The notes under the pieces: model-generated
Seen by the model: the letters and a program-made list of their open reading frames with translations, nothing else
Database searches by the model: none
Told to the model about the DNA's origin: nothing
Shown here: positions 1 through 64,000 of the stretch, one piece after another
Layout of the letters: every line of letters begins with the position of its first letter
Position numbering within the stretch: position 1 is the first letter of the stretch
DNA from: a virus
DNA: 64,000 nt
Virus record (IMG/VR): IMGVR_UViG_3300005466_000026
Coordinates: 21,775-85,774 of that record
Reading direction: 5' to 3' (one strand)
Made by a program: the position numbers and the translations under genes

Positions 1-109
1 CCAGAAGGCGGGCATCCAGAAGAAGGAGGTTCGGGTCAGCGCCGGATCCGGCACCGGAATGGGAATGATGGACGCCGACAGGATCAAGATCAAGAGGGAG
101 ATAGAGTGA
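1..109 (+). CDS. C-terminal end of an unidentified protein
   Basis: Thirty-five codons run open from the window edge to a TGA whose final A is the first base of the next ATG. The tail has a Gly/Met patch (SGTGMGMM) and then alternating basic and acidic residues (DRIKIKREIE). The rest of the gene is outside the window, so no family can be assigned. The one-base stop/start overlap points to coupled translation with the next gene. Confidence 0.6.
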   Translation, partial: QKAGIQKKEVRVSAGSGTGMGMMDADRIKIKREIE

Positions 110-384
110 TGCCGGACGTAGTCTTCAGACAGATAACGATGCAGCAGCAGCGTCTGCCGGACGGGACTCTCAGACTAGTAGTTCTGGGCAGATGGCCGTC
201 GCACGTCAGAGCAGCGCTGAGTTTTCTCAGCGGGAGCTACGTGACCGTCGAGGAAGACGGCTGCGTCAAGATCACCGTCGACAACGGATGGGCGAGGTAC
301 CGACCGATGAAGAGTCAGCCGAGCGACGCGTCCTACATGCAGCTCGAGAGAGTGGCGTACGAGAACAGAGGAGAGCAGAGATGA
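109..384 (+). CDS. Hypothetical 91-aa protein
   Basis: I do not recognise a family. The 91-residue product alternates short beta-like stretches (TLRLVVLGRW, YVTVEEDGCVKITV) and has no membrane segment or cysteine motif. I chose the ATG at 109, which overlaps the upstream stop, over the GTG one codon earlier. It ends inside the start of the Tat-signal gene (TGA overlapping ATG at 381), so it is part of the rightward operon. Confidence 0.65.
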   Translation: MPDVVFRQITMQQQRLPDGTLRLVVLGRWPSHVRAALSFLSGSYVTVEEDGCVKITVDNGWARYRPMKSQPSDASYMQLERVAYENRGEQR

Positions 385-839
385 CCGAAACTAGCAGAAG
401 AGAGTTCATCCAGTATCTGGCCTGCGTGGCCGCAGCGTCCTCGCCGCTTCCGGCGACGGCGGAGGCGTTCGCGCAGTACTACGAGGCCAACACTCCGCAC
501 GTCGACAGGCTGGTGGCCGTCGACGAGATCTTCCTGTCGGGGACTGCGAGCAGAGGATTCCCGCTGATATTCGATCTGTTCAAGAACGACAAGATGGTGG
601 TGCCCTACGCGATCAATCTGTTCGGCGGCATCATGAGAATATACTTCGGACCAGACCAGAAGATCGTGGCCGGAGAGAGCGACATATTCTGGCAGATGCG
701 CAGGATCGGCGGTCTGGAGTTCGACGACGACGAGTTCTCCTTCAGTCACGTCGTCGGACACGTGACCTACATCGGCATGGACAAGGTCAGACGCTACGCT
801 CAGTTCACCAAGCCGCAGGGCTCAATCATAGACCCGTAG
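381..839 (+). CDS. Protein with a twin-arginine (Tat) signal-like N-terminus
   Basis: The 152-residue product starts with SRREF at residues 5-9, a good match to the S/T-R-R-x-F Tat motif. An Ala-rich hydrophobic stretch follows (about 11-21), then an ATAEA-type cleavage region near residue 29. This suggests export of a folded protein by the host Tat pathway. The mature part has no cysteine motif or catalytic signature I recognise; it has acidic runs (FDDDEF) and a His pair near the C-terminus (SHVVGH). A cytoplasmic protein with a chance RR pair is the alternative. The ATG overlaps the preceding stop. Confidence 0.7.
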   Translation: MTETSRREFIQYLACVAAASSPLPATAEAFAQYYEANTPHVDRLVAVDEIFLSGTASRGFPLIFDLFKNDKMVVPYAINLFGGIMRIYFGPDQKIVAGESDIFWQMRRIGGLEFDDDEFSFSHVVGHVTYIGMDKVRRYAQFTKPQGSIIDP

Positions 840-849
840 GAGAAGCGCC

Positions 850-1275
850 GTGATACTCAGAACGTGCACGCTGCAGGACGCCCCTCTGCTGGAGGCCTGG
901 GATCCCGAGGGCGAGATGTGGGTCGGGGACAAGACGGAGTTTCTGGCTGACAGGGTCGGCGATCGTAATCTCTGCATGCTCGTCGGCGAGAACGCGGTCG
1001 GCAGATATCCTCTCGCGTGGGGAGCGATCAAGCTGGAGCCAGACTGCTTCGTCCTCGCGTGGTTCGTCGCGCCGCTGTTTCGTCGGTCTGGACGCGGTCT
1101 CAAGCTGGCCAGGATGCTGGTCGACATGGTAGAAGACAGCTACGGACCTATCAAGGCTAGGATCAACGCGAACCGTCCCTACTCCGAGCGGATAGCCGTT
1201 CGTCTCGGGATGGTGCCGGAGGGCGGACTGCTGGAGACCGGAGAGAAGTGGTGGGTGCTGAGAGGGAGGTCGTGA
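850..1275 (+). CDS. GNAT-family N-acetyltransferase-like protein
   Basis: The 141 residues follow the GNAT order: an N-terminal strand-helix, a central strand pair (CFVLAWFVAPLFRRSGRG) in which RRSGRG resembles the acetyl-CoA-binding R/Q-x-x-G-x-G/A loop, then an alpha helix and a C-terminal NRPYSERIAVRLGM segment typical of the last helix and strand. It would transfer an acetyl group from acetyl-CoA to an amine; the substrate is unknown. Start is GTG at 850, placed 5-9 bases after an AGGAGAAG ribosome-binding site. Phage GNAT proteins can modify host proteins or act late in DNA hypermodification; neither is shown here. Confidence 0.7.
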   Translation: MILRTCTLQDAPLLEAWDPEGEMWVGDKTEFLADRVGDRNLCMLVGENAVGRYPLAWGAIKLEPDCFVLAWFVAPLFRRSGRGLKLARMLVDMVEDSYGPIKARINANRPYSERIAVRLGMVPEGGLLETGEKWWVLRGRS

Positions 1276-1595
1276 TGGGACACCAGCCGAGACCCAGACT
1301 CAGCGAGTACGGAAACCTGATGCCGCAGCCTGCTCCAGGATCCGAGGAGGAGAGATGGCAGAAGATCTACCAGCGTAGAAGAGACGTTCTTGCTGCCGTC
1401 ATCGCCGTCGTGGTCCTGGTCGTGCTGGTGGGCATCCCGCTGACGATCCTGTTCGAGAAGCAGAGTGAGTACGACAAGTTCCGAGCTGAGAGAACGCTGA
1501 TCAAGATCTGCGCCGACGGCACGCGCATCTACGAGTGGAAGGGAGAGCCTATGCTGAGCGACTTCACGAGAGTCAAGAGGGAGGCGTGCCAGTGA
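1275..1595 (+). CDS. Small protein with one transmembrane segment
   Basis: The 106-residue protein has a basic stretch (KIYQRRRD), one strongly hydrophobic helix (about residues 38-60, VLAAVIAVVVLVVLVGIPL) and a C-terminal soluble tail with two cysteines around CADGTRIYEW. The topology is probably N-in, C-out. I recognise no family. The position and size are compatible with an i-spanin, but no partner lipoprotein lies nested in it, so I do not call it that. The ATG overlaps the GNAT gene stop. Confidence 0.65.
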   Translation: MGHQPRPRLSEYGNLMPQPAPGSEEERWQKIYQRRRDVLAAVIAVVVLVVLVGIPLTILFEKQSEYDKFRAERTLIKICADGTRIYEWKGEPMLSDFTRVKREACQ

Positions 1596-1912
1596 GACAT
1601 CTCAGACTTCTGCATCAGTTCAACAACGACTATCGCCGCAGAGAGTTCCGCGGCAGACAGTGCGTACTTATCTCGACTGCGGCGATCTGGATCGTGACAA
1701 CGCTGATCACCGGCATGGACGTCATGCTCGCGGTAGCCGCGCTGGAGCTGAGCTGCGCGGTCACAGAGGCGCAGCGGTTCCGCAGAACCGGCCAGTACAT
1801 ACAGACGAATGGTCACATCATGGTCGGAGCGTCCGAGCACGACGAGAGACAGAGGCATCTTCTCAGGAGGGGGTTTCAGGATGACTACACCAGAGCGCTC
1901 ACGCGACAGTAA
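1592..1912 (+). CDS. Hypothetical membrane protein, GTG start
   Basis: The GTG at 1592 overlaps the previous TGA (GTGA) and follows a GAGGGAGG ribosome-binding site. The 106 residues include a basic N-terminus (NDYRRREFRGR) and one or two hydrophobic segments (VLISTAAIWIVTTLITGM, then VMLAVAALELSCAV), so it is probably an inner-membrane hairpin protein. Its end overlaps the next gene by 32 bases in another frame. Function unknown. Confidence 0.6.
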   Translation: MRHLRLLHQFNNDYRRREFRGRQCVLISTAAIWIVTTLITGMDVMLAVAALELSCAVTEAQRFRRTGQYIQTNGHIMVGASEHDERQRHLLRRGFQDDYTRALTRQ

Positions 1913-2042
1913 CCTGCCGGCGAGAATCCTGACGATGGTCATGATCCTAGTGATAGTAGCCATCATGCTCCAGCTCAAGAGAGTCGAGACGCTGGTGCAC
2001 AAGATAGACGAGAGGCTGTTCAACGTGGAGATGGCCAGATGA
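1881..2042 (+). CDS. 53-aa single-pass membrane protein
   Basis: The ATG at 1881 lies behind an AGGAGGGGG ribosome-binding site embedded in the upstream gene. The product has one hydrophobic helix (ARILTMVMILVIVAIML, about residues 14-30) followed by an amphipathic stretch that could form a short coiled coil. No family recognised. Confidence 0.6.
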   Translation: MTTPERSRDSNLPARILTMVMILVIVAIMLQLKRVETLVHKIDERLFNVEMAR

Positions 2043-2257
2043 GCGCAGATCTTCTCACTAACCTAATTCTGATAGCCTCTATCTCGGTGGTCTCGTACTG
2101 CCTCGGTAGAAGAAAGATGCCGAGCGAGCGAACCATGATCGAGCATCTGGTCAAGCTCCGCGCCAGAAGGATGGTGGAGTTCGTGGCCAGATCCAGGATA
2201 GAAGACGAGATAAACGCCAAGGCGATGACTCTGGCAGGGAGGGCATTCAGGTCGTGA
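2039..2257 (+). CDS. 72-aa membrane-anchored protein
   Basis: An N-terminal hydrophobic helix (LLTNLILIASISVVSYCL) is followed by a highly charged helical tail rich in Arg. The ATG overlaps the upstream TGA. It is likely a membrane-anchored cytoplasmic protein of unknown role and belongs to a run of five consecutive tiny membrane proteins. Confidence 0.6.
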   Translation: MSADLLTNLILIASISVVSYCLGRRKMPSERTMIEHLVKLRARRMVEFVARSRIEDEINAKAMTLAGRAFRS

Positions 2258-2346
2258 TGCACGAGATCATGAGAAACCCCTGGATCTACCTCGTGGCAGC
2301 ATTTCTGCTGGGACTTCTGTCCGCGATCATGGGAGTACCGCTGTGA
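2257..2346 (+). CDS. 29-aa hydrophobic peptide
   Basis: A TGATG overlap places the ATG at 2257. The 29 residues are almost entirely one membrane helix (WIYLVAAFLLGLLSAIMGV). It is supported only by the coupled start, the clean reading frame and the similar neighbours; such tiny phage membrane peptides are often unannotated. Confidence 0.5.
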   Translation: MHEIMRNPWIYLVAAFLLGLLSAIMGVPL

Positions 2347-2348
2347 AT

Positions 2349-2453
2349 ATGTCAGATCCAACCGAGTGGCCAGCACTGGCGATAGCCGTAGTCTGCATGG
2401 GTACGGTCGCGATAGTGCTACTGCTCATACTCAAGTACGGAGCCGCAGGATGA
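2349..2453 (+). CDS. 34-aa single-pass membrane peptide
   Basis: The ATG lies two bases after the previous stop. The product is a short polar N-terminus (MSDPTEWP), a membrane helix (ALAIAVVCMGTVAIVLLLIL) and a KYGAAG tail. It ends in an ATGA overlap with the next gene. Function unknown. Confidence 0.5.
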   Translation: MSDPTEWPALAIAVVCMGTVAIVLLLILKYGAAG

Positions 2454-2722
2454 CGCTAGAAGAGGAGACTCTGCTCGAGAGAGTGATCGAGCGAATGACG
2501 TGGAAGGAGATACACGCCTATCAGGCCGAGATGCAGAAGGGACAGTCCATCTACGAGGACGCCGGAGGCTTCCTCATGCGCGGTCTGCGCAGGCTGTTCG
2601 GTCTCAAGGAGGTGCGCTACCCGGAGATCATCAACTACCAGAACGCCGCGCGAGCGATGGTGCGCAGCCTCAAGGACCGAGAGTCCCACAAGAAGCCCAA
2701 CAAGAGAAAGTCTAGGCGATGA
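2450..2722 (+). CDS. Hypothetical 90-aa basic helical protein
   Basis: A soluble, helix-rich protein beginning TLEEETLLERVIERMTWKEI and ending in a strongly basic tail (SHKKPNKRKSRR) that could bind nucleic acid. No family recognised. The ATG overlaps the preceding membrane-peptide stop, and its own stop overlaps the methyltransferase start at 2719. Confidence 0.65.
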   Translation: MTLEEETLLERVIERMTWKEIHAYQAEMQKGQSIYEDAGGFLMRGLRRLFGLKEVRYPEIINYQNAARAMVRSLKDRESHKKPNKRKSRR

Positions 2723-3489
2723 CTCATCAGGTCAAGAAGGCCGTCTGCTCCGTCTGCATGAAGGATCTAGACCGCAGCGTGCCGATAGACGCGGAGGAGA
2801 TTACGTGCTTCTTCTGCTGCCAGATACGCGGCGACCCGATAGAGATCGCGAAGAAGTACTCCAAGGGTGGTCGCGCTCGTCTCCAGTGCACGGTGGACGC
2901 AATTCGCAGCGCGAACCACCTCAAGCTGGACGGCGACTTCGTGGAGTGCGGAGTCTGGATGGGCGGTCACGTCATGCTGGCTAGGATGCTCAGCCCTGAT
3001 CGGCGATGCTGGCTCTACGACACGTTCGAGGGGATGCCTCCCCCGGGACCGCACGACATCAAGCACAACAAGCCGGGGGACAATCCGTACCGTGCGTCTG
3101 CGCACATGGCCCGCAAGAACGGACTGCCGATGTCGAGAGCTCCCATAGATCAGGTTATGGACGCGTTCCGGAGCGAGGGGCTGATGGACGACAAGAAGAT
3201 GAGATTCGTGCCCGGACTGGTGGAGGCGACGCTGCTGATGCCGGAGAACCTCCCGGACAAGATCTCGGTGCTTCGCCTGGACACGGACTGGCACGACAGC
3301 ACCAAGATGGAGCTGGAGGTTCTGTATCCTAGGCTGCAGCGCGGCGGCTATCTGATCATCGACGACTTCGGGCACTGGGAGGGCGCGAGGAAGGCGACGA
3401 AGGACTACTTCGCGGCGCACAAGATGGACTTCGGTCGCCTGCGTCACGTCGACTACACCTGCGTCTACTGGATCAAGGGAGAGACGTGA
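2719..3489 (+). CDS. TylF/macrocin-type O-methyltransferase with N-terminal zinc ribbon
   Basis: The middle and C-terminal part matches the TylF family (SAM-dependent sugar O-methyltransferases): DGDFVECGVWMGG is the SAM-binding motif I region, WLYDTFEGMP follows it, and LRLDTDWHDST with GGYLIIDDFGHW are the metal-binding and late motifs. Before this, residues 10-35 hold two cysteine pairs (CSVC and CFFCC), which resemble a zinc ribbon not usual for TylF proteins. The expected role is methylation of a sugar or small metabolite; a phage might use it on surface glycan or on modified DNA. The length of 256 is normal for the family. Start overlaps the upstream stop. Confidence 0.8.
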   Translation: MTHQVKKAVCSVCMKDLDRSVPIDAEEITCFFCCQIRGDPIEIAKKYSKGGRARLQCTVDAIRSANHLKLDGDFVECGVWMGGHVMLARMLSPDRRCWLYDTFEGMPPPGPHDIKHNKPGDNPYRASAHMARKNGLPMSRAPIDQVMDAFRSEGLMDDKKMRFVPGLVEATLLMPENLPDKISVLRLDTDWHDSTKMELEVLYPRLQRGGYLIIDDFGHWEGARKATKDYFAAHKMDFGRLRHVDYTCVYWIKGET

Positions 3490-3632
3490 TGAGCAGCACC
3501 TTCGTCTGGATCGCGACTGGAATGTACGTCGCGCAGGCTTTGGTGTATGCTCTGGAGGGCAGATATCCGCACGTCGCTATCATGGCCGGTTACGTTCTGG
3601 CCAACGTCGGGATAATCTGGAGCGTCAGCTAG
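3489..3632 (+). CDS. 47-aa membrane protein
   Basis: A TGATG overlap sets the ATG. The 47 residues are largely hydrophobic with two short helices (FVWIATGMYVAQALVYAL and VAIMAGYVLANVGIIW) joined by EGRYPH, suggesting a membrane hairpin. No family recognised. A strong AGGAGGAGA ribosome-binding site for the next gene starts directly at its stop. Confidence 0.55.
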   Translation: MSSTFVWIATGMYVAQALVYALEGRYPHVAIMAGYVLANVGIIWSVS

Positions 3633-3645
3633 GAGGAGAAGAGAG

Positions 3646-3852
3646 ATGGCGAAGCTGCAGGTAGAGGACCTAGAGGTCGGCGACCGCGTGACGCACGCCA
3701 GCGCGGGCGACGGCACCGTCAAGAGGAAGGAGCTCAACAGCGTCACGGTCGTGTACGACATGCTCGATAAAGACGGCATACCGTTCACCTCCAGATACGA
3801 GCGCGAGTGGCTCGCGGAGTACGACTTCCTGACCAAGAAGGAGGGTTTCTAA
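3646..3852 (+). CDS. Hypothetical 68-aa SH3-like/CarD-like small protein
   Basis: The sequence VGDRVTHASAGDGTVKR resembles the KOW/CarD-like beta-barrel start (a D-x-V-x-H-x-x-x-G-x-G-x-V pattern), followed by more beta strands and a YEREW segment. Related small barrels in RNA-polymerase-binding proteins exist, but the similarity is too short to assign function. The ribosome-binding site AGGAGGAGAAGAG is strong. Confidence 0.6.
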   Translation: MAKLQVEDLEVGDRVTHASAGDGTVKRKELNSVTVVYDMLDKDGIPFTSRYEREWLAEYDFLTKKEGF

Positions 3853-4373
3853 TGACCAAGAGAGTCTACATACTGTTCGGCGGCATCTGGAGCTGGGACG
3901 GCGTCGCCACGTCCGCGGGAATGAACATTCTGGCGTCGAAGCTGGCTGCGCTGCCGGACGTCGTCGTCAAGAGCTACTCGTGGGCGGACTACAAGCGATG
4001 CTTCGCCGACCAGAACACAGAGGTCAAGGCGAAGGACAAGATGATCGGGATCGGGTACTCCGGCGGCGGACCGCACATGACGATGATCGCGAACATGATG
4101 AGCCCCTACCGAGAAGTCATGGATCTCATGGTGCTGTACGATCCGTCGCCTCCGCAGTGGATGCAGCGAATTCACGGAAACGTGAAGCGAGCAGTCTGCT
4201 ACCAGAACGAGTCGCCGACTTGGTTCATCTATCCTCTCGGCGCGGCCAAGCTGGAGGCGGCCAGCGACGGACCGAAGATCGAGGTCGTGCCGCTGAACAT
4301 GAACCATCTGGCCGTGCAGTACGACACCGTCCTGCACGACAAGACGGTCGAGTACGTGAGGGCAGTCCGATGA
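3852..4373 (+). CDS. Alpha/beta-hydrolase-like (lipase/thioesterase-like) protein
   Basis: The 173-residue protein opens with a beta strand and loop typical of the fold (VYILFGGIWSWDGVATSAGM). It has a nucleophile-elbow-like GIGYSGGG near residue 73, LYDPSPP at the position of an acid residue, and a late His in NMNHLAVQYD. These give a plausible Ser-Asp-His triad. It is shorter than ordinary esterases (200-300 residues). Substrate unknown. It is coupled to both neighbours (TAATG at the start, ATGA at the end). Confidence 0.6.
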   Translation: MTKRVYILFGGIWSWDGVATSAGMNILASKLAALPDVVVKSYSWADYKRCFADQNTEVKAKDKMIGIGYSGGGPHMTMIANMMSPYREVMDLMVLYDPSPPQWMQRIHGNVKRAVCYQNESPTWFIYPLGAAKLEAASDGPKIEVVPLNMNHLAVQYDTVLHDKTVEYVRAVR

Positions 4374-5704
4374 GAAGCGATCCGTATCAGACGAGAGCTC
4401 GCGAGCTCTGCTTGGCAGCGGGCGTAGACCCGGACAGCCGCGTCGGCGAAGGCCGAGGAATGCCTGCGTGGTGCGCGTACAGAGACGCCGCGAGAAAGGA
4501 GCACGTCGCAGCGGAGGCGTCCAAGACGGCCGCGGAGATAGCCGTCAAGCCGCAGGATCCCAGGTACAGGGACAGTCCTCTGCGCGTCTTCGGAGAGCAC
4601 GACGACAACACCATCAACCAGATGAAGAACTGCATGAGCGTGGGCAACGCCGTCGCAGGAGTGATCTGCGCCGACGGACATCTGGGCTACGCTCAGCCCG
4701 TCGGCGGCGTGATAGCCTACGAGAAGCAGATCAGCATCAGCGGCGTCGGCTTCGACATCGGCTGCGGAAACATGGCGGCTCGTCTGGACGTTCCCTACTC
4801 GCAGATCAAGGACCGCGTCGGTCCACTGCTGAGGGATATCCAGAAGGTGATATCGTTCGGCGTCGGCAGAACCAACGACGAGCGTGTGGAGCACGCCCTC
4901 CTCGACGACTCCGAGGCGTGGAGAGAGGCCGACAGGGAGGACTACCGCCAGAAGGCGGCAGCTCAGCTCGGCACCGTCGGGTCGGGTAATCACTACGTGG
5001 ATCTCCTGCGAGACGAGGACGGCCTCGTGTGGATAGGAGTTCACTTCGGCAGCAGAGGCCTCGGTCACAGCAGCGCGACCAAGTATCTCAAGGCTGCAGG
5101 AGGCAAGGACGGCATGAACGTTCCGCCCGCAGTGATAGACGAGGACAGCGAGCTCGGTCGGCGCTACATAGCCGCGATGGAGCTGGCCGGACGCTACGCC
5201 TACGCAGGACGCGAGTGGGTCGTCGAGCGAGTTCGCCGAATGATCGGCGGGAACGTTCTCGACACGATCCACAATCACCACAACTACGCCTGGAGGGAGC
5301 GTCACGGAGACAGGGATCTCTGGGTCGTTCGCAAGGGCGCGACGCCAGCATTCCCCGGTCAGCGCGGCTTCGTCGGCGGATCCATGGGCGACGACGCGGT
5401 GATACTCGAGGGAGTCGACAGCCAGGAGGCCAAGGACTCTCTCTACTCCACCATCCACGGAGCTGGCAGGCTGTTCGGCCGCAAGGAGGCCAAGCGACGC
5501 TTCAGCAGGCAGGAGATGGACGCGTGGCTGACGGCGCGAGGCGTGACGCTGGTGGGAGCAGATCTCGACGAGAGTCCTATGGCCTATCGCAGACTGCCGG
5601 ACGTGCTCAAGCATCACTCGCAGTCGGTCAGAGTGCTGCACACGCTGCGACCATTCGCCGTCGCGATGGCGGGAGCGGGCGAGTTTGATCCGTTCAGGGA
5701 CTAG
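4370..5704 (+). CDS. rtcB: RtcB-type RNA-splicing ligase
   Basis: RtcB joins RNA 2',3'-cyclic-phosphate or 3'-phosphate ends to 5'-OH ends using GTP and Mn2+. The 444 residues carry the family motifs in order: ADGHLGYAQPVGG (101-113), GVGFDIGCGN with the metal-binding Cys (125-134), GTVGSGNHY (201-209), GVHFGSRGLGH (223-233), HNHHNYA (301-307), RKGATPA (321-327), GGSMG (336-340), and STIHGAGR with the guanylylated His at 363. All expected ligands seem present, so it is probably active. In phages it could repair tRNAs cut by host anticodon nucleases. No archease partner is visible nearby. The start overlaps the upstream stop. Confidence 0.95.
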   Translation: MRSDPYQTRARELCLAAGVDPDSRVGEGRGMPAWCAYRDAARKEHVAAEASKTAAEIAVKPQDPRYRDSPLRVFGEHDDNTINQMKNCMSVGNAVAGVICADGHLGYAQPVGGVIAYEKQISISGVGFDIGCGNMAARLDVPYSQIKDRVGPLLRDIQKVISFGVGRTNDERVEHALLDDSEAWREADREDYRQKAAAQLGTVGSGNHYVDLLRDEDGLVWIGVHFGSRGLGHSSATKYLKAAGGKDGMNVPPAVIDEDSELGRRYIAAMELAGRYAYAGREWVVERVRRMIGGNVLDTIHNHHNYAWRERHGDRDLWVVRKGATPAFPGQRGFVGGSMGDDAVILEGVDSQEAKDSLYSTIHGAGRLFGRKEAKRRFSRQEMDAWLTARGVTLVGADLDESPMAYRRLPDVLKHHSQSVRVLHTLRPFAVAMAGAGEFDPFRD

Positions 5705-5708
5705 AGAC

Positions 5709-5813
5709 ATGGACAAGGTAGACTTCGTCAACTCGTTCGCGTGGCTGTACGTCAGCGTCCTCGTCGCGGCGTCGGTCGGGTTCTTGTCCTGGATAGCGGG
5801 AGGACACAGATGA
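5709..5813 (+). CDS. 34-aa single-pass membrane peptide
   Basis: It starts four bases after the rtcB stop and ends in an ATGA overlap with the next gene. One hydrophobic helix (FAWLYVSVLVAASVGFLSWI) takes up most of the product. No function can be proposed. Confidence 0.5.
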   Translation: MDKVDFVNSFAWLYVSVLVAASVGFLSWIAGGHR

Positions 5814-6001
5814 TCCCAGGTATGGTCTTCAAGTTCAAGCGGTCCGCCGACGGCGGACCCATGACGATCAACGGCGTGACGGTGACGAGAGGCGAGACGC
5901 TGATCATTCGTCACCCAGACGGTCGGCCGGTGGTGGCCGGCGATCTGGAGGCGGGAGTCACGTACGAGGTGGAGAACGGCGTGCTGAGAAGGATAGGCTG
6001 A
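5810..6001 (+). CDS. Hypothetical 63-aa beta-rich protein
   Basis: A small beta-strand-rich protein (TINGVTVTRGETLIIRHPDG, then GVTYEVENGVLRRIG) with no cysteines or membrane segment. I chose the ATG at 5810 because it overlaps the previous stop. No family recognised. Confidence 0.6.
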   Translation: MIPGMVFKFKRSADGGPMTINGVTVTRGETLIIRHPDGRPVVAGDLEAGVTYEVENGVLRRIG

Positions 6002-6003
6002 GG

Positions 6004-6243
6004 ATGAGATGCGCTTGGTGCGGCACGCCGACTCTGACTGCCAAGTCTCACCGTCTTCACACGAAGAACTGCGAGGAGCGCAGATGGTGTCAGACGTGCG
6101 GCTGGTGCGACACTCGCCACACGGACGGTAGTCCGGTCGGTGTCATCTTCTCGGACGGTCCGTTTCAGATAGGACCAGTCTGCGACAGCTTCAAGCCGAA
6201 GCCGCGCCGCTACAGAGTACACGGAAGGAGAGTTAGACTATGA
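6004..6243 (+). CDS. 79-aa zinc-finger-like protein
   Basis: Several closely spaced cysteine pairs (MRCAWC, NCEERRWCQTCGWC, and a later VC) suggest one or two bound zinc ions. The C-terminus is strongly basic (KPKPRRYRVHGRRVRL), compatible with nucleic-acid binding. It is the first of four consecutive small Cys-rich or DNA-binding genes. Function not assigned. Confidence 0.6.
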   Translation: MRCAWCGTPTLTAKSHRLHTKNCEERRWCQTCGWCDTRHTDGSPVGVIFSDGPFQIGPVCDSFKPKPRRYRVHGRRVRL

Positions 6244-6404
6244 GCAAGCGCAAGAGAGGAGGCGCGAGCGTTCCCTGCATCTGCAGCAAGAGCGCTCCCT
6301 CCAGGGTTCTAGACACCAGACGCAGGCAGTCGTCGGTCATTCGGCTGAGAGTCTGCGTCGAGTGCGGCAAGCAGTTCAAGACCAGAGAGAAGAGGGTGTC
6401 GTGA
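6240..6404 (+). CDS. 54-aa NrdR-like zinc-ribbon protein
   Basis: The arrangement CIC...SRVLDTRRRQSSVIRLRVC..CGKQFKTRE closely matches the N-terminal zinc ribbon of the NrdR repressor (two cysteine pairs flanking a R-x-R-R-x-x-C-x-x-C-x-x-x-F-x-T-x-E segment). The ATP-cone domain of true NrdR is missing, so this is a stand-alone ribbon, perhaps a DNA-binding regulator. The CXC rather than CXXC first pair is atypical. The ATG at 6240 overlaps the upstream stop. Confidence 0.6.
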   Translation: MSKRKRGGASVPCICSKSAPSRVLDTRRRQSSVIRLRVCVECGKQFKTREKRVS

Positions 6405-6586
6405 GCGACAGAGTCAGGCTGCTGATCAGCTGCGAGAGGTGCGGCGGGATGAGACTCACCGACTGGAGAGTACTCGAGACGACTCTCGACTGGAGGTACG
6501 TCGAGACCAGCGAGCTCGGCGTCAGGCCTCACAGCCCGGAGACCATGTGCGGCCGATGCCGCAAGCTGGAGAGGAGAGAAGAATGA
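6401..6586 (+). CDS. 61-aa Cys-rich protein, GTG start
   Basis: The GTG overlaps the previous TGA (GTGA). Two cysteine pairs (SCERCGG near the N-terminus, MCGRCRKL near the C-terminus) about 40 residues apart indicate a zinc-binding module. No family recognised. Confidence 0.6.
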   Translation: MSDRVRLLISCERCGGMRLTDWRVLETTLDWRYVETSELGVRPHSPETMCGRCRKLERREE

Positions 6587-6882
6587 AGAAGCGCAACGTC
6601 GTGATCGACGGCTTCAGGACCGCGGTCTCCGTCGAGGACGAGTTCTGGAGAGAGCTAAAGAGAATGGCGGCCAGAGAAAATACCACTCTCGGCGAGCAGG
6701 TGAGACTTGCCAGCTGCGACCTTCCTACTCACAACCGAAGCAGCGCGGTTCGCTGCTACGTCCTCAAGAGAGTCAGGGAAAAGCATGACGATAGACGGCG
6801 GACTGCGGAAGGAGTTCAGGAGACGCATCAGGGACGTCCACTGGCAGACGATCGAGAGGCTCCTGGACAGGGGCGTCCCTGA
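6583..6882 (+). CDS. Ribbon-helix-helix DNA-binding protein (RHH_4-like)
   Basis: Residues 1-67 follow the RHH_4 pattern common in alphaproteobacteria: KKRNVVIDGFRTAVSVEDEF, then W-x-x-L-K-x-x-A and a final SSAVRCYVLKRVRE. Such proteins bind DNA as dimers and act as small repressors. The natural end of the domain is near residue 67. The frame stays open for 32 more residues of low-complexity charged sequence that overlap the next gene by 98 bases. Start is ATGA-coupled to the gene before. Confidence 0.7.
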   Translation: MKKRNVVIDGFRTAVSVEDEFWRELKRMAARENTTLGEQVRLASCDLPTHNRSSAVRCYVLKRVREKHDDRRRTAEGVQETHQGRPLADDREAPGQGRP

Positions 6883-7249
6883 CTCGAACGTCTGCTGCGA
6901 CGGCGTCGACACCTGGATCGAGTACAAGTTCACTCGCAAGTGGTACGTCAAGATCCGACCAGAGCAGATCGGCTGGCACCTGACCCGCGCCAGACACGGC
7001 GGTCGCAGCGTCATAGCCGTGCGGCAGACCATCGCCCCCGGCCCTCGCCGCGGAGACGCCGTGGACGCCCTGTGGTTGATACAGGGCAGCGCGGCTGCAG
7101 TGCTGGCGGAGCATGGTCTGCAGCCGTACCACAGGGTCTTATCGGGAGGTGCTAGGTGGCCTAGGGACGTCCTGGGACGCTGGTACGGCGGACCGGGGGT
7201 TTGGCCGTGGCAGGACGTCAGAGCTGTTCTGGCGGGTCGCCGCGCGTAG
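6785..7249 (+). CDS. PD-(D/E)XK nuclease-like protein
   Basis: The sequence GVPDSNVCCDGVDTWIEYK has the PD...E-x-K active-site pattern. It is followed by IRPEQIGWHLTRARHGGRS, a pattern I know from small phage nucleases of the VRR-NUC/Holliday-junction-resolvase kind. It would cut or process DNA, possibly recombination intermediates. 154 residues is a normal length. The first 98 bases overlap the tail of the RHH gene. Confidence 0.65.
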   Translation: MTIDGGLRKEFRRRIRDVHWQTIERLLDRGVPDSNVCCDGVDTWIEYKFTRKWYVKIRPEQIGWHLTRARHGGRSVIAVRQTIAPGPRRGDAVDALWLIQGSAAAVLAEHGLQPYHRVLSGGARWPRDVLGRWYGGPGVWPWQDVRAVLAGRRA

Positions 7250-7265
7250 CAGAAGGAGAGGCGAG

Positions 7266-7505
7266 ATGGAGAGCAGGCAGAACGGACCCGGACCAGAGAA
7301 GGTGATCATACCGGCGTCTCTGTACGAGAGACTGAGAAAAGAGGGTCACGACATGAGGCTGTATCAGCCGAGCGAGATGATACCCGCGTGGGAGCCGGAC
7401 GACAGAATGAGCTGGTGGCGCTGGCTACTCGTCGTTCTCATAGTCGCGTTCGTGGTTCTAACGGCGCGAGAGCTGTACGAGATCATCAATCATCCTGGAA
7501 GGTAG
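7266..7505 (+). CDS. 79-aa tail-anchored membrane protein
   Basis: A soluble N-terminal half (VIIPASLYERLRKEGHDMRL) is followed by a C-terminal membrane helix (WWRWLLVVLIVAFVVLTA) and a short polar tail. I chose the ATG at 7266, eight bases behind an AAGGAGAG ribosome-binding site. It lies immediately upstream of gcrA with one base between. Function unknown. Confidence 0.65.
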   Translation: MESRQNGPGPEKVIIPASLYERLRKEGHDMRLYQPSEMIPAWEPDDRMSWWRWLLVVLIVAFVVLTARELYEIINHPGR

Positions 7506-7506
7506 C

Positions 7507-8001
7507 ATGTGGACCGCAGAAGAAGAGGATCTGCTCAAGCAGATGATAGCCGAGGGATTGACGGGAGCTCAGTGCGCGGCTCAGCTGCCCGGGAAGAGTA
7601 GGAACGCCGTGATCGGCAAGGTGCACCGGATGGGGGACCGGATGCCGCGCACGAACAGGCCGCGCAGCAAGAAGACCAAGGTCAGCACGCACGCCAGAGA
7701 CGACGTTCCCTTCTGGCCGCAGTACCCCACGCTGACGACGAGAGGCAGGAAGGGGAGCGACATCCCGAAGCTCAGCAGCTCGGTCGAGGTCGCAGCGCCC
7801 GTCAGTCTTCTAGAGCTGGAGAAGCATCACTGTCGCTGGCCGGTGGACCACGACGGCAGAACGAAGTTCTGCGGCAGAAGTCGCTCCGAGCCTGATCCGT
7901 ACTGCGAGGATCACATGTCGCAGAGTCGTCGCGGAACGCAGAAAGATCCCCCTCCCGACCCTGGATACGGGCCGAGAGGGGGATCGTTTCGGTTTCGCTA
8001 G
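7507..8001 (+). CDS. gcrA: GcrA-family cell-cycle regulator homologue
   Basis: GcrA is an alphaproteobacterial sigma-70-associated transcription factor whose target promoters often carry the GANTC sites methylated by CcrM. Residues 1-43 match its helix-turn-helix domain (MWTAEEEDLLKQMIAEGL, then RNAVIGKVHRMG). The C-terminal Cys/His module is present: CRWPV (109-113), FCG (121-123) and YCEDH (132-136). At 164 residues it is about family length, with a basic linker. A phage copy could redirect host cell-cycle promoters to phage genes. The coding end overlaps a strong hairpin terminator. Confidence 0.9.
   Translation: MWTAEEEDLLKQMIAEGLTGAQCAAQLPGKSRNAVIGKVHRMGDRMPRTNRPRSKKTKVSTHARDDVPFWPQYPTLTTRGRKGSDIPKLSSSVEVAAPVSLLELEKHHCRWPVDHDGRTKFCGRSRSEPDPYCEDHMSQSRRGTQKDPPPDPGYGPRGGSFRFR
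7945..7985. terminator. Bidirectional terminator between convergent operons
   Basis: GATCCCCCTC (7945-7954) pairs perfectly with GAGGGGGATC (7976-7985). The stem is ten base pairs plus further C-G pairing inside, and GTTTCGGTTT follows on the plus strand. It lies inside the last codons of gcrA, just before the convergent minus-strand gene ending at 7998, so it can stop transcription from both sides. Confidence 0.8.
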
Positions 8002-8207
8002 CTCCTCATCTCTAGTCGGGGGTTGATGTTCACCGGCTCCTTCGGCCGCAGCGACATGGGACAGTCGCTCTTGGCGACGTCCGTCACTCGGTCCTGGATC
8101 TTGTGGCAGGTGCTCTCCAGTCCGAGTCCGTCCTTGAAGCTGCAGTAGTTCGCGACGAAGAAGTAGCCGAGGGCTGCTCCTATCGTTATGATCTTGATGG
8201 CTGTCAT
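7998..8207 (-). CDS. Small exported or membrane-anchored protein
   Basis: I start at the ATG at 8207, preceded by GAGGAT on the minus strand, rather than further upstream. The 69 residues begin with a hydrophobic segment (IKIITIGAALGYFFVANYC) that could be a signal peptide or anchor. The rest has three cysteines and no known motif. It is the last gene of the leftward small-gene operon and converges with gcrA. Confidence 0.6.
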   Translation of the reverse strand: MTAIKIITIGAALGYFFVANYCSFKDGLGLESTCHKIQDRVTDVAKSDCPMSLRPKEPVNINPRLEMRS

Positions 8208-8491
8208 TCGTCGTATCCTCTGAGTTCGTGTGGTTCCACCTTCAGCTTGACCTGCAGAACGCACACCCATCCAGAGGGACGGGGAAATCTGCGGGGGATC
8301 GGTCTACCGACCATGATCCACTCGTCGTACTCGCCGCAGAACTCCCTCACGCACCTCTCGATGCGAAGATAGTCCTGCGTCGTAACTATCATGTTCACCC
8401 ATCCGAGACGATGGGAGGGCGACACGGTCCAGGCCACGCCTGTTCGCTCGTTCCTGACCGTGATGCTTCCTAGTCTAGCCGCTGCCGTCAT
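8204..8491 (-). CDS. Hypothetical 95-aa protein
   Basis: A soluble mixed alpha/beta protein (SITVRNERTGVAWTVSPSHR at the N-terminus, WVCVLQVKLKVEP near the C-terminus). No family recognised. It overlaps its downstream neighbour by four bases, and the GAGGG ribosome-binding site lies at about 8502-8506 on the minus strand. Confidence 0.65.
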   Translation of the reverse strand: MTAAARLGSITVRNERTGVAWTVSPSHRLGWVNMIVTTQDYLRIERCVREFCGEYDEWIMVGRPIPRRFPRPSGWVCVLQVKLKVEPHELRGYDE

Positions 8492-8520
8492 GAGTCTAAC
8501 CCTCTAAGGTGTGGGAAGGA

Positions 8521-8537
8521 CGGTCCCTCGGGGACCG
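8521..8537 (-). terminator. Hairpin terminator downstream of the basic-protein gene
   Basis: CGGTCCC-TCG-GGGACCG forms a perfect seven-pair stem with a three-base loop. It lies 17 bases after the stop of the leftward gene 8554-9255 and before the next leftward gene, separating two transcription units. No long U-run follows, so termination may be partial. Confidence 0.6.
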
Positions 8538-8553
8538 CCCTCCTCTGTTCAGA

Positions 8554-9255
8554 TCAGGACGTCTTGACCAGACCCATGCGCAGTAGAGTGCGGATGGTGC
8601 CGGTCTTGACCTTCTTGCTCCTGAGCGTCTTGACGCTCTGGCCGCTGTTCGTGCGAACGCGCTCGGTGCGCTCCCACTTGCCGGTCTTCTCACGGAACGG
8701 ATTGGCCTTGCCTGCCCACGTGATCTTCGTGTCGTCCTCCATCTTGACGCGGGGACCAGAGGACTTCTTCGCTGCGGTCTTGGACTTCTTGGTGGCTTTC
8801 TTTGGCATGGTCTTGTCTTCCTTCTGCTTTGACTTGGTTGACTTGGATGGCTTCACGAGATCGCTGATGCGCTCGTGCAGTCGGGTGCACGCCTTCTTGC
8901 CGGTCGACAGATCAACGAACATGGTGACCGGCTTCACGTGCTGAAGCCCGACGTCGACTGCCGTCGGAACCATGTCGTTGTAGAGCTTGACTGCGGCGTC
9001 GACGGTGGTCAGCTCCTTGAGCATCGCGCCGAAGCCCTCTGCCTTCTCACCGTTTCGCTTTTCGTCCCTTGCCCGCCTTGCCTCCGGATCCGACTTTCGC
9101 TTCGCCTTGGGCGCGGCGCTTGGCTCGGGCTTCTCTGCCGCTGCTTCCGGCTTTGGAGTTAGCGGTACTTCGTTCTTCTTGGCCTCCTTCGGGTTCGGCT
9201 CGGCCTTGACCTGAGCCTCCTCCGTCTTCGCCTCCGTCTTCTGGTCCTGCGTCAT
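8554..9255 (-). CDS. Histone-H1-like lysine/alanine-rich basic protein
   Basis: The N-terminal 75 residues are a low-complexity Lys/Glu/Ala/Pro tract (EAKKNEVPLTPKPEAAAEKP). A more regular helical part follows (KELTTVDAAVKLYNDMVPTA), then a Lys/Ser/Thr-rich tract (KKATKKSKTAAKKSSG) as in H1 tails, and a basic C-terminal domain. It may bind phage DNA or a polyanion. An internal ATG (MPKKATKK, near 8808) has a usable AAGGAAG site and could give an 83-residue short form. Its first 209 bases overlap the upstream gene in another frame. Confidence 0.7.
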   Translation of the reverse strand: MTQDQKTEAKTEEAQVKAEPNPKEAKKNEVPLTPKPEAAAEKPEPSAAPKAKRKSDPEARRARDEKRNGEKAEGFGAMLKELTTVDAAVKLYNDMVPTAVDVGLQHVKPVTMFVDLSTGKKACTRLHERISDLVKPSKSTKSKQKEDKTMPKKATKKSKTAAKKSSGPRVKMEDDTKITWAGKANPFREKTGKWERTERVRTNSGQSVKTLRSKKVKTGTIRTLLRMGLVKTS

Positions 9256-9787
9256 TCTCGTGGCTTCCTTCTCTGAGTGTCGCGTAGCCCGATGCTATCG
9301 CGTTCTTCAGCGTGACCGGATTTCCTCCTGCTTCAAGAAACTCGGCCACGGTCTTCTCGTGGTGCTGCACGAGCAGCTCCCACCTCTTGTGAGGCGCGGT
9401 GCCCTCCTTCTTGGGGTTCTCACCCTCGAAGAGGATCACCGCGGTCTTCTGGTCAGCGGCTCCGTCTGCGGAGATCCGCTTCTCCTTCTTCTCCGGCTCC
9501 TTGATCCGAGCCTCGTACTTCTCGCGCTGGGAGCTGATCGACTCCTCGACGTCTCTGTCAAACCTACGAACGCCGTCCGGCACGAGCCAGTGAGACATGA
9601 ACTTGCCGCTCTTAATGCGCGCGGCGATGAACTGTCTCAGGCCCTCCGGCTCCACGCGATCGAGGGCGATCTCCCACTGCTCCCTAGCTGGAGCGGCGGG
9701 CGTCTCGCCCTCGGACTTCTCTGCGACTCGCGCTGGCCTGTTCTTGACCAGCAGAAAGTCGGGTATGCTCAGGTCATCGCTTCTCAT
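9047..9787 (-). CDS. Hypothetical 246-aa protein with long overlapping tail
   Basis: Residues 1-175 look like ordinary soluble protein (ALDRVEPEGLRQFIAARIKS; KRWELLVQHHEKTVAEFLEA). From about residue 177 the product turns into Gly/Glu/Arg low-complexity sequence exactly where the next gene begins in a different frame (9255 down to 9047). The tail is therefore probably a by-product of an open frame with few stops, or a true overlap. No family recognised. Confidence 0.6.
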   Translation of the reverse strand: MRSDDLSIPDFLLVKNRPARVAEKSEGETPAAPAREQWEIALDRVEPEGLRQFIAARIKSGKFMSHWLVPDGVRRFDRDVEESISSQREKYEARIKEPEKKEKRISADGAADQKTAVILFEGENPKKEGTAPHKRWELLVQHHEKTVAEFLEAGGNPVTLKNAIASGYATLREGSHENDAGPEDGGEDGGGSGQGRAEPEGGQEERSTANSKAGSSGREARAKRRAQGEAKVGSGGKAGKGRKAKR

Positions 9788-9971
9788 CGACGGCTCTCTT
9801 CAGTTGACTGGCGAGGTTGATGGCTATGCCAGCCATCACTCTGCCTCGCTCGTCGGCTCGAAGCCCACCGTCCTTGTCTGCGGCGTGCCGCAGACAGTAA
9901 GCGATGACGTTGGCGTCGTACGGCTCCATCGTCACCTGGATCTCGACGGGGCTCTTGCGCTCTACCTTCAT
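9774..9971 (-). CDS. Hypothetical 65-aa protein
   Basis: I take the ATG at 9971, which overlaps the upstream stop, in preference to the GTG one codon before. A short helical protein (PYDANVIAYCLRHAADKDGG; AGIAINLASQLKRAV). No family recognised. It overlaps the next gene by 14 bases. Confidence 0.6.
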   Translation of the reverse strand: MKVERKSPVEIQVTMEPYDANVIAYCLRHAADKDGGLRADERGRVMAGIAINLASQLKRAVDEKR

Positions 9972-10120
9972 CACTCGTCTCCCAGCTTGAGCTCGATGAC
10001 CTTCTCCTTCTCGTTGAAGGCCACCTTGCCTATGACGTGATGCACGTTGCCGTCGCTCACCACGACGTCGGTGTCCGCCGGCATGTTGACCAGCGACTTT
10101 ATCAGCTCGACTACCTTCAC
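9971..10120 (-). CDS. 49-aa protein, GTG start
   Basis: A short frame with a GTG start at 10120, placed behind GGAGAGCAGAC and overlapping the previous stop (GTGA). It encodes MKVVELIKSLVNMPADTDVV and then a beta-strand pair (VVSDGNVHHVIGKVAF; KVIELKLGDE). Small phage proteins with this N-terminal helix plus two strands are common but uncharacterised. Confidence 0.6.
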   Translation of the reverse strand: MKVVELIKSLVNMPADTDVVVSDGNVHHVIGKVAFNEKEKVIELKLGDE

Positions 10121-10320
10121 GTCTGCTCTCCTCTGGTTAAGTTGTAGTAGGCCCGAGACGCGCCGAGATCGTCTGTGACGTCGGCGGTTCCCAGATCCCT
10201 TCCGTTCTTGTCGAGCGAGATGCCGACGCCAATCACGTAGGTCGCCGTCACCTTGCCCTTGCTCACCGCCGACTTGTACGTCAGCGGCTCGCCGCTCAGG
10301 AACTCCTTGAGACTAGTCAT
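10117..10320 (-). CDS. Hypothetical 67-aa protein
   Basis: A soluble protein with the strand-rich centre KVTATYVIGVGISLDKNG and no cysteine or membrane segment. The upstream gene overlaps its start by eight bases. No family recognised. Confidence 0.6.
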   Translation of the reverse strand: MTSLKEFLSGEPLTYKSAVSKGKVTATYVIGVGISLDKNGRDLGTADVTDDLGASRAYYNLTRGEQT

Positions 10321-10636
10321 GCTCGTTCTCCAGTGACGCCAGTCCCTTCTCGGTCAGTGAGACCGCGCGATACATCATGCTGGTGCCTCTGGCGATGAAC
10401 ACCTGATGCTCGCCGGGACCGTGCACCTGCGCCAGACCCATGAGAATTAGACTGGTGAGATCAGGCCCGTGACACTCGCCGTACTGACTGAAGTCCTCCC
10501 TGCCTAGCCACTGCAGAAGATCGCGCTCCTTGTCGCTGAGGATCGGCGTCTCGGGATCAAGGTGATCACCGAACTGCTCCTCTATCATCCGGTTCGTGAC
10601 GCCCGGAGGAAGGTCCCATCCGAACTTACTTCTCAT
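10313..10636 (-). CDS. Hypothetical 107-aa protein, possibly winged-helix-like
   Basis: The middle and end (SDKERDLLQWLGREDFSQYG; LILMGLAQVHG; YRAVSLTEKGLASLE) resemble a winged-helix layout: helices, then a beta hairpin ending in LTEKG. That order is typical of MarR-like or phage replication regulators. The evidence is only the secondary-structure pattern, so the function stays open. Confidence 0.6.
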   Translation of the reverse strand: MRSKFGWDLPPGVTNRMIEEQFGDHLDPETPILSDKERDLLQWLGREDFSQYGECHGPDLTSLILMGLAQVHGPGEHQVFIARGTSMMYRAVSLTEKGLASLENEHD

Positions 10637-10871
10637 CCTCGCCTCCTATCAAGATGGACGCCATGAAGTTGCAGCCAGTAGCCCTCACGTCGGTGATCGT
10701 TCCGCAGTCCGTGCAGACGACGAGCGGCGTGAAGTGGTTCGGCGTGGCAGCAGTGCACCGACTTCGGCACTTCTGGCACGTCCACTTCTGGAAGATCGTC
10801 CAGCCCTCCTTCACCTTGCTGCTGGCGTTCTCCAGGACCTCCTCGTAGGGATGGTCAAGTACTGTAGTCAT
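10626..10871 (-). CDS. 81-aa zinc-ribbon protein
   Basis: Start chosen at ATG 10871 behind GGGAG; the longer frame would begin inside the terminator hairpin. CQKCRSRC and CTDCG form a C-x-x-C...C-x-x-C zinc ribbon around residues 32-57. Such ribbons bind nucleic acid or mediate protein contacts. It is the first gene after the hairpin at 10896-10918, so it may have its own promoter. Confidence 0.6.
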   Translation of the reverse strand: MTTVLDHPYEEVLENASSKVKEGWTIFQKWTCQKCRSRCTAATPNHFTPLVVCTDCGTITDVRATGCNFMASILIGGEDEK

Positions 10872-10895
10872 GTCGTAGTACTCCCTTGAGAGTTG

Positions 10896-10918
10896 CCCCC
10901 GGTCAGCGCGACCGGGGG
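10896..10918 (-). terminator. Strong hairpin terminator
   Basis: CCCCCGGTC (10896-10904) pairs perfectly with GACCGGGGG (10910-10918) around a five-base loop. It lies just beyond the stop of the leftward gene at 10931-11089 and ahead of the gene starting at 10871. The minus strand continues AACTCTCAAGG, without a clear U-run. Confidence 0.65.
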
Positions 10919-10930
10919 TGTGAGGATGGC

Positions 10931-11089
10931 TCACTCTGCTGACTTCGTCTCCAGCTTGATGAGACGCTGCTCGAGCTCTCTGACGCAGTTCTCCAGACGA
11001 GCAATCGCGTCCCAGGCATCTTCTGGGTCACTCATGCGACATCCGTTTCCCAGCTCAGTCCACTTCTTGGCTCGATCGACTATGCTCAT
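10931..11089 (-). CDS. 52-aa coiled-coil protein
   Basis: ATG at 11089. The C-terminal half (AIARLENCVRELEQRLIKLE) has a clear heptad pattern and should form a coiled coil. It is the last gene of its unit, followed by the hairpin at 10896-10918. Function unknown. Confidence 0.55.
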   Translation of the reverse strand: MSIVDRAKKWTELGNGCRMSDPEDAWDAIARLENCVRELEQRLIKLETKSAE

Positions 11090-11092
11090 GAT

Positions 11093-11341
11093 CTAGTCCT
11101 TGCGCTTGAGCTCTTCGGCGTGGTCGACCAGGAATTGCCTGATCTCGTCAGTCATGGTCAGCAGCTTCTCCCACTGCTCCACGTAGAGAGTGGTGGGGAA
11201 GCGTCCCAGTCCGTACAGACTGACGCCACCCTTGCCGCTGACCTTCAGCCTGAGAGGCTGTCCGCCGGACTTCTGCGCCTTGAGACGGGCGTTCTCTTCT
11301 TCGAGCTCCTGGATACGCGACTTCGCTGCAGCTTGGTTCAT
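11093..11341 (-). CDS. 82-aa protein with N-terminal coiled coil
   Basis: Residues 5-24 form a short leucine-rich coiled coil (RIQELEEENARLKAQ). Then comes KVSGKGGVSLYGLGRFPTTL, a conserved-looking strand-turn motif seen in small phage proteins, followed by a helix (QWEKLLTMTDEIRQFLVDH). No biochemical role is known to me. The ribosome-binding site CTAGGAGGGT is near-consensus. Confidence 0.65.
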   Translation of the reverse strand: MNQAAAKSRIQELEEENARLKAQKSGGQPLRLKVSGKGGVSLYGLGRFPTTLYVEQWEKLLTMTDEIRQFLVDHAEELKRKD

Positions 11342-11652
11342 GTGACCCTCCTAGGTCTGTAGTAGTGTCTAGAGTAGTGTCTAGTCTCTGGTAGTCTTGA
11401 GTACGAGTTGAGGTTGGGACGCACGTCCCAGATCGATGCTCTGTATCTGTCGGGATCTAGTCTCCTTCTCCTGAGGGCTCTCACGATTATGATCGAGCCG
11501 ATGTCTGGTGGATTGCTCTCCTCGTACGCGCCGATCGGTATAGAGCAGACGGCCGACGCGTCTACGCCGTAGAACACGAACTCGAACACTATGAGTCCGT
11601 CACGGTGCGTGTCCATGATCGGGACCACGCACGACTTCAAAGTCTGTCCCAT
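11338..11652 (-). CDS. Hypothetical 104-aa protein
   Basis: The N-terminal two-thirds is beta-rich (DGLIVFEFVFYGVDASAVCS). The C-terminus is basic, with a repeated Arg-His-Tyr motif (RHYSRHYYRPRR) encoded by a direct DNA repeat (GTAGTGTCTA twice near 11360). The ribosome-binding site GGAGGCGAG is strong. No family recognised. Confidence 0.65.
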   Translation of the reverse strand: MGQTLKSCVVPIMDTHRDGLIVFEFVFYGVDASAVCSIPIGAYEESNPPDIGSIIIVRALRRRRLDPDRYRASIWDVRPNLNSYSRLPETRHYSRHYYRPRRVT

Positions 11653-11857
11653 CTCGCCTCCTTCTTCTAGCGTAGCTGCACTTGGGCGACGTCCTCTTGT
11701 AGACGTCCCACAGCTTGTTTCGCTCCTGAGTGCAGATCCTGCACTGACGAAAGACGCCGGGCTTGCGTCCGGCGTAGCTCTTGCGCTTCTTCCAGTACGT
11801 GTTCTCGACAGAGAACTCGTGGCCGTAGGGACAGTGAGTGGCTGATCTCTGTCCCAT
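11600..11857 (-). CDS. HNH-like/zinc-binding small protein
   Basis: THCPYGHEFSVENTY and FRQCRICTQERNKLW give a C-x-x-G-H...C-x-x-C arrangement like the zinc module that opens many small phage HNH-type proteins. The final catalytic HNH histidines are not visible, so it may be only a zinc-binding protein. The last 53 bases overlap the next gene. Confidence 0.5.
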   Translation of the reverse strand: MGQRSATHCPYGHEFSVENTYWKKRKSYAGRKPGVFRQCRICTQERNKLWDVYKRTSPKCSYARRRRRDGTDFEVVRGPDHGHAP

Positions 11858-12028
11858 CTAGTCGTTCTCCACCGACTTGAGGACGAGCGACAGGCACAGA
11901 TAGAAGGTGCCTGTCGCCGCGTCGTGAAGGAGCCAGAAGTTAGCCATGCCGATTATGACGCTGAGAAACATCGACGTCTGCGTCGCTGCCCACCAGAGCC
12001 ACGCCAGTCTGTCCTTGACTCTGTTCAT
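11858..12028 (-). CDS. 56-aa two-helix membrane protein
   Basis: ATG at 12028. The product is mostly hydrophobic, with a first helix LAWLWWAATQTSMFLSVIIG and a second around FYLCLSLVL, so probably a membrane hairpin. It lies between two soluble small proteins with two bases or less of spacing. Function unknown. Confidence 0.55.
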   Translation of the reverse strand: MNRVKDRLAWLWWAATQTSMFLSVIIGMANFWLLHDAATGTFYLCLSLVLKSVEND

Positions 12029-12030
12029 GG

Positions 12031-12231
12031 TCAGTCCCTCCTCTCGGGAGCTCGCACGCTCAGCGTGCTGAACACCTCTGTGATCTCGTAGACCCGATAG
12101 TGCCTGCCGGGTCCCCTCTTGCCGTATTCGGCGTGCATCTGCTCGGCCTCTCTTATCGCAGACTCCTTGTCGTCGTGGTAGCCGCAGACCATGCCGCTGG
12201 GAAACGACCTCACCTGATAGTTGATTGACAT
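12031..12231 (-). CDS. Hypothetical 66-aa protein
   Basis: The start at 12231 follows GAGGGACTG and overlaps the upstream stop by one base; the long upstream extension of this frame is out-of-frame sequence of the neighbouring gene. SGMVCGYHDDKESAIREAEQ and HYRVYEITEVF suggest a compact alpha/beta fold. No family recognised. Confidence 0.65.
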   Translation of the reverse strand: MSINYQVRSFPSGMVCGYHDDKESAIREAEQMHAEYGKRGPGRHYRVYEITEVFSTLSVRAPERRD

Positions 12232-12683
12232 CAGTCCCTCCCGAAGCCGACTGGAAGGTCGGCGCTCTCGGCCTCGTCGGCCGCCTGCTTCGCGCTCTCT
12301 ATGTCGATGCCGCACACGTCCTCCAGCTTCTGGCCGAGGGCCGACTGCTGCAGGTTCTCCGGCAGATTGTCCTTCCAGTCGCTGTACTCCTGCTGCACCT
12401 CGAGCAGTCTGTCCAGCGCGGCTGCTGCGTCGCTGGCCGCGTCCGCCCACCGCCTGGAGCGGCTGGCCTCCTTCACTCTCTTGGGCTTGGCGCGACCTAC
12501 GCGACCCAGGAGCGCGTTGATCTTGGCTATGGTGGTGAGCGGCACGGCGGGAGCCGTGGGACTGTCCACGACCTCCGCCAGCAGCAGCATGAGGTCTCGT
12601 CGCTTGGGCATCTTGGACTTGCCCATGTCCTGCGGCACGCTGGCCTTGACGTCGGCGTCCGTCAGCTTGGTGGTGGCTGTCAT
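12231..12683 (-). CDS. Hypothetical 150-aa helical protein
   Basis: Predominantly helical (KRRDLMLLLAEVVDS; ASDAAAALDRLLEVQQEYSD; AKQAADEAES) with a short basic patch (RAKPKRVKEASRSRR). The N-terminal half looks like a tightly packed helical domain, but I do not recognise the family. It may act in the DNA metabolism of the adjoining genes. Confidence 0.65.
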   Translation of the reverse strand: MTATTKLTDADVKASVPQDMGKSKMPKRRDLMLLLAEVVDSPTAPAVPLTTIAKINALLGRVGRAKPKRVKEASRSRRWADAASDAAAALDRLLEVQQEYSDWKDNLPENLQQSALGQKLEDVCGIDIESAKQAADEAESADLPVGFGRD

Positions 12684-12686
12684 GGC

Positions 12687-12914
12687 TTAGATCTCCTTCA
12701 AGAGTGTGTCGCGCTGCTGCAGCTTGAAGCGCCGCTCGTCGCGGCGCTGTCGTCCTTGATCTCGCTTGTTGAATGGCTCCTCGTGCTTGACGTACGACGG
12801 AAGGCTGTTCGCCTTCAGCGGGTTCCAGCTGAAGAAGTCGCCGATCCACGTCAGGCGCTTCCTCTTCTTGAGGATGAACCTGCGACGTCCACTTCTAAAG
12901 ATGTTGCTCTTCAC
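12687..12914 (-). CDS. 75-aa very basic protein, GTG start
   Basis: I choose GTG 12914, which follows AGAGGTGAGACC and begins five bases after the upstream stop, over an ATG lying within the upstream gene. The product is strongly basic (RSGRRRFILKKRKRL; QRRDERRFKLQQR) and may bind nucleic acid. No family recognised. Confidence 0.55.
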   Translation of the reverse strand: MKSNIFRSGRRRFILKKRKRLTWIGDFFSWNPLKANSLPSYVKHEEPFNKRDQGRQRRDERRFKLQQRDTLLKEI

Positions 12915-12918
12915 GGTC

Positions 12919-13671
12919 TCACCTCTTTCCCAGAAGGAACCCGCCGCCGCTGCCTCCGCGCGAGGCACCGCCGACCTGCCGGTTGAGGCTGACGCTGCCG
13001 CCAGCCGCGTAGCCGTGCGACGCCGCTGCTCCCATGTGGACGGTCGAGCGCCGACCCTTGCCCAAGTTCGGGAAGAACACCGCGACCTGCCGGTCGACCA
13101 GCGACTTCTCCTGCTGGTAGAGAGCGGGCAGGTTCTCTGGATTGCCCTTCGCGTTGAACTTCGGCTGAGCCGCCTGCTCCTGCTGCTTTCGCAGCTCGCC
13201 GATGCGCTCGGTCAGACGAACGAAGCAGCCGCGCTTGAAGTCCGTCCGCTGGCCCTCGGTCGCGCCGTTCTCGCGCTTCCACTGGCTGGACAGACGCTGC
13301 GTCGTGTTCACCAGATACTCCATCATCTCGCGGCACATGACGATGTTGTGCTTCCGCCCGACCAGCGTCCAGTTCTTGTTGCCCATGAGGATGGGACGCA
13401 CCATGTACAGACGACAGACAGCCGACGCGAGATGCTTGCGAGCGGGCGAGATGGACCAGCCGTCGTTGAACTCGTCCTTCTCGATGCCGCTCTGCTCCTC
13501 GACGCTGAGCTGCGCCTCTTCCAGTCCGTACTGAGCCATCATCTCCGCGGCCTTGGCCGCGAACGCTGCGGCCTCCGCTTCGTTGTTCGTGCCCTCGGCC
13601 TTTGCCTTCAGGGCGCGGATCACGCGAAGGACCTTGTCCAGCCGTGACTGCTGCTCTTGACTTGTCGTCAT
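12919..13671 (-). CDS. DUF2786-like protein
   Basis: Residues 10-55 match the DUF2786 layout (LDKVLRVIRALKAKAEGTNN then EAAAFAAKAAEMMAQYGLEE), a helical domain in many phage and bacterial proteins of unknown function. The middle (MGNKNWTLVGRKHNIVMCRE) is typical of the downstream region of these proteins, and the C-terminus is a Gly-rich tail (GGASRGGSGGGFLLG). Length 250 is normal. Upstream, 40 non-coding bases carry a TATCAT-like -10 element at about 13700. Confidence 0.7.
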   Translation of the reverse strand: MTTSQEQQSRLDKVLRVIRALKAKAEGTNNEAEAAAFAAKAAEMMAQYGLEEAQLSVEEQSGIEKDEFNDGWSISPARKHLASAVCRLYMVRPILMGNKNWTLVGRKHNIVMCREMMEYLVNTTQRLSSQWKRENGATEGQRTDFKRGCFVRLTERIGELRKQQEQAAQPKFNAKGNPENLPALYQQEKSLVDRQVAVFFPNLGKGRRSTVHMGAAASHGYAAGGSVSLNRQVGGASRGGSGGGFLLGKR

Positions 13672-13710
13672 GGTAGTCTCCTAGGTTTGATGCTTCAATG
13701 ATAGCACGGC

Positions 13711-13953
13711 TCAGCGACGACGGATACGCTCCATCCAGTCCTCGTGGGCCAGCTCTGGGTCGGTGTAGTAGTGGCCGGTGTGAAAGCCACCGTCCTCCTT
13801 GTTGAACCAGTGAGTGACGTACTCACCGCGCTCCGTGCGGCACAGAGTCACTGCCCCCGGTGACGTGGCGGCAGCGGCGCCGAAGTGACATACGTTCACC
13901 AGCGTCCAGCCCTTGCTGAACGCTGCTTGGTTAGGACAGTAGAGTGTTGGCAT
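13711..13953 (-). CDS. Hypothetical 80-aa protein
   Basis: A soluble protein opening MPTLYCPNQAAFSKGWT and ending in HYYTDPELAHEDWMERIRRR. It carries three cysteines but no regular zinc pattern. No family recognised. Confidence 0.6.
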   Translation of the reverse strand: MPTLYCPNQAAFSKGWTLVNVCHFGAAAATSPGAVTLCRTERGEYVTHWFNKEDGGFHTGHYYTDPELAHEDWMERIRRR

Positions 13954-13955
13954 GG

Positions 13956-14189
13956 TCAGTCCTCCAGATCTTCGTCGGCGAACGGAATGTTACCCTTGTA
14001 GAGCTCCTCGCGTCCCTCGGTGGTCATCTGCGGCCAGCCGCCGCCGTTCATGAAGCTGCAGAAGCTGTACGCGTCCCACGGTCTGCCGAACGCGGCGATG
14101 GTCTCGCGAGTCGCGCGGTAGCCGGGTTCCGCCCCCGGCTCCACGAGTTGAACGCGCCACGTGTTGCCGATGCGTCGCACGGTGTGCAT
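13956..14189 (-). CDS. Hypothetical 77-aa protein
   Basis: The N-terminal strand pair (TVRRIGNTWRVQLVEPG) and an acidic C-terminus (ADEDLED) are the only clear features. It is separated by two bases from the next gene. No family recognised. Confidence 0.6.
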   Translation of the reverse strand: MHTVRRIGNTWRVQLVEPGAEPGYRATRETIAAFGRPWDAYSFCSFMNGGGWPQMTTEGREELYKGNIPFADEDLED

Positions 14190-14200
14190 GTCGGATGCTC

Positions 14201-14290
14201 CTACAGGTAAGAGTTGAAGACGAACGCGAGTATGATCAGCATCGACACGAAGAAGCCGATGCCGGGGGCGACTGTCTCGAGTGTTCTCAC
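14201..14290 (-). CDS. 29-aa membrane peptide, GTG start
   Basis: The GTG at 14290 overlaps the previous TGA (GTGA) behind an AGGAG. The product is a short polar N-terminus followed by one membrane helix (IGFFVSMLIILAFVFNSYL). Supported by translational coupling and hydrophobicity only. Confidence 0.5.
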   Translation of the reverse strand: MRTLETVAPGIGFFVSMLIILAFVFNSYL

Positions 14291-14592
14291 TTGCGTAGGC
14301 TCCTCTGTGTTGCGGCCACCGTGATGGCGGCAGCGTGATTGGCGACCATGTCCAGGCGCAGATTGCGCTGGACGTTCATGACGGTGTTGACGGTCCAGCT
14401 GAGGATCGTCACCGGAGTGTTGCCCTTGTCGCTCTCTGCGCAGGCCTCGAGATATCTCTCGCGCTGACGCTTCAGCTCCTCGACGCCCTCCTCGTGGCGC
14501 TTGATCAGGACGTCGATCCACTCGAGACCGCCGTCGTGGGCCATCTTCAGGAGTGCGTTGTCCCAGTCTCTTCGTGCGCTGCTATTAGTCAC
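14287..14592 (-). CDS. Hypothetical 101-aa helical protein
   Basis: GTG start at 14592 with a CTAGGAGGGT ribosome-binding site upstream. A long charged helix (IKRHEEGVEELKRQRERYLE) suggests coiled-coil interactions. The second half contains ILSWTVNTVMNVQRNLRLDM. No family recognised. Confidence 0.6.
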   Translation of the reverse strand: MTNSSARRDWDNALLKMAHDGGLEWIDVLIKRHEEGVEELKRQRERYLEACAESDKGNTPVTILSWTVNTVMNVQRNLRLDMVANHAAAITVAATQRSLRK

Positions 14593-14620
14593 TGTACCCT
14601 CCTAGGGTGTCTGTGTTGAA

Positions 14621-14893
14621 CTAGAGTGTCGCTGCGGCGCGAACGTCGCGCCAGTCGTAGCTCACCGTCTTCTTGCCGACGAGAGGCCGGATGAACCGGC
14701 CATTCGGCAGCATCACGCCGAACATGTCGCCTCGCTGAAACATCAGCACCGTGCAGCCCTCGCGGGTCTCGGTGCGGTAGACGTTCCAGTGCGCGTCTAG
14801 GTACTGACGCGCGGCTGCAGCCTGCTTCGGGTGCTGGCTCTGCAGCGCCAGCTCGTTGAGCTGCTCCTGAGTGTAGTGTCGACGGCGCGTCAT
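14621..14893 (-). CDS. Hypothetical 90-aa protein
   Basis: A basic N-terminus (MTRRRHYTQEQLNELALQSQ) precedes a beta-rich part (GCTVLMFQRGDMFGVMLPNG). No family recognised. ATGA overlap with the upstream gene. Confidence 0.6.
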   Translation of the reverse strand: MTRRRHYTQEQLNELALQSQHPKQAAAARQYLDAHWNVYRTETREGCTVLMFQRGDMFGVMLPNGRFIRPLVGKKTVSYDWRDVRAAATL

Positions 14894-15285
14894 ATTAGTC
14901 CCTCCACCTTCATCTGCTTGCGGCGCTCCTCGAAGTCCATGCAGAACGCGCAGGACTTCTTCGCCTCATCCTCGGTGCGCTCGCGACCGTCGTGGTCGCG
15001 GCCCATGTACGTCTGCCAGTGCGGACGGTTCATGTCCTGGAGATCCCAGTAAGTCGGCATGTCGCCGTCCTTCTCGGGTACGATCTGGAACTGATCGTTG
15101 GATAGTGTCTTCTTGCCGTAGGCCTCAGCCTCCTGTGGCGTGGCGAACCGCTGGAAGCGGTCGCAGCGACTCCAGTAGGCTCGGCCGCGATGACCCTCGG
15201 CCAGCAGGTAGATGTGATACGGCACTGGATACTGACCCCACTGCGGAGCGTAGTCGGTGGTCGACATTGAGCGAATGAGATACAT
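14890..15285 (-). CDS. Hypothetical 131-aa protein
   Basis: I choose ATG 15285 behind AAGGAGAAG rather than the later ATG at 15267. The product is aromatic- and charge-rich with a Cys pair late (KKSCAFCMDF). Segments such as TPQEAEAYGKKTLSNDQFQI suggest a small alpha/beta fold. No family recognised. Confidence 0.6.
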   Translation of the reverse strand: MYLIRSMSTTDYAPQWGQYPVPYHIYLLAEGHRGRAYWSRCDRFQRFATPQEAEAYGKKTLSNDQFQIVPEKDGDMPTYWDLQDMNRPHWQTYMGRDHDGRERTEDEAKKSCAFCMDFEERRKQMKVEGLI

Positions 15286-15296
15286 TGTGCTTCTCC

Positions 15297-15476
15297 TTAT
15301 TCTGCGTAGCAGATCAGTTGACCGGAACGGTAGAAGACGCCTACCTTGTAGGCCTCGTCTACCACGATTATCTTCCACTCGTCGCACGGTCGGCAGTTGT
15401 CTCGGCCGTGCACCATCGCCCAGCGATGGGCCTCGTCGACTGTCTTGAACGACGGGCTCACGTCCTTGGTAGTCAT
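15297..15476 (-). CDS. 59-aa protein
   Basis: ATG at 15476 with AGGAGAAG upstream. MTTKDVSPSFKTVDEAHRWA is followed by a CRPC cysteine pair and a beta hairpin (WKIIVVDEAYKVGVFYRSG). It could bind a metal through the Cys residues. No family recognised. Confidence 0.55.
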   Translation of the reverse strand: MTTKDVSPSFKTVDEAHRWAMVHGRDNCRPCDEWKIIVVDEAYKVGVFYRSGQLICYAE

Positions 15477-15499
15477 GTGGCTTCTCCTGTTTGAGTTGA

Positions 15500-15679
15500 C
15501 TAGATGTAGCCGTAGAGCATGGCTTCGATGTGTGACTTCTGCTCCTCGCGAGTGCTGAGCTTCATCAGCTCTCGCGCCTCTTTCTCGGTGCAGCCGAACT
15601 CATCGGCTAGGTTCTCAATTACGATCTTGCGCTTCTTCAGCGACAGCTTGTTGTACGGCATCTTTTTTCTCTTGTTCAT
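15500..15679 (-). CDS. 59-aa basic helical protein
   Basis: ATG at 15679 behind CTAGGAGAAG. The basic N-terminus (MNKRKKMPYNKLSLKKRK) and a helix-turn-helix-like stretch (ENLADEFGCTEKEARELMKL) could form a small DNA-binding protein. The similarity is structural only. Confidence 0.55.
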   Translation of the reverse strand: MNKRKKMPYNKLSLKKRKIVIENLADEFGCTEKEARELMKLSTREEQKSHIEAMLYGYI

Positions 15680-15690
15680 CTTGGCTTCTC

Positions 15691-16149
15691 CTAGATGCGA
15701 ACGGCCATGATCTTGGCGTTCTCGATTAAGCTCTTCAGCGTCTTGTAGTCCTCGATGTTGCAGTGCGGAGGGCGCGTCTGGATGATCTCCTCCAGCAGCA
15801 CCATCTGCGACGACGACAGACGAACGCGCTTCGTCTTGCCCTTCTTCTGCTTCTTCGGCGCTGGCGCGGCTGCGACAGGACCGTCGGGAAACAGTACCTC
15901 GAACTGCGAGTAGAACTTCTTCATGTTGCCGCCGCGCTTCTCGATCTCGGCTACGTATCCGGCGATCTGCTTCTGCACCGTCGCTAGATCCTCGCCGTCC
16001 TGCACGGCGTTCTCGTATCCCGCGCACTCGAAGCACTCGTAGCAAAGCGGCGACGAGCGATCCTGGTGAGTGATGCGCGTGCTGCGGTCGCAGGTCGCGC
16101 ACTTGAACACACCGCGACCGTCGCGCTGAAAGTGATTTGCTTTTCTCAT
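15691..16149 (-). CDS. 152-aa zinc-binding protein
   Basis: ATG 16149 follows GGAGAACC. Near the N-terminus FKCATCDRS and LCYECFECAG give four to five cysteines in zinc-finger spacing. A linker rich in Ala/Pro/Lys follows (AAAPAPKKQKKGKTKR), then a helical C-terminal part (QMVLLEEIIQTRPPHCNIED). It is the promoter-proximal gene of the leftward small-gene operon and lies next to the long intergenic region. No family recognised. Confidence 0.65.
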   Translation of the reverse strand: MRKANHFQRDGRGVFKCATCDRSTRITHQDRSSPLCYECFECAGYENAVQDGEDLATVQKQIAGYVAEIEKRGGNMKKFYSQFEVLFPDGPVAAAPAPKKQKKGKTKRVRLSSSQMVLLEEIIQTRPPHCNIEDYKTLKSLIENAKIMAVRI

Positions 16150-16213
16150 GGTGGTTCTCCGTTTGCTTGTGCATGTATAATGTGTGATAGCCTGAAAATT
16201 GACTAACGCAGAA

Positions 16214-16235
16214 GGCGGAGGCTCTCGCCTCCGCC
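16214..16235 (-). terminator. GC-rich inverted repeat, possible terminator of the polymerase operon
   Basis: GGCGGAGGC (16214-16222) pairs perfectly with GCCTCCGCC (16227-16235) around TCTC. Being upstream of the leftward promoter candidate at about 16175, it could stop polymerase-operon transcripts. A TTTT tract follows further along the minus strand, but not immediately. Confidence 0.45.
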
Positions 16236-16562
16236 CGCTGCAATCTCTTTGTCGTTGCTCTCCTCGCCTTCCTCCGCTCGTGCCGCCACTCATCTCGCTA
16301 CTGCGGATGCGGTGGTCATCTGGTGTGAGATGCGGATTTCGGTTCCTTCGTGAGCGCCTCGTCTGGATCCTGCCAGGGATCCTCTGCGCTTCTAATGTTC
16401 TTGGCTCGTGGGCTGGATACTTCCGCCCTGCGACGACGACCCTCGGTCTGCGTTCTGGTGTTCGTCTACGAGTTTCCTGCCGGTTCAAAATTCTGCCAAA
16501 AAATTTTGCTGGCCAGCAGCAGCAACGGGTCCGCCCCGTTGTATTCGCGGTGTCCTAAACCA

Positions 16563-16602
16563 CGGTAGCTTTTTTCGGCCGCTGAAGGGCGCTCGCTACC
16601 GT
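16563..16602. repeat. Inverted repeat ACGGTAGC / GCTACCGT
   Basis: ACGGTAGC at 16563-16570 is exactly complementary to GCTACCGT at 16595-16602, separated by 24 bases that begin with a T6 run. A second, smaller hairpin, CAACGGG/CCCGTTG at 16523-16541, lies 21 bases to the left. They may be protein-binding arms or parts of a structured RNA. Confidence 0.45.
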
Positions 16603-16749
16603 AAGGAGTCTTCCCTGTTTTTGCCCTTTTCGCCCCGGGACCGAAGCCGCTGTGGGGGAGGGGAATTGGCGGGACTTGACTCTTTTCGCCGGTGCCAGTT
16701 AGGGGATGGGGTTGGAGGCCACCGCTTGCTAACCAGCACCCTCATAATA

Positions 16750-16769
16750 GCCTACCCCTAGGGGTAGGC
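16750..16769. repeat. Perfect 20-base palindrome
   Basis: GCCTACCCCTAGGGGTAGGC is an uninterrupted palindrome with no loop, so a dimeric protein-binding site is more likely than an RNA hairpin. A partial copy of its centre (CCTAGGGGTT) recurs at 16813-16822, close to the polymerase stop. Flanking DNA is A/T-rich. Confidence 0.6.
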
Positions 16770-16845
16770 CAAGCGATATTCTTAGGCTTTTATACCTATT
16801 CATAGATTGGTTCCTAGGGGTTAATGAGACGTTAATTTTTCGTCG

Positions 16846-18849
16846 CTATTTTGGAAGGTCAGCCCACGTGCCGGTCGCGGTTCCCCACGTCCGGCCGTAC
16901 TCGGCGTCCACCATCATGGGAACCTCGAGAGAAACTATCTCGCGCATGATCTGCGTTATCTCGTTCCCTGTCTTCTCACTGGCCTGACTGAAGCCGAGCT
17001 CGTCGTGCATCTGGATGAGCGGTACGTGGCCAGCATCGTAGCACGCTCGCATGGCCATCTTGGTCTGCCGCGCCGCGCTGCCCTGAATGAGACCATTCAT
17101 GGCCTTTCGACACTCGGCCCGCCGCAGTCTCTTGCCGTACCACGGATGGTCCTTGTCCCTCACCCGCTCGCGAGCCTCCTCGATCCGGCAGTAGCCCATC
17201 TTGATCTGGCCGCCGCTGCCCCATCCTCTGCGCCGCTCGTCCTCTGAGAGCCAAGTCGGCTCCCACATGTCGAAGTGAATTCGGGCTCCGTCTATCAGCC
17301 GTATGAACCCGGTGCGACTGGCCTTCTCCTGACACAGAGTGTTCAGCTGCTTGACGAACGGCATCTGCTCGTCGTACTGCGTCATTATCTTCTCGGCCTC
17401 CTCCATGCTCTTGTTGATCATGGAGGCGAACTTCTTCACGCCAGCGCCGTACGACTTCGCGAAATTCGTGTCCTTCGCTGGCTTGCGCGGCAGACCAGTC
17501 ATGTCGGCGACCATGCTGTGAAAGTCGGTGCGCGGATCTGTTCTGTAGCGAGTCGCGGCCTCCAGCGCCTTCTTCAGCTTGTTGCGAACCGCGAAGTGCA
17601 CTATCAGCCGGTACTCCTGCTGAGAGTAGTCCGCCGACATCCACGCCTCGCCCTCCTCGGGCAGGAACAGCCCCCGGATGAGCGTCGCCAGCTCCTCGTT
17701 CCGATGCGGCATCTGCTGCAGCGGGGGGTCGGAGTAGCTGAAGCGATAAGTGCGAGTGCCGCCCTCCTCGGACTTGAACTGATTGATGGAGGCGTGAAGC
17801 CTGCCGAGATGGGCGTAGTCTATGATGTACGACTGAACGAACTTGTGCGCGGCCTCGTGATACTCCTTCGCCTTGACCAGCATGGGAGGGAGCCAGTGCG
17901 GCGAGTCCTTCATCCACTTCTTCTCGAAGCTGCCGCGTCCAGTACCGTCGCGCGGGAACTTGATCTTCAGCTTGGTGAATACGTCCGTCATCCAGCCGTT
18001 GGATCGCAGGTCGTCGATGTCGACGCCGTGTCCCAGCTTGGAGCTGATGTCGCGGAAGGTCTCCCTAGACGTCTCGATGCAGTGTGCCTTCACCTGCTCG
18101 GCGGCCTCTAGATCTACGCGAATGCCGCGCCTGCGCATGGCGTGGACCACCGGCAGGAGATCCATCTCGAGCTGGTACGCGTCTACTGTCTTCTCCTTCT
18201 CCATCAGCGGTCGCAGCTTGTGCGCCAGCTGGAGCGTGCGAACCGCGTCGGTCTCCGCGTACTCTCCCACGAACTTGGCCGGGAGCCGCCACATGTCCGT
18301 CTTCGGATCGATGCCGTAGGACGCCGCTGCGTCTCTGAGAACTCGCTCCTCCTTGCCCGGTAGTCCTTGCCACTCGCAGAGCGCGTCGAGATTGAACTCG
18401 AAGCGGTTCTCGTCTATCATGTTGGCCATGCACGTCGTGTCGTCCACCTGGGATGGACACCCGACGCCGAGATCTACGTCGCCCCATCCCACGTCGAACG
18501 GCGCGTTCTGCATCACGAAGCGGACGCCAGCCCTCTGATGGTCCTTCTCCCATCTGGCGATCTGGTCGGGCTGGAAGCACTCGGTGTCCGGATGCCTGAT
18601 CGGCGCGTAGAAGGACTCGAAGACCTCACCCTTCTTCCACGCTGCGCTGACGCCTATCACGTAGCCAGCCTTCATCGCCCATCCTGGACCGCGCTCGGCC
18701 GCGAGGCCGTCGTCCTTGCACTCGCGGTCGAAGCCTATCTCCTTGCACCTGCGGAGATCAGGCAGCTCAGTCGGCGGCTCCCAGTCGCTGGTCGGCGTGA
18801 ACAGCGGGTCCTGAAAGCCGCCGACGTGATAGTTCTTGCGCTTCTTCAA
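16846..18849 (-). CDS. Family A DNA polymerase with 3'-5' exonuclease domain
   Basis: Replicative polymerase of the PolA/T7 type. I start at TTG 18849, which overlaps the upstream TGA and follows GGAGGCGGAGAC, giving 667 residues. Proofreading domain: FDREC with D41/E43 (Exo I), NAPFD 115-119 (Exo II), YAETD 198-202 (Exo III). Polymerase domain: motif A DYSQQEYR (407-414), motif B KDTNFAKSYG (459-468), motif C MHDEL (614-618). No 5'-nuclease domain is present. All key catalytic residues are there. It leads the cluster of DNA synthesis and modification genes. Confidence 0.95.
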   Translation of the reverse strand: MKKRKNYHVGGFQDPLFTPTSDWEPPTELPDLRRCKEIGFDRECKDDGLAAERGPGWAMKAGYVIGVSAAWKKGEVFESFYAPIRHPDTECFQPDQIARWEKDHQRAGVRFVMQNAPFDVGWGDVDLGVGCPSQVDDTTCMANMIDENRFEFNLDALCEWQGLPGKEERVLRDAAASYGIDPKTDMWRLPAKFVGEYAETDAVRTLQLAHKLRPLMEKEKTVDAYQLEMDLLPVVHAMRRRGIRVDLEAAEQVKAHCIETSRETFRDISSKLGHGVDIDDLRSNGWMTDVFTKLKIKFPRDGTGRGSFEKKWMKDSPHWLPPMLVKAKEYHEAAHKFVQSYIIDYAHLGRLHASINQFKSEEGGTRTYRFSYSDPPLQQMPHRNEELATLIRGLFLPEEGEAWMSADYSQQEYRLIVHFAVRNKLKKALEAATRYRTDPRTDFHSMVADMTGLPRKPAKDTNFAKSYGAGVKKFASMINKSMEEAEKIMTQYDEQMPFVKQLNTLCQEKASRTGFIRLIDGARIHFDMWEPTWLSEDERRRGWGSGGQIKMGYCRIEEARERVRDKDHPWYGKRLRRAECRKAMNGLIQGSAARQTKMAMRACYDAGHVPLIQMHDELGFSQASEKTGNEITQIMREIVSLEVPMMVDAEYGRTWGTATGTWADLPK

Positions 18850-19808
18850 GTCTCCGCCTCCCACGCGCGGTCTATCAGGTGATGCTTCTCGTCGCTCGGG
18901 TTCCACTCGTAGAGTGTAGCGACCCACTCCTGCATCTTCTCCCACTCGTGACGATTGGCTTCTTCCTGAAACTTCGGGAAGTACTCTCTGGCGCCGAGAG
19001 GACACAGAGCGATCTTGACGACGTACAAGTTACCCTGCGTCGGCTTGAAGTCGTACAGACTGCGGATGAGCGCGGGCGGCTCTCCGAACTTCGGATCGCA
19101 CACGCTGGCCTCTAGAACCCACAGAGGACCGACTCTTCTGAACCACGTCTCGATGTGCATCTGCGTGAATACGTTGTTGATCACGTCGTCGGTCATCACC
19201 CACGGAGCCAGCGACTCGTGCTGCCCGCCGTCCTCAGGAGTACCGATGACTCTCTTGTCGTCGAACGGTGGTTTAGAGTACGCGTCCACCGACTCTACGC
19301 TGGTGTCGCTGTTCCAGACCTCGCTCATCCTGCGAGCCTCCTCCGCAGTCAGCCGAGGCGCGACGATGATCTTCTTCTCTCGCTCCGGCAGCACCGCGCC
19401 GCGCGAGATCATCTCGGCCTCGATCAGCGTGGCGTAGCGCCGCAGGTCCCGGAGGCAGGCTAGAACGCTGCCGTCCTTGCCGCTCGGGTCGTCGTGTATC
19501 TTCTCGAAGACGTCCTCCTCGCTCAGCTTCTGCACCATCCACTCGGCCAGCTCGTGAGACAGCGTGTACTCCTTGTCCGGGTCCGTAGCTACGTCCTGAA
19601 GGTCCTCTCGGCTGAAGCTCTCCGGCCACGGCACGGAGGCCATCATGTTCAGCAGTCGGTCCATGTTCCTGCGAAACATGAACCACGCGCTTCGTCCACC
19701 GGCCATCTTCCAGCTTCCCTGATAGGTGGCCTCCTTCTCCCTGAGCAGCATGACGTCGCTGTCGGCGACGCGCTGCAGATGCTCCAGATGCTTCATGTCG
19801 TGGCTCAT
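18846..19808 (-). CDS. Protein with Nmad1-like (DUF1599-like) N-terminal domain
   Basis: ATG 19808 overlaps the upstream stop. The N-terminal 90 residues (REKEATYQGSWKMAGGRSAW, then FRRNMDRLLNM) resemble nucleotide modification associated domain 1, found next to thymidylate-synthase-like enzymes in phages with modified bases. The later part is beta-rich (WVLEASVCDPKFGEPPALIR; YVVKIALCPLGAREYF) and not recognised. Nmad1 proteins have no established biochemistry that I know. Its position between the polymerase and the HD/thymidylate-synthase-like genes supports a nucleotide role. Confidence 0.6.
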   Translation of the reverse strand: MSHDMKHLEHLQRVADSDVMLLREKEATYQGSWKMAGGRSAWFMFRRNMDRLLNMMASVPWPESFSREDLQDVATDPDKEYTLSHELAEWMVQKLSEEDVFEKIHDDPSGKDGSVLACLRDLRRYATLIEAEMISRGAVLPEREKKIIVAPRLTAEEARRMSEVWNSDTSVESVDAYSKPPFDDKRVIGTPEDGGQHESLAPWVMTDDVINNVFTQMHIETWFRRVGPLWVLEASVCDPKFGEPPALIRSLYDFKPTQGNLYVVKIALCPLGAREYFPKFQEEANRHEWEKMQEWVATLYEWNPSDEKHHLIDRAWEAET

Positions 19809-20311
19809 GATATCTTCACTCCCTTCATCCACTCGTCGACCTTGACGTACTGATACAGCTCGTCCGCCATCTTGAGTGCGATCTCTCTGGTGTCGCGCAT
19901 GGGTATTGCGGCGTACTGATTACCCATCATGAACTCGTGAAAGCAGAACTCGTACATCTCCAGCAGGTCGCAGATCTTGAACCGCTTCCACTCGTCCTCT
20001 CGCATCTGCGGCAGCTCGATCTGCTGATGACCCAGACCCAGTCTCTCGGCCTCGTTGACAGCCGCGCCGTAGCCCTCGACTCGGTGCTTGCCGCCGAACG
20101 GAACGTCGCCGGCGAACTGCTCTCCCATGTCGTGATGCAGGCAGTAGTAGAGAACCTCCGCGCGAGGAATACCGAACACCTCGCAGTAGATCTGCGCGAC
20201 GCGACCCTGATGCTCGATCACGTTCGGCTTTCGCAGAGTCGGCCAAGTGTGCCATCGCGCCACCTGACCGGCTAGATGCCTTGATCTGTAGACTTGATCT
20301 CTAGTAACCAT
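19805..20311 (-). CDS. HD-domain hydrolase (YfbR-like 5'-nucleotidase type)
   Basis: The 168 residues show the HD order: early RSRHLAGQVARWHTWP and EHQGRVA (first His), YYCLHHDMGEQFAGDVPFG (the HD pair and ligand region) and KICDLLEMYEF (late Asp). YfbR-like enzymes dephosphorylate deoxynucleoside monophosphates; in phages they often sit next to dNMP-modifying enzymes, removing the unmodified nucleotide. Substrate is inferred from context. It is tightly coupled to both neighbours. Confidence 0.8.
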   Translation of the reverse strand: MVTRDQVYRSRHLAGQVARWHTWPTLRKPNVIEHQGRVAQIYCEVFGIPRAEVLYYCLHHDMGEQFAGDVPFGGKHRVEGYGAAVNEAERLGLGHQQIELPQMREDEWKRFKICDLLEMYEFCFHEFMMGNQYAAIPMRDTREIALKMADELYQYVKVDEWMKGVKIS

Positions 20312-21463
20312 TCACATCCTCCTCGTCATCCACTCGGTGCACGCCACGCGCCAGTCCTCTGACTGGATCTCGTTGGCTGCAGCCACCGCTCTTATCTTCT
20401 GGCCGTCTCTCCACAGACGGTGCGACCGAACAACCGGCTGAGCAACCTCGCAGAACCAGTCGTTCTCGCAATGTCTCAGAGGTACGTCGCTCTCTGTTCG
20501 GTAGCACTCGTCGTGCCACGACATGAACTCGATGACGTCCTCGTCGGCCTTCTCTCCGACCGTGAATACCGGGCGCGTCTTCAGCCGAAGAGAGAAGTAC
20601 CTGTCGTCGTGCAGGGCGCCGACTATGCTGCTCTCCTCCTTGGCCATTCGCTTGGTCATAACGCCGAGCATCGTCTCGTACATGTGAAAGTTGTTCGAGA
20701 GAACGTACAGATCACCCATCGCCACGCCGACGCGAGCAGCCAGATACTCCTGCAGAAAGCTGAAGTGCACCGAGTTCGCGCCGTAGAGTCCCCAGACGAT
20801 GTCGTTACTGCGGCAGCACACCGTCATGTCCAGAACTCTGTTCCCCTTAGATATGACCACGCCGTCCGGCCAGTGATCTGGACCGTCTCCGCGCACTCTG
20901 AGATAGATGTGCGTGTTGCACGGTCTGTCCTTCCACTCGCCGGTGAGGTCCAGAGCGCCGACCTCCTGCTCGCCGACGTTGCCGTTACCCAGACTAACGG
21001 GCAGCGTGACGCTGGAGCAGTCCCACATCTGGATGACGCACTGACGCGTCCCCGGGTCCTTGATCAGCCGATCCACGACCGCTCCCAGCTGATCAAGTCC
21101 GAAGCGGAAGCGCCATCGGTGTCCGTACGCTCCGTGGATCTGACCCCCGGCCTCCCAGTTCGCGCTCCCGCTGGCGCTCTCGGCGAACCGCTGGCCGAAG
21201 TCCGTCACGTAGTGGTTCAGCGTCTCGGCGTCGTCCCTGCCAGCCAGCATCCAGATGGCCTCCACGACGTGAAAGAATGGATTGGCATCTCTCACCTTGC
21301 TGAAGACCACGCGCTCCCACGGTCTCTTGAGGCGCGTGACGACGGGACCGGGGGCGACTAGGCAGGGACCCGCCCGAGTCTTCTCGAGCAGGCCGGAGTT
21401 GATTAGCAGGTGCACTCCCTTCGGGAGTGCCGCCGCTGAGTTCGTGGTGTCGATGACGTGCAT
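20312..21463 (-). CDS. Thymidylate synthase / dNMP hydroxymethylase family enzyme
   Basis: The family uses 5,10-methylene-tetrahydrofolate to methylate or hydroxymethylate position 5 of dUMP or dCMP. Motifs: YGHRWR (113-118), PC with the catalytic Cys182, CRSNDIVWGLYGAN (217-230) and NNFHMY (257-262). The Asn in GAN sits about where Asn177 of E. coli ThyA contacts uracil; dCMP hydroxymethylases usually have Asp. This favours dUMP as substrate. At 383 residues it is longer than ThyA (264), with an insertion around 150-178 and a C-terminal extension. The HD, Nmad1-like and DNA-kinase-like neighbours favour hydroxymethylation over plain thymidylate synthesis. Confidence 0.85.
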   Translation of the reverse strand: MHVIDTTNSAAALPKGVHLLINSGLLEKTRAGPCLVAPGPVVTRLKRPWERVVFSKVRDANPFFHVVEAIWMLAGRDDAETLNHYVTDFGQRFAESASGSANWEAGGQIHGAYGHRWRFRFGLDQLGAVVDRLIKDPGTRQCVIQMWDCSSVTLPVSLGNGNVGEQEVGALDLTGEWKDRPCNTHIYLRVRGDGPDHWPDGVVISKGNRVLDMTVCCRSNDIVWGLYGANSVHFSFLQEYLAARVGVAMGDLYVLSNNFHMYETMLGVMTKRMAKEESSIVGALHDDRYFSLRLKTRPVFTVGEKADEDVIEFMSWHDECYRTESDVPLRHCENDWFCEVAQPVVRSHRLWRDGQKIRAVAAANEIQSEDWRVACTEWMTRRM

Positions 21464-21479
21464 CTGTGGCTCCTGTCGG

Positions 21480-21758
21480 TCAGAACGGTATCTCGTCGTC
21501 GTCCACCTCGGTGCGGCGTTTGCCGCCTCCGAAGGACGGCTTGTCGTCGCCGCTGCCGCTGCGCTCTGCGCGCTCCTTCGGCTCGAACAGCATGATAACT
21601 ATCTTGTTCTCCTTCTTGGGGTCCGGGACGGGGACGCTGTCCAGGTAGATAGTGATCTGTCCCTTGTCGTTCTGGTGAGCCTGTCCTACTCGGTGCCACC
21701 AGACACCGTCCTCGTTGTACTTAGGTCTCGGAGTCATCGCGTCGTATCTCTTCGGCAT
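21480..21758 (-). CDS. 92-aa protein with SSB-like acidic tip
   Basis: The body (DGVWWHRVGQAHQNDKGQIT, then a strand LDSVPVPDP) resembles small plasmid and phage proteins of unknown function with the W-x-R-x-G-x-A-x-x-x-x-D-G pattern. The C-terminus EVDDDEIPF strongly resembles the DDDIPF tip by which bacterial SSB recruits replication proteins. It may bind ssDNA, or use the tip to recruit SSB partners. It overlaps the end of the upstream gene by 38 bases. Confidence 0.65.
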   Translation of the reverse strand: MPKRYDAMTPRPKYNEDGVWWHRVGQAHQNDKGQITIYLDSVPVPDPKKENKIVIMLFEPKERAERSGSGDDKPSFGGGKRRTEVDDDEIPF

Positions 21759-22200
21759 GTGGCTGTCCCTTGAGATAGAGTTCTTCCAGCAGTATCGCCG
21801 CCAGACCCGCGCACTCTGGATCGTTGTACCAGCGGCACAATCCAGAGGGATGAGGTAGCTGCCGCCATGTGCATCCGTTCATCTGAACAGGGTGAATAAG
21901 TATCTTGGGGAGCTCCAGTGCACTGCGCACCTGCTCCCCGAACACGACAATGGTACGTCCGGCGTAGAGCGAAGGAAAACGCTCCGCCGCTGCCTTGGCC
22001 ACCGGCCTGCTCCACGTTCTGGAGTTGATCAGGTTGAGCCGCTCGAAGCCGTCCATGTATCCCTTTCGCGTGACCTGCGGCTGGCGCGTCTGCAGAAGCC
22101 TCCAGAGACGGTAGCCGCTGCTCCCGGACGGGAACGGAGCGAGCGCGTACCTGGGATCCGCCGACAGCGGATTGTTCATTCCCAGCAGTACGGCCCTCAC
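21721..22200 (-). CDS. Uracil-DNA-glycosylase-superfamily-like protein
   Basis: GTG 22200 overlaps the kinase stop (GTGA). Of the 159 residues, LLGMNNPLSADPRYALAPFP occupies the place of UDG motif I, FERLNLI and TIVVFGEQV fit the core strands, and LPHPSGLCRWYNDPE resembles the HPS-containing leucine-loop motif of families such as MUG/TDG. It could recognise or process a modified base, or be a fold relative without glycosylase activity. The motif I residues are not canonical, so this is a fold-level call. Confidence 0.55.
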   Translation of the reverse strand: MRAVLLGMNNPLSADPRYALAPFPSGSSGYRLWRLLQTRQPQVTRKGYMDGFERLNLINSRTWSRPVAKAAAERFPSLYAGRTIVVFGEQVRSALELPKILIHPVQMNGCTWRQLPHPSGLCRWYNDPECAGLAAILLEELYLKGQPHAEEIRRDDSET

Positions 22201-22745
22201 ACCAGATTGAGCCACCGAAACACCTTCGCGAACACCTGCTCGCGGGATCCTAAAAAGCATTCCACCTTCTCCTCTTGAAAGTCGTAGTAGTGTCTGCGAC
22301 TCTTTCTGTGCAGCGCCTCGATAGTCTTCTCCTGGATCTTGTGACCGCGCTCACGAACGGCCTTGACGCAGTCCTCCAGAGGCTCGTCTATCAGGGCGAC
22401 CGCTATCGGTAGTCCGGCGTCCCGAAGATCGAGCAGGTTCTGTGGCTTGTCGGTGAAGTTCTTTCCCTCGTAGAGCACGTTGCATCCGAGCTCCAGAGCG
22501 TGGATCCTCATCAGTTCGTACGCCAGCGGTAGACTAGGCAGCGTGTCCAGTCCGCCGTTCGCTATCTCGTAGTGTCCGGGAACGTACAGATGCTTCTCGT
22601 TGATGTTGTTGTGAGTCAGGATGTATCCGGCAGGCTTCTGTCTGCCGGGATACTCCAGCTTGCGGCTCACCGGATAGAAGGACATGATCCTGCGGACCAG
22701 ATGCGACTTGCCCGCGCCGTTCGTTCCCAGGAGACTGATTATCAT
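22197..22745 (-). CDS. P-loop kinase resembling phage 5-hydroxymethyl-dU DNA kinase
   Basis: Walker A is LGTNGAGKSHL at residues 6-16. The rest fits a nucleotide-kinase fold: YEGKNF after a long helix, DEPLEDCVKAVRERG as the lid and late helices with a KSRRHYYDF stretch. Phages with hypermodified thymine encode P-loop kinases of this size (about 180 residues) that phosphorylate 5-hmdU in DNA. The context (thymidylate-synthase-like, HD, AADT-like and radical SAM genes) supports that, but a free-nucleotide or RNA kinase cannot be excluded. ATG 22745 overlaps the upstream stop. Confidence 0.6.
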   Translation of the reverse strand: MIISLLGTNGAGKSHLVRRIMSFYPVSRKLEYPGRQKPAGYILTHNNINEKHLYVPGHYEIANGGLDTLPSLPLAYELMRIHALELGCNVLYEGKNFTDKPQNLLDLRDAGLPIAVALIDEPLEDCVKAVRERGHKIQEKTIEALHRKSRRHYYDFQEEKVECFLGSREQVFAKVFRWLNLV

Positions 22746-23119
22746 GAGTGCTGATCCAGCTGACTGATCTCGTGCATGTTCGCCAGCGCGAACTCTCGAC
22801 GGTCCTTCTTGTCCATGTCGTAGCACATCAGCAGCCACTGAGGAGTCTCGTACCACTCGCTGGTTCCCCACCGCACGCTGATGGGATTAACTGTTCGCCA
22901 GCTGAACGAGCCGCGATAGTTGACGTAGCTGAAGCGAAGAGTCTGCGTCGGCCGAGCCTCGTCCTGATGCATCTCCAGTATGCGAGCCAGCGCGGACAGA
23001 TGATTGGTCGCCGAGGTGATCACCTCTCGAGCTCCCGTGTAGGACCATGCCGGATGCTCGCGACATAGCCTCTCGATGCTGGCGGCTAGATCTCTCAGGC
23101 TATGCTTCTGCGCTGGCAT
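22742..23119 (-). CDS. WYL-domain-like protein
   Basis: ATG 23119 follows GGAGGCGAC. After a helical N-terminus, residues 68-120 (LRFSYVNYRGSFSWRTVNPI, then PQWLLMCYDMDKKDRREFAL) follow the WYL pattern: Y-x-N-x-x-G, R-x-V-x-P, W-x-L-x-x-Y-D, R-x-F-x-L. WYL domains sense ligands or nucleic acids, often in defence and DNA-repair regulators. Here there is no HTH, so it may be an effector-binding subunit. Confidence 0.6.
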   Translation of the reverse strand: MPAQKHSLRDLAASIERLCREHPAWSYTGAREVITSATNHLSALARILEMHQDEARPTQTLRFSYVNYRGSFSWRTVNPISVRWGTSEWYETPQWLLMCYDMDKKDRREFALANMHEISQLDQHS

Positions 23120-24179
23120 CGTCGCCTCCTCTGGGTCCCTGATAGGCTGGCACCGGCTCGCGATCCTTCCACGGCAGACGCACCACCTTGTCGCGCTGAC
23201 CATGCGAGAGAGCCTCCTGGATGTCTGCCGCCGTCTGCGCGTCGGGCTTGTGCAGCTTGCCCTGACCCATCAGGTCCGGAAGCAGGCCGACGCGATAGCT
23301 GCGATGATTGCACCCTCGGCACGGCGTGAAGTCGCGCTCGCCGCGTATCAGCTTCTCCCTGGCGGCTCCCATCGCGTCGCCCTGCCACAGCTCACCGATG
23401 TTGGTCTCGTTCGTGTTGCCCACGAAGTACGGACTGTCCCACGTGTTGCAGCACAGAGGAACGTTGCCGTCCCAGTGAATGGCGATCTGCCTGAACGGAT
23501 GATGACACCGCTTGCCTGCCATACTGTCGTCGGGCGCGAAGGCGAGGCCAGCGTAGTTGAACACCTTGCCGTGATTGCCAATCTTCTTGTCGGCCGCCTG
23601 CGACGCGAGATCCCGTATCTTCACCAGCGTCCTCGTGCCCGGTCTTCGGCGCTTGTGCGGGTTCCCGCGAATGTCCCGCGGATAGTCGTAGTAGGTGAAG
23701 CCAAGAGGATGCTTGACGCCCGATCGCAGCTTGCCCTTCTCCTCGATGGCCGCGATGACCTTCTCCACGAACTTCACGTTCTCGTAGTCGTCCAGCCCGA
23801 GGACGCTGACGCCAGCGTCGAACAGCGCTGTCACGTTCACCACCGGACCCGGCTTCCTGAGTAGTCCCCCGGCGTTGGTCAGCATCGTGATGTGCGCCTT
23901 CGGCAGACACTCGCGAGTGGCCGCCATCATCCCCACGTAGTCCGGATGCATGGTGGGCTCACCGCGCATGGCGAAGCCGACGCGACAGTTCCAGCCGAGA
24001 GCTCTCACGTCCGTGAGCGCCTTGACCAGCGTCTCCTTCTTCATGAACTCGTATCCCTTGCCCTGCTTCTCCTGTATCGCGGAGACCGCGCAGAAAGGAC
24101 AGTTTAGATTACAGCCGCGCGTCAGCTCCAGCGTGACGTTGAACGGGGGTTCCTGAGTACGGTATCTTCGGCGCGTCAT
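23100..24179 (-). CDS. Radical SAM enzyme with SPASM-like C-terminal cysteines
   Basis: The 4Fe-4S motif is CNLNCPFC (Cys23, 27, 30), preceded by a strand LELTRG. AMRGEPTMHP is the GGEP-like SAM-binding motif. Near residue 240 a second Cys set begins (RCHHPF, CCNTW, then CRGCNHR), as in SPASM auxiliary cluster domains, which act on peptides or carbohydrates. In hypermodified-thymine phages a radical SAM enzyme can rearrange the amino acid attached to DNA; here the substrate is inferred from neighbours. 359 residues, ATGA-coupled to the glycosyltransferase-like gene. Confidence 0.8.
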   Translation of the reverse strand: MTRRRYRTQEPPFNVTLELTRGCNLNCPFCAVSAIQEKQGKGYEFMKKETLVKALTDVRALGWNCRVGFAMRGEPTMHPDYVGMMAATRECLPKAHITMLTNAGGLLRKPGPVVNVTALFDAGVSVLGLDDYENVKFVEKVIAAIEEKGKLRSGVKHPLGFTYYDYPRDIRGNPHKRRRPGTRTLVKIRDLASQAADKKIGNHGKVFNYAGLAFAPDDSMAGKRCHHPFRQIAIHWDGNVPLCCNTWDSPYFVGNTNETNIGELWQGDAMGAAREKLIRGERDFTPCRGCNHRSYRVGLLPDLMGQGKLHKPDAQTAADIQEALSHGQRDKVVRLPWKDREPVPAYQGPRGGDDASAEA

Positions 24180-25126
24180 AGGTTCTTCTCCAGTCTGTTG
24201 TAGGCCTCTAGGACCTTGTCCTTCAGATCTCGCTTCTCGCGAGCAGCCTTCAGCCACCATCGGTCCTGCTGCTCCTTCAGTATCTCTGCCCGTCTGGACA
24301 TCCTGCGCTGAACGGAGGCCGCGTTGCTGACCAGGAAGTCTCCTGGGTCATAGCCTGCCTTGCGCAGCGTGTAGCCCGCCTCCTCCTGGAACACCATAGG
24401 AAGTCCGCCGCTGAGCATCTCGTAGAAGCGGTTGGGAGGCGAGTGGAAGTTGCTGTGCGACTTGGCGTCCTCGAGATAGAGGCCGAGGCCGTGCCGTCCC
24501 AGCTCGGAGTGCAGATCCTCTATCTTCTTGACGTGTCGCACGTTGGGTCCGTTGTACTTCTGCTCGAACCGACTTGTCGGCGAGGAGATGGTTATGGGCA
24601 GCGACGGACTGTTGAAGAACTTGTCGAACGCCTTGGTTCGGCCGGCTCGGAAGCTTCCGTAGTAGAAGAGGTCTCCGGCGTCCTTCTTATTCAGAGGCGG
24701 CTTCTCCTCCTCGAACCCCAGAGCGTTCCAGTTTATCAGCGAGCTGAGAGTCGTGAGCTTGCTCTCCCTCTCGCAGGTCGTCCAGAACTCCAGGTGCGAC
24801 TTACCCGCCTTGCGTCGGTCGACGAACGCCTTGCGGAACGGCGACGTAGCGTCGCCGTCGTTGATGGGCGGAACTATGGTGTAGTCCTGCTGTATCCAGA
24901 CGATGCGCCTGACGCCGCGTATGGCGTGCGACAGCGGCTCTAGATGCTTGCAGAAGGCGTATGCCCCGTTCACTATGAAGAGGACGTCCGCCGTCTTGTA
25001 GAGCTCAATGGTCTCGTCGTCCACCAGCGGCAGGTCCAGCGTCTTGCTGAGAAAGAACGCCGCCTTGACCGACGCGACCATCGACTTCTCGCTGCACGCT
25101 ATGAAGCTGAATATGGCTGCCTTCAC
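24176..25126 (-). CDS. GT-B-like glycosyltransferase
   Basis: The 316-residue product has a two-domain layout. The C-terminal half begins DLFYYGSFRAGRTKAF and contains GLGLYLEDAKSHSNFHSP with PNRFYEMLSGGLPMVFQEEA, the E-x-x-x-x-G-x-P signature of nucleotide-sugar-binding GT-B domains. GTG 25126 follows AGAGGTGAGAC. It would transfer a sugar to an unknown acceptor; in this island modified DNA is an attractive candidate, as in T4-type hmC or kinetoplastid base J systems. LPS or protein glycosylation are alternatives. Confidence 0.7.
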   Translation of the reverse strand: MKAAIFSFIACSEKSMVASVKAAFFLSKTLDLPLVDDETIELYKTADVLFIVNGAYAFCKHLEPLSHAIRGVRRIVWIQQDYTIVPPINDGDATSPFRKAFVDRRKAGKSHLEFWTTCERESKLTTLSSLINWNALGFEEEKPPLNKKDAGDLFYYGSFRAGRTKAFDKFFNSPSLPITISSPTSRFEQKYNGPNVRHVKKIEDLHSELGRHGLGLYLEDAKSHSNFHSPPNRFYEMLSGGLPMVFQEEAGYTLRKAGYDPGDFLVSNAASVQRRMSRRAEILKEQQDRWWLKAAREKRDLKDKVLEAYNRLEKNL

Positions 25127-25332
25127 GTCTCACCTCTCTGCTTCTGGAAGTCCCTGACTTGGTTAATTATCCTCTGCTTCGCGCCCGAAGCCAAGTTCTG
25201 AATGGCTCTCTGCTGCCAGCACGTGGGATCTCGCGGCGGCAGATGCGAGACGTAGTCTGCGTAGCTGAGAACGTCTCCGTAGTCGGAGTCCGTGTCCCGA
25301 GCGATCTTGAGAAGCGGATAGCTGGTGCTCAT
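25123..25332 (-). CDS. Hypothetical 69-aa protein
   Basis: A small soluble protein (MSTSYPLLKIARDTDSDYGD; CWQQRAIQNLASGAKQRIIN) coupled by ATGA-type overlaps to the methyltransferase and glycosyltransferase genes. It could be an accessory subunit; no family recognised. Confidence 0.6.
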   Translation of the reverse strand: MSTSYPLLKIARDTDSDYGDVLSYADYVSHLPPRDPTCWQQRAIQNLASGAKQRIINQVRDFQKQRGET

Positions 25333-25943
25333 CTTCGGTCCATTCTCAGGACGTGCCAGCCTGCCTCGAAGATCGGCACGTCACCCGTGATCTTGAAGCC
25401 GCCGCGACTGATCATGGCCAGGAACTTCTTCCTGTCGTGCTCTGCCGTGTTGCTCTTCAGCACGTACTTGTCGCCGAAGCGTATCGTGCAGATGATGGAC
25501 CTCTTCGCGAGCTTCATGAAGCCCCTCATGGCCGCCTGCATGGAGGGCTCGTCGATGAGGTCCAGGAACCGCACCGCCACGATCACGTCGGAGGGTGGCA
25601 AGCCCTCCAGCTTTCTGGCGTCGCCGACCTGCAGGACGTAGGACGGCGGCACCTTCTTGTTCTTCAGCTTCCCCTTAGCTATGGCGAGCATCTGCTCCGA
25701 GGAGTCTACGCCCGTAACGGTGGCCACGCTCAGCTGATGATACAGATAGAAGAACCTGCCGGTTCCCACCGGGCAATCGATCACGGTCTGCGGCCTCAGC
25801 TCGGTGAGCATGTCCTCGACCGCCGCGTTCTCCTCGCCCCATCGTATCTGCTTCTTGCGCTTGGCCTCGTAGCCGCTCGCCATCTTACCGCGATACTTTC
25901 TCGCGGTCCTGTCTCCCAGATTGAATGCCGCAGATGGTCTCAT
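25329..25943 (-). CDS. Class I SAM-dependent methyltransferase
   Basis: Motif I is TVIDCPVGTGRFFYLYHQ (about residues 53-70), followed by the acidic end of strand 2 (VTGVDSSEQMLAIAKGKL) and VGDARKLEGLP as motif III. No DNA-MTase DPPY/PC motif is visible, so a small-molecule, lipid or sugar substrate (UbiE/COQ5-like) is more likely than direct base methylation. In this island it may methylate an added group. It could also serve the glycosyltransferase product. Confidence 0.75.
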   Translation of the reverse strand: MRPSAAFNLGDRTARKYRGKMASGYEAKRKKQIRWGEENAAVEDMLTELRPQTVIDCPVGTGRFFYLYHQLSVATVTGVDSSEQMLAIAKGKLKNKKVPPSYVLQVGDARKLEGLPPSDVIVAVRFLDLIDEPSMQAAMRGFMKLAKRSIICTIRFGDKYVLKSNTAEHDRKKFLAMISRGGFKITGDVPIFEAGWHVLRMDRR

Positions 25944-26138
25944 CTATCTCCTCCCCTTGCTGTCGAAGACTACTCTTCCGGTTGATCTCTCGAAGCACGT
26001 GACCGCCGCGCTGCTGTTTCTAGCCATCGCGCCCACGAACTCCTTGCAGGCTTCCTTGCTGTCGAACTTGACCTGCTTCGGCTCCTCGCATCCGAGGAAG
26101 CTGCAGAACGTTATGAGTACGAAGAATGGACTTTCCAT
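25944..26138 (-). CDS. 64-aa protein with N-terminal hydrophobic segment
   Basis: The start MESPFFVLITFCSFLGCEEP looks like a very short signal sequence; LGC followed by acidic residues could even be a lipobox. The rest contains VKFDSKEACKEFVGAM. It lies just downstream of the homing endonuclease, overlapping its end by 28 bases. Function unknown. Confidence 0.55.
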   Translation of the reverse strand: MESPFFVLITFCSFLGCEEPKQVKFDSKEACKEFVGAMARNSSAAVTCFERSTGRVVFDSKGRR

Positions 26139-26917
26139 GTCACTTCTCCTAATTGCTGCTTCATCTTCATGCCTTTATTCCACGGTTCTCGTCCTTTCAT
26201 TGCGGCACTCATTTTTGCACGAGACTCAAGAGTGTGCTTCTTACCTTTTCTCTTCGACGGTTTTCCTTTCTGTGCTGCGCTCATCTTAGCTCGAGACTCA
26301 GCTGTATGTTTCCGACCTGCTATCCAGGGAATTTGACCCTTATGAACATCACTCATCTTTTTTCGGTGCTCAGGATTTTCCCACGCCTTCTTGATTAAAT
26401 CTTTCAATATGATTGAGCCTCTCTCACGATAATCAGGATCTTTCCATCTTTCTTTTGACTCTCTTCTCATTTTATTCGCTTGGCGCTCTCGATACTCTGG
26501 ATCTTTCCACTGCTCTTTTAATTGCCTTGTCATAGAAGCACTCCTACGCTCACGAAATTCAGAGGACTCCCATAGCTTCACGACTGCTAGTCTCATTGCT
26601 TCACGTGAAGCTTCTCTGGAGATAGCGTATTGCCAGCTAGAGCATGGTCTGCCTTGAGTCATTCTACTGAGTGCACTCACCATCTGATGATGTGCTCTGC
26701 CATCAAGAATAAATTTAGTCAAGAGCCAGTGTGCCAGAAAATGTTCTCGATAGGTCAGTGAGACCAAGTTCTCTGAGCTGTTATACCAGCTCGGATCTCC
26801 GCCGAAACTTCTAGGGTTTCGGTGATGTCTCTCGTAACGTACTCCTGGTTCGCGCTCGCGGCTCGCGGCGCGATCCATGATCTGCGTGTACCAGAGACGA
26901 TACTTCTCAGTGCTCAC
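26111..26917 (-). CDS. HNH homing endonuclease with NUMOD3 repeats
   Basis: ERHHRNPRSFGGDPSWYNSS then ENLV and HFLAHWLLTKF give the HNH catalytic arrangement. Repeats of EF/YRER..S..M..E.WKDPEYRER type follow, and the C-terminal repeats RKHTAESRAKMSAAQKG and KKHTLESRAKMSAAMKG are NUMOD3 DNA-binding motifs. GTG 26917 overlaps the AADT-like gene stop. It is visibly more A/T-rich than its neighbours, as expected for a recent mobile insert. Flanking genes look complete, so it appears free-standing rather than intron-encoded. Confidence 0.85.
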   Translation of the reverse strand: MSTEKYRLWYTQIMDRAASREREPGVRYERHHRNPRSFGGDPSWYNSSENLVSLTYREHFLAHWLLTKFILDGRAHHQMVSALSRMTQGRPCSSWQYAISREASREAMRLAVVKLWESSEFRERRSASMTRQLKEQWKDPEYRERQANKMRRESKERWKDPDYRERGSIILKDLIKKAWENPEHRKKMSDVHKGQIPWIAGRKHTAESRAKMSAAQKGKPSKRKGKKHTLESRAKMSAAMKGREPWNKGMKMKQQLGEVTWKVHSSYS

Positions 26918-27789
26918 GCGAACACTCCTCTTGGTCTGCCCTCGCCGTTCCTGACTCTCTCGTACTTGTCGAACTCGCAGAGCGTGTGCTCGACGTCTCG
27001 CATCTCCCACTTGGGCCACTGCCTCGGCCAGTTGCCCGGACTGCAACTGGCCGCGAGGATCAGCTGCATCTCCTCCAGCATCTTGGGCACCCTGACGCTC
27101 TTATCCTTCTTGTTCCTGCCGTGTATCCGGTTCAGTCCGCGCCTCGCCCCCGGTCCCACGTTGCACCAGCTCATGATGTCGTTCGCGTCGCAGAGAAGGT
27201 TGGTGTGCCGCAGGTCCGTGACTATCTCGTACGAGTGAAATGTGCCGAGCCACGGCTGCATCTTGAACCAGAGCCAAGCCGTCTGCAGAGACATCTTCTC
27301 CTTAATCATCTGCTTGGCAGCGTCCCTCCATCCGCTCTCCTCTCTGAAGTTCTTCAGGATCTCCAGGATCCCGTCCAGCTTGGTGAAGCCGGGGGGAGAG
27401 GTTATGATGTACGCTCCGGTGACGTAGGGGCCGTCACCGCAGATCGCCTTGACGTCCTTCTTCATGCGTCGCAGGTCTCCGGTCTGCAGGAACACCGCGA
27501 AGGCGTTGTTCTTGTCGAAGTCCAGGTGATTGAAGATGGCCTCTCCCGTGCTGATCCTGTTGAACATGCGGAACACGACCGTGGCCAGTAGCACGTCCGG
27601 CGAGTCTCTCATCTCCTCCCTCACGTTGCGTCGGAACCAGTCAGTGGTCTTGTCCAGCTCCCGGAAGACGTTCGTGAACCTGTACTTCTGCAGGATCGGG
27701 TCCCTCGTCAGGGACGACTTCCCCTCCAGACGGTTCAGGTACACCTGATGTCGCTGCCTCGCGTAGTTGAAGAAGGACTGCATCGTCAT
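26914..27789 (-). CDS. Amino acid:DNA transferase-like protein (aGPT-pyrophosphorylase / HMUDK helical family)
   Basis: Residues 5-60 (YARQRHQVYLNRLEGK, DPILQKYRFTNVFRELDKTT) match the helical family predicted as alpha-glutamyl/putrescinyl-thymine pyrophosphorylase, later shown in phages such as ViI and M6 to attach amino acids to pyrophosphorylated 5-hmdU in DNA (AADT). Also typical are GAYIITSPPG (about 146-155) and SYEIVTDLRHTNLLCDANDI plus a late basic GARRGLNRIHG. 291 residues is the expected size. It is one of the clearest markers of thymine hypermodification here. ATG 27789 lies within the end of the exonuclease frame. Confidence 0.75.
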   Translation of the reverse strand: MTMQSFFNYARQRHQVYLNRLEGKSSLTRDPILQKYRFTNVFRELDKTTDWFRRNVREEMRDSPDVLLATVVFRMFNRISTGEAIFNHLDFDKNNAFAVFLQTGDLRRMKKDVKAICGDGPYVTGAYIITSPPGFTKLDGILEILKNFREESGWRDAAKQMIKEKMSLQTAWLWFKMQPWLGTFHSYEIVTDLRHTNLLCDANDIMSWCNVGPGARRGLNRIHGRNKKDKSVRVPKMLEEMQLILAASCSPGNWPRQWPKWEMRDVEHTLCEFDKYERVRNGEGRPRGVFA

Positions 27790-28528
27790 GGCTCATCTCC
27801 AGTACATCTTTGAGTGGCTTAGAGTTCCAGAACTCGGCTACGTAGCGCTCCTCCTCGCCGAAGTCCTCCTGCCGCAGGATCCAGGACAGGTAGCTCCGGT
27901 CTATCTCCCTGACGTGCCTCCACTCCATGCCCTTGTACTTGCCGAAGCCGATGATCCTCTGCAGATACGGAGTGTTGGTCAGCTGCACCAGCTCGTCCGC
28001 CGTCTTGAGCGTGAGCATTCGCAGGACCAGCGTGGCGGTCGTCAGCGCGTCGGGCATCGCTCGGTGGGGAGGCCTGATGCAGTAGGGCACCGCGAGGTCC
28101 AGCCAGTATCGCAGCACCTGATTGGAGTGCCTCGGCGCGTCCGGCCACAGATGACGCGACGCCCTCCAGGTGCAGATCACCTTGACGCCCGGAGCCTCCT
28201 GCGTCAGCTTGTAGCCCGACTGCTCCAGCATCCGCAGATCGAAGTCCGCGTAGTGCATCGCCACGTACTGCGATGTCTTGATCTCCGTGAGGATGGACTT
28301 GTTGCGAGCCATCAGCTTGGCCATCGTGGGCGCGTGCTTCAGCTGATCGTCCGTGATGTGATGCACGGCTCTAGCTATCACGTTCATCGAACAGGTCGGC
28401 TTCACCAGCTGATCCCTTCCGAGTATCATCTGCTGAGTCTCTGCGTCGACGGTCGCCACGGCCAGCTCGCACACCTGATCCTGCTCGCTGTCTCCCGTGG
28501 TCTCCGTGTCGACTACCGCTATCCGCAT
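27641..28528 (-). CDS. DEDDh 3'-5' exonuclease (ExoX/DnaQ-like) with DUF3820-like domain
   Basis: VVDTETTG (residues 5-12) is Exo I; HYADFDLRMLE is Exo II; the late HRAMPDALTTA is the H-x-x-x-x-D Exo III. These are the catalytic residues of DnaQ-type nucleases. IGFGKYKGMEWRHVREIDRS, then YLSWIL (about 195-220), is the small domain often fused to phage ExoX. It would degrade ssDNA or 3' ends in repair and recombination. After EMSHDDAVL the product reads a Pro/Gly-rich tail that overlaps the next gene by 149 bases and may be non-functional. Confidence 0.8.
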   Translation of the reverse strand: MRIAVVDTETTGDSEQDQVCELAVATVDAETQQMILGRDQLVKPTCSMNVIARAVHHITDDQLKHAPTMAKLMARNKSILTEIKTSQYVAMHYADFDLRMLEQSGYKLTQEAPGVKVICTWRASRHLWPDAPRHSNQVLRYWLDLAVPYCIRPPHRAMPDALTTATLVLRMLTLKTADELVQLTNTPYLQRIIGFGKYKGMEWRHVREIDRSYLSWILRQEDFGEEERYVAEFWNSKPLKDVLEMSHDDAVLLQLREAATSGVPEPSGGEVVPDEGPDPAEVQVHERLPGAGQDH

Positions 28529-28673
28529 TCTTCATCTCCTCTGCGACGGATGAGAGCTGCGCTGACCACTTGGCCAGCGCAGCCCGACTCACTCCGCCGC
28601 GCTCCAGAGTGAGGGACAGCTGTCCCGCAACTCTGGCAACGTGACGGTGCCACTGCTGTATCTTCTCACGCAT
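28371..28673 (-). CDS. Hypothetical 100-aa helical protein
   Basis: Only the first about 50 residues (MREKIQQWHRHVARVAGQLS, LAKWSAQLSSVAEEM) look like ordinary protein. After that the frame runs 158 bases inside the exonuclease gene with Arg/Gly/Asp low-complexity sequence. The true functional part may be the N-terminal helical hairpin. No family recognised. Confidence 0.5.
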   Translation of the reverse strand: MREKIQQWHRHVARVAGQLSLTLERGGVSRAALAKWSAQLSSVAEEMKNADSGSRHGDHGRQRAGSGVRAGRGDRRRRDSADDTRKGSAGEADLFDERDS

Positions 28674-28977
28674 CGTCCATCTGCTTGACCAGCGACCGAC
28701 AGTACGCGTCGCAGATCATCTTCATCAGATTTCTGCGCGGAAGCGACAGATCCGACCACAAGCTCACCTCTACGGACACGTTACGCAGGAAGTCTCGCAC
28801 CTCGTCGGCAGGCTTGATCATCAGTCCCTTGGGATCTCGGGCATCCCATCCGCTGTCCAGCAGTGCGACCGCGACTTCGTCCACCGTCAGTTGACCGAGC
28901 ATCGTCTGTCTGATCTTGGCTCGGACGTCTCGGAAGCGGAACGCTGTTACGTTACCTGACTTTGACTTGCCCATCAT
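28666..28977 (-). CDS. Hypothetical 103-aa protein
   Basis: I choose ATG 28977, directly behind GGAGAGAAG, over the upstream start inside the helicase gene. The centre (DVRAKIRQTMLGQLTVDEVA) is helical and the C-terminus has two Cys. It may assist the adjacent helicase. No family recognised. Confidence 0.55.
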   Translation of the reverse strand: MMGKSKSGNVTAFRFRDVRAKIRQTMLGQLTVDEVAVALLDSGWDARDPKGLMIKPADEVRDFLRNVSVEVSLWSDLSLPRRNLMKMICDAYCRSLVKQMDDA

Positions 28978-28985
28978 CTTCTCTC

Positions 28986-30503
28986 CTATAGCCACTGACA
29001 ACGTCTAGCTGAGTCTCGCTGTGGCTCCACGATGGTCAGCTTCTCCCGAGCGCGAGTGGCGGCCACGTACCAGACGCGCATCTCGTCCTCGGGGTTCTTC
29101 TGCATCTCCGCGAACGTGCGGGACGCCATCTCCTTCAGCAGGATCACGTGGTCGGCCTCGCCGCCCTTCGCTCCGTGTATCGTGCTGAGCGTCACTCGCG
29201 GAACGGCGGAGAGCTTCTCGCCTCGCTGCCGCGCCGCGCGAATGTGGTTCTTGTCTCCGGCCGGGATGAGGTCCAGCGCCTCGTGCCACGGATCCTCCCT
29301 GAGAAGCCCGCCGCTCTTCCTGAGCCACTTGAGATCGACCACCGCGTCGTCCTCGGCCTTCGGCAGCGTCTTGAAGCCGCGCTTCACGCCGCGCTCCAGC
29401 GTCATCAGGCCGTAGATCCTGCGCACCGCCTCCACGTCCACCGTCTGTCCCTTGCGCAGCCGCTCCCAGTTCTGGATGGCGTCCAGAGTCTTTCTGCTGA
29501 TGGACCAGTGCTCGTGCGGCAGTCGGCGATAGACGATACCCTGCCGCTTGAGCGTCGGCTCTATCTGCTCGTTGAGAACGTATGCGTTTCGCGCGAGTAT
29601 CAGGATCTGCCCGCTGCCGCAGTCCACGCGGTCGAAGGACAGCGCTCGCTCGATCACGCCGTCTGCTCCTCGCCGCGGCGACCACGCCTTCTCTCGTCGA
29701 TGCTTCACCCTGGATATGATCTTGTTGGCCACCTCCTGCACGGTGATAGGCACGCGATAGCTCTGTCCCAGAACCTCCACGTCGCCCCTCATGTCTATGA
29801 GGTGATCGACGTCGGCGCCAGCCCACCGATAGATGGCCTGATCGTCGTCGCCGGCTACCGCCACTCTGTCGCATCCCTCCGCCAGACTCTCGACGACGCG
29901 CCACTGCAGATGGCTGAGATCCTGGCTCTCGTCTACGAACAGCTCCTTGAGATTAAGCCGGATGCCGCTGCGCACGAACTCCATCAGCATGTCCGTGAAG
30001 TCCATCAGGTGATAGGCCTCCTTGAACTCCTGCAGCTTCTTGCTGAACAGAAGCAGCTGAGACTTGTTCAAGTTGTCGTCGTCGATGTTGTGCAGCCTGT
30101 TCAGCGGGATCTCGCGGATGCGCGACAGGTTCTCCATGAACATGAGCCGGTCGCCCAGACTGTATCCGGTGTAGAGTCCGTCCTCTGACATCCCTCGGCC
30201 GGTGATCTCCACTCCGGCGTACTTGGCGAACTCCTGCATTCTCGCGCCAGCCAGAACGTCGCTGCGCTTCATGCCGAGCTGCTTGAAGCACATCGAGTGA
30301 AGCGTGCTGAAGAACGGGAAGTCCTTCCTCGTCAGGTTGAACTTCTTGCAGGCACGCTCCATCGCCTCGCTCGCGGCCTTGACCGTGAAGCTGAAGTATC
30401 CCAGACGATCTGGCGGCACGCCGCGAGCCAGCGCGTCCTCGACGAAGCTGATCAGCTTGGTGGTCTTGCCGGTTCCCGGTGGTCCCAGAACAATGTCTGT
30501 CAT
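28986..30503 (-). CDS. UvrD/Rep-type superfamily 1 DNA helicase
   Basis: The 505 residues hold motif I GPPGTGKTT (7-15), Ia FSFTVKAASEAM, II VDESQDLSHLQW, III GDDDQAIYRWAGAD, IV QSYRVP, V TLSTIHGAKGGEAD and VI YVAATRAREKL, the full UvrD set. It unwinds DNA 3'-5' in replication restart or repair. It is shorter than UvrD (about 720) because the 1B/2B domains are reduced. ATG 30503 overlaps the MazG-like gene; the longer upstream frame is a shadow. Confidence 0.9.
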   Translation of the reverse strand: MTDIVLGPPGTGKTTKLISFVEDALARGVPPDRLGYFSFTVKAASEAMERACKKFNLTRKDFPFFSTLHSMCFKQLGMKRSDVLAGARMQEFAKYAGVEITGRGMSEDGLYTGYSLGDRLMFMENLSRIREIPLNRLHNIDDDNLNKSQLLLFSKKLQEFKEAYHLMDFTDMLMEFVRSGIRLNLKELFVDESQDLSHLQWRVVESLAEGCDRVAVAGDDDQAIYRWAGADVDHLIDMRGDVEVLGQSYRVPITVQEVANKIISRVKHRREKAWSPRRGADGVIERALSFDRVDCGSGQILILARNAYVLNEQIEPTLKRQGIVYRRLPHEHWSISRKTLDAIQNWERLRKGQTVDVEAVRRIYGLMTLERGVKRGFKTLPKAEDDAVVDLKWLRKSGGLLREDPWHEALDLIPAGDKNHIRAARQRGEKLSAVPRVTLSTIHGAKGGEADHVILLKEMASRTFAEMQKNPEDEMRVWYVAATRAREKLTIVEPQRDSARRCQWL

Positions 30504-30868
30504 GTGTTCAGCCCCAGATGTATCTTCTCTAGATTTCGCTTCGCGAAGTGCTCCGGACTCTTGGCCAGCACGCGACGAACCTCCGTCTCGAAGCACTCCT
30601 CGATCCTGTAGTTCAGCAGATGACACAGCACCGACAGCGTCACCAGACAGCCGCCGACCTCCTGCTTCGGACTGCCGGTCGGTCGCTCGTACACGGTCTT
30701 GATCACCAGATGAAGAGTCTTCTCGTCGACTCCGGCGCACTGGCACAGCTCCACCGCCTCCTCTGCGAAGCGAAGCGAGCGAACAGAAAGGTTGGTCATG
30801 TGCTGCTCGCCGAAGCAGCGAACACCCCACTCGTACGATATCCTCTGCAGCGCGTCCACTATGCTCAT
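30500..30868 (-). CDS. MazG-like nucleotide pyrophosphohydrolase
   Basis: RSLRFAEEAVELCQCAGVDE has the E-x-x-E-L metal-binding helix of all-alpha NTP pyrophosphatases. KQEVGGCLVTLSVLCHLLNY supplies the second acidic helix, although the usual E-x-x-D becomes a single E. The 122 residues fit MazG-like enzymes, which hydrolyse (d)NTPs to monophosphates and could clear unmodified or harmful nucleotides. ATG 30868 overlaps the upstream stop. Confidence 0.65.
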   Translation of the reverse strand: MSIVDALQRISYEWGVRCFGEQHMTNLSVRSLRFAEEAVELCQCAGVDEKTLHLVIKTVYERPTGSPKQEVGGCLVTLSVLCHLLNYRIEECFETEVRRVLAKSPEHFAKRNLEKIHLGLNT

Positions 30869-31071
30869 GTTCTCATCCTTCCTGACTTGAAGCACTCCAG
30901 ACATCTGTGCTTCCACTGCTCCTCACCGAGTTCCTTGTAGAACGCCCATCCAGCGCCGCGAAGCTTCAGGATGGCCTCGTCGAACGTGCTGACTCCTGTG
31001 TCTAAGGAATCCGGACAAGTGTCGCAGTGAAACACTACGTGCTCCTTTACCTGATCTATCGTCACGATCAC
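30865..31071 (-). CDS. 68-aa zinc-finger-like protein
   Basis: HCDTCPDS near the N-terminus and HRCLECFKSG near the C-terminus make two cysteine pairs bracketing a helical STFDEAILKLRGAGWAF. A similar build is common in phage small proteins with zinc-stabilised folds. Role unknown. Confidence 0.6.
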   Translation of the reverse strand: MIVTIDQVKEHVVFHCDTCPDSLDTGVSTFDEAILKLRGAGWAFYKELGEEQWKHRCLECFKSGRMRT

Positions 31072-31074
31072 CTC

Positions 31075-31338
31075 CTACGGCCAGTTCTTGTGAACGCAGC
31101 GTCCGCAGCCGTCCTCGCGACTAACTATCTCCACCGAGTTGACGGCCTCGTAGTCGCAGAGATCTACGATTATTCTCTCCAGCTCCTCCGGCTCCAGCTT
31201 CGCGAATAGCTGCTGCATGGCCAAGTCCCTCAGTCCCTCGTTTGAGGTGTACGGCTGGTCGCCTCCAGACTGTCGCCAGATGCGACAGACGTAGTACGGC
31301 GTCTGCACTCGTATCATGTCCTCGAACAGCATCGTCAT
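31075..31338 (-). CDS. Hypothetical 87-aa protein
   Basis: An N-terminal strand pair (YYVCRIWRQSGG), a central acidic helix (LEPEELERIIVDLCDYEAVN) and a C-terminal DGCGRCVHK cysteine pair. The ATG overlaps the primase stop, so it is translated with the primase. No family recognised. Confidence 0.6.
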   Translation of the reverse strand: MTMLFEDMIRVQTPYYVCRIWRQSGGDQPYTSNEGLRDLAMQQLFAKLEPEELERIIVDLCDYEAVNSVEIVSREDGCGRCVHKNWP

Positions 31339-32933
31339 ATGTCCTGCTCCTCCCTGTCTATCTTCGGTGCGGTCAGCTCCATCAGTCCCTCTATCTTATC
31401 CGACGGAACGTACCAAGTCCTGATCCCGCGCTCGTTGTTGATATTGATGAAGTGCGCTCCGCCGCCCATCGCTCTTATCTTGGTGAGTATCTGGCCGCGC
31501 TTCAGGTCTCGAACACCCTCCTGCTGCAGATACTTCTCGAACGCCTTGATAGTGAAGTAGTATCGCTGCTCCTTTATCGACTCCCACGGTCTGCCCTCCA
31601 TCAGGTCCTCTACCCGCTCCGCTCTGGCGCGGTTCGTGAGGAACTCCTCCAGATGCTCCTGAAACTTCCCCCCGGTTCCCGCGTCCGGGGGTGCCTCTAT
31701 GAGGACGAGGCGGTCCATCGCCTCGGACAGCACCGACAGCCAAGCGTCCTGCTTCATCGTCTTGAACGACTTGTTCACGCGGTTCATGCAGGCGCGATGG
31801 AAGCGCTGATACATCTGCAGGTCCTCGGTCGTGAGCTCGAGACGCTCCCCGAGGACGTCCGCGAACCATATCGGCGGGTCCGTGTCCAGCTTGCTGAGGC
31901 CGGTTATCACCGGGAACTCTCCGCCCTTGCCTATGCCGAACTTGCGCGTGCGACACAGCACGGAGTCGCAGAAGGAGCGCATCGGCTCCTCCTTGCAGGT
32001 GTACTCGTAGTCCTTCTTGCTGACGGACCTGATGATGCCGCTCACCTCGTCGGTGGGCAGCGGAGGCTTGAAGAACATCTGGTTCGCTCGCTCCAGCCGC
32101 GCCTTCCAGTTCTCCGGATCTGCTCGCTTGTAGTACAGCGCCATCATGAACAGAGTGCGCTTGCGACCGTCCTTCTGGATCCCGGCGGAGGTGAGATGCT
32201 GCAGGCACGGCGGTCCGTTGGCGAAGTCGTCCTGAGCCTCGTTCTTGCCGCTGGCCTTGCCCTTGCCGGTTCCGTTGTAGGTCTTTCGCCTGGAGCGGCA
32301 CAGCTCCGCGAACTCGGCGACGGTCGTCTGCTTCTTCTCCGCGAACGACACGAACTCGGCCATAGTCATCTCGGACCCGGTCTTCTTGAGGCCGTGCTGG
32401 TTCTGCAGCTTGCCTCCGAACGTGTCCCCGAAGTAGGGCATCACCATCCAGCTTCCGAGATCATTGCGCTCCACCAGGACGCGGGTCTGCTTGGGAAATA
32501 TCTCGCAGTCGGCCATGCCCAGAGAAGCCGCAGCGTCTCTCAGCACGCCCTGAACGTCCGCAGCAGGCTCCGGCTCCTTGAGAAACAGGAACAGATGCAG
32601 ACCACCGGACTTGGACCTGCAAGGAACGAGGGGATACTTGGCTGTCTCGACGCGCTTGATCATCTCTATCAGGTCCACGTCGTACTCGTCGAAGTCTATG
32701 CTGCCCCACGAGCAGGAGTTGTCCTCGCGTATCGGTATCACGCCGAGAGGCCGCTTGCCCGCGACGTGCTGCTCCCACAGCTCGGGAGTCACCGGCTGGC
32801 GGAGCGTCTTGGCCGTTCGCTTGATGTTCCACTTCAGCCCCTCTGGATCCTTCTCCGGGACGCCGTGCGTGCCAGACGCACCGGCGAACCCAGCGAACAG
32901 ATCCATCAGTCGCTGCGTCGCGTCTCTTGACAT
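31335..32933 (-). CDS. Archaeo-eukaryotic-type (AEP) primase-like protein
   Basis: The N-terminal domain has the AEP motifs: GSIDFDEYD (77-85, the hhhDhD metal site), CRSKSGGLHLFLF (105-117, the s-x-H motif) and GSWMVMPYFGDT (motif III, typical of TOTE-type primases). Then comes a PriCT-like helical region (GIQKDGRKRTLFMMALYYKR) and a Cys segment (YTCKEEPMRSFCDSVLC). It would make primers for the family A polymerase. 532 residues, strong CTAGGAGGGT ribosome-binding site. The C-terminal 200 residues are not recognised. Confidence 0.75.
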   Translation of the reverse strand: MSRDATQRLMDLFAGFAGASGTHGVPEKDPEGLKWNIKRTAKTLRQPVTPELWEQHVAGKRPLGVIPIREDNSCSWGSIDFDEYDVDLIEMIKRVETAKYPLVPCRSKSGGLHLFLFLKEPEPAADVQGVLRDAAASLGMADCEIFPKQTRVLVERNDLGSWMVMPYFGDTFGGKLQNQHGLKKTGSEMTMAEFVSFAEKKQTTVAEFAELCRSRRKTYNGTGKGKASGKNEAQDDFANGPPCLQHLTSAGIQKDGRKRTLFMMALYYKRADPENWKARLERANQMFFKPPLPTDEVSGIIRSVSKKDYEYTCKEEPMRSFCDSVLCRTRKFGIGKGGEFPVITGLSKLDTDPPIWFADVLGERLELTTEDLQMYQRFHRACMNRVNKSFKTMKQDAWLSVLSEAMDRLVLIEAPPDAGTGGKFQEHLEEFLTNRARAERVEDLMEGRPWESIKEQRYYFTIKAFEKYLQQEGVRDLKRGQILTKIRAMGGGAHFININNERGIRTWYVPSDKIEGLMELTAPKIDREEQDI

Positions 32934-33070
32934 TGACCCTCCTAGAGAAGAAGAGAGTACGGCTCGGCCAGCGCAACCGACTTTCCCCGAAGCAGATCAC
33001 CTAGGAGGGGTGATGGCAGTGCCCGCTGATTTAAGGCTGCCGATCTGCTCCAGACCGTACTCGGCCGGAA

Positions 33071-33904
33071 CTATGCTGCGTCGTCCACCTCACTGCCCGA
33101 CGCAGGGGCTCCGGAACCGTCAGTGTCCTCCATCTTGTCGCTGACCTTCTCGCCAGACGCGAACGCGTCGTGCAGGGCCTCGGCGAGCTTGATCTCTTCC
33201 ATTGTCTTGATCATGCCCTCCTTGGTGATCTCGAACTGATACCAGGAGTTCTCGCCGACAGTCCGCAGCTTGGTCTTCAAGCGCCAGTAGTACGCCCAGA
33301 TCGGCGCTTCCTTGCCGCTGGGAGTTCTGAGATTGCCTAGCGCCGTCATCCAGTTGCGGCCGACCATGTGTCCGCTGCCGCTCAGCGGGATAGTATACGG
33401 AAGTAGCTTGCCGTCCTTCTTGACGAAGCCAGAGAACTCCCTGGACTCGTTGACGGTGTTGCCGTTCGGCATCTTCCACGCCTTGCGAATGCGACCATCG
33501 TCGCCCTCCACGTCCTCCAGCGTAGCCGTAGCCGGTCGGTCGACGTGACGCGCGACGAAGCCGCCGCGATCAGGCATCCACTCGATCCAGCACTTGGTGA
33601 AGTAGCACGGCAGAAACTCCATGCCCTGATCACCGTCGATGAGGGACTCGGAGGCCTCAGCGTTGCGCAGCCAGATCGAGCCGCCCTCCGCTCCCTCCAC
33701 GTACTTGTCGTGTCCCTTCAGCGCGACCTTGCTGTTGGCCTGCAGCAGATAGACGAGAGGTACGACGTTGTCCTCCATCTTCCTGCTGACGCCCTCTCCG
33801 GCGCGCTGATCCAGCGCGTCGAGAACTCCTGCCTCAACTGGCAACTGATCCTTGACCTCAGTCAGTGCGGTCTTCTTTCCTTCGTCCTTATTTGGCTTTG
33901 CCAT
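33071..33904 (-). CDS. Phage DNA-metabolism protein, possible ssDNA-binding protein
   Basis: The 277 residues have a beta-rich middle (MEFLPCYFTKCWIEWMPDRG; YTIPLSGSGHMVGRNWMTAL; YYWRLKTKLRTVGENSWYQF) and an acidic disordered C-terminus (DGSGAPASGSEVDDAA), as in phage ssDNA-binding proteins encoded beside primases. I do not recognise the exact family. A short intergenic stretch of 137 bases separates it from the primase. Confidence 0.6.
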   Translation of the reverse strand: MAKPNKDEGKKTALTEVKDQLPVEAGVLDALDQRAGEGVSRKMEDNVVPLVYLLQANSKVALKGHDKYVEGAEGGSIWLRNAEASESLIDGDQGMEFLPCYFTKCWIEWMPDRGGFVARHVDRPATATLEDVEGDDGRIRKAWKMPNGNTVNESREFSGFVKKDGKLLPYTIPLSGSGHMVGRNWMTALGNLRTPSGKEAPIWAYYWRLKTKLRTVGENSWYQFEITKEGMIKTMEEIKLAEALHDAFASGEKVSDKMEDTDGSGAPASGSEVDDAA

Positions 33905-34523
33905 TCTTCACTTCCTCTTGTTTCTTGAGTTCTACTACTGGATAGACCGCTGCTCCCAAGAGATCCATGTCTGCAGGGGTCAGCGGCAGTCCGTCGGCGA
34001 ATCGCCGACGGATCTCGGCGGTGAGCGTGCTGGCGTGCACTCCCACCTTGACTTCATAGTCCTTGATCTTCTGCTTCTTCAGCAGCGCGGAGAACTTCTT
34101 GGCCAGCTTGTCCTGACCCTTGCCGAACTCCACCTTGAATGACGTCTTGGCCAGTCCGTGCAGCCATCTGAACTGCTTGAACGCCTTGGCGCGACGCTCG
34201 TCGTCCGGCAGCTTGGCCGAGTACAGCGTAACCAGCTTCGCGTCGTACGGCGGAAGATTGCCCTCCGCGCCTATGGACAGGCTCTTGACTCCCATGCTCT
34301 GAAACATGGACACCAGCTCACCGGAGATCCTGAAGCTGCCCACGATGCTGGATCGCTTGTCTCTCAGCTCCTGCAGCCGCTCCTCAACCCCCGCTATCTC
34401 CAGATCAAGACCGCGAACCTCGGCGATCTTGGTTCTCAGCTTCTTGAGACTGTCCTCGCTAACAGACCCGCCGCGCCTCTCGAGCGCGGCCTCGACGCCC
34501 GCGTCAATCTTCTGTGGCTTCAT
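33888..34523 (-). CDS. Hypothetical 211-aa coiled-coil protein
   Basis: The N-terminal third is a long coiled coil (EDSLKKLRTKIAEVRGLDLE; GVEERLQELRDKRSSI). The rest is a compact alpha/beta region with many Lys (FKVEFGKGQDKLAKKFSALL; KQKIKDYEVKVGVHAS). It is the first gene of the leftward replication unit and diverges from the helicase gene. Probably a replication or recombination accessory; no family recognised. Confidence 0.6.
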   Translation of the reverse strand: MKPQKIDAGVEAALERRGGSVSEDSLKKLRTKIAEVRGLDLEIAGVEERLQELRDKRSSIVGSFRISGELVSMFQSMGVKSLSIGAEGNLPPYDAKLVTLYSAKLPDDERRAKAFKQFRWLHGLAKTSFKVEFGKGQDKLAKKFSALLKKQKIKDYEVKVGVHASTLTAEIRRRFADGLPLTPADMDLLGAAVYPVVELKKQEEVKNGKAK

Positions 34524-34616
34524 GAGATCCTCCTAAGTCCCCCAGTCTGCGCCAAGCCGGGGGCGAAGGCAAGAAGCCCTCTGGGCTTCGCTGCAGCCTT
34601 GGCGTAGGCTACCGGC
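34524..34616. promoter_or_regulatory. Divergent intergenic region with nested inverted repeats
   Basis: Between two divergent starts lies the hairpin GAAGCCC-TCT-GGGCTTC (34573-34589), nested inside a second pair of arms, CGCCAAG (34550-34556) and CTTGGCG (34598-34604). Both promoters must be here or upstream in coding DNA. The nested repeats could be an operator controlling both units or an RNA leader structure. I see no convincing -35/-10 pair. Confidence 0.45.
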
Positions 34617-36227
34617 ATGTTCAAGTCGAAGACAGAGCAGATGAGCCACCAGCGCGAGGCGCTGTCCGTTCGTCTAACCAAGCGACCCAAGCGTCCGTCC
34701 TCGGAGGACGTGATGGCTTGGCTCATGGACAAGGGAACCGGCAAGACGAAGGTGATCCTCGACGAGTGGCAGGATCGCGTCGGCAGAGACGACCTGGAGG
34801 TGCTGGTCGTGGTCGCGCCGAAGGGAGCCTATCGCAACTGGTTCGAGGACAAGAGCGACATCCAGCGAGCCGAGATCAAGGTACATCTGGACGACGCGCT
34901 GCTCAAGAAGATGAGCTGGGCAGCGTGGACCTCCGGCGCAGAGAGCAGACGAAAGAGGGAGTTCCTGCTGAAGCAGAGGGGACCTCGCGCATTCTTCATC
35001 AACATCGAGGCGTTCAGCGGCGGCAGCAAGAAGGCGAAGGGAAAGGCGGAGGTCTACGTCGAGACGCTTCTTCGGTCGGTCCCGAAGGAGAGAGCCATGC
35101 TGGCTGTGGACGAGTCCACCAAGATGAGGGGCGACACGAACAGAACTGCCGCCCTGCAGCGACTGAGAGAGTTCGCGGGAACGCGGCGCATAATGTCCGG
35201 CCTCGTCACCCCCAAGTCGCCGCTGGACTTGTTCAGGCAGTTCTCGTTTCTAGACTGGCGCATCCTCGGCATCGAGTCGCCGATAGAGTTCCGCAACCGA
35301 TACGCCGTCATCGAGAAGCAGTGCTTCGTGCCGAACGCGATGCTTCGCGGCAAGCTGGCTCGCGTGTATCGCGGCGCACCGACTGACGTGCAGCGCATGA
35401 CGCGCACCATGCTTCTGGACGAGCTGGAGAAGTATCGCGTCTACGTGCAGATGGTGCCGATCATCAAGAGCTACAAGAACCTTGACGAGCTGCACGCCAA
35501 GATCGCGCCGTACTCCTATCGCGTCCTGAAGGAGGAGTGTCTAGACCTGGAGCCGAAGGTGTTCATGACTCGAGACGTCGAGCTGACAGAGGAGCAGACG
35601 GAGCTCTACGAGTCCCTGCGCAAGACGGCCACCGCCGAGCTGGACGGAGAGTTTGTGGTGGCCAAGGCCGTCGTCTCTCGGATGGTGAGGATGCATCAGA
35701 TACTGTGCGGTCACGTGGGGGCTGAGACTGGGAGGGTGCTGCCCGTCAAGTCTAACAGGGTCAGCGAGCTGCTGGAGGTTCTGGAGGATCACCGAGGCAA
35801 GGCCATCATCTGGTCGTGCTGGAGACCAGAGATCGACAGCATCGTGCAGGCCATACGCAAGGAGTACGACGACGAGGACATCGTCGCGCAGTTTCACGGC
35901 GGGAACCCCAAGGAGCGAGTCGAGGAGGAGAAGCGGTTCTTGTCCGATCCCAGGTGCCGGTTCATGGTCAGCTCGCAGGCGACCGGGGGCTTCGGGAACA
36001 CCTGGACGGTTGCTGATCTGGTTGTCTACTCGTCGAACAGCTACGATCTGGAGCTTCGCGACCAGTCCGAGGATCGGGCGCATCGCAAGGGACAGACGAA
36101 GAGAGTGACCTACGTGGACCTCGTGGCTCGCGGCACCGTGGACGAGAAGATAATATCCTGCCTCCGCCGCAAGATAGATCTAGCGGCGCAGATCACAGGC
36201 GACAACTACAGGGAGTGGCTCGTGTGA
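34617..36227 (+). CDS. SNF2/DEAD-type superfamily 2 helicase
   Basis: Motif I DKGTGKTK (38-45), Ia VVVAPKGAYRNW, II AVDEST (a DEx box), III MSGLV, then the second RecA domain: SNRVSELLEVLEDHRGKAII, ATGGFGNTW (motif V) and DRAHRKGQTK (motif VI, 486-495), with the Q-x-x-x-x-x-R-x-G-Q pattern of SNF2 enzymes. It is an ATP-driven DNA translocase or helicase; with no DnaB-like helicase in the window it may serve replication. 536 residues. It and the next gene are the only plus-strand genes right of 8 kb. Confidence 0.9.
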   Translation: MFKSKTEQMSHQREALSVRLTKRPKRPSSEDVMAWLMDKGTGKTKVILDEWQDRVGRDDLEVLVVVAPKGAYRNWFEDKSDIQRAEIKVHLDDALLKKMSWAAWTSGAESRRKREFLLKQRGPRAFFINIEAFSGGSKKAKGKAEVYVETLLRSVPKERAMLAVDESTKMRGDTNRTAALQRLREFAGTRRIMSGLVTPKSPLDLFRQFSFLDWRILGIESPIEFRNRYAVIEKQCFVPNAMLRGKLARVYRGAPTDVQRMTRTMLLDELEKYRVYVQMVPIIKSYKNLDELHAKIAPYSYRVLKEECLDLEPKVFMTRDVELTEEQTELYESLRKTATAELDGEFVVAKAVVSRMVRMHQILCGHVGAETGRVLPVKSNRVSELLEVLEDHRGKAIIWSCWRPEIDSIVQAIRKEYDDEDIVAQFHGGNPKERVEEEKRFLSDPRCRFMVSSQATGGFGNTWTVADLVVYSSNSYDLELRDQSEDRAHRKGQTKRVTYVDLVARGTVDEKIISCLRRKIDLAAQITGDNYREWLV

Positions 36228-36424
36228 TGGTGACCAAGGAGAGATACGAGGGGGTCTGTCTCGACGGTCCACTGCAGGGCAAGATACTCGACTGCAAGTG
36301 GACGCGGTTCACCGTTAGCAAGCCGGTTGAGGAGAGTCCTAGATTTAGAACCTTCAGTAATCAGATAATTGGCGCGTATCAGTGGAACGATCTAACGCGC
36401 AAGTGGGAGTGGCAGCCACCGTGA
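36227..36424 (+). CDS. Hypothetical 65-aa protein
   Basis: The ATG at 36227 forms a TGATG overlap with the helicase stop. A beta-rich small protein (GVCLDGPLQGKILDCKWTRF; NQIIGAYQWNDLTRKWEWQ). No family recognised. The terminator at 36440 follows. Confidence 0.6.
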   Translation: MVTKERYEGVCLDGPLQGKILDCKWTRFTVSKPVEESPRFRTFSNQIIGAYQWNDLTRKWEWQPP

Positions 36425-36439
36425 TCGCAGACAAAAAGA

Positions 36440-36474
36440 GACCCACCTAGCCCCGGGACAGGGACTGGTGGGTC
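36440..36474. terminator. Hairpin terminator between convergent units
   Basis: GACCCACC (36440-36447) pairs with GGTGGGTC (36467-36474), with partial internal pairing. It lies after the helicase operon and before the end of the leftward lysis operon, so it can serve both. On the plus strand AAAAAG precedes it, giving a U-run in the leftward transcript. Confidence 0.65.
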
Positions 36475-36523
36475 GGACCGGCGAGCATCCAGACGGCCAC
36501 TGAGTTTTCCGAGCAGGGAGGCG

Positions 36524-36652
36524 TCACTCTAGGGGATAGCTCGGAGTATCCCTTTCTCGGTCGGCGCCGAACAGCGCGTCCGGGTTCCCAGCCAGCAGCG
36601 AAGCAAGAAACGCCACCAGCAGAGAGCCGACTATGACGAACTCGTAGATCAT
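36524..36652 (-). CDS. 42-aa membrane peptide
   Basis: ATG 36652 overlaps the M15 peptidase stop. One hydrophobic helix (IYEFVIVGSLLVAFLASLLA) is followed by a charged tail (ADRERDTPSYPLE). As the last gene of the lysis operon it could be a holin or lysis accessory, but this is position-based only. Confidence 0.5.
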   Translation of the reverse strand: MIYEFVIVGSLLVAFLASLLAGNPDALFGADRERDTPSYPLE

Positions 36653-37305
36653 GGCTGATAGTTCGCAGTGCTCTGCATGCTCTTGAACTTCTCTAGCGAC
36701 GCCACAAGTGGCGGAGGCCTATTATGTGTTCCGCGTACCGCCTCCACGTGACCGCAGTCAGGTCGGTCCCACTCGCATCCGCTGTAGAGACCAGCTTGTC
36801 TGATCCACTTGTCACCTCTGCCGTAGGCGAGCTCAGGAATTGTTTTATTCCATCCCGTCTGGATGTCGCAGGCGAGACCCTTGTAGTGGTTACTCCCCGA
36901 GACGTGTCCTCTGCTGGCGTAGCATCCGACGAGCTCTTTCGGGATCCGTACATGGTTCTGCTCCAGTATCTCGAAGAACCTGAGGAACTTGTGAGCATAG
37001 GCCGGATGCACCGTCAGCTTGAAGCCCTGCACGGTGACGACCTGTACCATGTTCCACGGCGGAGTCTTTCCGCGAGCGCGATTGCCGTTCGCGTCCACGC
37101 GATGCTTCCGCGCCTTCTTCCAGGCGTGTCTGTTCTTCTTGTACTTCTTGCGATACTGCTGCCTCTCTTCTCCGTACGAGAAGCCGGAGGCCAGTGTGCA
37201 TCTTCCGTTGTTGTCGCACGAAGTGCCGTGGTGCCTAGTCGCACCAGCCGACTGAGGAAGAACTAGAACCGCGATAGTCAGCAGCACCAGTAGAACGAGT
37301 CTCAT
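36649..37305 (-). CDS. Secreted M15-type peptidoglycan peptidase
   Basis: Residues 1-22 form a cleavable signal peptide (MRLVLLVLLTIAVLVLPQSA). The catalytic part shows SGSNHYKGLACD (136-147), equivalent to the S-x-H-x-x-G-x-A-x-D zinc motif, and CGHVEA (184-189) with the last His ligand and Glu. This is the VanY/endolysin M15 fold, cutting peptide cross-links. Four cysteines suggest disulphides, fitting a periplasmic enzyme. The signal peptide would make it holin-independent. I prefer ATG 37305 to the GTG just before it. Confidence 0.75.
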   Translation of the reverse strand: MRLVLLVLLTIAVLVLPQSAGATRHHGTSCDNNGRCTLASGFSYGEERQQYRKKYKKNRHAWKKARKHRVDANGNRARGKTPPWNMVQVVTVQGFKLTVHPAYAHKFLRFFEILEQNHVRIPKELVGCYASRGHVSGSNHYKGLACDIQTGWNKTIPELAYGRGDKWIRQAGLYSGCEWDRPDCGHVEAVRGTHNRPPPLVASLEKFKSMQSTANYQP

Positions 37306-37367
37306 CACTCTCTCCCATCGGGCACCATGCCCCGAATTCTAATCATGGCACGTAACGGAGGCGAAGC

Positions 37368-37817
37368 CTAAAAGAAAATGCGCATCCCCACTCCGAACGC
37401 CAGAGAAGTCCATATCATGACTACCCAGAGCACTCCGGCCCAGAACCCCTTGTACGGCGAGATGACGCGGATCCAGCAGGCGATGCCTACTATCATGATC
37501 ACCGTCAGGACTATGAGAACTTGCGAGTCCCACTCGTCCACCACGAGCATCCCCTTCACGCCGTGATTACGAGTCCATCTTGTGTACCACAGCACGAGAG
37601 TCCGAAGGAAGAACGCGCCTATCATCGTGGCCAGCGCGATCTCCGGCTTATTCGTGTGGTACATCTTGAGAACGGCCTTCCATCCTCCCCAGTGAGTGGC
37701 CAGTACTCTCCAGGAGTGATGCAGATGAACAACTATGAAGAAGAGCATCCACAGCAGCACCACAGAGAGAACACCGTTCAGGACCTCCACTACCTGGAAG
37801 GGAAATTCGTCGCTCAT
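37368..37817 (-). CDS. Four-helix membrane protein, possible holin/antiholin
   Basis: Hydrophobic stretches at about 12-32 (VLNGVLSVVLLWMLFFIVVH), 58-77, 97-117 (VLIVLTVIMIVGIACWI) and 122-145 (GFWAGVLWVVMIWTSLAFGV) suggest four membrane helices. Neighbouring endolysin and lipoprotein genes make a lysis role possible. Most holins are smaller and have one to three helices, so this is uncertain. Confidence 0.6.
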   Translation of the reverse strand: MSDEFPFQVVEVLNGVLSVVLLWMLFFIVVHLHHSWRVLATHWGGWKAVLKMYHTNKPEIALATMIGAFFLRTLVLWYTRWTRNHGVKGMLVVDEWDSQVLIVLTVIMIVGIACWIRVISPYKGFWAGVLWVVMIWTSLAFGVGMRIFF

Positions 37818-37999
37818 CTTGACTTGCCCTCCTTGCGCTTCATTCTTCTTATCATCTTGGACAACTCGTCGACCTCTGTCTCGAGCTGGTCACCCCTCTC
37901 GGTGAGTCTGTCCTTGGCCGCATCCATCTGGACCTTGTCCAGAGGAGTAGGCTCGTCCCTGTGGAGCCCGATGAACTTCAGTATGGCTGTCATATTCAT
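37814..37999 (-). CDS. 61-aa charged helical protein
   Basis: ATG 37999 overlaps the upstream stop. After a short hydrophobic start (MNMTAILKFIGLH) the protein is one charged helix (DRLTERGDQLETEVDELSKM, then a KRKEGKSR tail), likely coiled-coil. Between two membrane proteins of the lysis region; role unknown. Confidence 0.55.
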   Translation of the reverse strand: MNMTAILKFIGLHRDEPTPLDKVQMDAAKDRLTERGDQLETEVDELSKMIRRMKRKEGKSR

Positions 38000-38337
38000 C
38001 TTCGCCTTCTGCTCCCCGTCGTCAGCAGAGAGCTGAGCTGCTTGATGGCCTCCACCATCTTCTCGCGAGCACTCGACTGCTCGTTCATGGCTTCTACGAA
38101 GCTGATCGTCCTGGACATCAGCTCCTGCTGAGCCTTGTTTCTGTCGCGCCTCTCCCACAGCCAAGCGAGAACGGCGAACATCGCTGCGAAGGGCGACGCA
38201 GTCTGCGCCGCCCTCCACAGATCCTTGAAGGTCCCTCCGTCCTGCCCGGTCTCTCCCATGTAGGCGAAGAGACCAAGAGCACCGACGGCGAAGATGCTCT
38301 TCAGAAAGGCGAATAGTCTTTCCCAGTCCATCTTCAT
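37996..38337 (-). CDS. Holin candidate with two membrane helices
   Basis: Helix 1 (LFAFLKSIFAVGALGLFAYM) and helix 2 (SPFAAMFAVLAWLWE) are followed by a charged coiled-coil-like domain and a basic tail (TTGSRRRR). Two membrane helices, small size (113) and the lysis neighbourhood fit a class II holin. No family motif is available, so the call is by topology and position. Confidence 0.55.
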   Translation of the reverse strand: MKMDWERLFAFLKSIFAVGALGLFAYMGETGQDGGTFKDLWRAAQTASPFAAMFAVLAWLWERRDRNKAQQELMSRTISFVEAMNEQSSAREKMVEAIKQLSSLLTTGSRRRR

Positions 38338-38585
38338 CTCTGCGTGTTGTCCGGATAGTTAGAACCCGGATCAGGGCCGTCTGACATCACTGCTTCCAGC
38401 GTGGCGACGGCGTCGTCTAGAAGCCCGTCTCCGTTGACCTCCGGCCAGTGCTTCTTGATCACTGGAGCGTTGGCCTTCACGAAGTCGAGCACGACACTGC
38501 TCTTCCCGGCGCTGCCCTTAGAGAGCAGCGCCTGGATCTGAGCGTGTCGCCGATAGTAGAAGCCTACCAGCGGGAGCCAGTTCAT
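38334..38585 (-). CDS. Hypothetical 83-aa protein
   Basis: A soluble protein with a helix (RRHAQIQALLSKGSAGK) and an acidic, EF-hand-reminiscent stretch (EVNGDGLLDDAVATLE). The Asp spacing D-G-x-L-x-D-D is suggestive but too short to claim calcium binding. It lies between the lipoprotein and holin candidates, coupled by overlaps. Confidence 0.6.
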   Translation of the reverse strand: MNWLPLVGFYYRRHAQIQALLSKGSAGKSSVVLDFVKANAPVIKKHWPEVNGDGLLDDAVATLEAVMSDGPDPGSNYPDNTQR

Positions 38586-38911
38586 CGGACGAAGTATCCC
38601 GTCACGACGAAGCTCTCACCAGCGACAGAGACTTTAGCCGTGACTGGTGCCGCCGACTTGAGCCGAGCCGATCTCTTGCGAGCCGACAGCGGGTTCTGCG
38701 TGACGACAGCCGAGCAGATCGCCTGAGCCACCGTGGCGGCAGGCACCGTGTACGGGTTCGGAAAGAAGTTGGCAACGACGACCGCGGTCGGAATGAATCC
38801 GCAGATCTGCTGCGTGATCCTCTGGATCTCAGAGACGTCCGGAGTACAGGACGTCAAGAACGCCGTCGGCAGCATCGCCGCCGCGACAAGTAAACTTCTA
38901 AGACTCTTCAT
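38582..38911 (-). CDS. Small lipoprotein
   Basis: The signal peptide MKSLRSLLVAAAMLPTAFLT ends in the lipobox LTSC with acylated Cys22, so signal peptidase II should process it. The mature part has two more Cys and a hydrophobic stretch (FIPTAVVVANFFP). As an outer-membrane lipoprotein beside lysis genes it could be a spanin subunit or block superinfection; neither is shown. Confidence 0.7.
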   Translation of the reverse strand: MKSLRSLLVAAAMLPTAFLTSCTPDVSEIQRITQQICGFIPTAVVVANFFPNPYTVPAATVAQAICSAVVTQNPLSARKRSARLKSAAPVTAKVSVAGESFVVTGYFVR

Positions 38912-38927
38912 GGCTTCTCCTCTCGGG

Positions 38928-39680
38928 TTAAGATCTAAGTGACGCTAGGTCTCTCTTCAGCGCATCAAGGTCGTAGCCCCGCGGACTGATCAGACGATTG
39001 TCCAGCCACTCCGCGCTGATGTAGGCTACGGCCTCGTCACAGTAGGTGCTGAAGAACGCTGGCGTCATGGCGTGAGTTCTACCCCAAGTGACGCACAGAA
39101 TATGTCCAGCACTGTTTCTTCCGACGACTGGAACGTAGTGTCCTCCGTCGACCCGTGATCCGGTGACTACGTCCCACGGCTGCTGATCATCGAACTGCTT
39201 CTCAGCAGAGACTGGAAAGCGAATTCCCACGCCAGCGGCGCCGAAGAGATACGTGGCCAGCATCAGCGTGTCCACGTCCCCCGGCTCTATCGCGGCGTAG
39301 GCGTCTATCTTATGACGAACTCCGAGAGCATCCAGAACACCGGTCTTCTGGCGATAGGACGCTGCCTCCTGCATGTCGGTTCCGTTGTCAGACAGCGGAT
39401 CCCGGGGGTCGAAGCCCGTGATGGCGGAGTAGTCGCTGAGAACAACTCTGTCGGTGAACTGAACCGGCCTGCCCCGGTCAGTCGACCACAGCATCGTCTC
39501 GTGCGCCGCACCGGCCAGCACGCAGTCTCCCCAGTCGGCGTTACCCAGAACACCCCAGTCGCCGACCCTTGAGAACCTGCCGAACACCCTGGGAGGCGTG
39601 GGCAGGGCTGCTCTGTCGAAGTACCGCGCGAAGCGGAACTTGATGGAGCCGTCTCTAGCTGGCTTCTTTCCTAGCTTCAT
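38928..39680 (-). CDS. Papain-like cysteine peptidase-like protein
   Basis: The sequence GNADWGDCVLAGAAHETMLW (45-64) resembles the helix start with catalytic Cys53; GGHYVPVVG places a His at 181 on a strand, and LCVTWGRTHAMTPAFFSTYC follows. This Cys-His order and spacing fit papain-like or C39-like folds. No Asn is evident in the usual third position, so activity is uncertain. No signal peptide. It may process virion proteins, or cleave cell-wall peptides. 250 residues. Confidence 0.55.
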   Translation of the reverse strand: MKLGKKPARDGSIKFRFARYFDRAALPTPPRVFGRFSRVGDWGVLGNADWGDCVLAGAAHETMLWSTDRGRPVQFTDRVVLSDYSAITGFDPRDPLSDNGTDMQEAASYRQKTGVLDALGVRHKIDAYAAIEPGDVDTLMLATYLFGAAGVGIRFPVSAEKQFDDQQPWDVVTGSRVDGGHYVPVVGRNSAGHILCVTWGRTHAMTPAFFSTYCDEAVAYISAEWLDNRLISPRGYDLDALKRDLASLRS

Positions 39681-39687
39681 GGCTAAC

Positions 39688-40254
39688 CTACACTATCGGA
39701 GGAGATGCTGAGGTGAGTACGTCCACGCGCTCCTTCGTGAGGAGACCCGCGGACACGAGATAGTCTAGATCTGCCCTAGTGGCCTTTCCGGCCTGCAGAG
39801 CGGCGAAGACCTCCTGCGACTTGGCGTTGCCGCTGTTGGAGCTGCTGCGAATAGCCTCCTTCTCGGCGTCGGTCATGAGACTCCACCACGACACGACGAC
39901 TGTCGGCGCGGCCGGAGCAGGCGGAGCAGGAGGCTGCGGATTGATGAGACGCTCCACGACCTTCTGCTGACCAGCGTCCGCCAGAGTCTTGGACAAGTTA
40001 GATCCGAAGAAGAACCCGAGAGCGATCAGCACCATGTTGACCAGCGCGGCCAGCACGGTCTTCACCACCTCGTTGATGGTCTGAACGTCCGCCGACCACG
40101 TCAGTCGAAGCGTCATGGAGATGACGCCGATAGCAAACGTTCCGATTAGTATGAGTGCGATTGCTCTCTGCACATCTGACATCCACCCTGACGGGTCGGA
40201 CGGAGGGTTCGTGGTTATCTTCGGCGTGGTGCCGTTCGTGTCTGTGTTAGTCAT
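39688..40254 (-). CDS. 188-aa membrane protein with proline-rich linker
   Basis: Two membrane helices (AIALILIGTFAIGVISMTL; TVLAALVNMVLIALGFFFGS) are followed by a Pro/Ala linker (NPQPPAPPAPAAPTVVV) and a soluble helical C-terminus (ATRADLDYLVSAGLLTKERV). The topology would put the C-terminus in the cytoplasm. Next to the GH19 enzyme it could be a holin-like or tail-associated membrane protein; unassigned. Confidence 0.6.
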   Translation of the reverse strand: MTNTDTNGTTPKITTNPPSDPSGWMSDVQRAIALILIGTFAIGVISMTLRLTWSADVQTINEVVKTVLAALVNMVLIALGFFFGSNLSKTLADAGQQKVVERLINPQPPAPPAPAAPTVVVSWWSLMTDAEKEAIRSSSNSGNAKSQEVFAALQAGKATRADLDYLVSAGLLTKERVDVLTSASPPIV

Positions 40255-40261
40255 CGTGGCT

Positions 40262-41155
40262 TCATCCCTTCTTGGCTAGTGCCGCTACGAGTGCGGCCTC
40301 CGTCTTCGGTCCAGGTATTCCGTCGATGGCGTCCAGACCTGCCGCCCTCTGAAACTCCTTGATGGCTTCCCGAGTCATGCTCCCGATCCTGCCGTCCTCG
40401 TCCAGTGGTCCATATCCCAGCTTATTGAGAGACTTCTGCAGCCAGAACGCGTCGTGCACGTCCACCGGATCTGACGTCCCGCCGAGCTCTATCGACGACA
40501 CGTTGTTCTTGAGAACGCGGAGCCAGGACATCTGATCCTGATATCCGTTCGGAGTGCGCGTGGACCGGGGGTTGCCGAGGTTGATGCCGCGACCGACAGC
40601 GAGAGCGTCGTCGGCGTCTGCGTACTTGTTGAGGCCTAGATCCGTCCACTCCTGCAGCGCGGGCTTGAGAGCGTGCTCTGCCGAGATCACCAGATCCGGA
40701 TGGTTGTACAGATCCACGCCGATCTTCTTGCCGATCTCTCTGTAGTTGTATCCGCCGGTGGTCTGCAGTATTCCGCCGCCTCGGAACAGCCAGCCGTCGC
40801 CAGGACGCGTGTTGCCGAGCTCCTTGGCCTTCGCGGGGTTTCCCAGACCGTACACGCGCTCGAACAGCGCGGGACCGTTGCCCACGAGCTTCCTAGCCTC
40901 GGCCATAGTCACGTTAGCCGAGTGGTGGCCCACGCCGAATATCTCGAAGATGCGCTCGGCCGACCTGTAGTTGCCGCTCTCCCACTCGATGGTGAGATCT
41001 CCCGTCTCCTGAAACGCGCGAGCTGCGAAGTGACAGAAGCGCAGCTTCGTGGTGATGCCCGCCTTCTGAAACAGCGCGTCGCCTCTCTCGAAGGCGGCGA
41101 CGTAGTTGGGCTTCGCGTGCGGACAGAGCTTTCGTACGACGTCTACTGGTCTCAT
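40262..41155 (-). CDS. GH19 lysozyme/chitinase-like endolysin with peptidoglycan-binding domain
   Basis: Residues 1-215 follow the GH19 muramidase layout of phage endolysins: FCHFAARAFQETGDLTIEWE with a catalytic Glu, RIFEIFG, YGLGNPAKAKELGN and WLFRGGGILQTTGGYNY. Residues about 230-297 (WLQKSLNKLGYGPLDEDGRI then EFQRAAGLDAIDGIPGPKTE) are a PG_binding_1 domain. It cuts the glycan backbone. No signal peptide is present, so it would need a holin. 297 residues, ATG 41155. Confidence 0.85.
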   Translation of the reverse strand: MRPVDVVRKLCPHAKPNYVAAFERGDALFQKAGITTKLRFCHFAARAFQETGDLTIEWESGNYRSAERIFEIFGVGHHSANVTMAEARKLVGNGPALFERVYGLGNPAKAKELGNTRPGDGWLFRGGGILQTTGGYNYREIGKKIGVDLYNHPDLVISAEHALKPALQEWTDLGLNKYADADDALAVGRGINLGNPRSTRTPNGYQDQMSWLRVLKNNVSSIELGGTSDPVDVHDAFWLQKSLNKLGYGPLDEDGRIGSMTREAIKEFQRAAGLDAIDGIPGPKTEAALVAALAKKG

Positions 41156-41160
41156 GAGTC

Positions 41161-41325
41161 CTACTCCTTGTCGCCCGACGCCAGCTTCTCGGCCAGCGCC
41201 TGGAGAGCCCACTCGATCTCGTCTGTCTTTCTTCGGAGATCGATCTTCAGTGTGTCGAAGTCGCCCGCGTCGACGGGCATACCGCGATGCCGAGTGATGC
41301 CTTCTAAGATCTCTTGATACGTCAT
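41161..41325 (-). CDS. 54-aa helical protein
   Basis: ATG 41325 overlaps the preceding stop. The sequence (MTYQEILEGITRHRGMPVDA; KTDEIEWALQALAEKLASG) is a helical hairpin without Cys. It may be a small chaperone or tail-fibre accessory; unassigned. Confidence 0.55.
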   Translation of the reverse strand: MTYQEILEGITRHRGMPVDAGDFDTLKIDLRRKTDEIEWALQALAEKLASGDKE

Positions 41326-42299
41326 GACTTCGTCTTTCCGTAGAGGCAGGCTACCCCGCCAGTGTTGATGTTGCCGCTCTCGAACTGAAAGCGGATCGCC
41401 GTAATGGCGACAGCCGTGTTGTATCCTCCTGAGAAGAGCGTCGACGCGAACATGCTAGCTCCGCCGACTGCCGCACCGTAGACACACTGACCGTACATGC
41501 GAAAGAAGTTGGTAGCGCCGCTAGGATCAGCGAACTTGATTGTCGCGTCGAAGTCCTCGCCGCTGGCGTTACCGACGTCGAGTGTTCCAGACGAGCGCGT
41601 CATGTTCATCTGGCCGAGGTTCGTGTTGATGGCGGTCGCCTCTGTCGCGCTGGCCTGTGCGCGAACATAGGAACTGTAGCCCGCAGTCTGGTAGGTCGGA
41701 CCGCCACCCGTGCCGATGCGCAGCCAAGCCTCGACGTCGTCGGTGGCAGGCTGACATCCGGAGATTACTAGCTCGTAGGTGTCGTAGGTGCTGTCGAGAA
41801 CGACTTGTCCCACGCCGTCGGTCGGAGTCGCGCCGTGGACGAAGTCGATAGATCCCCGAGCCGCCGTGAGCTGCACTCGGCTGATGAGCTTGGATCCCAC
41901 GGCCACGACCGCCGCAGGAGTGTATCCGACTACGACGTACTTCGCTATCCCGCTGTCGTAGTGCAGCAGATAGTTCGCGTTGATGCGGAGAGCGCCAGCG
42001 GTGAGCGCGGTGCCCTCGGCGTCCACCACAGCCACCGCGCCGGACGCGTTGATGTTCAGAGTGACGGCTCCGGAGTTGGTGGCGGCTGGCTTCAGTATGA
42101 AGTTCATGTTGCCGTCCAGAGCGCCCGTCAGCGCCGGAGCAGCAGTCGCCGTGACAGTGTTCGTGCCAGAGACAGCCGTGAGAGTTATGGTCGCCCGATT
42201 CCAGAGACCAGTGATCTCCTCCAGAACCTGATCCATGTAGTCGTCGCCGTCGACGGCCCCGGGAGTCGTGCTGGACGGTGTGAGGCGATCAAGCGCCAT
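41322..42299 (-). CDS. Tail-fibre-like structural protein
   Basis: A Thr/Ala/Gly/Asn-rich beta protein of 325 residues (RATITLTAVSGTNTVTATAA; NINASGAVAVVDAEGT) with the composition of phage fibres or baseplate decorations. The C-terminal half is a globular beta domain (TYDTYELVISGCQPATDDVE). It lies directly downstream of the J-like gene as in many siphophages. Confidence 0.7.
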   Translation of the reverse strand: MALDRLTPSSTTPGAVDGDDYMDQVLEEITGLWNRATITLTAVSGTNTVTATAAPALTGALDGNMNFILKPAATNSGAVTLNINASGAVAVVDAEGTALTAGALRINANYLLHYDSGIAKYVVVGYTPAAVVAVGSKLISRVQLTAARGSIDFVHGATPTDGVGQVVLDSTYDTYELVISGCQPATDDVEAWLRIGTGGGPTYQTAGYSSYVRAQASATEATAINTNLGQMNMTRSSGTLDVGNASGEDFDATIKFADPSGATNFFRMYGQCVYGAAVGGASMFASTLFSGGYNTAVAITAIRFQFESGNINTGGVACLYGKTKS

Positions 42300-42447
42300 C
42301 TGTGTTCCCCTTCTCGAATTTCGCAGCTAGCTGAACGGTGAGTTCTTCTATCTTCGTCGCGGCGATCTCGAGCTGCGACTGCAGCTCGCAGATCTGGATG
42401 GCCTGAGCTCCGATCAGTAGCTGTACGCGCTGCTCAGTGCTGGTCAT
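42289..42447 (-). CDS. 52-aa coiled-coil protein
   Basis: ATG 42447 overlaps the upstream stop. The product is one amphipathic helix (AIQICELQSQLEIAATKIEE; LTVQLAAKFEKG). It may be a trimeric or dimeric accessory of the neighbouring fibre proteins. Confidence 0.55.
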   Translation of the reverse strand: MTSTEQRVQLLIGAQAIQICELQSQLEIAATKIEELTVQLAAKFEKGNTDGA

Positions 42448-43118
42448 GAGTTGACGGCCTTGATGACCGCGAACTGAATGACGGGAGCCTCGGTCAAGTT
42501 GCCTCCAGTCATGTTTCTGATGTTGACGGTCGCCGAGCCTGCAGCCGCCTGAGCATTCATGAAGTACGCTCCGATCGTTCCGCCGGAGATGTGATTGAAT
42601 ATCAGCACGTCGGTGGCAGCTATCGACGTGTTCGTGAAGGTGAACGAGACGACTGTCTGAGCGTTGAGCGTCGCGCCGTTCAGCGTGATCGCGCCGCACA
42701 GCGCGTTGAAGGCGACCGTCGTAGACTTGCTCGACAGCTGCGTCACCGTGTTTCCTGCTCCCGTCGAGTAGCCGACGCCACCCGACGGACTCGCCGCCTT
42801 GAACGAGCCCCCGGTCACGGCGCACGCTGCTCCTAGAGTCAGCGTCGTCAGTCCGGTGAACGTGAGAGTGGCAGCAGAGTGCGTCGCTACGACGTTCCCG
42901 CTATTCCAGTCGATGACTGCACCGGAGGCCAGATAGAGATCCGACCACCTGAGAGGACCAGTAAGAGAGCCGAGCGCCATGCCGTCGTCCGTCGGTGGAT
43001 TGGCGAAGCTCGCTCTGGTGTACTTTCTGTCTGATCCAGCTCCGCCCGCTGCCAAGTGACCCGCGATGTAGTCACCAGCAGCCGGAGTAACGATAGCGAA
43101 GTCTGCGAACGTAGTCAT
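42444..43118 (-). CDS. Tail-fibre-like beta-rich protein
   Basis: 224 residues rich in Thr, Ala, Ser and Gly with repeating strands (TLTFTGLTTLTLGAACAVTG; VSFTFTNTSIAATDVLIF). The opening SDRKYTRASFANPPTDDGMA and SLTGPLRWSDLYLASG resemble the start of phage proteins that carry short beta-helical or knitted-fibre domains. It follows the J-like gene with three bases between. Confidence 0.65.
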   Translation of the reverse strand: MTTFADFAIVTPAAGDYIAGHLAAGGAGSDRKYTRASFANPPTDDGMALGSLTGPLRWSDLYLASGAVIDWNSGNVVATHSAATLTFTGLTTLTLGAACAVTGGSFKAASPSGGVGYSTGAGNTVTQLSSKSTTVAFNALCGAITLNGATLNAQTVVSFTFTNTSIAATDVLIFNHISGGTIGAYFMNAQAAAGSATVNIRNMTGGNLTEAPVIQFAVIKAVNS

Positions 43119-43121
43119 CTA

Positions 43122-45953
43122 CTACCCCATAGTTGAGAGTCGACTTGTTCCGTCCATCGCGTATAGAGCACTGAGTTCTCCCATCGTGAACAGAGGATTG
43201 CTGCCGTATCGCAGCAGAGACGGAGCCTCGTCCACGAGAGTCACGGAGGCCTTCAAGTCGGCCTGAGGCGTCACGGAGAACACCAGCATCCGACGATACT
43301 CGCTGTGCAGATCCCCGGCCGTGACCATGCAGCCGTACTCGTAGTTCGTGTCCGAGAAGCCCACGATCGTGCCGGGATCAGAGAACGGCACGGCCAGAGT
43401 AACCGTGTTGGTCTCCCCGGTGGAGTTGCTGAGAAGATGCGTCGAGAGAGTTCCGTCGTTTCTTCGAATGGCTATGCCGGTGGTCACGCCTACCAAGTGC
43501 ATGTCCGTCACGGAGTGCATGTCCGTCACGGAGTGCATGTCCGGCTCGTTCGTCACCGGTATCGTGGAGTCCAGTATCAGTCCGGTTATCTGCAGAGGAC
43601 TGTTACCCTTCGTCACAGTCTTGATGCGAGCGTCGCCCGACCGGGAGGTCAGGATGTCGTGCTGCAGCCCGACTAGGGAGCCGCGTCTGCAGACTATTGA
43701 CTCTATGTCCGTGTCGAACGTGTAGAACGTAGATCTGAGATTAGCCTGATCGAGATCGAACTGAGCGCGAGCCCGAACCTTCGCCAAGTCCACCAGTCCC
43801 TCGTACGCGATGGACTCCAGAAGACCTGTGGTGGCTATGGACGGATCTCGCTGATAGACGAAGGTCTGTGCTCTGTCGTCGTCAGAGAGATTGTCCCGAT
43901 AGGTGACGACGAAGCCCTCCGGAGGCCTGACGAACGCGCGGTCGAAGTGCATGTTGCTAGTGTTGATGCGAGAGAACACCTGAACAGGCACGTCCTCGCT
44001 GCGATCGTTGTCGACCGTCACCCCGTACTGATCCGACTGATACGGCTTGGCATACGCGCAGGCCGCCAGCGTGGCGAGAACGTCCTGCGTTCTCATGTCG
44101 TCTACTATGGTATCGCACGTCCACTCGTTGTCTGTGCAGAGCGTGCGCCAAGCCAGTATTCCCGTGTCGTCGCGAAGATCCGAAGGAAGAGGATCCAGGT
44201 TCTGCGCGCCCGACAAGACGTCGACGTAGTGCGGCGCAGGATTAGAGGTCGTGGTCCACGTGTTCCACCCCGAGCCGTCCCAGTCCTTGACGTAGCCAGA
44301 CGCCTCAGTCGAGATCCTCTGAATGTTTCTGTTGACAGCCCTCAGCGCCACCAGTGCGAAGCCGGACTTCTTGACTGGATAGTCGTTCCAGACCGATATG
44401 ACTCTGATGAACGACAGTCGATCCGACACGTTGGTCTGATTGGTGACCTGCGGAGACGACACGTTCTGATACCAGAAGAAGTCCACCTGCTGCGCAGCGT
44501 AGGTATAGTTGGTCTCGTTGAACGCGCTGTCCTGAAAGGACACTCCGCGCTTGACCTCGAACTCGTATATCCCCTTCGGGAAGGAGGCCTCGCTGAGATA
44601 GATCTCGGCTCGATTGTCGAACAGGTTTATGTTCTGTATTCGAGAGGCGTCCTCGTTGCCGTTGTTGTAGTAGTGGAGGCCTCCTCCCTTGTTGAAGTAA
44701 GAGTCTGCCGTCCAGCTGCGATCGGCAGGAGTCGGCGGTGCCACTGTCTGATCTATCGGATCGAAGAACGCGTAGACGAAGCCGTTGTTCGCTGGCACCG
44801 TCTCGACAGGATCAGCTACGTCCTGCCACTTGAACAGGACTGCGAAGCGGAGCTGCCTGATGGTGTCGTTCGCGTAGTGCAGCTCCGGCAGATTTATCCA
44901 GGTGCTGGAGCCCCGCAGACGCATTCGTATTCTCAGAGGAATACGCCATCTGGAGTTGCCTGCGATGGCCAGACCACCGGGAAGCAAGAAGTGAAACCAG
45001 ATCTCGTCGGGAGAGTTTCTCGCCGCGACTCCGTGCCACACGGACAGATCCGTCTCTGGCAAACTCTGGTGCACCAAGCTGATGTTGTCCGACTTCAGGG
45101 TCGGCTGCGACATGGTGATCTGAGGAGCAGAGGTCTTTCCCTGCCTCGTCGCCAAGGTTACAGGTGTGTCGCTCTCCCATCCCTCGCGAGTCTCGAACTC
45201 TACGTCCTCGGCATCCGTTATGGACACACCGTCGACCCGAAGATCCTCCAGCAGATGAGGACCATTCAGAGCCATCAAGGCCTCTACGTACTCGTCGTCG
45301 TCTACGAGCTCCACCAGAGGCTCAGTGACGAAGGGAGGATACACCTTTCTGGTCCCTATGACGCGAGGTATCGCGCCTCCCGGATTGATCAGGTTGGCCT
45401 GCGCCGACGCAGACTCTCTGTTGTCAGCGGAACTCTCTCCCGCGCCGGATGCGATGTCCTGCGTCGGTGGCGCGGTGAGAGCCGAGATCGCCAGAGCACC
45501 AGCGACGCTGACAGCACTGGCCAGCAGGGTCGCACTCGTGGAGCCAGCCGCGAACAGACCAGCCTCTCCGAACCCTGTGAAGACGGCAGCGGCACCGCCA
45601 GTGATAGCGGTCGCGACGGCTATCAGCGCTATCGCGGCGACGAGCGCTATGATGGACTTGCCTGAGTTGCTGCCTCCGAGATTTCCCAGAGGCCAGTGCA
45701 GCGTCACCGCTATCGGCAGCTCGCCCGTGGACACCTTCGGCCGAACGCGACCCCACATCTCGCGCGGGACCTCCTGATTGTTGACGCAGACGACGCCTCG
45801 AGACTCGAACATGTCCGGAAGCCGAGGAACACTGCGCACGATCTCCGCTATCGTCTCGCCGCCGACTCGCAGATCGCGATACGGCGTGCTCCCGAACGCG
45901 AACGGCTCGCGATAGGCGACCGCCACCTTGTTCTTATCGAGCCGATTCGACAC
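43122..45953 (-). CDS. Host-specificity protein J / tip attachment protein
   Basis: 943 residues. The N-terminal part has the hydrophobic Ala/Gly segment (IIALVAAIALIAVATAITGG) typical of lambda J and GTA homologues. The middle holds SVWHGVAARNSPDEIWFHFL and DTPVTLATRQG-like beta domains, and the C-terminus has fibronectin-like strands. It forms the tail tip hub that contacts the host receptor. A short tandem repeat (MHSVTD) lies near residue 807. The position after NlpC/P60 and before the fibres is the lambda order. Confidence 0.85.
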   Translation of the reverse strand: MSNRLDKNKVAVAYREPFAFGSTPYRDLRVGGETIAEIVRSVPRLPDMFESRGVVCVNNQEVPREMWGRVRPKVSTGELPIAVTLHWPLGNLGGSNSGKSIIALVAAIALIAVATAITGGAAAVFTGFGEAGLFAAGSTSATLLASAVSVAGALAISALTAPPTQDIASGAGESSADNRESASAQANLINPGGAIPRVIGTRKVYPPFVTEPLVELVDDDEYVEALMALNGPHLLEDLRVDGVSITDAEDVEFETREGWESDTPVTLATRQGKTSAPQITMSQPTLKSDNISLVHQSLPETDLSVWHGVAARNSPDEIWFHFLLPGGLAIAGNSRWRIPLRIRMRLRGSSTWINLPELHYANDTIRQLRFAVLFKWQDVADPVETVPANNGFVYAFFDPIDQTVAPPTPADRSWTADSYFNKGGGLHYYNNGNEDASRIQNINLFDNRAEIYLSEASFPKGIYEFEVKRGVSFQDSAFNETNYTYAAQQVDFFWYQNVSSPQVTNQTNVSDRLSFIRVISVWNDYPVKKSGFALVALRAVNRNIQRISTEASGYVKDWDGSGWNTWTTTSNPAPHYVDVLSGAQNLDPLPSDLRDDTGILAWRTLCTDNEWTCDTIVDDMRTQDVLATLAACAYAKPYQSDQYGVTVDNDRSEDVPVQVFSRINTSNMHFDRAFVRPPEGFVVTYRDNLSDDDRAQTFVYQRDPSIATTGLLESIAYEGLVDLAKVRARAQFDLDQANLRSTFYTFDTDIESIVCRRGSLVGLQHDILTSRSGDARIKTVTKGNSPLQITGLILDSTIPVTNEPDMHSVTDMHSVTDMHLVGVTTGIAIRRNDGTLSTHLLSNSTGETNTVTLAVPFSDPGTIVGFSDTNYEYGCMVTAGDLHSEYRRMLVFSVTPQADLKASVTLVDEAPSLLRYGSNPLFTMGELSALYAMDGTSRLSTMG
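43498..43545 (-). repeat. 18-base tandem repeat inside the J-like gene
   Basis: TGCATGTCCGTCACGGAG occurs twice in tandem (43498-43515, 43516-43533) and a third, diverging copy follows. On the coding strand it gives MHSVTD repeated, in frame. Slippage here would change the protein by six residues at a time. Confidence 0.85.
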
Positions 45954-46353
45954 TCATCATCTCCGTGTGACGAAAGAACTTCAAGTTGCGAAACAGAACA
46001 GTCTGATGACTCATGGGCACCAGAACAGCAGAGGTCGCCCGCTCGATGTGCAGAACTCTGTGATCCACCATGAGACCAACGTGAATGGGAGCATGCTTTC
46101 GATACATGACAGCCATGTCGAACATCTGCGGCTTGTCCACAGGGTGCCACGGCTCCTTCGCAGTCTCCTCCGCGACCTTGTAGGCTATGCGTATCAGCTC
46201 AGACGCAGGAATATCTCCGTACGTCGGAAGCTCTATCTTGTGCTCGGTCTTGAACGCGAGTCGCACGAGACCCCAGCAGTCCACCCCCGGCCAGTCGCGT
46301 CCTCCGTCCACGAACGGAAGACCGACGTACTTCTCGAACCACGGTCTACTCAT
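45934..46353 (-). CDS. NlpC/P60-type tail peptidase
   Basis: VDCWGLVRLAF contains the catalytic Cys24 and HVGLMVDHRVLHIE the catalytic His, the hallmark of NlpC/P60 cell-wall peptidases in phage tails (lambda gpK-like). It cuts peptidoglycan stem peptides during DNA entry. I choose ATG 46353, coupled to the upstream stop, over the ATG at 46401. 139 residues. Confidence 0.85.
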   Translation of the reverse strand: MSRPWFEKYVGLPFVDGGRDWPGVDCWGLVRLAFKTEHKIELPTYGDIPASELIRIAYKVAEETAKEPWHPVDKPQMFDMAVMYRKHAPIHVGLMVDHRVLHIERATSAVLVPMSHQTVLFRNLKFFRHTEMMSVESAR

Positions 46354-46865
46354 CTGAAGAGCCCTGGAAAAGTAGACTGCAGCGCTCGCTGACCCGGCCA
46401 TACTCTCTGCAGATAGTCCCAGCCTACTATCGTCGCAGAGATGGCCAGCACGTCCACCTGGATGTTAGTGAGGAACAGCTTGTCCGCCATGTAGACGACT
46501 GTCGGCACTGGAGATCCCACCTCTGTTCGCGGATCGTTAGTCAGCACGAAATCTGTGGAGGACAGCAGCTCCATCTTGAGACGAGGCGGCGACTGCAGAA
46601 GACGCACCGTGTCGCCGATGCGCGGATCTACGTTCTGTATCGTCAGCTTCGCTGTGGGAGGCTGCTCGTCGTCCGACAGCAGCGTGATGTCGAACGGGAA
46701 CCCGATGAACGTGTTGCCCCCGTAGACGAAGTCCTTCGTGTCCCACACTACGCGAATTGGATCTATCAGCGTAGGGTGCGATATCGTGAGAAAGCAGAGA
46801 TCTACGTCGTCCGAGAAGTTGGCCTCGGCCGACTGACGAAACGACATCGATATGTTGCGAGGCAT
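46350..46865 (-). CDS. DUF1833-like minor tail protein
   Basis: The pattern CFLTISHPTLIDPIRVVWDT, GFPFDITLLSDDEQPPTAKL, TIQNVDPRIGDTVRLLQSP fits the DUF1833 family located between tape measure and NlpC genes of siphophages, functionally like lambda gpL. It forms part of the tail tip. 171 residues. Confidence 0.7.
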   Translation of the reverse strand: MPRNISMSFRQSAEANFSDDVDLCFLTISHPTLIDPIRVVWDTKDFVYGGNTFIGFPFDITLLSDDEQPPTAKLTIQNVDPRIGDTVRLLQSPPRLKMELLSSTDFVLTNDPRTEVGSPVPTVVYMADKLFLTNIQVDVLAISATIVGWDYLQRVWPGQRALQSTFPGLFR

Positions 46866-47225
46866 CTATGGAAGTCTCAGTAGGTTGAAGCTGACCCGGA
46901 AGGTGCCGGGGGTCATGCGGTCTATCTTGGGAACCTCTTCCGGCCTGAAGATCCACGTGTAGTTGACCTTCGTTATGGGATGCAGCCACTCGAACGGCAG
47001 CGTCCCGTCCGCCAGCGTAGTCTCGAAGAACGTGTTGAACGTGAGCCGCTGCGCGCTCGTAAGGCGAAACGCGACCGCGGTGAGGGTCGAGACTGCAGTG
47101 CTGCGACGACGCATCTTCGCCGTCCCCACGCTTCCCTGAAACGAGGCGACGTTGACCTGCCTCTCCTCGGAGAAGTTGTTGAGGAGAGGACACTGCGGAA
47201 GAGTAGAGGGCCAAGTGTTGGTCAT
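46866..47225 (-). CDS. Minor tail protein (lambda gpM-like position)
   Basis: 119 residues with AFRLTSAQRLTFNTFFETTL, GTLPFEWLHPITKVNYTWIF and a final beta strand (GTFRVSFNLLRLP). This matches the short tail proteins that sit directly after the tape measure in siphophages and seal the distal tail end. Family name not certain. Overlaps the tape measure stop. Confidence 0.7.
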   Translation of the reverse strand: MTNTWPSTLPQCPLLNNFSEERQVNVASFQGSVGTAKMRRRSTAVSTLTAVAFRLTSAQRLTFNTFFETTLADGTLPFEWLHPITKVNYTWIFRPEEVPKIDRMTPGTFRVSFNLLRLP

Positions 47226-49366
47226 CGCACCTTGGTCGGTCGAACGCCGAACCGTCCTCTGTTCACGTCGTCGAAGTCGCCTCTGGCCTGAGCCTTGCGA
47301 ACTATGTCTACGATCATGCGCTCTCCGCCTGCTGGATCCTGCCGTCTCTGCGTGCGAGTCTCCGTGTCGGCGGACACGTAGTTGTTTATCTCCACCGTCT
47401 GACCGCCTCCTCTTCCCGCGGACATCGCGTTGGGTATGATGTTCCCCGAGGCGTTCGGCTTGAACAGCTCTGGTCCGTTCTCTCCGACAAGATACGCTCC
47501 GCCGGCGGACACGCTGCCACCGCTCGCTCTGGCTCCACTGAAGAAGGACGAGAAAATCGCGCCGAGACCTCCGGTTCCGCCTGGGACCGAGGTCGCTGTT
47601 CCCAGCAGTCCGGCCAGCGGTCCCTGACCCAGAAGAAGAGCCTGCTCCAGAGCGCGAATGAGATTGTTCGTCAGATTCTTCATGGCGTCTGCGGCGCTCA
47701 GGGTCTTATTGCGCAGACCATCCATGATGTCTATGAGCTGATTGCCTCCGAACTGCACGGCATTCTGGATGCCCTGAAAGGCGAGCTTGGTCTTGTCCGC
47801 GGCGTCGGCCGCCGTCAGCATTCGCTGCGACACGCTGGTGAACGAGTCCGCGTGCCGCTGATTCAGCTCGATGCCAGCCGCCGTCAGCGCCTCCTGCTGC
47901 GTCATGGACGCGCGAAGAACGGCGTAGCTGTCGATCTGCGCCTGAGTGACCTCGCCACCCTCTCGCTGAATGGCCTGCAGCAGCGACACCTCGGTGCGAA
48001 GCTGCTGATGCTCCGCAGCGGTCTTGCCGACCGCCGCCGCGTCCGCGTTGAGCGCCGCTATGTGCCGGTTGATGCTGTCCACCTGAGCCTGAAACGGATC
48101 AGCCTGACTACCGGCGGCTGGATTGAGAAGTGGCCTCGGCTTGAACGCACCTGGACCACCAGCGTGAGCACCCTTGTTCGGGTCGCCGCCGACCGTGACG
48201 TCCGACGCCTCGAACTCTGCTCTCGCCTGCTTCAGCTTGTCCAGCTGCGTCCTGAACTCGTCTATCTTCTCGCCGATGGCGATCAGCTTGTCGCGGTCCG
48301 TCGTGTCGTTCGCGGTGAGATTGAGAAGCTGTCCCAGCTTGGTGTTGAACGCCTGCTGAAACGATCCCTCCGCGCCTACGCCCTTCCCGTCTCCGGTAGC
48401 GATCCTCTCCTGGAGAGCCTCCAGATTAGTTATCTGAGTCTCTAGATCCTTGATGTTGGACTCCAGCGCCTTCGGACCCTGCTGCTCCGCTGGCTTGAGA
48501 GCGTCGAAGAAGTCCCTGACCGCCGCAGACATCTTGATGATGAGAGGTACTACAGAGGCCAGCGTCGGCACGAGAGCGCCGAGCGAGCTGCTCAGCTCGT
48601 CCCCGATGACTCTGGCGAGCAGCGACAAATTGGTTCGCGCCTCCTGAGCGCGCTTGACCGCAGCCTCATCGATGGCCAGTCCCAGCTCCCTCATCCTCTG
48701 TCCGGCCGCCGCGATGCCCTGCTCTCCGCCGGCCAGGATCGAGATGAACTGCTCGTTGTCCGTCTTGAAGGCCGTCTGCGCCAGCTGAGCTCTCTTGACC
48801 TCGTCGGTCGTCGACCTGAGAGCGTTGGCTATGACGTCCAGCCTCGCGGCCTGCGTGGGAGCCTTCTCGAACGCGTCCACAAAACCCTTGCCCACGTTGC
48901 TCAGCGCCTTGTAGAAGTCCTCCGCAGTATCCTTAGACGCCTTGCTGACCTCGGTGAACTTGTCTAGAGCCTTGTTCAGCTTCTCCTGCGGAACTCTCGC
49001 CTCGTCCGCGGCGACCGACAGCGCCTGAAGCAGATTGACCGGCAGACGCAGCTCGTCCGCGCGATCGCCGATCTTAGACAGACCGTCTATCAGAGTACCT
49101 ATCTTGGTGACTATCGCCGCGATGGCCACGCCGAACCCGGCCAGAAGGGCCACGCCGATGGTGTTGCCCGCGTCCTGAGCCGGACCCTTCGCGGCGTCTG
49201 CGAAGTTGCTCATGAACTTGGAGGCGTCGGGGTTCAGCTTGCTGAAGCTGTCCTCGATGCCCTTCACCGCGTTGCCGGCGATGGCAGACGCAGCGTCCAT
49301 GTCACTCTGAAACTTCGTCAGCTGCGCGGAGAGCGCTACGACTAGAGCTGCTGTCTCGTTTGCCAT
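47222..49366 (-). CDS. Tape measure protein
   Basis: 714 residues, long helical and Ala/Gln-rich, with a hydrophobic pair near residues 67-92 (TIGVALLAGFGVAIAAIV) and coiled-coil stretches (NIKDLETQITNLEALQERIA). The end ARASGGSVSAGGAYLVGENG plus PELFKP is the classic C-terminal signature of lambda-like tape measure proteins. It sets tail length and helps DNA pass the membrane. It directly follows the frameshifted chaperone gene. Confidence 0.9.
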   Translation of the reverse strand: MANETAALVVALSAQLTKFQSDMDAASAIAGNAVKGIEDSFSKLNPDASKFMSNFADAAKGPAQDAGNTIGVALLAGFGVAIAAIVTKIGTLIDGLSKIGDRADELRLPVNLLQALSVAADEARVPQEKLNKALDKFTEVSKASKDTAEDFYKALSNVGKGFVDAFEKAPTQAARLDVIANALRSTTDEVKRAQLAQTAFKTDNEQFISILAGGEQGIAAAGQRMRELGLAIDEAAVKRAQEARTNLSLLARVIGDELSSSLGALVPTLASVVPLIIKMSAAVRDFFDALKPAEQQGPKALESNIKDLETQITNLEALQERIATGDGKGVGAEGSFQQAFNTKLGQLLNLTANDTTDRDKLIAIGEKIDEFRTQLDKLKQARAEFEASDVTVGGDPNKGAHAGGPGAFKPRPLLNPAAGSQADPFQAQVDSINRHIAALNADAAAVGKTAAEHQQLRTEVSLLQAIQREGGEVTQAQIDSYAVLRASMTQQEALTAAGIELNQRHADSFTSVSQRMLTAADAADKTKLAFQGIQNAVQFGGNQLIDIMDGLRNKTLSAADAMKNLTNNLIRALEQALLLGQGPLAGLLGTATSVPGGTGGLGAIFSSFFSGARASGGSVSAGGAYLVGENGPELFKPNASGNIIPNAMSAGRGGGQTVEINNYVSADTETRTQRRQDPAGGERMIVDIVRKAQARGDFDDVNRGRFGVRPTKVR

Positions 49367-49367
49367 C

Positions 49368-49966
49368 TCACTGTATCGTCATGTTGGACTCGTGATAACT
49401 CATCACCATGGAGTCGAACTCCTCGTTGCTCGGTGGCTCCACTGGTGTATCTCCGCCCTGAGACTTGTTGTAGCCGTCTACGCTGGCGGTCAGCTCCCAC
49501 AAGGTCAGTTCGTCTGTCTGTCTTGGAGACCACCCGAGGGCTGCTCCGAGACCGTAGACTGCGGAGCGGCGAACTCTTCCGTCGTCGTGGTAGACTGGCG
49601 ACTTGGAGTCTCCTTGGCCGTCTCCGCCTTCTCTTTTTTTCCGACTTCGTCTCCAGGCACGCCCGTCAGTGCGGCCATGATGACGACCAACGCGATATAG
49701 ACGCTCTCTGTCAGAGGCCTCTCGTCTACGTACCGCTGAACCAGCACCAGAGCCTTGAGAGGCTCCTGACCAGCACCTATGAGTCCCAGACGAATGGTCT
49801 CCCTGATATCGTTCAGCTTCCACTTGCCATCGCGGATGCGGCTGAAGACCTCTGCTATGCCGCATCCGCACTTGTCCTCGAGCTCCAGTATCTGAGCTAC
49901 CTTCGCTATGTTGAACTTGTGCGTACCATCCGCCCAAGTCAACTCCACTTCTCCGTTCACTGCCAT
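49368..49966 (-). CDS. Tail assembly chaperone, -1 frameshift product (gpGT-like)
   Basis: A -1 shift at the A7 tract (49640-49634) joins 111 residues of the G frame to 88 residues of a second frame, giving 199 residues. The second part includes RRSAVYGLGAALGWSPRQTD and ELTLWELTASVDGYNKSQGG, which resembles the small GTA-type tail chaperone placed before tape measures. Without the shift this domain has no start codon of its own. Such GT proteins bring tape measure and tube subunits together. Confidence 0.8.
49505..49966 (-). CDS. Tail assembly chaperone, unshifted product (gpG-like)
   Basis: 153 residues from ATG 49966. The N-terminal domain (TWADGTHKFNIAKVAQILEL; KCGCGIAEVFSRIRDGKWKL; NDIRETIRLGLIGAG) resembles the GTA-family tail-tube chaperone. 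After residue 111 the sequence becomes Thr/Ser-rich (SRQSTTTTEEF) and probably disordered, as in other G proteins downstream of the slip site. Made in excess over the shifted form. Confidence 0.85.
   Translation of the reverse strand: MAVNGEVELTWADGTHKFNIAKVAQILELEDKCGCGIAEVFSRIRDGKWKLNDIRETIRLGLIGAGQEPLKALVLVQRYVDERPLTESVYIALVVIMAALTGVPGDEVGKKEKAETAKETPSRQSTTTTEEFAAPQSTVSEQPSGGLQDRQTN
49634..49640 (-). promoter_or_regulatory. Slippery heptamer for programmed -1 frameshifting
   Basis: In the G frame the codons read GGA AAA AAA GAG. The heptamer A AAA AAA fits the X XXY YYZ rule, letting both tRNAs re-pair one base back. The -1 frame then stays open to 49368 and encodes the second chaperone domain. 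Confidence 0.8.
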
Positions 49967-49996
49967 GATCCATATCTCCGTGGCTAGATGTGGAAC

Positions 49997-50461
49997 TCAC
50001 GCGGGAACGAACGTGAGTGCGCCGTTGTTCACCATAGTCAGGTCGAGAGTGACCTTCTGTCCACGAACACCACCGTACTTGAGGTCGGTGAGCAGGAACG
50101 ATCCCAGCCAGTAGCCGAGAGACAGCGGCAGAGTAGTCGGAGACACGAGCTGAATGCGAGCACTGCGCTCAGTCGCGCCCATGAACCAGTCCAGCCAAGT
50201 GTGAAACGACTCGCAGGCCATCACGCCAGAGCCAGACACCTCGGCCGACAAGGCGTTCACGTCCTTCGCCTCCCACGCGGGCAGAGAAGGATCGAGACAG
50301 TCCGGGATCAGCGTAGTATTAGTAGACGCCGACAGACTGAAGTTCTTGGTAGTCAACCCGCACGGCTCAGAGAAGACGTCCGGGCTCCCGGAGGGTGAGT
50401 CACCGCCGATGCCGATCAAGATCAGCAGCTTGGTGCCCGGGATAACGGTCGGTTGTGCCAT
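49997..50461 (-). CDS. Major tail tube protein
   Basis: 154 residues starting TVIPGTKLLILIGIGGDS, with GLTTKNFSLSASTNTTLIPD and a C-terminal YGGVRGQKVTLDLTMVNNGA. This is the TP901-1/GTA-type tube subunit pattern, which forms the hexameric rings of the tail. Position between tail terminator and chaperone is as expected. Confidence 0.85.
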   Translation of the reverse strand: MAQPTVIPGTKLLILIGIGGDSPSGSPDVFSEPCGLTTKNFSLSASTNTTLIPDCLDPSLPAWEAKDVNALSAEVSGSGVMACESFHTWLDWFMGATERSARIQLVSPTTLPLSLGYWLGSFLLTDLKYGGVRGQKVTLDLTMVNNGALTFVPA

Positions 50462-50478
50462 CTTAGTTTCTCCTTCGG

Positions 50479-50889
50479 TTAAGCTAGTTGTATCAACGCA
50501 CGAAAGTTCAGCGCGACGTGACGAGTCAGTCCGTCCGGATCACGCAGATAGTTGACGGTGTTCAGCTCGAACACTATCACAGAGTATCCAGAGACCGTGA
50601 GATCCTGGTCGTCCAGCGCGGCCACTACTGCCTTGCTGATCTTCTTCACCATCGGTATGCTCTTGTCTCGAGCCCATCCGTCTATGCTGAAGAAGATCTC
50701 TGTCCCGTCGATGCAGTCGGCCTTGTCTGGCAGAACCTGACTGTCACCTATGGAGATATATGGAAACGTAGGGCCGGGGGGAACCTCGTCGTACACCCGA
50801 GCAGGATCCCCGACGATGGCCTTGACGCCAGCGTCGGCCTTCAGCTTGGTGACTATCGCGGCCTGCAGCTCTAGTGATGGATCGCTCAT
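50479..50889 (-). CDS. Tail terminator / DUF3168 protein
   Basis: MSDPSLELQAAIVTKLKADA, RVYDEVPPGPTFPYISIGDS and FFSIDGWARDKS are typical of DUF3168, the tail-completion family (GTA gp8-like). It caps the tail tube and joins it to the head. 136 residues. Confidence 0.9.
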   Translation of the reverse strand: MSDPSLELQAAIVTKLKADAGVKAIVGDPARVYDEVPPGPTFPYISIGDSQVLPDKADCIDGTEIFFSIDGWARDKSIPMVKKISKAVVAALDDQDLTVSGYSVIVFELNTVNYLRDPDGLTRHVALNFRALIQLA

Positions 50890-51281
50890 GCTGAGTACTT
50901 CTTGATGTTGAGCGCTACCTTGGCCTTCATCTCTTCCTTGATCTGTCTCTTCATCCTGTTGTAGGTCGGAAAGAAGAACGGCTGCGCTGGCATGTTCACG
51001 GTGCCGAACTCGTCTGCTCTGGCGTAGTCGTACGGCTTAGAGGAGACGGACTCCCTGACGGTCTCGTGGCCACCCGCGACTATCCGCACGGTCGTGTCCT
51101 TCTTACCCGGCACCGTCTTGACTGTGGTTCGCAGAGTACCCTCGTGTACTGGAGCAGCGGCCGCGATAGCCTGTCTCAGCTTCTCGGCCTGCTTGTTCAG
51201 CTCCTCCACTGCGAGATCGTGCAGCTCCTTCGGGAGCTGTCTGGTCAGCAGCTGATCCAGCTTTCTGACTGAGTCGTTCAC
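50886..51281 (-). CDS. HK97 gp10-like tail/head-tail protein
   Basis: GTG 51281 overlaps the previous stop. KEGTLR-like motif appears as VHEGTLRTTVKT, followed by VRIVAGG, YDYARADEFGTVNMPAQPFF and a final helix. This is the HK97 gp10 family of head-tail joining proteins. 131 residues. Confidence 0.85.
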   Translation of the reverse strand: MNDSVRKLDQLLTRQLPKELHDLAVEELNKQAEKLRQAIAAAAPVHEGTLRTTVKTVPGKKDTTVRIVAGGHETVRESVSSKPYDYARADEFGTVNMPAQPFFFPTYNRMKRQIKEEMKAKVALNIKKYSA

Positions 51282-51652
51282 ACCGCTACTCCCTTCTCGC
51301 AGAGCATCTCGTACATGAACCCGTGACGTACTCGCCCGCCGTCCGGATCTACTATGGAGCGGATATTGTAGGTGTCGCCAGTCTCCTCGTTCTTGACCAT
51401 CCACTCGGTTGTGACCAGCGAGGTCATGGAGGACTGTCTGACTGTGATGTTCACGTAGTTCGTGCCCGTCAGCCGACTGGCGAGTATCTGCTCGCCTCCC
51501 AGCTTGGGCGAGATGTTGCCGCGCGTGACGAAGTTCGCGGTGCCCAAGAAGCCGTTCTCGGTGTCCCCGTAGTCAGGCTCGGGAGGCGAAGAGACCCCCA
51601 GAGCTTGTCTAGAGTAGAACCCGACCAAGTATCTCAGCTCACCTGACGACAT
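51278..51652 (-). CDS. Head-tail adaptor protein
   Basis: Start at ATG 51652 (MSSGELRYLVGFYSRQ) behind GGGAAAGAAG. YGDTENGFLGTANFVTRGNI, then the strand NYVNITVRQSSMTSLVTTEW and NEETGDTYNIRSIVDPD fit the phage head-tail adaptor family, which closes the head at the portal side. 124 residues. Confidence 0.75.
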   Translation of the reverse strand: MSSGELRYLVGFYSRQALGVSSPPEPDYGDTENGFLGTANFVTRGNISPKLGGEQILASRLTGTNYVNITVRQSSMTSLVTTEWMVKNEETGDTYNIRSIVDPDGGRVRHGFMYEMLCEKGVAV

Positions 51653-51818
51653 TCTTCTTTCCCTTGTTCTCTGGCCTCTCAACCACGACTGCGCACTCCT
51701 CGCGAACTGCCTTCTCGGCGCAAGCTCTCTTCACCAAGTAGGTCCCAGGCTTGTAAGACATCACGGACCTAGAAGACGGCCAGTAGTCGAACGGCTTCGT
51801 GACCTTTATCCACGGCAT
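51639..51818 (-). CDS. 59-aa hypothetical protein
   Basis: Start at ATG 51818, one base overlapping the glycosyltransferase-like stop. The sequence PWIKVTKPFDYWPSSRSVMS, YKPGTYLVKRACAEKAV is a common type of tiny protein in head-tail gene clusters of alphaproteobacterial phages. Role unknown. Confidence 0.65.
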   Translation of the reverse strand: MPWIKVTKPFDYWPSSRSVMSYKPGTYLVKRACAEKAVREECAVVVERPENKGKKNVVR

Positions 51819-52621
51819 CAGCGTATCATTCTCCACAGAGTTCCGTTGACCAGCTCGTCCTCGTTCCACTGATTGTACGCCAAGCTGTGAAGCCAAGGCA
51901 TTCGCTCCGGATAGACTGGCTTTTCTATTCTAGTGAAGTCTGTCTCGCCCACCAGCGCAGCAGCGCTCATCTTGTCGACGAACACCGGGCATCCCATCAC
52001 CACGGCCTCTACCGCGGCGATGCTACCGTGCGTGACTAGACAGTGAGCGTCAGCCAACTCCTTCTCGAGCGGCACCGGGCTCTCCTTGTGCCGCACGAAG
52101 ATCGGCCGATCAGTGTACTTCTTGAGCTCCTCGGCCACGTCCCTCGCCCAATAGACGTGAGCGAAGAGGTTCCAGTAGTCCGGCAGCGTGTCGGCTATCA
52201 CGATGCGCTTGCCGCTACTTCTCCACGGACGCAGCGACGACTCTAGTTTTAGAAACTTCCACCGATCCTCTGGTACGTCAGCGATGCTCTGCATCTGAAA
52301 GTGGTTGACATGCCATCTATAGTATCCTCCAGGAATTCCCATCTCACTGCCCTTGGGCAGATGCGTGGCAAACACGCGACGAAGATAGCCGCGATCCCAG
52401 TATATGAACTTTCTTCCGCTCTTTCTCCACTTGTCGTACCAAGGCTTGAGGAAGGGACTGCATCCGACGATGGGTATGACGTGCTCTGGCAGGTCATCAA
52501 GTCGCTGAGGATCGTCACGAACAACTCTCCCTATCTTCTGCCCTATGCGCTCGAACAAGTTCAACTTGAACTTCTTCAGTCCAGGAGGAATGAACAGAGC
52601 AACTGACTGCGGGTCTATCAT
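51818..52621 (-). CDS. Capsule/Kdo-transferase-like glycosyltransferase candidate
   Basis: TGATG overlap sets ATG 52621. AHCLVTHGSIAAVEAVVMGC, then PVFVDKMSAAALVG resembles the nucleotide-sugar-binding end of capsule polysaccharide export/transferase proteins (KpsC/KpsS type). The N-terminal half (SVALFIPPGLKKFKLNLFER) fits the first GT-B domain. The call rests on this one motif. It is the last of eight surface-glycan-type genes. Confidence 0.6.
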   Translation of the reverse strand: MIDPQSVALFIPPGLKKFKLNLFERIGQKIGRVVRDDPQRLDDLPEHVIPIVGCSPFLKPWYDKWRKSGRKFIYWDRGYLRRVFATHLPKGSEMGIPGGYYRWHVNHFQMQSIADVPEDRWKFLKLESSLRPWRSSGKRIVIADTLPDYWNLFAHVYWARDVAEELKKYTDRPIFVRHKESPVPLEKELADAHCLVTHGSIAAVEAVVMGCPVFVDKMSAAALVGETDFTRIEKPVYPERMPWLHSLAYNQWNEDELVNGTLWRMIR

Positions 52622-53292
52622 CACACCCTCCAGTGCTTCTGCACCCAGTCTAGATGCGTGAACTGCTCAGGCTTTCTCCAGCCGATGAACGCGACGATGC
52701 GACAGTTCAGCGGCAGAGCCGAGGAGTGCGGCGGCCATCCGGGCTTCTTGAAGCCGTAGATACCTGACGGATGTCCGCCCTTCCAGGTTCCGGCTTCAGG
52801 AAGCATGTGCCAGATCCAGCCCTGATCGTCAGGGAAGTCGTGATACTGTATCTTCTGCGCCTTATCCAGCGAGAAGTTTCTCCAGACCTCTGAATGACTA
52901 CCCGGTCTCAGCATGTAAATGCTGCAGTTGAACGGATTAGGATTAATCGCGTTGACACCCTTCAGTATGACGAAGGGCTCCTCCCGATCGAACAGCGGAT
53001 CCGTCCTGTCGACTATGACCAAGTCCAGATCAACTCCAACTATCCTGTCGGTGAGCTCGTGACGAGCCTGCCACTCCGGATCGAACGTGCGCAGCCTGCA
53101 GAAGCAGCCGCGCCCGATGAGCTCCTTGTCCTCCAGAGGAACCACGTCGTACCTGTCGCACGACTTGACGTCTCTGTCCGTTACCAAGACCAGTCTGTGC
53201 TTCTGCGCGTAGTGCCTGCGCAGGCCAGCGGCCAGCTTCTCCACGGACTCCAGGGGATACTTGCTGCCCCAGAGCCACGCCACGAAGTTCAC
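52621..53292 (-). CDS. GT-A-type glycosyltransferase-like protein
   Basis: GVDLDLVIVDRTDPLFDREE contains a D-x-D metal motif after a hydrophobic strand, as in GT8-like enzymes. HRLVLVTDRDVKSCD and NPNPFNCSIYMLRPGSHSEV fit the nucleotide-sugar and acceptor parts. The sugar is unknown. I prefer GTG 53292 (GTGA overlap) over the GTG six bases earlier. 223 residues. Confidence 0.7.
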   Translation of the reverse strand: MNFVAWLWGSKYPLESVEKLAAGLRRHYAQKHRLVLVTDRDVKSCDRYDVVPLEDKELIGRGCFCRLRTFDPEWQARHELTDRIVGVDLDLVIVDRTDPLFDREEPFVILKGVNAINPNPFNCSIYMLRPGSHSEVWRNFSLDKAQKIQYHDFPDDQGWIWHMLPEAGTWKGGHPSGIYGFKKPGWPPHSSALPLNCRIVAFIGWRKPEQFTHLDWVQKHWRV

Positions 53293-53858
53293 AGCCACAG
53301 CACACCGATCCCGTTGTCCTGACTGTCCATCCGTATCTCCTGGTGACGATGCCGGGCTTTTATCTCCCTCCAGAAGATGGGAACCTCTATCGGCTTCTTG
53401 TGCGGAGGCAGACCCTTCTTGCGATAGAATCCTATGTCGTGAAATGCTATCATCTTGGTGAGAGGACTGTAGTTCTCCCAGTCCTTCTTGACGTAGGGCA
53501 GCGTGTGATTAGCGTCTATGAACACAGCGTCAAAGGGACCTAGCGCGCGCACCTTGTCAATTATGTTCTTATCTGTGCTGTCTCCGAGTAGCAGATGCGC
53601 GTCATATCCGCGCTTCTTCAGCTCAGCTACGCACTCCTCTAGAGGCCCCTGACTCTTCTTGAATGACGCGTCACCGTGCGGCAGATCCACCGACACGATC
53701 CTAGATCCCCCCATTAGCTTGTTCGCGACGTACCAAAGAGATCCACCAAATTTGGATCCGACCTCCAGATACGACTTCACGTTATTGTCCACCAACAACT
53801 TGGTGAAGACCTCGATCTCAGTTCTATTCTGCAGTATCCCAGTCTCACACTTCATCAT
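53289..53858 (-). CDS. Class I methyltransferase (Methyltransf_24-like)
   Basis: VKSYLEVGSKFGGSLWYVAN is motif I, VSVDLP ends strand 2, and FDAVFIDANHTLPYVKKDWE plus MIAFHDIGF are the late motifs of SAM-dependent sugar or small-molecule methyltransferases. It is embedded between two glycosyltransferases, so a sugar substrate is likely. 189 residues. Confidence 0.75.
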   Translation of the reverse strand: MMKCETGILQNRTEIEVFTKLLVDNNVKSYLEVGSKFGGSLWYVANKLMGGSRIVSVDLPHGDASFKKSQGPLEECVAELKKRGYDAHLLLGDSTDKNIIDKVRALGPFDAVFIDANHTLPYVKKDWENYSPLTKMIAFHDIGFYRKKGLPPHKKPIEVPIFWREIKARHRHQEIRMDSQDNGIGVLWL

Positions 53859-54667
53859 GTGGCTATCATCCTCATTGCTGCGTCCTTAACCTCGTCTACT
53901 GAGATATTGGACATGGCTCTCTTGCAGTGATCGCACTTCTCGATGTGACCGCAGGCCTCTGCTCCCCCGGTCAGATTGACGTGTCCCTCGTACCCGGTAA
54001 CAGCCGGGGGGATGAACCCGCCGAACAGCACGACTGCGGGAACTCCGACGGCCGCAGACGCGTGATGCATCCCGCCCTCAGGACCGATGTACAGCGCAGC
54101 CTGCGACAGCGCGGAGATCACGTGACGAAACTTAGGCAGCTCCACGATAGCCGCCTGCTGAATTATGCGCCGCGAGTTCTTGTGCTTGAACTGAATGACG
54201 TCGACGCCCTGAAGTATCAGGCGACGCGCGACCTCCTCGTACTTCCCCTCGCCCCAGTCCTTGTTCGGCGCCACCGACTTGTGCCACGGCACGTTCGGCT
54301 CGATTACGACGAAACCCGGCTTGAAAGCCTTGGCGACGTTGGTCTCCTGCTCGTCGAAGAAGAACTCTCCCGGCGTAGGACGGAAGTCGAAGTTCCAGAC
54401 CCACCTGCCATTCACCAGCTTGTTGTACTTGCGACGTCCCTTATAGTGATCCACCCAGATGAGGTCTTGGTCCCTCTCACTGCCCGGAGGAGCCACGTTG
54501 GGATTATTGTAGTAGATCTCAGGACACCAGCTGGACCAGCTGATCCTCTGTCCGTCGCCGAAGGCCACTCGCTTGCCCTTGGCGTGCGCTCCTCGCGCCA
54601 TGCCAGAGCCCATGATCTCGTCGCCGAAGCCCACTCTGCTAACTCCATCCCATGCAGTGGTCGCCAT
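53855..54667 (-). CDS. GT9-like (heptosyltransferase-type) glycosyltransferase
   Basis: FVVIEPNVPWHKSVAPNKDW and YIGPEGGMHHASAAVGVP followed by AVVLFGG are the signature parts of the GT9 heptosyltransferase domain. The late CGHIEKCDHC cysteines recall the C-terminus of that family. The first domain is short (270 residues compared with about 350). Overlaps the FkbM gene end by 29 bases. Confidence 0.8.
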   Translation of the reverse strand: MATTAWDGVSRVGFGDEIMGSGMARGAHAKGKRVAFGDGQRISWSSWCPEIYYNNPNVAPPGSERDQDLIWVDHYKGRRKYNKLVNGRWVWNFDFRPTPGEFFFDEQETNVAKAFKPGFVVIEPNVPWHKSVAPNKDWGEGKYEEVARRLILQGVDVIQFKHKNSRRIIQQAAIVELPKFRHVISALSQAALYIGPEGGMHHASAAVGVPAVVLFGGFIPPAVTGYEGHVNLTGGAEACGHIEKCDHCKRAMSNISVDEVKDAAMRMIAT

Positions 54668-55295
54668 TCATCTCAAACAACTCTCTCGCACCCCACGACT
54701 CAAGCAGCAATTTTGCGTCGTGTCGCTCCTTGCCGTAGACAGACTTATGCTTCCTCGTCTTGTCGCCCTTCTGCTCGAGGATGATTATTGGTCTGTGTCT
54801 CTTGATGATGTTCTCGCCGCCCTCCACGACGAAATACTCATAATTTTCAACGTCGATCTTGATAAAGTCAACGTTCACGAAATCAAAATCATCCAGCTTT
54901 ACCATCGAGACACCAGTACCGCCCTCGATAACTTGCGTGCTCCCGGTACTACCGTGCATGAACTTCAAGCCGACTTCTGCGTGCTGATGTCCAACCGCGC
55001 AGTGATGTACCTCATAATTCTTGAGGCCAGACATATTTAGTCGGAGGCACTCGATGTGTTCTGTGACCGGCTCAAAACCGATCACCTTATCAAACTGCCT
55101 CGCGAGATGCATGGCCCATAGACCAATGTGCATCCCTACGTCTAGAGCACAGCGCCTCTTCTTTACTCTTCTCAGAGCAGCGTCAAGCTTATGATACTGA
55201 TAAGTACCTCTGCCGTCTACCTTTGGTCCTCTGGCGACCATCTCGACTAAGTGAGTCTCACTGTCGGGGAACCAAATTCCATCTGCGCACTTCAT
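54639..55295 (-). CDS. FkbM-family methyltransferase
   Basis: ALDVGMHIGLWAMHLARQ (motif I), VIGFEPVTEHIECLRLNM, then MVKLDDFDFVNVDFIKIDVE and NYEYFVVEGG are diagnostic of FkbM-type O-methyltransferases acting on glycans or polyketides. 218 residues. This stretch is visibly more A/T-rich than the genes around it, suggesting separate acquisition. Confidence 0.85.
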   Translation of the reverse strand: MKCADGIWFPDSETHLVEMVARGPKVDGRGTYQYHKLDAALRRVKKRRCALDVGMHIGLWAMHLARQFDKVIGFEPVTEHIECLRLNMSGLKNYEVHHCAVGHQHAEVGLKFMHGSTGSTQVIEGGTGVSMVKLDDFDFVNVDFIKIDVENYEYFVVEGGENIIKRHRPIIILEQKGDKTRKHKSVYGKERHDAKLLLESWGARELFEMNGDHCMGWS

Positions 55296-55921
55296 CGGTT
55301 CTTCCTAGCCATCTCGTAGTCAAATCTGATGCCTCGCGCCCAGATGGCCGCAGGCTGAGGAACAGGCTGCTCGAACTCCTCCAGCTCGATCTCGCATATC
55401 TCGGAGTAGTGAATACGCCGAAACCCCATCCCCTTTATCAGCTCGTCTACCTCGTTTCGCTCCTCCAGAGAGCCGCGCCACACGAAGAACTTCTTGCATC
55501 TATCCGCGAGCCACTTGACCAAGCTGTCCAGGTCTCTCTTCTCCATGACTCTGAACAGCTTGTGGTAGACAGCGAGCATGAGAACTATGTCATAGCTATC
55601 CCTCAGGTTCTTGCCGAAAGCCTTCTCTATGGCGGCACCACCTCCGGTGAGATCCACCACCTCGAACCTAGCGTCGACGCTGCGAATGTCGGCGAACCAC
55701 TCGTTCGCAACCTCCATTCCCTTCACATAGTTGTCGCATCCATGAACGACACTAGCACCAGCAAGAACAAGATCGTGGCACACAGCACCGCGATTGCAAC
55801 CAACGTCAAAGACACTCGCGCCCCGCGCGCGAGGAAGAATATCAGCGAGACCGTCAAGACGAAACCCGCTAAAATTAATGACGCGACGCTGAACACCCTT
55901 GTCCGTCCAAGTTGATGGCAT
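55292..55921 (-). CDS. Class I SAM-dependent methyltransferase
   Basis: ASVFDVGCNRGAVCHDLVLA is motif I; GCDNYVKGME ends strand 2; RFEVVDLTGGG and YDIVLMLAVYHKLFRV are the middle motifs. I begin at ATG 55921 rather than 55942, because the earlier ATG lies inside the upstream gene. Related enzymes act on sugars or lipids. 209 residues. Confidence 0.75.
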   Translation of the reverse strand: MPSTWTDKGVQRRVINFSGFRLDGLADILPRARGASVFDVGCNRGAVCHDLVLAGASVVHGCDNYVKGMEVANEWFADIRSVDARFEVVDLTGGGAAIEKAFGKNLRDSYDIVLMLAVYHKLFRVMEKRDLDSLVKWLADRCKKFFVWRGSLEERNEVDELIKGMGFRRIHYSEICEIELEEFEQPVPQPAAIWARGIRFDYEMARKNR

Positions 55922-55922
55922 C

Positions 55923-56741
55923 TTAGGCGGCTCTCTTTCCACCGCGAACGGCGTCGTAGCTGCCGAACATCTCGTCGACCGACGGCTCGTACCTGTCCGC
56001 CGTGTATCCCTCCGCCTGCGCCTCGTCCCACAGCCTGTCGACCATCTGCTGGACCTCAGGATGCGCGTGAGGCTGCGGCTTGTCGGCCCGAAGCGTGAAG
56101 GCGTTCCAGTGCTGCCTGCCGCTGGCCTTTAGACGCGGCATCGCCCACTTCAGGTGAGGCTGCGTCTCCACCTTCGTGAAGTGAATCAGCTTGATCTCCG
56201 GATCCGCGAGACTCTTGTACTTCTCGCCGTCCAGGCAGTTCCAGTTTCCCTGGAAGGGAGCTATCGCCCCGCCGATGTTGTTGCGAACCTGCCGGTACAG
56301 ACCCTCTCTGCTGCGCAGCTGATCGAACGGCACGATAAACTTCTTGGCTCGCTCGCAGTCGAACAGAAGAACGCAGTGTGTGTTCGGGCTCTTCGCGAGT
56401 ATCGCCTTGCCGTCCGGTATCTTCTGGTTCCAAAGCTCCGCGGGATCCGCGCAGTAGATCTGATCCACGTCGTTGTAGATGCCCTTGCCCCTGAACCCGC
56501 AGACGTGCGGTATCGCCCAGCGAAACGCGCTGAACGGAGTGGCCCATCCTCTGGTATTCCAACCCTCACCCTTCTTCGGATTGCTGTACCAAGGAGACGC
56601 TGGATCATTCGACAGCTTCATCCACGTGATGTCTACCGGCATGGACGAGAACTTGCGAACCGTGTACTCGAACATTCCCTGCGACTCGGCGTCCTCACCG
56701 TTCGCGCTGCATCCCACGAATATGCGTATGGCTTCAGTCAT
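55923..56741 (-). CDS. GT-A-type glycosyltransferase-like protein
   Basis: ATG 56741 overlaps the upstream stop. IRIFVGCSANGEDAESQGMF opens a Rossmann-like domain, GIYNDVDQIYCADPAELW carries a D-x-D motif, and IKLIHFTKVETQPHLKWAMP matches the late H-x-x-x-x-x-K/H-P-W motif of GT8-like enzymes. 272 residues. The sugar and acceptor are unknown. Confidence 0.7.
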   Translation of the reverse strand: MTEAIRIFVGCSANGEDAESQGMFEYTVRKFSSMPVDITWMKLSNDPASPWYSNPKKGEGWNTRGWATPFSAFRWAIPHVCGFRGKGIYNDVDQIYCADPAELWNQKIPDGKAILAKSPNTHCVLLFDCERAKKFIVPFDQLRSREGLYRQVRNNIGGAIAPFQGNWNCLDGEKYKSLADPEIKLIHFTKVETQPHLKWAMPRLKASGRQHWNAFTLRADKPQPHAHPEVQQMVDRLWDEAQAEGYTADRYEPSVDEMFGSYDAVRGGKRAA

Positions 56742-57394
56742 AGACTCCATCTCCTGAGCATCTGTTCTATGGTCATCTTCGGAAAGCACTCGATGGTGCT
56801 GGTCTTGGAGCAGTTGACGACGTCTACCCCCATCTTCTTGAGTACGGGAGCAGCGGCGGTCATGTGTCGCCGCCACTCGTGAAAGCGACCGTTGTCCGGA
56901 TTGCGCAGCGGCGCTGGATGAGCACCGTGCCAGTGAACTCCGCCGTGCTCGCTGAAGTCGAAGCCCACCAGAGCGACACCAGTCGCGCCGAACTGCGTCA
57001 CCAGATTGAGAACCTGATACCCGGAGTTGCCGCCAGCGCCGACGACCCCCGGCTCGTCGTAGAGCATCTTGTGTATCAGGTTCTTGGCCTTGTCTCTGGC
57101 AACTACGACGTCATGGATGCCCTTCTCCTTAACGCCGTGCCCGAGTCTTACTCCCTCGAAGCCCTTAACCTTCTCGCGGCGAATGTGCCACCACACGTCG
57201 TCGCATCCGTAGAGAACTTCCGCCCAAGGACACAGTCGGTAGCTCTCGTTGATGGCGACAACGTGGATCCGGTCCCGCAGCATCTCAACGCCGACCTTGT
57301 TGGCGCTAGGACCCGCTGCGACTACGGCGACGCACTGACCTCTCCAGTCCTGCCACCACTTGAACCGGGTCGACCCTCTCTCCCAGAGATCCAT
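56738..57394 (-). CDS. DUF115/MptE-like protein
   Basis: CVAVVAAGPSANKVGVEMLR with HVVAINESYRLCPWAEVLYG is the N-terminal signature of DUF115-like proteins (motility accessory factor Maf or 6-hydroxymethylpterin pyrophosphokinase-like). GGNSGYQVLNLVTQFGATGV and ALVGFDFS continue the fold. Maf proteins help attach nonulosonic acids to flagellins, so this gene could act in protein glycosylation within the cluster. 218 residues. Confidence 0.7.
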   Translation of the reverse strand: MDLWERGSTRFKWWQDWRGQCVAVVAAGPSANKVGVEMLRDRIHVVAINESYRLCPWAEVLYGCDDVWWHIRREKVKGFEGVRLGHGVKEKGIHDVVVARDKAKNLIHKMLYDEPGVVGAGGNSGYQVLNLVTQFGATGVALVGFDFSEHGGVHWHGAHPAPLRNPDNGRFHEWRRHMTAAAPVLKKMGVDVVNCSKTSTIECFPKMTIEQMLRRWSL

Positions 57395-60300
57395 CACTGA
57401 CTATTATTCCTGGGACCAGAGGTCAATACTGGTGATCTAGGATCAGAGAAGTCTCTGGGTCTAGCCTCGAACGGTCTCCCTCGGCCGACGCCGGGGGTCG
57501 GTCTTCTGCGAGGCGGTGGGATCGGAGCTGGCACTATCGTAGGCGGACTGCGCAGGAACGAGCGAAGCTCGTTCGGATAGTGATAGCCGATCGGCGGCGG
57601 GAATACCGCCGTCGTGGGCGGCATGGCCTCCGGCCGACGAGCGAGGAACGGCGCGAAGAAGTAGCCGTATCCACTCGCCATTCGCTGAGCAGCAGACGGC
57701 AGAGGCCAGTCGTCCTGATTGACCGGCAGAGGTGGTGTGTGCAGCGCAGTCGTCTGCTGATCGAACCACGTCGGCAGCTGAGAGACGCGGCGCGGAAACG
57801 CTAGCAGATCAAAGTTGCTGACCGGCCTGATCTCAGGCGCGGCCTGCGGACGAGAGATCCAGGTGAGAACCTCTCGACGCTGCTGAGCCGGAACTGGCCA
57901 GTCGTACTGATTGACCGGACGAGCAGAAGCAGAGGCCTGGATGACGATGTTGCTCTGCTGAACCGCCTGAATGAAGGTCTGCGGGCGTATCGGTATCGAG
58001 CCGTCGAAGTTGTTGACCGGCCTCGGCTGAACCTGCTGCGCGAAGTTCGGCGATTGCGTCCAGGTTATCGCCTCTCGAGTTCTGCGAATCGGCAGCGGCC
58101 AGTCGTCCTGATTGACCGGCATCTGCTCTGGCGCGCCGAACTGCGGCGAGCGCGTGTAGGTGATCGCGTCCGGCGTGCGCCGGATCGGGAGCGGCCAGTC
58201 GTCTTGGTTGACCGGCATCCTGTCTGGCGCACGCGGAGCAAAGGTATAGCCGACAGCGTCGCGAGTACGAACGATCGGCAGCGGCCAGTTGTACTGATTG
58301 ACCGGCATCCTCTCGGGTGCACGCGGCGAGAACGTGTATCCGACTGCGTCTCTGGTCCGCAGAATCGGCAGCGGCCAGTCCGACTGATTGACTGGCTTCT
58401 GTGCCGCTGGCGTGCGGAGAGCAACCGCGAACGGCGCGAGATCATAGTTGAAGTACGGCTGCTTCCATCGCAGAGAGTAGTACGGAGCTCTGAATACGTA
58501 CTCGATCTGGATGCCAGCGTTGACCCAGGAGCGCAGACTGATCGGGTAGTCGACGCGAGCAGGAAGCGGCCAGTCGTACTGATTTCTCGGCAGCGTGACA
58601 GCCGCGACACTCTTGAGCTGCGCGTTGAAGTGAAACGCGACGTCTATAGATCGCTGAGGCTCCTGCGTTCCCCAGTCTACGACGCGAGACGGGATGTAGG
58701 TCACCGGCGTCGAGGCATTCGGCGACTGGATCCACGTCTTGACTTCCTCGTCAGCCCGACGCAGCGGTAGCGACCAGTCGGACTGATTGACCGGCTTGGC
58801 GCTCACGACTTGCGCAGGCTGCGGCGCTTGAGTCCAGGTGCGGACCGGCTGCGCCATCCTGATCGGGAGCGGCCAGTCAGCGACCAGAACAGGCTTCAGT
58901 CCAGTAGCAACTCGCGGACCCTGCAGCCAAGTTCTTATGACCTGCTGAGCCTGAATCGGCAATGGCCAGTCGAGCTGATTTGCCGGCCGAGAGACGGCCT
59001 GTGCCGTCAGCAGCGCGACGTTGAACGGCTGCTGCCAAGGCTGCGCGAATTCAACCGGTGCTGGCGTTCCCCAGTCGGAGACTCCGCCGGGCATGTAGCG
59101 TGCCGCGTCGCGAGCAATGGTGGCGAACGGGGGAGACGGCTCCGCCTGCCAAGTGCTGCCGCGCGGGAGCGGCCAGTCGTACTGATTGACTGGCAGCGAT
59201 ACCGCAACAGTCACCTGAGGCGCGCGAGTCCACGTCCGCAGGCTGATCGGATAGACCTGCGACACTGGGAGAGACCAGTCGATGCTCTGCCGCTGCGGAG
59301 GAGGATTTGGTGCCTGCGGCTTCGCAGACCACGTCCTCAGCTGAGACGGATAGACTGGAGCAGTCGGCAGGTCCCAGACGACCTGCTGCTGTGGTCTCGC
59401 GTCTGGAGCACGCGGCGCTCTCGCGAACGTCCGCAGGTCTACCGGATAGTCTTGACCAATCGGCAGCGTCCACTGCGACTGAACCGGCTTGTTGACGACT
59501 GTCGGAGACAGCAGCGCCGGATTAACAGCGATGTAGGTCTGCGCCTTGCGCGGATCCTCCCACGTGCCCCAATCGACGACGCGCGAGGGCATATAGTTGG
59601 GCGGAAGAAGCGGAAGAAAATCAACCGTCCACGTTCGCAGACTGATAGGAAATTCTCGCGCAATCGGCAGCGGCCAATCAAATTGGTTGGCTGGCCGTAG
59701 CAGCGCGCCTCTTAATCCTGTGCTGGCCTGTAGCCACGTGCGCAGGTCCATCAAGACCGGCGCGGGATAAGAGGTCGCTGGCGGCTTTTCCGTTAGACGG
59801 CTATTCCACTCATGCGCAGGACCGGAAAGCGACTCCGAGAAAACGACAATCGCCATCGCGCCGTCTTCAAGGTTCGTGCTTCCCGTGCAGACGCAGTTCG
59901 CCGTTCCCGAAGTCGTCTTGGTCGCGACCGTGTGACAAAAGTTAGTGACGTCGTCTTCCAAATCTTCGGTGAAGGAAGTCCACGTTTTCGACGCTGTGCT
60001 ATTCGTCGCGCAACCAGCGCAGGCGAGACCAAGACCATTGGTCGGAATAGTAACAGACGCCGTCAGCGGCGCAGTCGCGTCCATGTCGGTCGACGTATTC
60101 GACGCAGTTGACGCAACAGTGAAGCTCGCACCGAGAACGCGATAGACCGAAATCTTCGTCGTGTTGATCGACGGGTTGCCGCTGAATGTAACCTTGATGG
60201 TCGCTGTCGTTCCGATAGGAACGTGCAGCACCGCCCATGCAGCGCCGACCGTTGTAGAAAATCTTACGTTGACCGGAATCGCAGCGGTCGCATCGCCGCC

Positions 60301-60471
60301 GCCGGAGTCAATCGTCACGCCCAGAAGATTTAGATTTGCCTCCCATGTAATCGGGATGGCAATAACGCGATCAGCAGCAGCTACGCCGGTAGAAACACCG
60401 GAATAGGTAACGACGTTCGCAGTACCGGCAGCACTTGCCGGATCGGCTGTTCTGGTAACAGACGCAGCCAT
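57394..60471 (-). CDS. Large protein made of DWPLP repeats
   Basis: 1025 residues. The first 230 form a beta-rich domain (RVIAIPITWEANLNLLGVTI; SVYRVLGASFTVASTASNTS) like phage head-decoration or fibre domains. From about residue 255 to 950 there are roughly 16-20 units of 35-45 residues built around N-x-x-D-W-P-L-P-I and a following L-R-T-W or A-V-G-Y-T-F. A Pro/Arg tail follows (PAPIPPPRRRPTPGVGRGR). The Trp-Pro-rich repeat has no family I recognise. It may be an elongated virion protein or adhesin. Confidence 0.75.
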   Translation of the reverse strand: MAASVTRTADPASAAGTANVVTYSGVSTGVAAADRVIAIPITWEANLNLLGVTIDSGGGDATAAIPVNVRFSTTVGAAWAVLHVPIGTTATIKVTFSGNPSINTTKISVYRVLGASFTVASTASNTSTDMDATAPLTASVTIPTNGLGLACAGCATNSTASKTWTSFTEDLEDDVTNFCHTVATKTTSGTANCVCTGSTNLEDGAMAIVVFSESLSGPAHEWNSRLTEKPPATSYPAPVLMDLRTWLQASTGLRGALLRPANQFDWPLPIAREFPISLRTWTVDFLPLLPPNYMPSRVVDWGTWEDPRKAQTYIAVNPALLSPTVVNKPVQSQWTLPIGQDYPVDLRTFARAPRAPDARPQQQVVWDLPTAPVYPSQLRTWSAKPQAPNPPPQRQSIDWSLPVSQVYPISLRTWTRAPQVTVAVSLPVNQYDWPLPRGSTWQAEPSPPFATIARDAARYMPGGVSDWGTPAPVEFAQPWQQPFNVALLTAQAVSRPANQLDWPLPIQAQQVIRTWLQGPRVATGLKPVLVADWPLPIRMAQPVRTWTQAPQPAQVVSAKPVNQSDWSLPLRRADEEVKTWIQSPNASTPVTYIPSRVVDWGTQEPQRSIDVAFHFNAQLKSVAAVTLPRNQYDWPLPARVDYPISLRSWVNAGIQIEYVFRAPYYSLRWKQPYFNYDLAPFAVALRTPAAQKPVNQSDWPLPILRTRDAVGYTFSPRAPERMPVNQYNWPLPIVRTRDAVGYTFAPRAPDRMPVNQDDWPLPIRRTPDAITYTRSPQFGAPEQMPVNQDDWPLPIRRTREAITWTQSPNFAQQVQPRPVNNFDGSIPIRPQTFIQAVQQSNIVIQASASARPVNQYDWPVPAQQRREVLTWISRPQAAPEIRPVSNFDLLAFPRRVSQLPTWFDQQTTALHTPPLPVNQDDWPLPSAAQRMASGYGYFFAPFLARRPEAMPPTTAVFPPPIGYHYPNELRSFLRSPPTIVPAPIPPPRRRPTPGVGRGRPFEARPRDFSDPRSPVLTSGPRNNSQ
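57700..59705 (-). repeat. Tandem DWPLP-encoding repeat array
   Basis: On the plus strand the core GGCAGCGGCCAGTCG or close variants recur about every 105-140 bases (for example near 58089, 58191, 58272, 58371, 58569, 59169, 59669), each encoding the reverse of D-W-P-L-P. Units at 58.1-58.4 kb are the most alike, suggesting recent duplication there. Confidence 0.75.
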
Positions 60472-60474
60472 TGT

Positions 60475-60726
60475 TTACTTTCCATGCTTGACGGCGAACC
60501 TGCTCGCCCTGAACGAGCACTCCGCGACGCCCGTCTTGTAGGGCGCTGGTTGATTGATGATCTCGCGCAGCCGAACACACTTGCCAGAGCCGCCAGCGGG
60601 ATCGTTGATAATTTCGCGGATGGTATAAGTCCCATTCATCACTGGAATCGTCTCGTTGTAGAGACGCTCGATGTTGAGCGTGTCGACGCAGATGACTTTC
60701 GTTCCAACCCTCAGGGGAGACGACAT
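60475..60726 (-). CDS. Hypothetical 83-aa protein
   Basis: The product starting MSSPLRVGTKVICVDTLNIE has GTYTIREIINDPAGGSGKCV, a beta-rich small domain found in phages of unknown role. Start 60726 overlaps the upstream gene by 16 bases. Three bases separate it from the repeat-protein gene. Confidence 0.6.
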   Translation of the reverse strand: MSSPLRVGTKVICVDTLNIERLYNETIPVMNGTYTIREIINDPAGGSGKCVRLREIINQPAPYKTGVAECSFRASRFAVKHGK

Positions 60727-60911
60727 GTTATGCACCCGTCCGCGTCTGAGTAATCGATCTCGTCGAACGACCAGAGACAAGCCTGCCCGAGCAGAACCTG
60801 ATTACCGCCACCTCCACCGAGACAGGTGACGTCGCCGTCCGCGTCCACGATGCAGTTTCCGTCTGCGTCGAGGATGTTGTTGTTGTCGGCGTCTAGGATT
60901 TGAATCGGCAT
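60711..60911 (-). CDS. 66-aa DADG-repeat protein
   Basis: Three imperfect eight-residue units at the N-terminus (ILDADNNN, ILDADGNC, IVDADGDV) are followed by a poly-Gly stretch (LGGGGG) and a C-terminal acidic part (FDEIDYSDADGC). The Asp/Asn/Gly repeats look like parallel beta-roll or calcium-binding turns. It is placed between tailspike and repeat-protein genes. No family recognised. Confidence 0.6.
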   Translation of the reverse strand: MPIQILDADNNNILDADGNCIVDADGDVTCLGGGGGNQVLLGQACLWSFDEIDYSDADGCITCRLP

Positions 60912-60912
60912 G

Positions 60913-63228
60913 TCACATGATTATCCAGTTTGTGCCGTCGCAGTAGACCATGACCTTGTTCGCGCCGCCGCCCGCCGCAGTCGCTCCTCTGGTAGAAGAG
61001 TTGCAGTCCGTGATGAACGTCGTGTGTCCGGCCCAGTGAGAAGCAGCGGCAGGTAGATCAGCGAACACGGACTTAGTGAATATGATATCTGGAACCGTGT
61101 AGGACCGCCACTGACCTACCTTGTCACCGACGAACTTCATCGTCCCGCTGTCGTTGGCCATGATGCCTCGACCGTAGAACTGCCCGGTCGGATCGGCCAG
61201 CGAGAACGAGATGGTGGCGTCTCCCGTTCCGCTGGTCTTGGTTAGCGTGCCGCCCGACAACACCGGGGGTTGAGCATTGAAGGCGTTCGTCGTAGTCTTC
61301 AGAGTCGTCCCGCCGGTGATCGTCTGCCACACCGTGAACGTGTAGACGCCGTCCGTGTAGGTCGCGCCAGCCGTCGCGTTCGCAGCGGAGACTGCGAACC
61401 ACCAGTCGGCGCCCGCCTGAATGTTGGTTCGACCAGCCAGAACGCGATCGACGTAGACAGGAGCTCCAGATCCAGTGTCGTTCGTGACCCACGAGTTGTT
61501 CAGTCCGCTCTGACCGAAGTAAGAGTTGCGCACGCAGCCGCCGTGCCACGAGTTGATGACGCCAGACAGACTGTACGTGCTGGTGATGTCATAGGTAGAC
61601 TGCGAGTAGGCCAGCGAGCCCGGCCCCGCGCCGAGATGCAGACCCCCGATCATGCAGATGCTCTGGAAGTTCGAGTAGCAGACGTTGTAGCTCTCAGATC
61701 GACACGAGACCATCGTGATGGTGTCACCTGCAGAATTGCTGCAGAGATAATCCCAAGCGCCGCTGTTGCCGACGCCGCACTGAAATCCCATGCCGCTGAC
61801 GACCGGAACAGAGCCATAGGGAACGTAGATGCCTGCTCCAGTGAAGGCCTGACAGTTACCGCCGTTGATGGTCTGCTGCAGACAGTTGAAGTTGTTATTC
61901 AGCCCGTTGCGGATGCAGTAGGTGTGCCAGATGAAGTGGCAGTTATCGATCATGTTCTCCGACATCTGCGACGTGTTGCTCGGACCGATCTCGATGCCGA
62001 CCTCGACCTCGAAGAACGCGCAGTTCTCGACCTTGTTCCCCTGACTCCCGACGAACGGCACGGAGCTGTTGAGACCGCCGCGCATGTCGAGCAGCAGCCC
62101 CTTGCCGCCAGCCGTCGAGTGTCCTCCGTTCGGTCCGCCCATCGCCAAGTCGCGAATAGTCGAGTAGTAGAAACCGTCGGTAGCAAGAGCAATGCTGCCC
62201 GGAACCACGCCCTGAATGAAACTCCCGTACTTACTCATGCCGAAGATCAGGCCGCCCGTCACGCCCGTCACGCTCAGACACGGCGTGCGACCAACGCCGC
62301 CAGTGGTGAAGGACGAGTAGGAGATCGTCTCGTCGGCGGTCGCTCTGGCGCTGAACGTGATCGTCGCGTCGCCCGTACCGCTGGTCTTCGTCAGCGTCGA
62401 GCCGCTGGTCGTCGCTCCCGCGGTCGCCGTCGTCACCAGCGTCAGCCCGCCAGCGATCGTAGAGGTCACCGTGTAGGTGACGCCGTTGTTCGTGTACGTC
62501 GCTCCAGCCGTGGCGTTGGCTGCAGTGACCGTGAAGGTATAAGTCACCGTGCCAGTACGAGTGAGAGTCCCACTCGCTGCTGGCGCGTTGCCAGCCAAGC
62601 CATTGAAGCGCGTCAGTCTGCAAGAGGTGCCAGCGACGACGGTAGCCGTGACGTTGAAAGTCGTGCTGTTGGTGATGTAGTTCTCGCCAGCGACAACGTC
62701 GATGCCGCTGCCAGCGAAAGTGTAGCTCAGCGAGTTGATGTAATACTGCTCTGCAGTCGTGAAGGTCTTGTTGCCGGTGTTGATCGACGCGATGTGTCGC
62801 GTGCCGTTGCTGTAGCCGTCCTGGTCGATGCCCTCTACGTAGATCGCCTTGCCGACGACGAGATCGGTGACGACCTCCGCGCAGGTGAACGTCAGATGTC
62901 CGGTGGTCGCTCCGCCGGCTCCGTCAGATATGACGTTGGTTATTGTCTTATTCGTCGCGAACGGAGTGACGAGATAGGTTCCCGGGGGGAAGTAGACGCC
63001 CTTGTTCAGGTTCGAGCTGAGATAGTTGGGTGAGGCTGACGTTCCGAACGCGGCGTCGAACGCAGCCTGGATGGCCGCCGTGTCGTCTGCCACGCCGTTT
63101 CCCAGCGCTCCGTAGTTCTTGACGTTGATCACGTCGGTGATCGTCGCGAACTGCCCGAGAGTCTTGTGCGGCGACCCGGTGCTCAGCAGCGGAATTAGAG
63201 TAGCGTTCTCTAGTGATTTAGTCACCAT
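60913..63228 (-). CDS. Beta-helix tailspike/depolymerase-like protein
   Basis: 771 residues. DVINVKNYGALGNGVADDTA and IQAAFDAAF are the conserved start of Pectate_lyase_3-type right-handed beta helices in phage tailspikes. The middle contains successive N-rich strand turns (GNKVENCAFFEVEVGIEIGP; NMIDNCHFIWHTYCIRNGLN). Two copies of a Thr/Ala/Gly module lie at residues 227-293 and 606-675. It probably binds or cleaves a host surface polysaccharide. It begins a tail-fibre block, unusually far from the J-like gene. Confidence 0.75.
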   Translation of the reverse strand: MVTKSLENATLIPLLSTGSPHKTLGQFATITDVINVKNYGALGNGVADDTAAIQAAFDAAFGTSASPNYLSSNLNKGVYFPPGTYLVTPFATNKTITNVISDGAGGATTGHLTFTCAEVVTDLVVGKAIYVEGIDQDGYSNGTRHIASINTGNKTFTTAEQYYINSLSYTFAGSGIDVVAGENYITNSTTFNVTATVVAGTSCRLTRFNGLAGNAPAASGTLTRTGTVTYTFTVTAANATAGATYTNNGVTYTVTSTIAGGLTLVTTATAGATTSGSTLTKTSGTGDATITFSARATADETISYSSFTTGGVGRTPCLSVTGVTGGLIFGMSKYGSFIQGVVPGSIALATDGFYYSTIRDLAMGGPNGGHSTAGGKGLLLDMRGGLNSSVPFVGSQGNKVENCAFFEVEVGIEIGPSNTSQMSENMIDNCHFIWHTYCIRNGLNNNFNCLQQTINGGNCQAFTGAGIYVPYGSVPVVSGMGFQCGVGNSGAWDYLCSNSAGDTITMVSCRSESYNVCYSNFQSICMIGGLHLGAGPGSLAYSQSTYDITSTYSLSGVINSWHGGCVRNSYFGQSGLNNSWVTNDTGSGAPVYVDRVLAGRTNIQAGADWWFAVSAANATAGATYTDGVYTFTVWQTITGGTTLKTTTNAFNAQPPVLSGGTLTKTSGTGDATISFSLADPTGQFYGRGIMANDSGTMKFVGDKVGQWRSYTVPDIIFTKSVFADLPAAASHWAGHTTFITDCNSSTRGATAAGGGANKVMVYCDGTNWIIM

Positions 63229-63229
63229 G

Positions 63230-63970
63230 TCACGTATCCCAGTAGGAGAAGCCGGTCGGCGGAGCGAAGCGGCACGACGTCGCTGCGGTCCTCATGTGAC
63301 CGCTGTTATCGCCGTTGTCGATCATCTGAGTCGCGGCGAACCACGTACCTGACGGAGACCAAGTGAAGACGGGATTGTTACCCGTCGCAGGATTAGATGG
63401 TCCCCATATTGGGGCCGTAACGCCAGCACCAGAATGCCAGTAGCCATACCAAGCCTTGCCGGAATCAAAGTCGGCGGCGAAGCACAGCACGTCAGCAAGA
63501 CCTAAGAAGTTGTCGCCGGCCGGTTCATTACCGACATTGTAAGTGACGCTCGCTCCTACGTCGCCGTTACCAACTCCGCTGCCGAACTCATTGCGGATCA
63601 CCCAGTGCAGGGCACCAGTCATAAAACTGTTCTGGTTGCCATCATTAATCGTGGCTCCCCAACAGACTTTATCGAATAGCGAGGCGAGCAGCCTGATGTG
63701 GATTTCCCAATAAACTTTCCCAGAAGTCTTGCCTGTAGTGCTGAGAGATTGGTTCCACTGGAGACTTGTAAGACCCTGCGAGCGCACCTGCCAATTGCTG
63801 TTGCTCAGAATAAGCGACGTTCCTGTTTTTGCCGGATCGAACGTCGTCGTCTGCGTCTCAGGAAAATTTCCCCAGAATAATTTTCGATTAAGAAAAACCG
63901 CGTCGTGTACGTCGAAAGAATTCCGCTGTCCGCCGTTGCTGAAAGAAAACTCTTTCAGAAACATATTCAT
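63230..63970 (-). CDS. SPRY-like domain protein, possibly continuing past the window edge
   Basis: KLFWGNFPETQTTTFDPAKT, LILSNSNWQVRSQG, TGKTSGKVYWEIHIRLLASL and VCWGATINDG match the SPRY/B30.2 beta-sandwich pattern (Y/W-W-E, G-x-x). Phages use it in virion proteins that bind host surfaces. The ATG at 63970 has a weak ribosome-binding site, and the frame is open to the window end, so the true start may be outside. 246 residues as given. Confidence 0.65.
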   Translation of the reverse strand: MNMFLKEFSFSNGGQRNSFDVHDAVFLNRKLFWGNFPETQTTTFDPAKTGTSLILSNSNWQVRSQGLTSLQWNQSLSTTGKTSGKVYWEIHIRLLASLFDKVCWGATINDGNQNSFMTGALHWVIRNEFGSGVGNGDVGASVTYNVGNEPAGDNFLGLADVLCFAADFDSGKAWYGYWHSGAGVTAPIWGPSNPATGNNPVFTWSPSGTWFAATQMIDNGDNSGHMRTAATSCRFAPPTGFSYWDT

Positions 63971-64000
63971 GCCATTGACGTCCCACCCGATGCGAATTGG

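Follow-up and report, generated by a model that had tools for sequence, protein, structure and literature searches.

In thymine-hypermodification islands of the M6/PaMx11 type, as portrayed in two published accounts (PMC6449724, PMC9476957), a family A DNA polymerase gene is accompanied by genes for a hydroxymethylase of the thymidylate synthase (TS) family, a kinase of the 5-hmdU DNA kinase (HMUDK) type, a PF18723 protein, an HD-domain protein and a uracil-DNA-glycosylase (UDG)-like protein, and the system further comprises the amino acid transferase ADDT, a PLP enzyme, a FAD lyase and an acetyltransferase. In T4, 5hmC glucosylation depends on a TS-family hydroxymethylase (gp42) and beta-GT, encoded near the polymerase, and the modified base is dC. 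Glycosylated 5-hydroxymethylpyrimidines in DNA, base J among them, are also associated with clusters of TET/JBP oxygenases and glycosyltransferases, these oxygenases being a second way to 5-hydroxymethylpyrimidines in DNA. In SP-15 and YerA41, thymine positions bear a sugar or an oligosaccharide-like group (PMC5977210, PMC9023294).

The window analysed here, a stretch of 64,000 nucleotides from a virus (IMG/VR record IMGVR_UViG_3300005466_000026, positions 21,775 to 85,774), contains an island sharing with the M6/PaMx11 type the TS-family, PF18723, HD and UDG-like genes and a putative HMUDK-type kinase gene, beside a family A polymerase. In contrast to that type, the island lacks ADDT and the three other enzymes named with it, its radical SAM enzyme belongs to a different family, and a glycosyltransferase (GT) with the fold of DNA glycosyltransferases occupies the place of ADDT. 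It shares with T4 a TS-family enzyme and a beta-GT-fold enzyme, but its predicted base is dU/T and its PF18723 protein, kinase, radical SAM enzyme and methyltransferase have no T4 counterpart in such an arrangement. With the TET/JBP clusters it has the GT family in common, through a sister clade, whereas its 5-hmdU is expected from nucleotide-level synthesis; a Tet_JBP search of the record, run without a positive control, gave no match. The predicted product resembles, by description, the sugar-bearing thymine positions of SP-15 and YerA41, although the synthases of SP-15 are of the ThyX type and its sugar genes form a cluster of their own. Relationship to the islands of M6/PaMx11/Epa5 phages is supported, and we consider it likely that the locus represents a sugar-adding branch of thymidine hypermodification in phages, in which the GT takes the place of ADDT and the sugar is tailored by the radical SAM enzyme and the methyltransferase. 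No close DNA relative was found among named phages beyond one 73-base match.

Organisation and gene content of the island

In the ORF map all genes of positions 16846-28528 lie on the minus strand, and the island consists of 15 tightly coupled genes (Table 1) with seven 4-nt stop/start overlaps and two abutting junctions, in agreement with the one-strand, mostly overlapping arrangement described in the sequence-only reading. The same gene order is found in the independent contigs L006-L009 at 73-100% protein identity; therefore, the ORFs are not chance.

Table 1. Genes of the island and the adjoining polymerase gene, in window coordinates
Feature	Coordinates	Strand	Basis and remarks
Family A DNA polymerase, adjoining replication gene	16846..18849	-	PF00476 6.4e-42; start 18849 set by 4-nt overlap
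320-aa protein, conserved N-terminal region	18846..19808	-	33% to Pam3_54, annotated 'nucleotide modification'
HD-domain nucleotide phosphohydrolase (YfbR-like), probable nucleotide-pool enzyme	19805..20311	-	PF12917 2.9e-6; phrog_7076 dATP triphosphohydrolase 1.3e-10
TS-family enzyme, probable dUMP hydroxymethylase	20312..21463	-	PF00303 2.8e-15; phrog_5131 1.1e-81
92-aa protein	21480..21758	-	phrog_18187; homologs in L028, L030, L122
UDG-like protein	21721..22200	-	phrog_12275; alignment; GMNNP and HPSG motifs
P-loop kinase, 5-hmdU DNA kinase type, 182 aa	22197..22745	-	38% identity to Epa5 kinase
Small WYL-domain protein, possible regulator	22742..23119	-	PF13280 6.5e-5
Radical SAM / Twitch-SPASM enzyme, 359 aa, probable sugar-tailoring oxidoreductase	23100..24179	-	PF04055, PF13186; start 24179
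Glycosyltransferase, T4 DNA beta-glucosyltransferase fold, 316 aa	24176..25126	-	AF2 and Foldseek
69-aa ORF	25123..25332	-	4-nt overlap at either side; kept in L006-L009
SAM-dependent methyltransferase, probable tailoring enzyme	25329..25943	-	PF13649 1.7e-10
64-aa ORF	25944..26138	-	No Pfam match; kept in L006-L009
HNH/NUMOD3 homing-type endonuclease, probable mobile insert outside pathway	26111..26878	-	NUMOD3 1.9e-18
HMUDK helical-domain protein (aGPT-Pplase1 type), 291 aa	26914..27789	-	PF18723 3.2e-46

Most of the functions assigned earlier were borne out, namely, those of the TS-family enzyme, HD hydrolase, P-loop kinase, radical SAM enzyme, methyltransferase, UDG-like protein and glycosyltransferase. 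Two labels have to be replaced: the supposed AADT-like protein belongs to the HMUDK helical-domain family PF18723 and is not ADDT, and the supposed Nmad1-like product, the 320-aa protein, matched neither Nmad1 nor Nmad5, nor any Pfam, PHROG or NCBIfam family. The profile comparison proposed there, with the HMUDK, AADT and Nmad families, yielded the PF18723 match and none for PF18748 (with the kinase), PF18724, Nmad1 or Nmad5.

The TS-family gene, whose product is 37% identical to the Epa5/Ab18 TS and 33% to that of M6, gives the only PF00303 match in the record, and the enzyme would be expected to prefer dUMP. The PF18723 protein is 45% identical to its Epa5 counterpart and 35% to M6 gp55, which belongs to the same family. 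The kinase matches M6 gp54, a PF18748 protein, in phmmer (8.2e-5) and does not itself match PF18748; its Epa5 relative scores 8e-4 with that profile, below the cut-off. PDB searches with the kinase and with the PF18723 protein gave no match. The UDG-like protein has relatives, encoded by L142 and M6 (gp48), that match PF03167 (2.6e-7).

The radical SAM enzyme contains the cysteines C23xxxC27xxC30 (CX3CX2C) and an auxiliary-cluster domain with C225, C243, C287 and C290. Its best Foldseek match is the aminocyclitol dehydrogenase BtrN (E 8e-15); lower-ranking matches include SpeY and DesII, whose substrates are likewise aminocyclitols or sugars. Peptide maturases, too, are found among Twitch/SPASM folds. 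By analogy with BtrN, SpeY and DesII, the enzyme probably oxidises or otherwise remodels a DNA-linked sugar. Homologs of the methyltransferase are present in the GT cassettes L028-L030, L032, L035, L047 and L048. The homing-type endonuclease gene splits the operon and is missing between the PF18723 gene and orf64 in the close relative L007. Further glycosyltransferase and methyltransferase genes are located in the structural region of the phage.

The glycosyltransferase and its probable acceptor

A Pfam search of the GT gave no match, and searches of its sequence and of its alignment against the PDB returned nothing credible, so that only the fold search is informative. The AlphaFold2 model is confident (pLDDT 94.5, pTM 0.91) and of the GT-B type, and against the whole PDB it has as its top Foldseek match the T4 beta-GT structure 1j39 (E 1.6e-10, TMq 0.70), which together with 1bgt, 1c3j and 1qkj ranks ahead of all other GT-B enzymes. 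At the sequence level the two enzymes match only weakly (hhalign probability 10.7%, E 0.0029). Residues D81, R160, R163, D220, R233 and E236 are invariant in 35 sequences. In the hhalign alignment R160/R163, D220 and R233/E236, conserved in 66 of 66 members of the wider family, correspond to T4 R191/R195, D258 and R269/E272, which we take to be the UDP-binding residues. D81, kept in 65/66, is placed like the catalytic Asp100 of T4, but lies outside the aligned region.

The putative function of the GT is the transfer of a sugar to 5-hmdU in DNA. T4 beta-GT itself reportedly turns 5hmU in DNA into base J by glucosylation (PMC4111573). Alternatively, the kinase could form 5-phosphomethyl-dU in DNA and the GT could link the sugar to the phosphate, resulting in a phosphodiester-linked sugar like that of SP-15, the DNA of which has, on a modified uracil, a glucose as well as a glucuronolactone joined through a phosphodiester (PMC5977210). 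This route would agree with the HMUDK-type kinase of this phage and of 12 of the 26 dereplicated GT loci, where it is often encoded 0-50 nt from the GT, but the other 14 lack a kinase of this family and most kinase-less loci examined have no P-loop ORF within 4 kb. Since the acceptor of the T4 beta-GT fold is, moreover, a hydroxyl, we regard transfer to a phosphate as unlikely.

Absence of ADDT and distribution of the glycosyltransferase

A search of the whole 85.8 kb record with the ADDT profile (PF18724), which detected all of its positive controls (M6, Epa5 and Pam3), gave no match, and at the family cut-off ADDT was found in 0/50 GT-bearing records. The latter include the complete genomes of the E. 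coli phages IME392 and EP_H11, in which a related cassette is present; among the literature matches listed, none names either phage. In 86 dereplicated PF18723 loci, PF18724 occurs in 17, the GT in 26 and both in none; this count is partly ascertained, GT loci having entered via the GT search, and its Fisher p-values are indicative only. The earlier proposal that the phage hypermodifies thymine by the route of phages such as ViI, M6 and SP10 agrees with the TS-family, PF18723, HD and UDG-like genes and the putative HMUDK-type kinase, but is not supported as to ADDT, the transferase by which that route is defined. The idea of the GT as an addition to an amino-acid route is contradicted by the 86 loci, in which it replaces ADDT.

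An amino-acid route, with ADDT-type transfer to 5-hmdU and the GT and methyltransferase as extras, would imply an ADDT that is too diverged or off the contig. The kinase and PF18723 protein are common to ADDT phages, and the record, called linear, lacks an exact end repeat and may be incomplete; therefore, ADDT could lie in missing sequence. Against this stand both the results for ADDT given above and a search of the record in which PLP, FAD-lyase, GNAT and M6-type radical SAM tailoring enzymes were not found, making the route highly improbable. An M6_PLP phmmer match to an ORF of the structural region (E 0.0026, 12 bits) was taken as chance.

The glycosyltransferase adjoins PF18723 and TS-family genes in many distant phage contigs of IMG/VR, and of 27 distant loci of its sister clade, 20 have TET/JBP oxygenases as neighbours. 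No relatives were confirmed in bacterial genome contigs. In L122, the source of the closest relative of the PF18723 protein (65%), the flanks are kept and two genes of the TAGT DNA-glycosyltransferase family replace those of the GT and radical SAM enzyme. The generalisation that this GT is present in all PF18723 cassettes lacking ADDT was rejected, as 50 PF18723-positive records contained ADDT in nine cases and this GT in none (counts confirmed by local HMM with positive controls included); other cassettes with neither have TAGT or nothing recognised. Least probable of all is that the GT, radical SAM enzyme and methyltransferase modify a virion protein, LPS or small molecule as mere neighbours of a simple 5-hmdU or phospho-5-hmdU pathway, to which the similar genes of the structural region and the frequency of peptides as SPASM substrates would lend some weight, but against which the T4 DNA beta-GT fold, the conserved linkage, the TET/JBP neighbourhood of the sister clade and the TAGT swap in L122 all argue.

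Predicted pathway and its implications

The phage probably replaces part of its thymine with a hydroxymethylated base and then adds a sugar. The analysis establishes the gene identities, the fold and conserved residues of the GT, the synteny, the lack of ADDT in the record and the mutual exclusion of GT and ADDT; from these we infer enzyme activities, an order of steps, a kind of sugar and a kinase role as follows. The TS-family enzyme would make 5-hydroxymethyl-dUMP, the HD hydrolase may trim competing nucleotides, and the phage polymerase would bring 5-hmdU into DNA. The PF18723 protein, together with the P-loop kinase where present, would work at 5-hmdU sites in DNA. The GT, replacing ADDT, would move a sugar from a nucleotide-sugar onto the 5-hydroxymethyl group (less likely its phosphate), whereupon the Twitch radical SAM enzyme would remodel the sugar, to which the methyltransferase may add a cap. 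Several observations weigh against a sugar branch: phosphorylation of the same hydroxyl by the kinase would block glycosylation, leaving the co-occurrence of kinase and GT not fully explained, and a recognisable kinase is missing from many loci with PF18723 and the GT. The weak sequence match of the GT to T4 beta-GT, the chance that an ADDT lies outside the linear record and the peptide maturases among Twitch/SPASM folds count on the same side.

More tentatively, and with the balance tipping slightly against it, the product may be an undescribed class of DNA base, 5-hydroxymethyluracil with a sugar that is oxidised, deoxygenated or epimerised by the Twitch radical SAM enzyme and methylated, and PF18723, rather than being a dedicated kinase subunit, may serve generally as an adaptor in post-replicative chemistry at 5-hmdU, working with one or another of several transferases (ADDT, T4-BGT-fold GT and TAGT) that can be exchanged.

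If the glycosylating branch is real, the GT would be a candidate DNA glycosyltransferase acting on 5-hmdU, and the radical SAM enzyme would be the first to work on a DNA-linked sugar. The PF18723 cassette would be modular, with a core of hydroxymethylase and PF18723 protein, often a kinase, and swappable transferases for an amino acid (ADDT) or a sugar (T4-BGT-fold GT or TAGT), and the Pfam label '5-hmdU DNA kinase, helical domain' would then seem too restrictive. The related cassette in the complete genomes of IME392 and EP_H11 makes the idea of a sugar branch directly testable, and sugar-bearing thymines would be predicted in many uncultivated phages.

Organisation of the putative modification operon

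The window covers positions 21775-85774 of an IMG/VR virus record of 85,774 bases. Every gene from an exonuclease gene through a DNA polymerase gene lies on the minus strand. If each gene is given its likeliest start, seven neighbouring pairs overlap by 4 nt (stop/start) and two pairs abut, a layout that points to one translationally coupled operon, and the gene order is preserved in the independent contigs L006-L009 with protein identities of 73-100%.

Features of the window and of the compared loci (L-numbers) with their coordinates
Feature	Location	Strand	Remark
DNA polymerase	16846-18849	-	one end of minus-strand run
320-aa protein	18846-19808	-
UDG-like protein	21721-22200	-
Radical SAM enzyme (rSAM)	23100-24179	-
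Glycosyltransferase (GT)	24176-25126	-	316 aa
Methyltransferase (MT)	25329-25943	-	SAM-dependent
HNH/NUMOD3 endonuclease	26111-26878	-	homing type
Exonuclease	27641-28528	-	other end of minus-strand run
Structural-region cluster	51818-57397; L004:1041-2135
GT cassette of IME392	L021:4078-13616
Sulfotransferase-like gene	L045:8857-9630
TAGT	L122:10879-14698		PF20691, PF18723 cassette
TAGT	L090:14244-16096		PF20691, PF18723 cassette
TAGT	L096:12763-13584		PF20691, PF18723 cassette
TAGT	L154:11681-12472		PF20691, PF18723 cassette
Group-1-like GT, then window-family rSAM	L160:10825-13698		PF18723 locus
Group-1-like GT, then window-family rSAM	L150:8664-10542		PF18723 locus
Group-1-like GT, then window-family rSAM	L155:10897-12932		PF18723 locus

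The thymidylate synthase (TS)-family protein (383 aa) is alone in the record in matching PF00303. It also matches phrog_5131 and shares 33-37% full-length identity with the enzymes of phages M6, PaMx11 and Epa5. Aligned with T4 thymidylate synthase, it retains the Asn that marks uracil specificity in this family; T4 dCMP hydroxymethylase carries Asp at this position. The thymidine hypermodification island proposed in the sequence-only reading is borne out by the TS-family, P-loop, PF18723, HD and UDG-like genes and their M6, PaMx11 and Epa5 relatives. The P-loop protein that it proposed as the kinase is 38% identical to the Epa5 kinase and weakly matches M6 gp54, itself a member of the HMUDK-type kinase family PF18748; the putative amino acid:DNA transferase (ADDT), of 291 aa, belongs instead to PF18723 (3.2e-46), the HMUDK helical-domain family that includes M6 gp55. 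The HD protein is YfbR-like, the rSAM contains a SPASM/Twitch domain, and the UDG-like protein is tied to PF03167 via its relatives. The latter carries GMNNP and HPSG motifs, which resemble those of SMUG1, and is present in several cassette classes, suggesting that it may recognise or excise 5-hmU. The 320-aa protein, previously labelled Nmad1-like, has no family match in Pfam, PHROGs or NCBIfam, and named phages offer a single relative, a gene of Pam3 with the annotation 'nucleotide modification'. The HNH/NUMOD3 gene, which follows the PF18723 gene and is absent from the close relative L007, is a probable mobile insert. A second cluster, among structural/tail genes, contains probable glycosyltransferases (GT9-like, DUF6716-like) and methyltransferases (FkbM, RmnT/CmcI-like); it possibly serves virion or receptor glycan chemistry, or is possibly tied to the DNA sugar.

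The cassette of the M6-like phage SN1 comprises a hydroxymethylase, Nmad5, aGPT-Pplase1, a kinase, an rSAM, a PLP enzyme and aGPT-Pplase2 (PMC9476957). PF18724, the family to which the M6 ADDT (gp51) belongs, has zero matches in the 85,774-base record, while the same tool finds it in M6, Epa5 and Pam3. In phmmer searches of the record, the M6-type rSAM, FAD and GNAT enzymes gave no match, and the M6 PLP enzyme gave a single one, of 12 bits, to an ORF in the structural region. Since the record is classed as linear and is without an exact end repeat, the absence of ADDT holds for the record and is not proven for the whole phage. The ADDT-type route first proposed is thus left without its defining family in this record, and the cassette is not classed as ADDT-type.

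Glycosyltransferase and radical SAM enzyme

Searching Pfam, PHROGs, NCBIfam and PDB with the GT sequence gave no match or no convincing one. Its AlphaFold2 model, built from an alignment with 35 IMG/VR relatives (A3), has a pLDDT of 94.5 and a pTM of 0.91, and the top four Foldseek matches in the whole PDB are T4 phage DNA beta-glucosyltransferase (beta-GT) entries, above every other GT-B enzyme (best entry 1j39, E 1.6e-10, TMq 0.70). A weak hhalign match to T4 beta-GT (probability 10.7%) pairs YGSFRAGR and PNRFYEML of the GT with YGGSFRSGQR and LRVWETM, respectively; by this pairing R160/R163, D220 and R233/E236 correspond to T4 R191/R195, D258 and R269/E272, the UDP-binding residues of that enzyme. 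The GT residues are invariant in 66/66 sequences, the most distant clade included, and D81 is conserved in 65/66. T4 beta-GT has been reported to convert 5hmU in DNA to base J by glucosylation (PMC4111573).

The rSAM has a CX3CX2C motif (C23, C27, C30) and four further conserved cysteines (C225, C243, C287, C290). BtrN is both its top PDB sequence match and the best fold match of its model (pLDDT 87; E 8e-15), with SpeY, DesII and peptide maturases ranked lower. BtrN belongs to the Twitch enzymes and oxidises an aminocyclitol; four cysteines bind its auxiliary cluster (PMC9012708). Relatives of the rSAM in PF18723 loci adjoin three kinds of GT, namely, the window type, TET-associated glycosyltransferase (TAGT; L154) and a group-1-like type (L160, weak Pfam match). 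The likeness to BtrN and these neighbours make a sugar substrate plausible. L160 and L150 also encode a cytidylyltransferase-like/mannose-6-P-isomerase-like fusion.

Genomic partners of the glycosyltransferase and PF18723

An IMG/VR search with a six-member GT alignment returned 69 loci. PF18723 is present in 35 of 50 GT-bearing records and PF18724 above the cut-off in none; in many, GT, PF18723 and TS-family genes adjoin, and the kinase, rSAM and MT are often also there. The complete E. coli phages IME392 and EP_H11 (L026) carry a cassette in the order MT, BCCT (choline/betaine-type) transporter, PIG-L deacetylase (de-N-acetylase), GT, PF18723, P-loop kinase, TS-family and HD, and PF18724 was not found in either record. 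The transporter, PIG-L and methyltransferase without ADDT suggest an amino-sugar-type modification.

Of the 27 GT loci that are more distant (L058-L084), 20 have the GT beside or close to a TET/JBP-type dioxygenase gene, whose product is a homolog of two proteins matching Tet_JBP (PF12851; 6.9e-21 and 6.9e-18); ParB-like genes are present in both loci examined. Such phage loci would have a base-J-like or 5hmC-sugar layout. In the GT tree, the HMUDK-type GTs group together in a clade of 37 (99/97). The TET-type GTs make up a clade of 20 (94/95), inside which the E. coli phage GTs fall; fragments L037 and L041 were given their group labels without a PF18723 gene in view. Common to both settings would be 5-hydroxymethylpyrimidine in DNA. 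One kinase-less cassette has a sulfotransferase-like gene (weak PF17784 match) near the GT.

An independent PF18723 search yielded 80 loci; of 50 records from it, 9 have ADDT and 0 the window-type GT, and scanning locally with HMMs, positive controls included, gave a concordant result. As a control, the A3 profile detects seven known positives and is silent on L122. The window-type GT is therefore one among several PF18723 partners. TAGT genes, found in several other PF18723 cassettes, appear to be a second sugar-type partner class; two of the four tabulated loci also have a nucleotidyltransferase or NAD-dependent epimerase. In a dereplicated set of 86 PF18723 loci, each 6 kb or longer, 17 have ADDT (17/17 with the kinase), 26 GT, 18 TAGT (one of them with GT) and 26 none of these. 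ADDT accompanies GT, TAGT or the window-type rSAM in 0 of the 86; p-values on this exclusivity are indicative only, as the GT loci were gathered by the GT search.

The closest PF18723 relative (65%), in L122, lies in a locus that retains the UvrD, exonuclease, PF18723, UDG-like, 92-aa, TS-family, HD and polymerase genes. Between its PF18723 and UDG-like genes, the place of GT and rSAM is taken by a nucleotidyltransferase, an MT and two TAGT genes, so that one DNA glycosyltransferase module looks to have been swapped for another.

Candidate route to a glycosylated thymidine

In the best-supported candidate route, dUMP would be hydroxymethylated and 5-hmdU incorporated in DNA, the GT would put a sugar on it there, and the rSAM and MT would tailor the product after sugar transfer. 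The kinase is the awkward part. Its family is absent from 14/26 GT loci of the 86-locus set, and most of the kinase-less loci that were examined showed no P-loop ORF in the vicinity of the GT, so the GT can probably do without it. The window kinase might phosphorylate the sugar, leftover 5-hmdU or the site of sugar transfer. In SP-15, phosphodiester-linked and plain sugars coexist on modified uracil (PMC5977210), and a thymidine substituent of ~1 kDa with oligosaccharide character has been reported in YerA41 DNA (PMC9023294); neither pathway was matched to the window cassette. The island is probably a sugar-transferring variant of thymidine hypermodification rather than one of ADDT type and, by predicted function, it would be a T-base counterpart of T4 glucosylation.

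Follow-up and report, generated by a model that had tools for sequence, protein, structure and literature searches.

Phage genes for thymidine hypermodification are usually interpreted in terms of the amino-acid pathway known from phages M6, ViI, and PaMx11. In the cluster of Pseudomonas phage M6 and Sphaerotilus phage SN1 (5-NedU in M6), a thymidylate synthase (TS) homolog, a P-loop kinase, a gene of the helical family formerly named aGPT-Pplase1, and a radical SAM gene lie by the gene for a family A DNA polymerase (PolA) (PMC9476957). In Pfam, this helical family is PF18723 (HMUDK_hel, "5-hmdU DNA kinase, helical domain"), and it is separate from PF18724 (ADDT, "Amino acid:DNA transferase," aGPT-Pplase2). 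When purified, the 5-hmdU DNA kinase acts on SP8 DNA, in which it phosphorylates 5-hmdU with a preference for TG and TC (PMC7653180, PMC6449724). The DNA of Bacillus phage SP-15 contains a modified uracil carrying sugar, partly via a phosphodiester (PMC5977210). In HTVC023P-type pelagiphages (Clades V, VIII, and IX), aG/PT-PPlase1 is paired with TS by PolA, and some of these phages have a glucosyltransferase and a 5'-deoxynucleotidase in the same region (PMC9599517). Here, we analyze a phage locus with a PF18723 gene in which the TS homolog stands near PolA, as in 5-hmdU thymidine-hypermodification clusters, and in which a T4 beta-glucosyltransferase (BGT)-like glycosyltransferase takes the place of ADDT, no ADDT being present in the cluster.

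Results

The window analyzed here, 64,000 bases long, runs from base 21775 to base 85774 of a linear IMG/VR virus record of 85,774 bases. At the other end, genes for terminase, portal, and capsid proteins identify the virus as a tailed phage. The open reading frame at 26914..27789 on the minus strand, which the initial annotation had singled out together with the string PILQKYRFTNVFRELD, is present, as is the string, and encodes a protein of 291 aa, from here on hel. It matches PF18723 with E=3.2e-46 and 158 bits (cut-off 25) over residues 3-282 (profile positions 4-277 of 281) and phrog_2396 with E=7e-55. We regard its membership in PF18723 as virtually certain, and its earlier assignment to the aGPT-Pplase superfamily is confirmed by this profile match. 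Hel is 43% identical to its PaMx11 counterpart and 34% identical to SN1 aGPT-Pplase1 over nearly the whole length. By tblastn, relatives were found in 126 phage records, and at least 80% of hel is covered in 123 of them. Moreover, pN/pS is ∼0.08 in comparison with the near-identical contig L009, 0.45 with L070, and 0.50 with L023. Hel is a real, conserved gene that evolves as a protein under purifying selection. Among 50 hel sequences, the polar residues R13, R43, D46, D192, D204, R264, E267, H268, C271, E272, and K275 are invariant. The PILQKYRFTNVFRELD segment corresponds to residues 31-46 and covers F38, R43, and D46, all of which are invariant across the 50 relatives, as is D30 directly before it.

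Two features of the immediate surroundings of hel are of note. An upstream exonuclease open reading frame overlaps the start of hel by ∼149 bases (27641-27789) in a different frame, and this overlap is also retained in L070, in which the exonuclease identity is ∼51%. At the other end, a gene for a NUMOD3-type homing endonuclease (26111..26917, minus strand, with its start at 26878 or 26917; NUMOD3 E 2e-18; phrog_655, homing endonuclease) has its insertion point precisely at the stop codon of hel, and in L009 this site is empty.

The initial annotation had further proposed that the hel product attaches amino acids to pyrophosphorylated hmdU in DNA. This proposal is not supported. PF18724 gave no match in the hel protein, while positive controls matched, and nothing at E≤10 in the whole 85,774-base record. 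Hel did not align with the SN1 (M6-type) ADDT/aGPT-Pplase2, as opposed to its clear identity with SN1 aGPT-Pplase1, and hhalign of the hel profile against the ADDT profile gave a probability of 1.5%, i.e., no match. Because hel matches PF18723 and not PF18724 and the record contains no ADDT, hel is not the amino-acid-attaching enzyme, and its identification as an ADDT was rejected. In addition, phages with the known amino-acid pathway hold each family as a separate gene: PaMx11 and Sonora each have one PF18723 gene and one PF18724 gene, and SN1 is annotated in the same way.

Because a sequence search of solved structures with hel gave no match, including to the glycinyltransferase 8z2m, hel was compared through a structure model. 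The AF2 (AlphaFold) model is all-helical with a pLDDT of 95. In Foldseek, the best PDB matches were HhH 8-oxoguanine glycosylases (OGG) and PaMx11 PUGT; these matches are weak (E 0.2 or worse, TM 0.30-0.43), also for PaMx11 PUGT/gp46 (ADDT) 8z2n (prob 0.94, E 0.2, TM 0.43). The initial annotation had suggested a comparison with the HhH-glycosylase fold; the helical architecture is borne out, and the similarity to HhH DNA glycosylases is weak. Judged from the model, an HhH-glycosylase-like fold is plausible for hel, and the match to PUGT may point to a distant shared ancestry of the two aGPT-Pplase families, which profile comparison does not detect.

The surroundings of hel had been read as a base-modification layout, and this reading holds: the TS homolog, P-loop kinase, radical SAM, and methyltransferase genes are all located at most 7.5 kb away. 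The order of the module is hel - (methyltransferase) - T4-BGT-like glycosyltransferase (GT) - radical-SAM/SPASM - P-loop kinase - UDG-like - TS homolog - HD phosphatase - PolA. All genes described below are on the minus strand.

The gene at 24176..25126 encodes a GT-B glycosyltransferase of the T4 BGT type (316 aa; 37 relatives). This protein has no Pfam family by Pfam scan, and a sequence search of solved structures gave no match, T4 BGT included; its assignment was therefore made with Foldseek via an AF2 model, which was built from six sequences and has a pLDDT of 81, the five models spanning 52 to 81. The top Foldseek match of this model is T4 BGT 1j39 (E 3e-9, prob 1.00, TM 0.65), and the matches also include T4 alpha-glucosyltransferase with HMU-containing DNA. 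D81, R160, R163, and E236 are invariant across 25 relatives, and these residues may resemble the catalytic Asp and the UDP-sugar contacts of BGT. Judging by its locus, the GT may glycosylate a hydroxymethylpyrimidine in DNA.

The adjoining gene at 23100..24179, with its likely start at MTRRRYRTQEPP, encodes a radical SAM/SPASM enzyme (Radical_SAM 1.7e-11, SPASM 5e-12) with a CX3CX2C motif. Its nearest PDB sequence is BtrN 4m7t, with E 1e-9 over the SPASM/twitch region. BtrN, a cyclitol dehydrogenase, oxidizes a cyclitol alcohol. With BtrN as the nearest solved relative, a sugar-editing role of this enzyme is a reasonable inference from the sequence. The enzyme was also considered as the M6 isomerase, and this was rejected because the two sequences are unrelated. 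The SAM-dependent methyltransferase at 25329..25943 (204 aa; Methyltransf_25 E 1.7e-10) has homologs in some relatives of the module (L028, L070, L110-L112, L117, L128, and L129). Searches of the named phages for the radical SAM enzyme and the methyltransferase of the window found neither.

The P-loop kinase (22197..22745) is of the partner type of 5-hmdU DNA kinase, has an intact Walker A motif (GTNGAGKSH), and is located 4 kb from hel, i.e., not adjacent to it. It is 38% identical to the PaMx11_49 kinase and matches phrog_800, the kinase-hel fusion family, with E 1e-10 and the kinase profile A3 with 4e-65, although A3 itself includes the window kinase. Hel is tied to this kinase type by a natural fusion: a 636-aa protein of Bacillus phage Goe26 (L021:5053-6963) has kinase PF18748 at 35-193 and PF18723 at 312-597. 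In PaMx11, Sonora, and SN1, the kinase and hel genes are direct neighbors. The label "terminase small subunit" of phrog_800 is wrong, the family being the 5-hmdU kinase and hel fusion, and this misnomer has been propagated into phage records, e.g., those of PAKlein3, PaMx11, Ab18, and Ab19.

The gene that separates the radical SAM gene from the kinase gene encodes a small protein with a weak WYL-like domain (22742..23203; WYL E 6.5e-5), which may be a regulator. Modified nucleotides are among the ligands that WYL proteins can bind. The protein encoded at 21721..22227 matches phrog_12275 (E 1e-23) and nothing significantly in Pfam, NCBIfam, and PDB, so that the name UDG-like, for the UDG superfamily, stands for its motifs (GMNNP...PHPSG..WYN). 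These are invariant in a nine-member alignment, the protein is found near the TS homolog in ∼20 related loci, and it is possibly 5-hmU- or uracil-directed. The TS homolog (20312..21463; PF00303 E 3e-15; phrog_5131 E 1e-81) retains RPC, CRSND, and the Asn of GANSVHFSF and is presumably a dUMP hydroxymethylase rather than a TS. The module is completed by an HD-domain 5'-deoxynucleotidase-like protein for pool control (19805..20311; YfbR-like E 3e-6; phrog_7076, dATP triphosphohydrolase, 1e-10) and PolA (16846..19005; DNA_pol_A E 6e-42).

We surveyed the partners of hel and of the GT separately. With a profile of 10 hel sequences, at least 584 viral stretches were recovered, from which we retained 80 loci. 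For the census of hel partners, 50 long records (49 of the 80 retained loci and Escherichia phage vB_EcoM_IME392, from here on IME392) were searched whole; this sample reflects a ranking by similarity to the query and includes near-duplicates. TAGT glycosyltransferases were found in 16 of these records, the kinase in 15, ADDT in eight, and BGT-like enzymes in four, counts that depend on profiles built from few sequences, with kinase absence judged by a profile of our own making, and in which a gene that was not found may still lie beyond the contig, since the records are linear and possibly incomplete. A kinase is present in all eight ADDT-positive records (hypergeometric value 1e-5), in all four BGT-like-positive records (0.006), and in only one of the 16 TAGT-positive records (0.01), values to be taken as no more than a rough guide, given the relatedness of the records. 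Hel occurs without kinase in 35 of the 50 records, with the same invariant residues and in the same place beside TS. Scanned in six frames for Walker A motifs, nearly all kinase-negative loci lacked any P-loop near hel other than that of a UvrD helicase. With ADDT in 8/50 hel-bearing records, the view of hel as a diagnostic gene stands insofar as it marks a thymidine-modification locus, but not as a sign of amino-acid attachment.

In the hel tree, the window belongs to a clade of nine (support 99/98), all of which have a glycosyltransferase (five BGT-like and four TAGT) and none of which has ADDT. In the record of the window itself, TAGT was searched for and gave nothing at E≤1. Across the hel loci, a TS homolog is present in ∼72/77, and in other loci a GT4-like glycosyltransferase or methyltransferases adjoin hel. 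Nine marine-type loci (L061, L065, L068, L075, L076, L082, L084, L085, and L100) have the order methyltransferase - hel - TS - PolA and lack both a kinase and a recognized glycosyltransferase; they are another, simpler hel partner set. Genes for sugar-nucleotide synthesis are present in cassettes of relatives, i.e., GDP-mannose dehydratase (L024), an epimerase (L038), and cytidylyltransferase with mannose-6-P isomerase (L101). In L101 (8664-9527) and L098, the stretch from hel to TS contains genes for a cytidylyltransferase, a mannose-6-P isomerase-type cupin, a GT-like protein, and a radical SAM enzyme, which suggests that phages with loci of this type make a sugar nucleotide themselves.

In the reverse direction, a GT-profile search recovered 37 viral loci, 34 of which were scanned with profiles built in this analysis. 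Hel is present in 29/34, the kinase in ∼22/34, and ADDT in 0/34, and most of the five loci without hel end close to the GT. The order hel-(methyltransferase)-BGT-radical SAM-kinase-(UDG-like)-TS recurs in GT-derived loci at 40 to 60% protein identity. Kinase-free GT loci with the order BGT-hel-TS or radical SAM-BGT-hel-TS also occur (L121, L125-L127, and L131-L135), those with BGT-hel-TS including L125, L127, L131, and L133-L135.

Discussion

Here, we identify hel as a PF18723 protein encoded in a conserved, ordered module. We favor, with moderate confidence, the idea that hel is the DNA-side subunit of a post-replicative 5-hmdU modification system of the glycosylation rather than the amino-acid branch. 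In this reading, hel would work with transferases of different kinds. Because the gene set lacks an amino-acid enzyme and includes a T4-like sugar-transferase and a radical enzyme, the thymines of this phage probably carry an altered sugar.

For the pathway, the individual reactions (phosphorylation, sugar transfer, and radical chemistry included), the sequence of substrates, and the final product are all inferred. The TS homolog would make 5-hmdUMP while the HD phosphatase limits dTMP/dTTP, and 5-hmdU would be incorporated by PolA. Hel, helical and probably HhH-glycosylase-like, would recognize 5-hydroxymethyluracil in duplex DNA or present it to the modifying enzyme, and some of the 5-hmdU would be phosphorylated by hel together with the P-loop kinase. 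The BGT-like enzyme would add a sugar to the hydroxymethyl group, or to its phosphate, after which the sugar may be oxidized or rearranged by the radical-SAM/SPASM enzyme and capped by the methyltransferase. In most such loci, the kinase and the BGT-like enzyme coexist, and either the sugar is on the phosphate or there are two kinds of modified T; with a sugar on the free hydroxyl, this coexistence would be hard to account for. In a broader reading, which we consider less likely than not, HMUDK_hel would be a general 5-hmdU-DNA adaptor that serves the kinase, BGT-type, TAGT, and other glycosyltransferases, and the undescribed thymine of this phage group would carry a (phospho)methyl-linked sugar that is oxidized or rearranged on the DNA by the SPASM radical-SAM enzyme and sometimes methylated.

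The kinase is also central to the strongest alternative, in which a 5-hmdU DNA kinase is split in two and hel serves solely as its second subunit, in keeping with the Pfam name; kinase-free genomes would then contain a relic or use another kinase partner, and the GT and the radical SAM enzyme would build on the phosphate. The Goe26 fusion and the presence of a kinase in every ADDT-positive and every BGT-like-positive record of the 50 fit this view, and SP-15, in which sugar is joined to a modified uracil by a phosphodiester (PMC5977210), provides a precedent. However, hel has kept its invariant residues and its place beside TS in the 35 kinase-free records, TAGT-positive records almost never have a kinase, and BGT-hel-TS loci exist without one; we therefore consider a strict kinase subunit possible but rather unlikely. 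That hel is itself the catalyst on 5-hmdU DNA, as a transferase or a glycosylase-like enzyme, and not a recognition subunit, could account for its many invariant polar residues and for those marine loci in which it is the only modification-specific gene beside TS. The hint of an HhH-like fold is in line with this idea, and D204, 22 residues past G182, may lie at about the position of the catalytic Asp in such enzymes. Yet in every locus type a better catalyst, be it kinase, GT, or methyltransferase, is encoded beside hel, and hel has no recognized cofactor site, making this scenario improbable. Finally, the reading of hel as the enzyme that transfers an amino acid to (pyro)phosphorylated hmdU has in its favor a superfamily name shared with ADDT and a weak likeness to the fold of the 5-PmdU glycinyltransferase PaMx11 gp46/PUGT, and it is extremely unlikely in view of the family assignment and the lack of alignment with ADDT.

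Returning to hel as a shared adaptor, it is the most conserved member beside the TS homolog, mostly without an amino-acid transferase and often without the kinase after which it is named. A role of hel as a common subunit for the recognition of 5-hmdU DNA would explain the origin of the sequence preference of the modifications, and hel would then provide one handle for finding phages with glycosylated thymine. If a radical-SAM enzyme does act on a sugar carried by DNA, this would represent a new DNA-modification step and a new shield against restriction.

T4 BGT, which acts on 5-hmC in T4, has the same GT-B fold and is the top match for the model of the window GT, but there is no match at the sequence level, and hel, kinase, and radical SAM genes are not known from the T4 locus. 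In Escherichia phage IME392, a relative of the GT adjoins the PF18723 gene and is accompanied by an AAA kinase and a TS homolog, with no ADDT; by contrast to the window, the block has no radical SAM gene, a PIG-L deacetylase is encoded nearby, and the GT is only 25 to 30% identical. The pairing of aGPT-Pplase1 with TS and the nearby glucosyltransferase have been noted before in pelagiphages; these are marine podoviruses, however, and the available part of their description mentions no kinase, ADDT, or radical SAM (PMC9599517). SP-15 differs in that its base is dihydroxypentyluracil and is made before polymerization. The PaMx11 locus (the PUGT/gp46 pathway) has kinase, hel, and TS in a row like the window; however, it has ADDT (solved, 8z2m/8z2n), an FAD enzyme, and an acetyltransferase where the window has the GT and the radical SAM enzyme. 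The M6-type cluster shares with the window the TS homolog, the P-loop kinase, hel, and a radical SAM gene by PolA, but has aGPT-Pplase2/ADDT and a PLP enzyme, whereas the window has the BGT-like GT and the SPASM enzyme.
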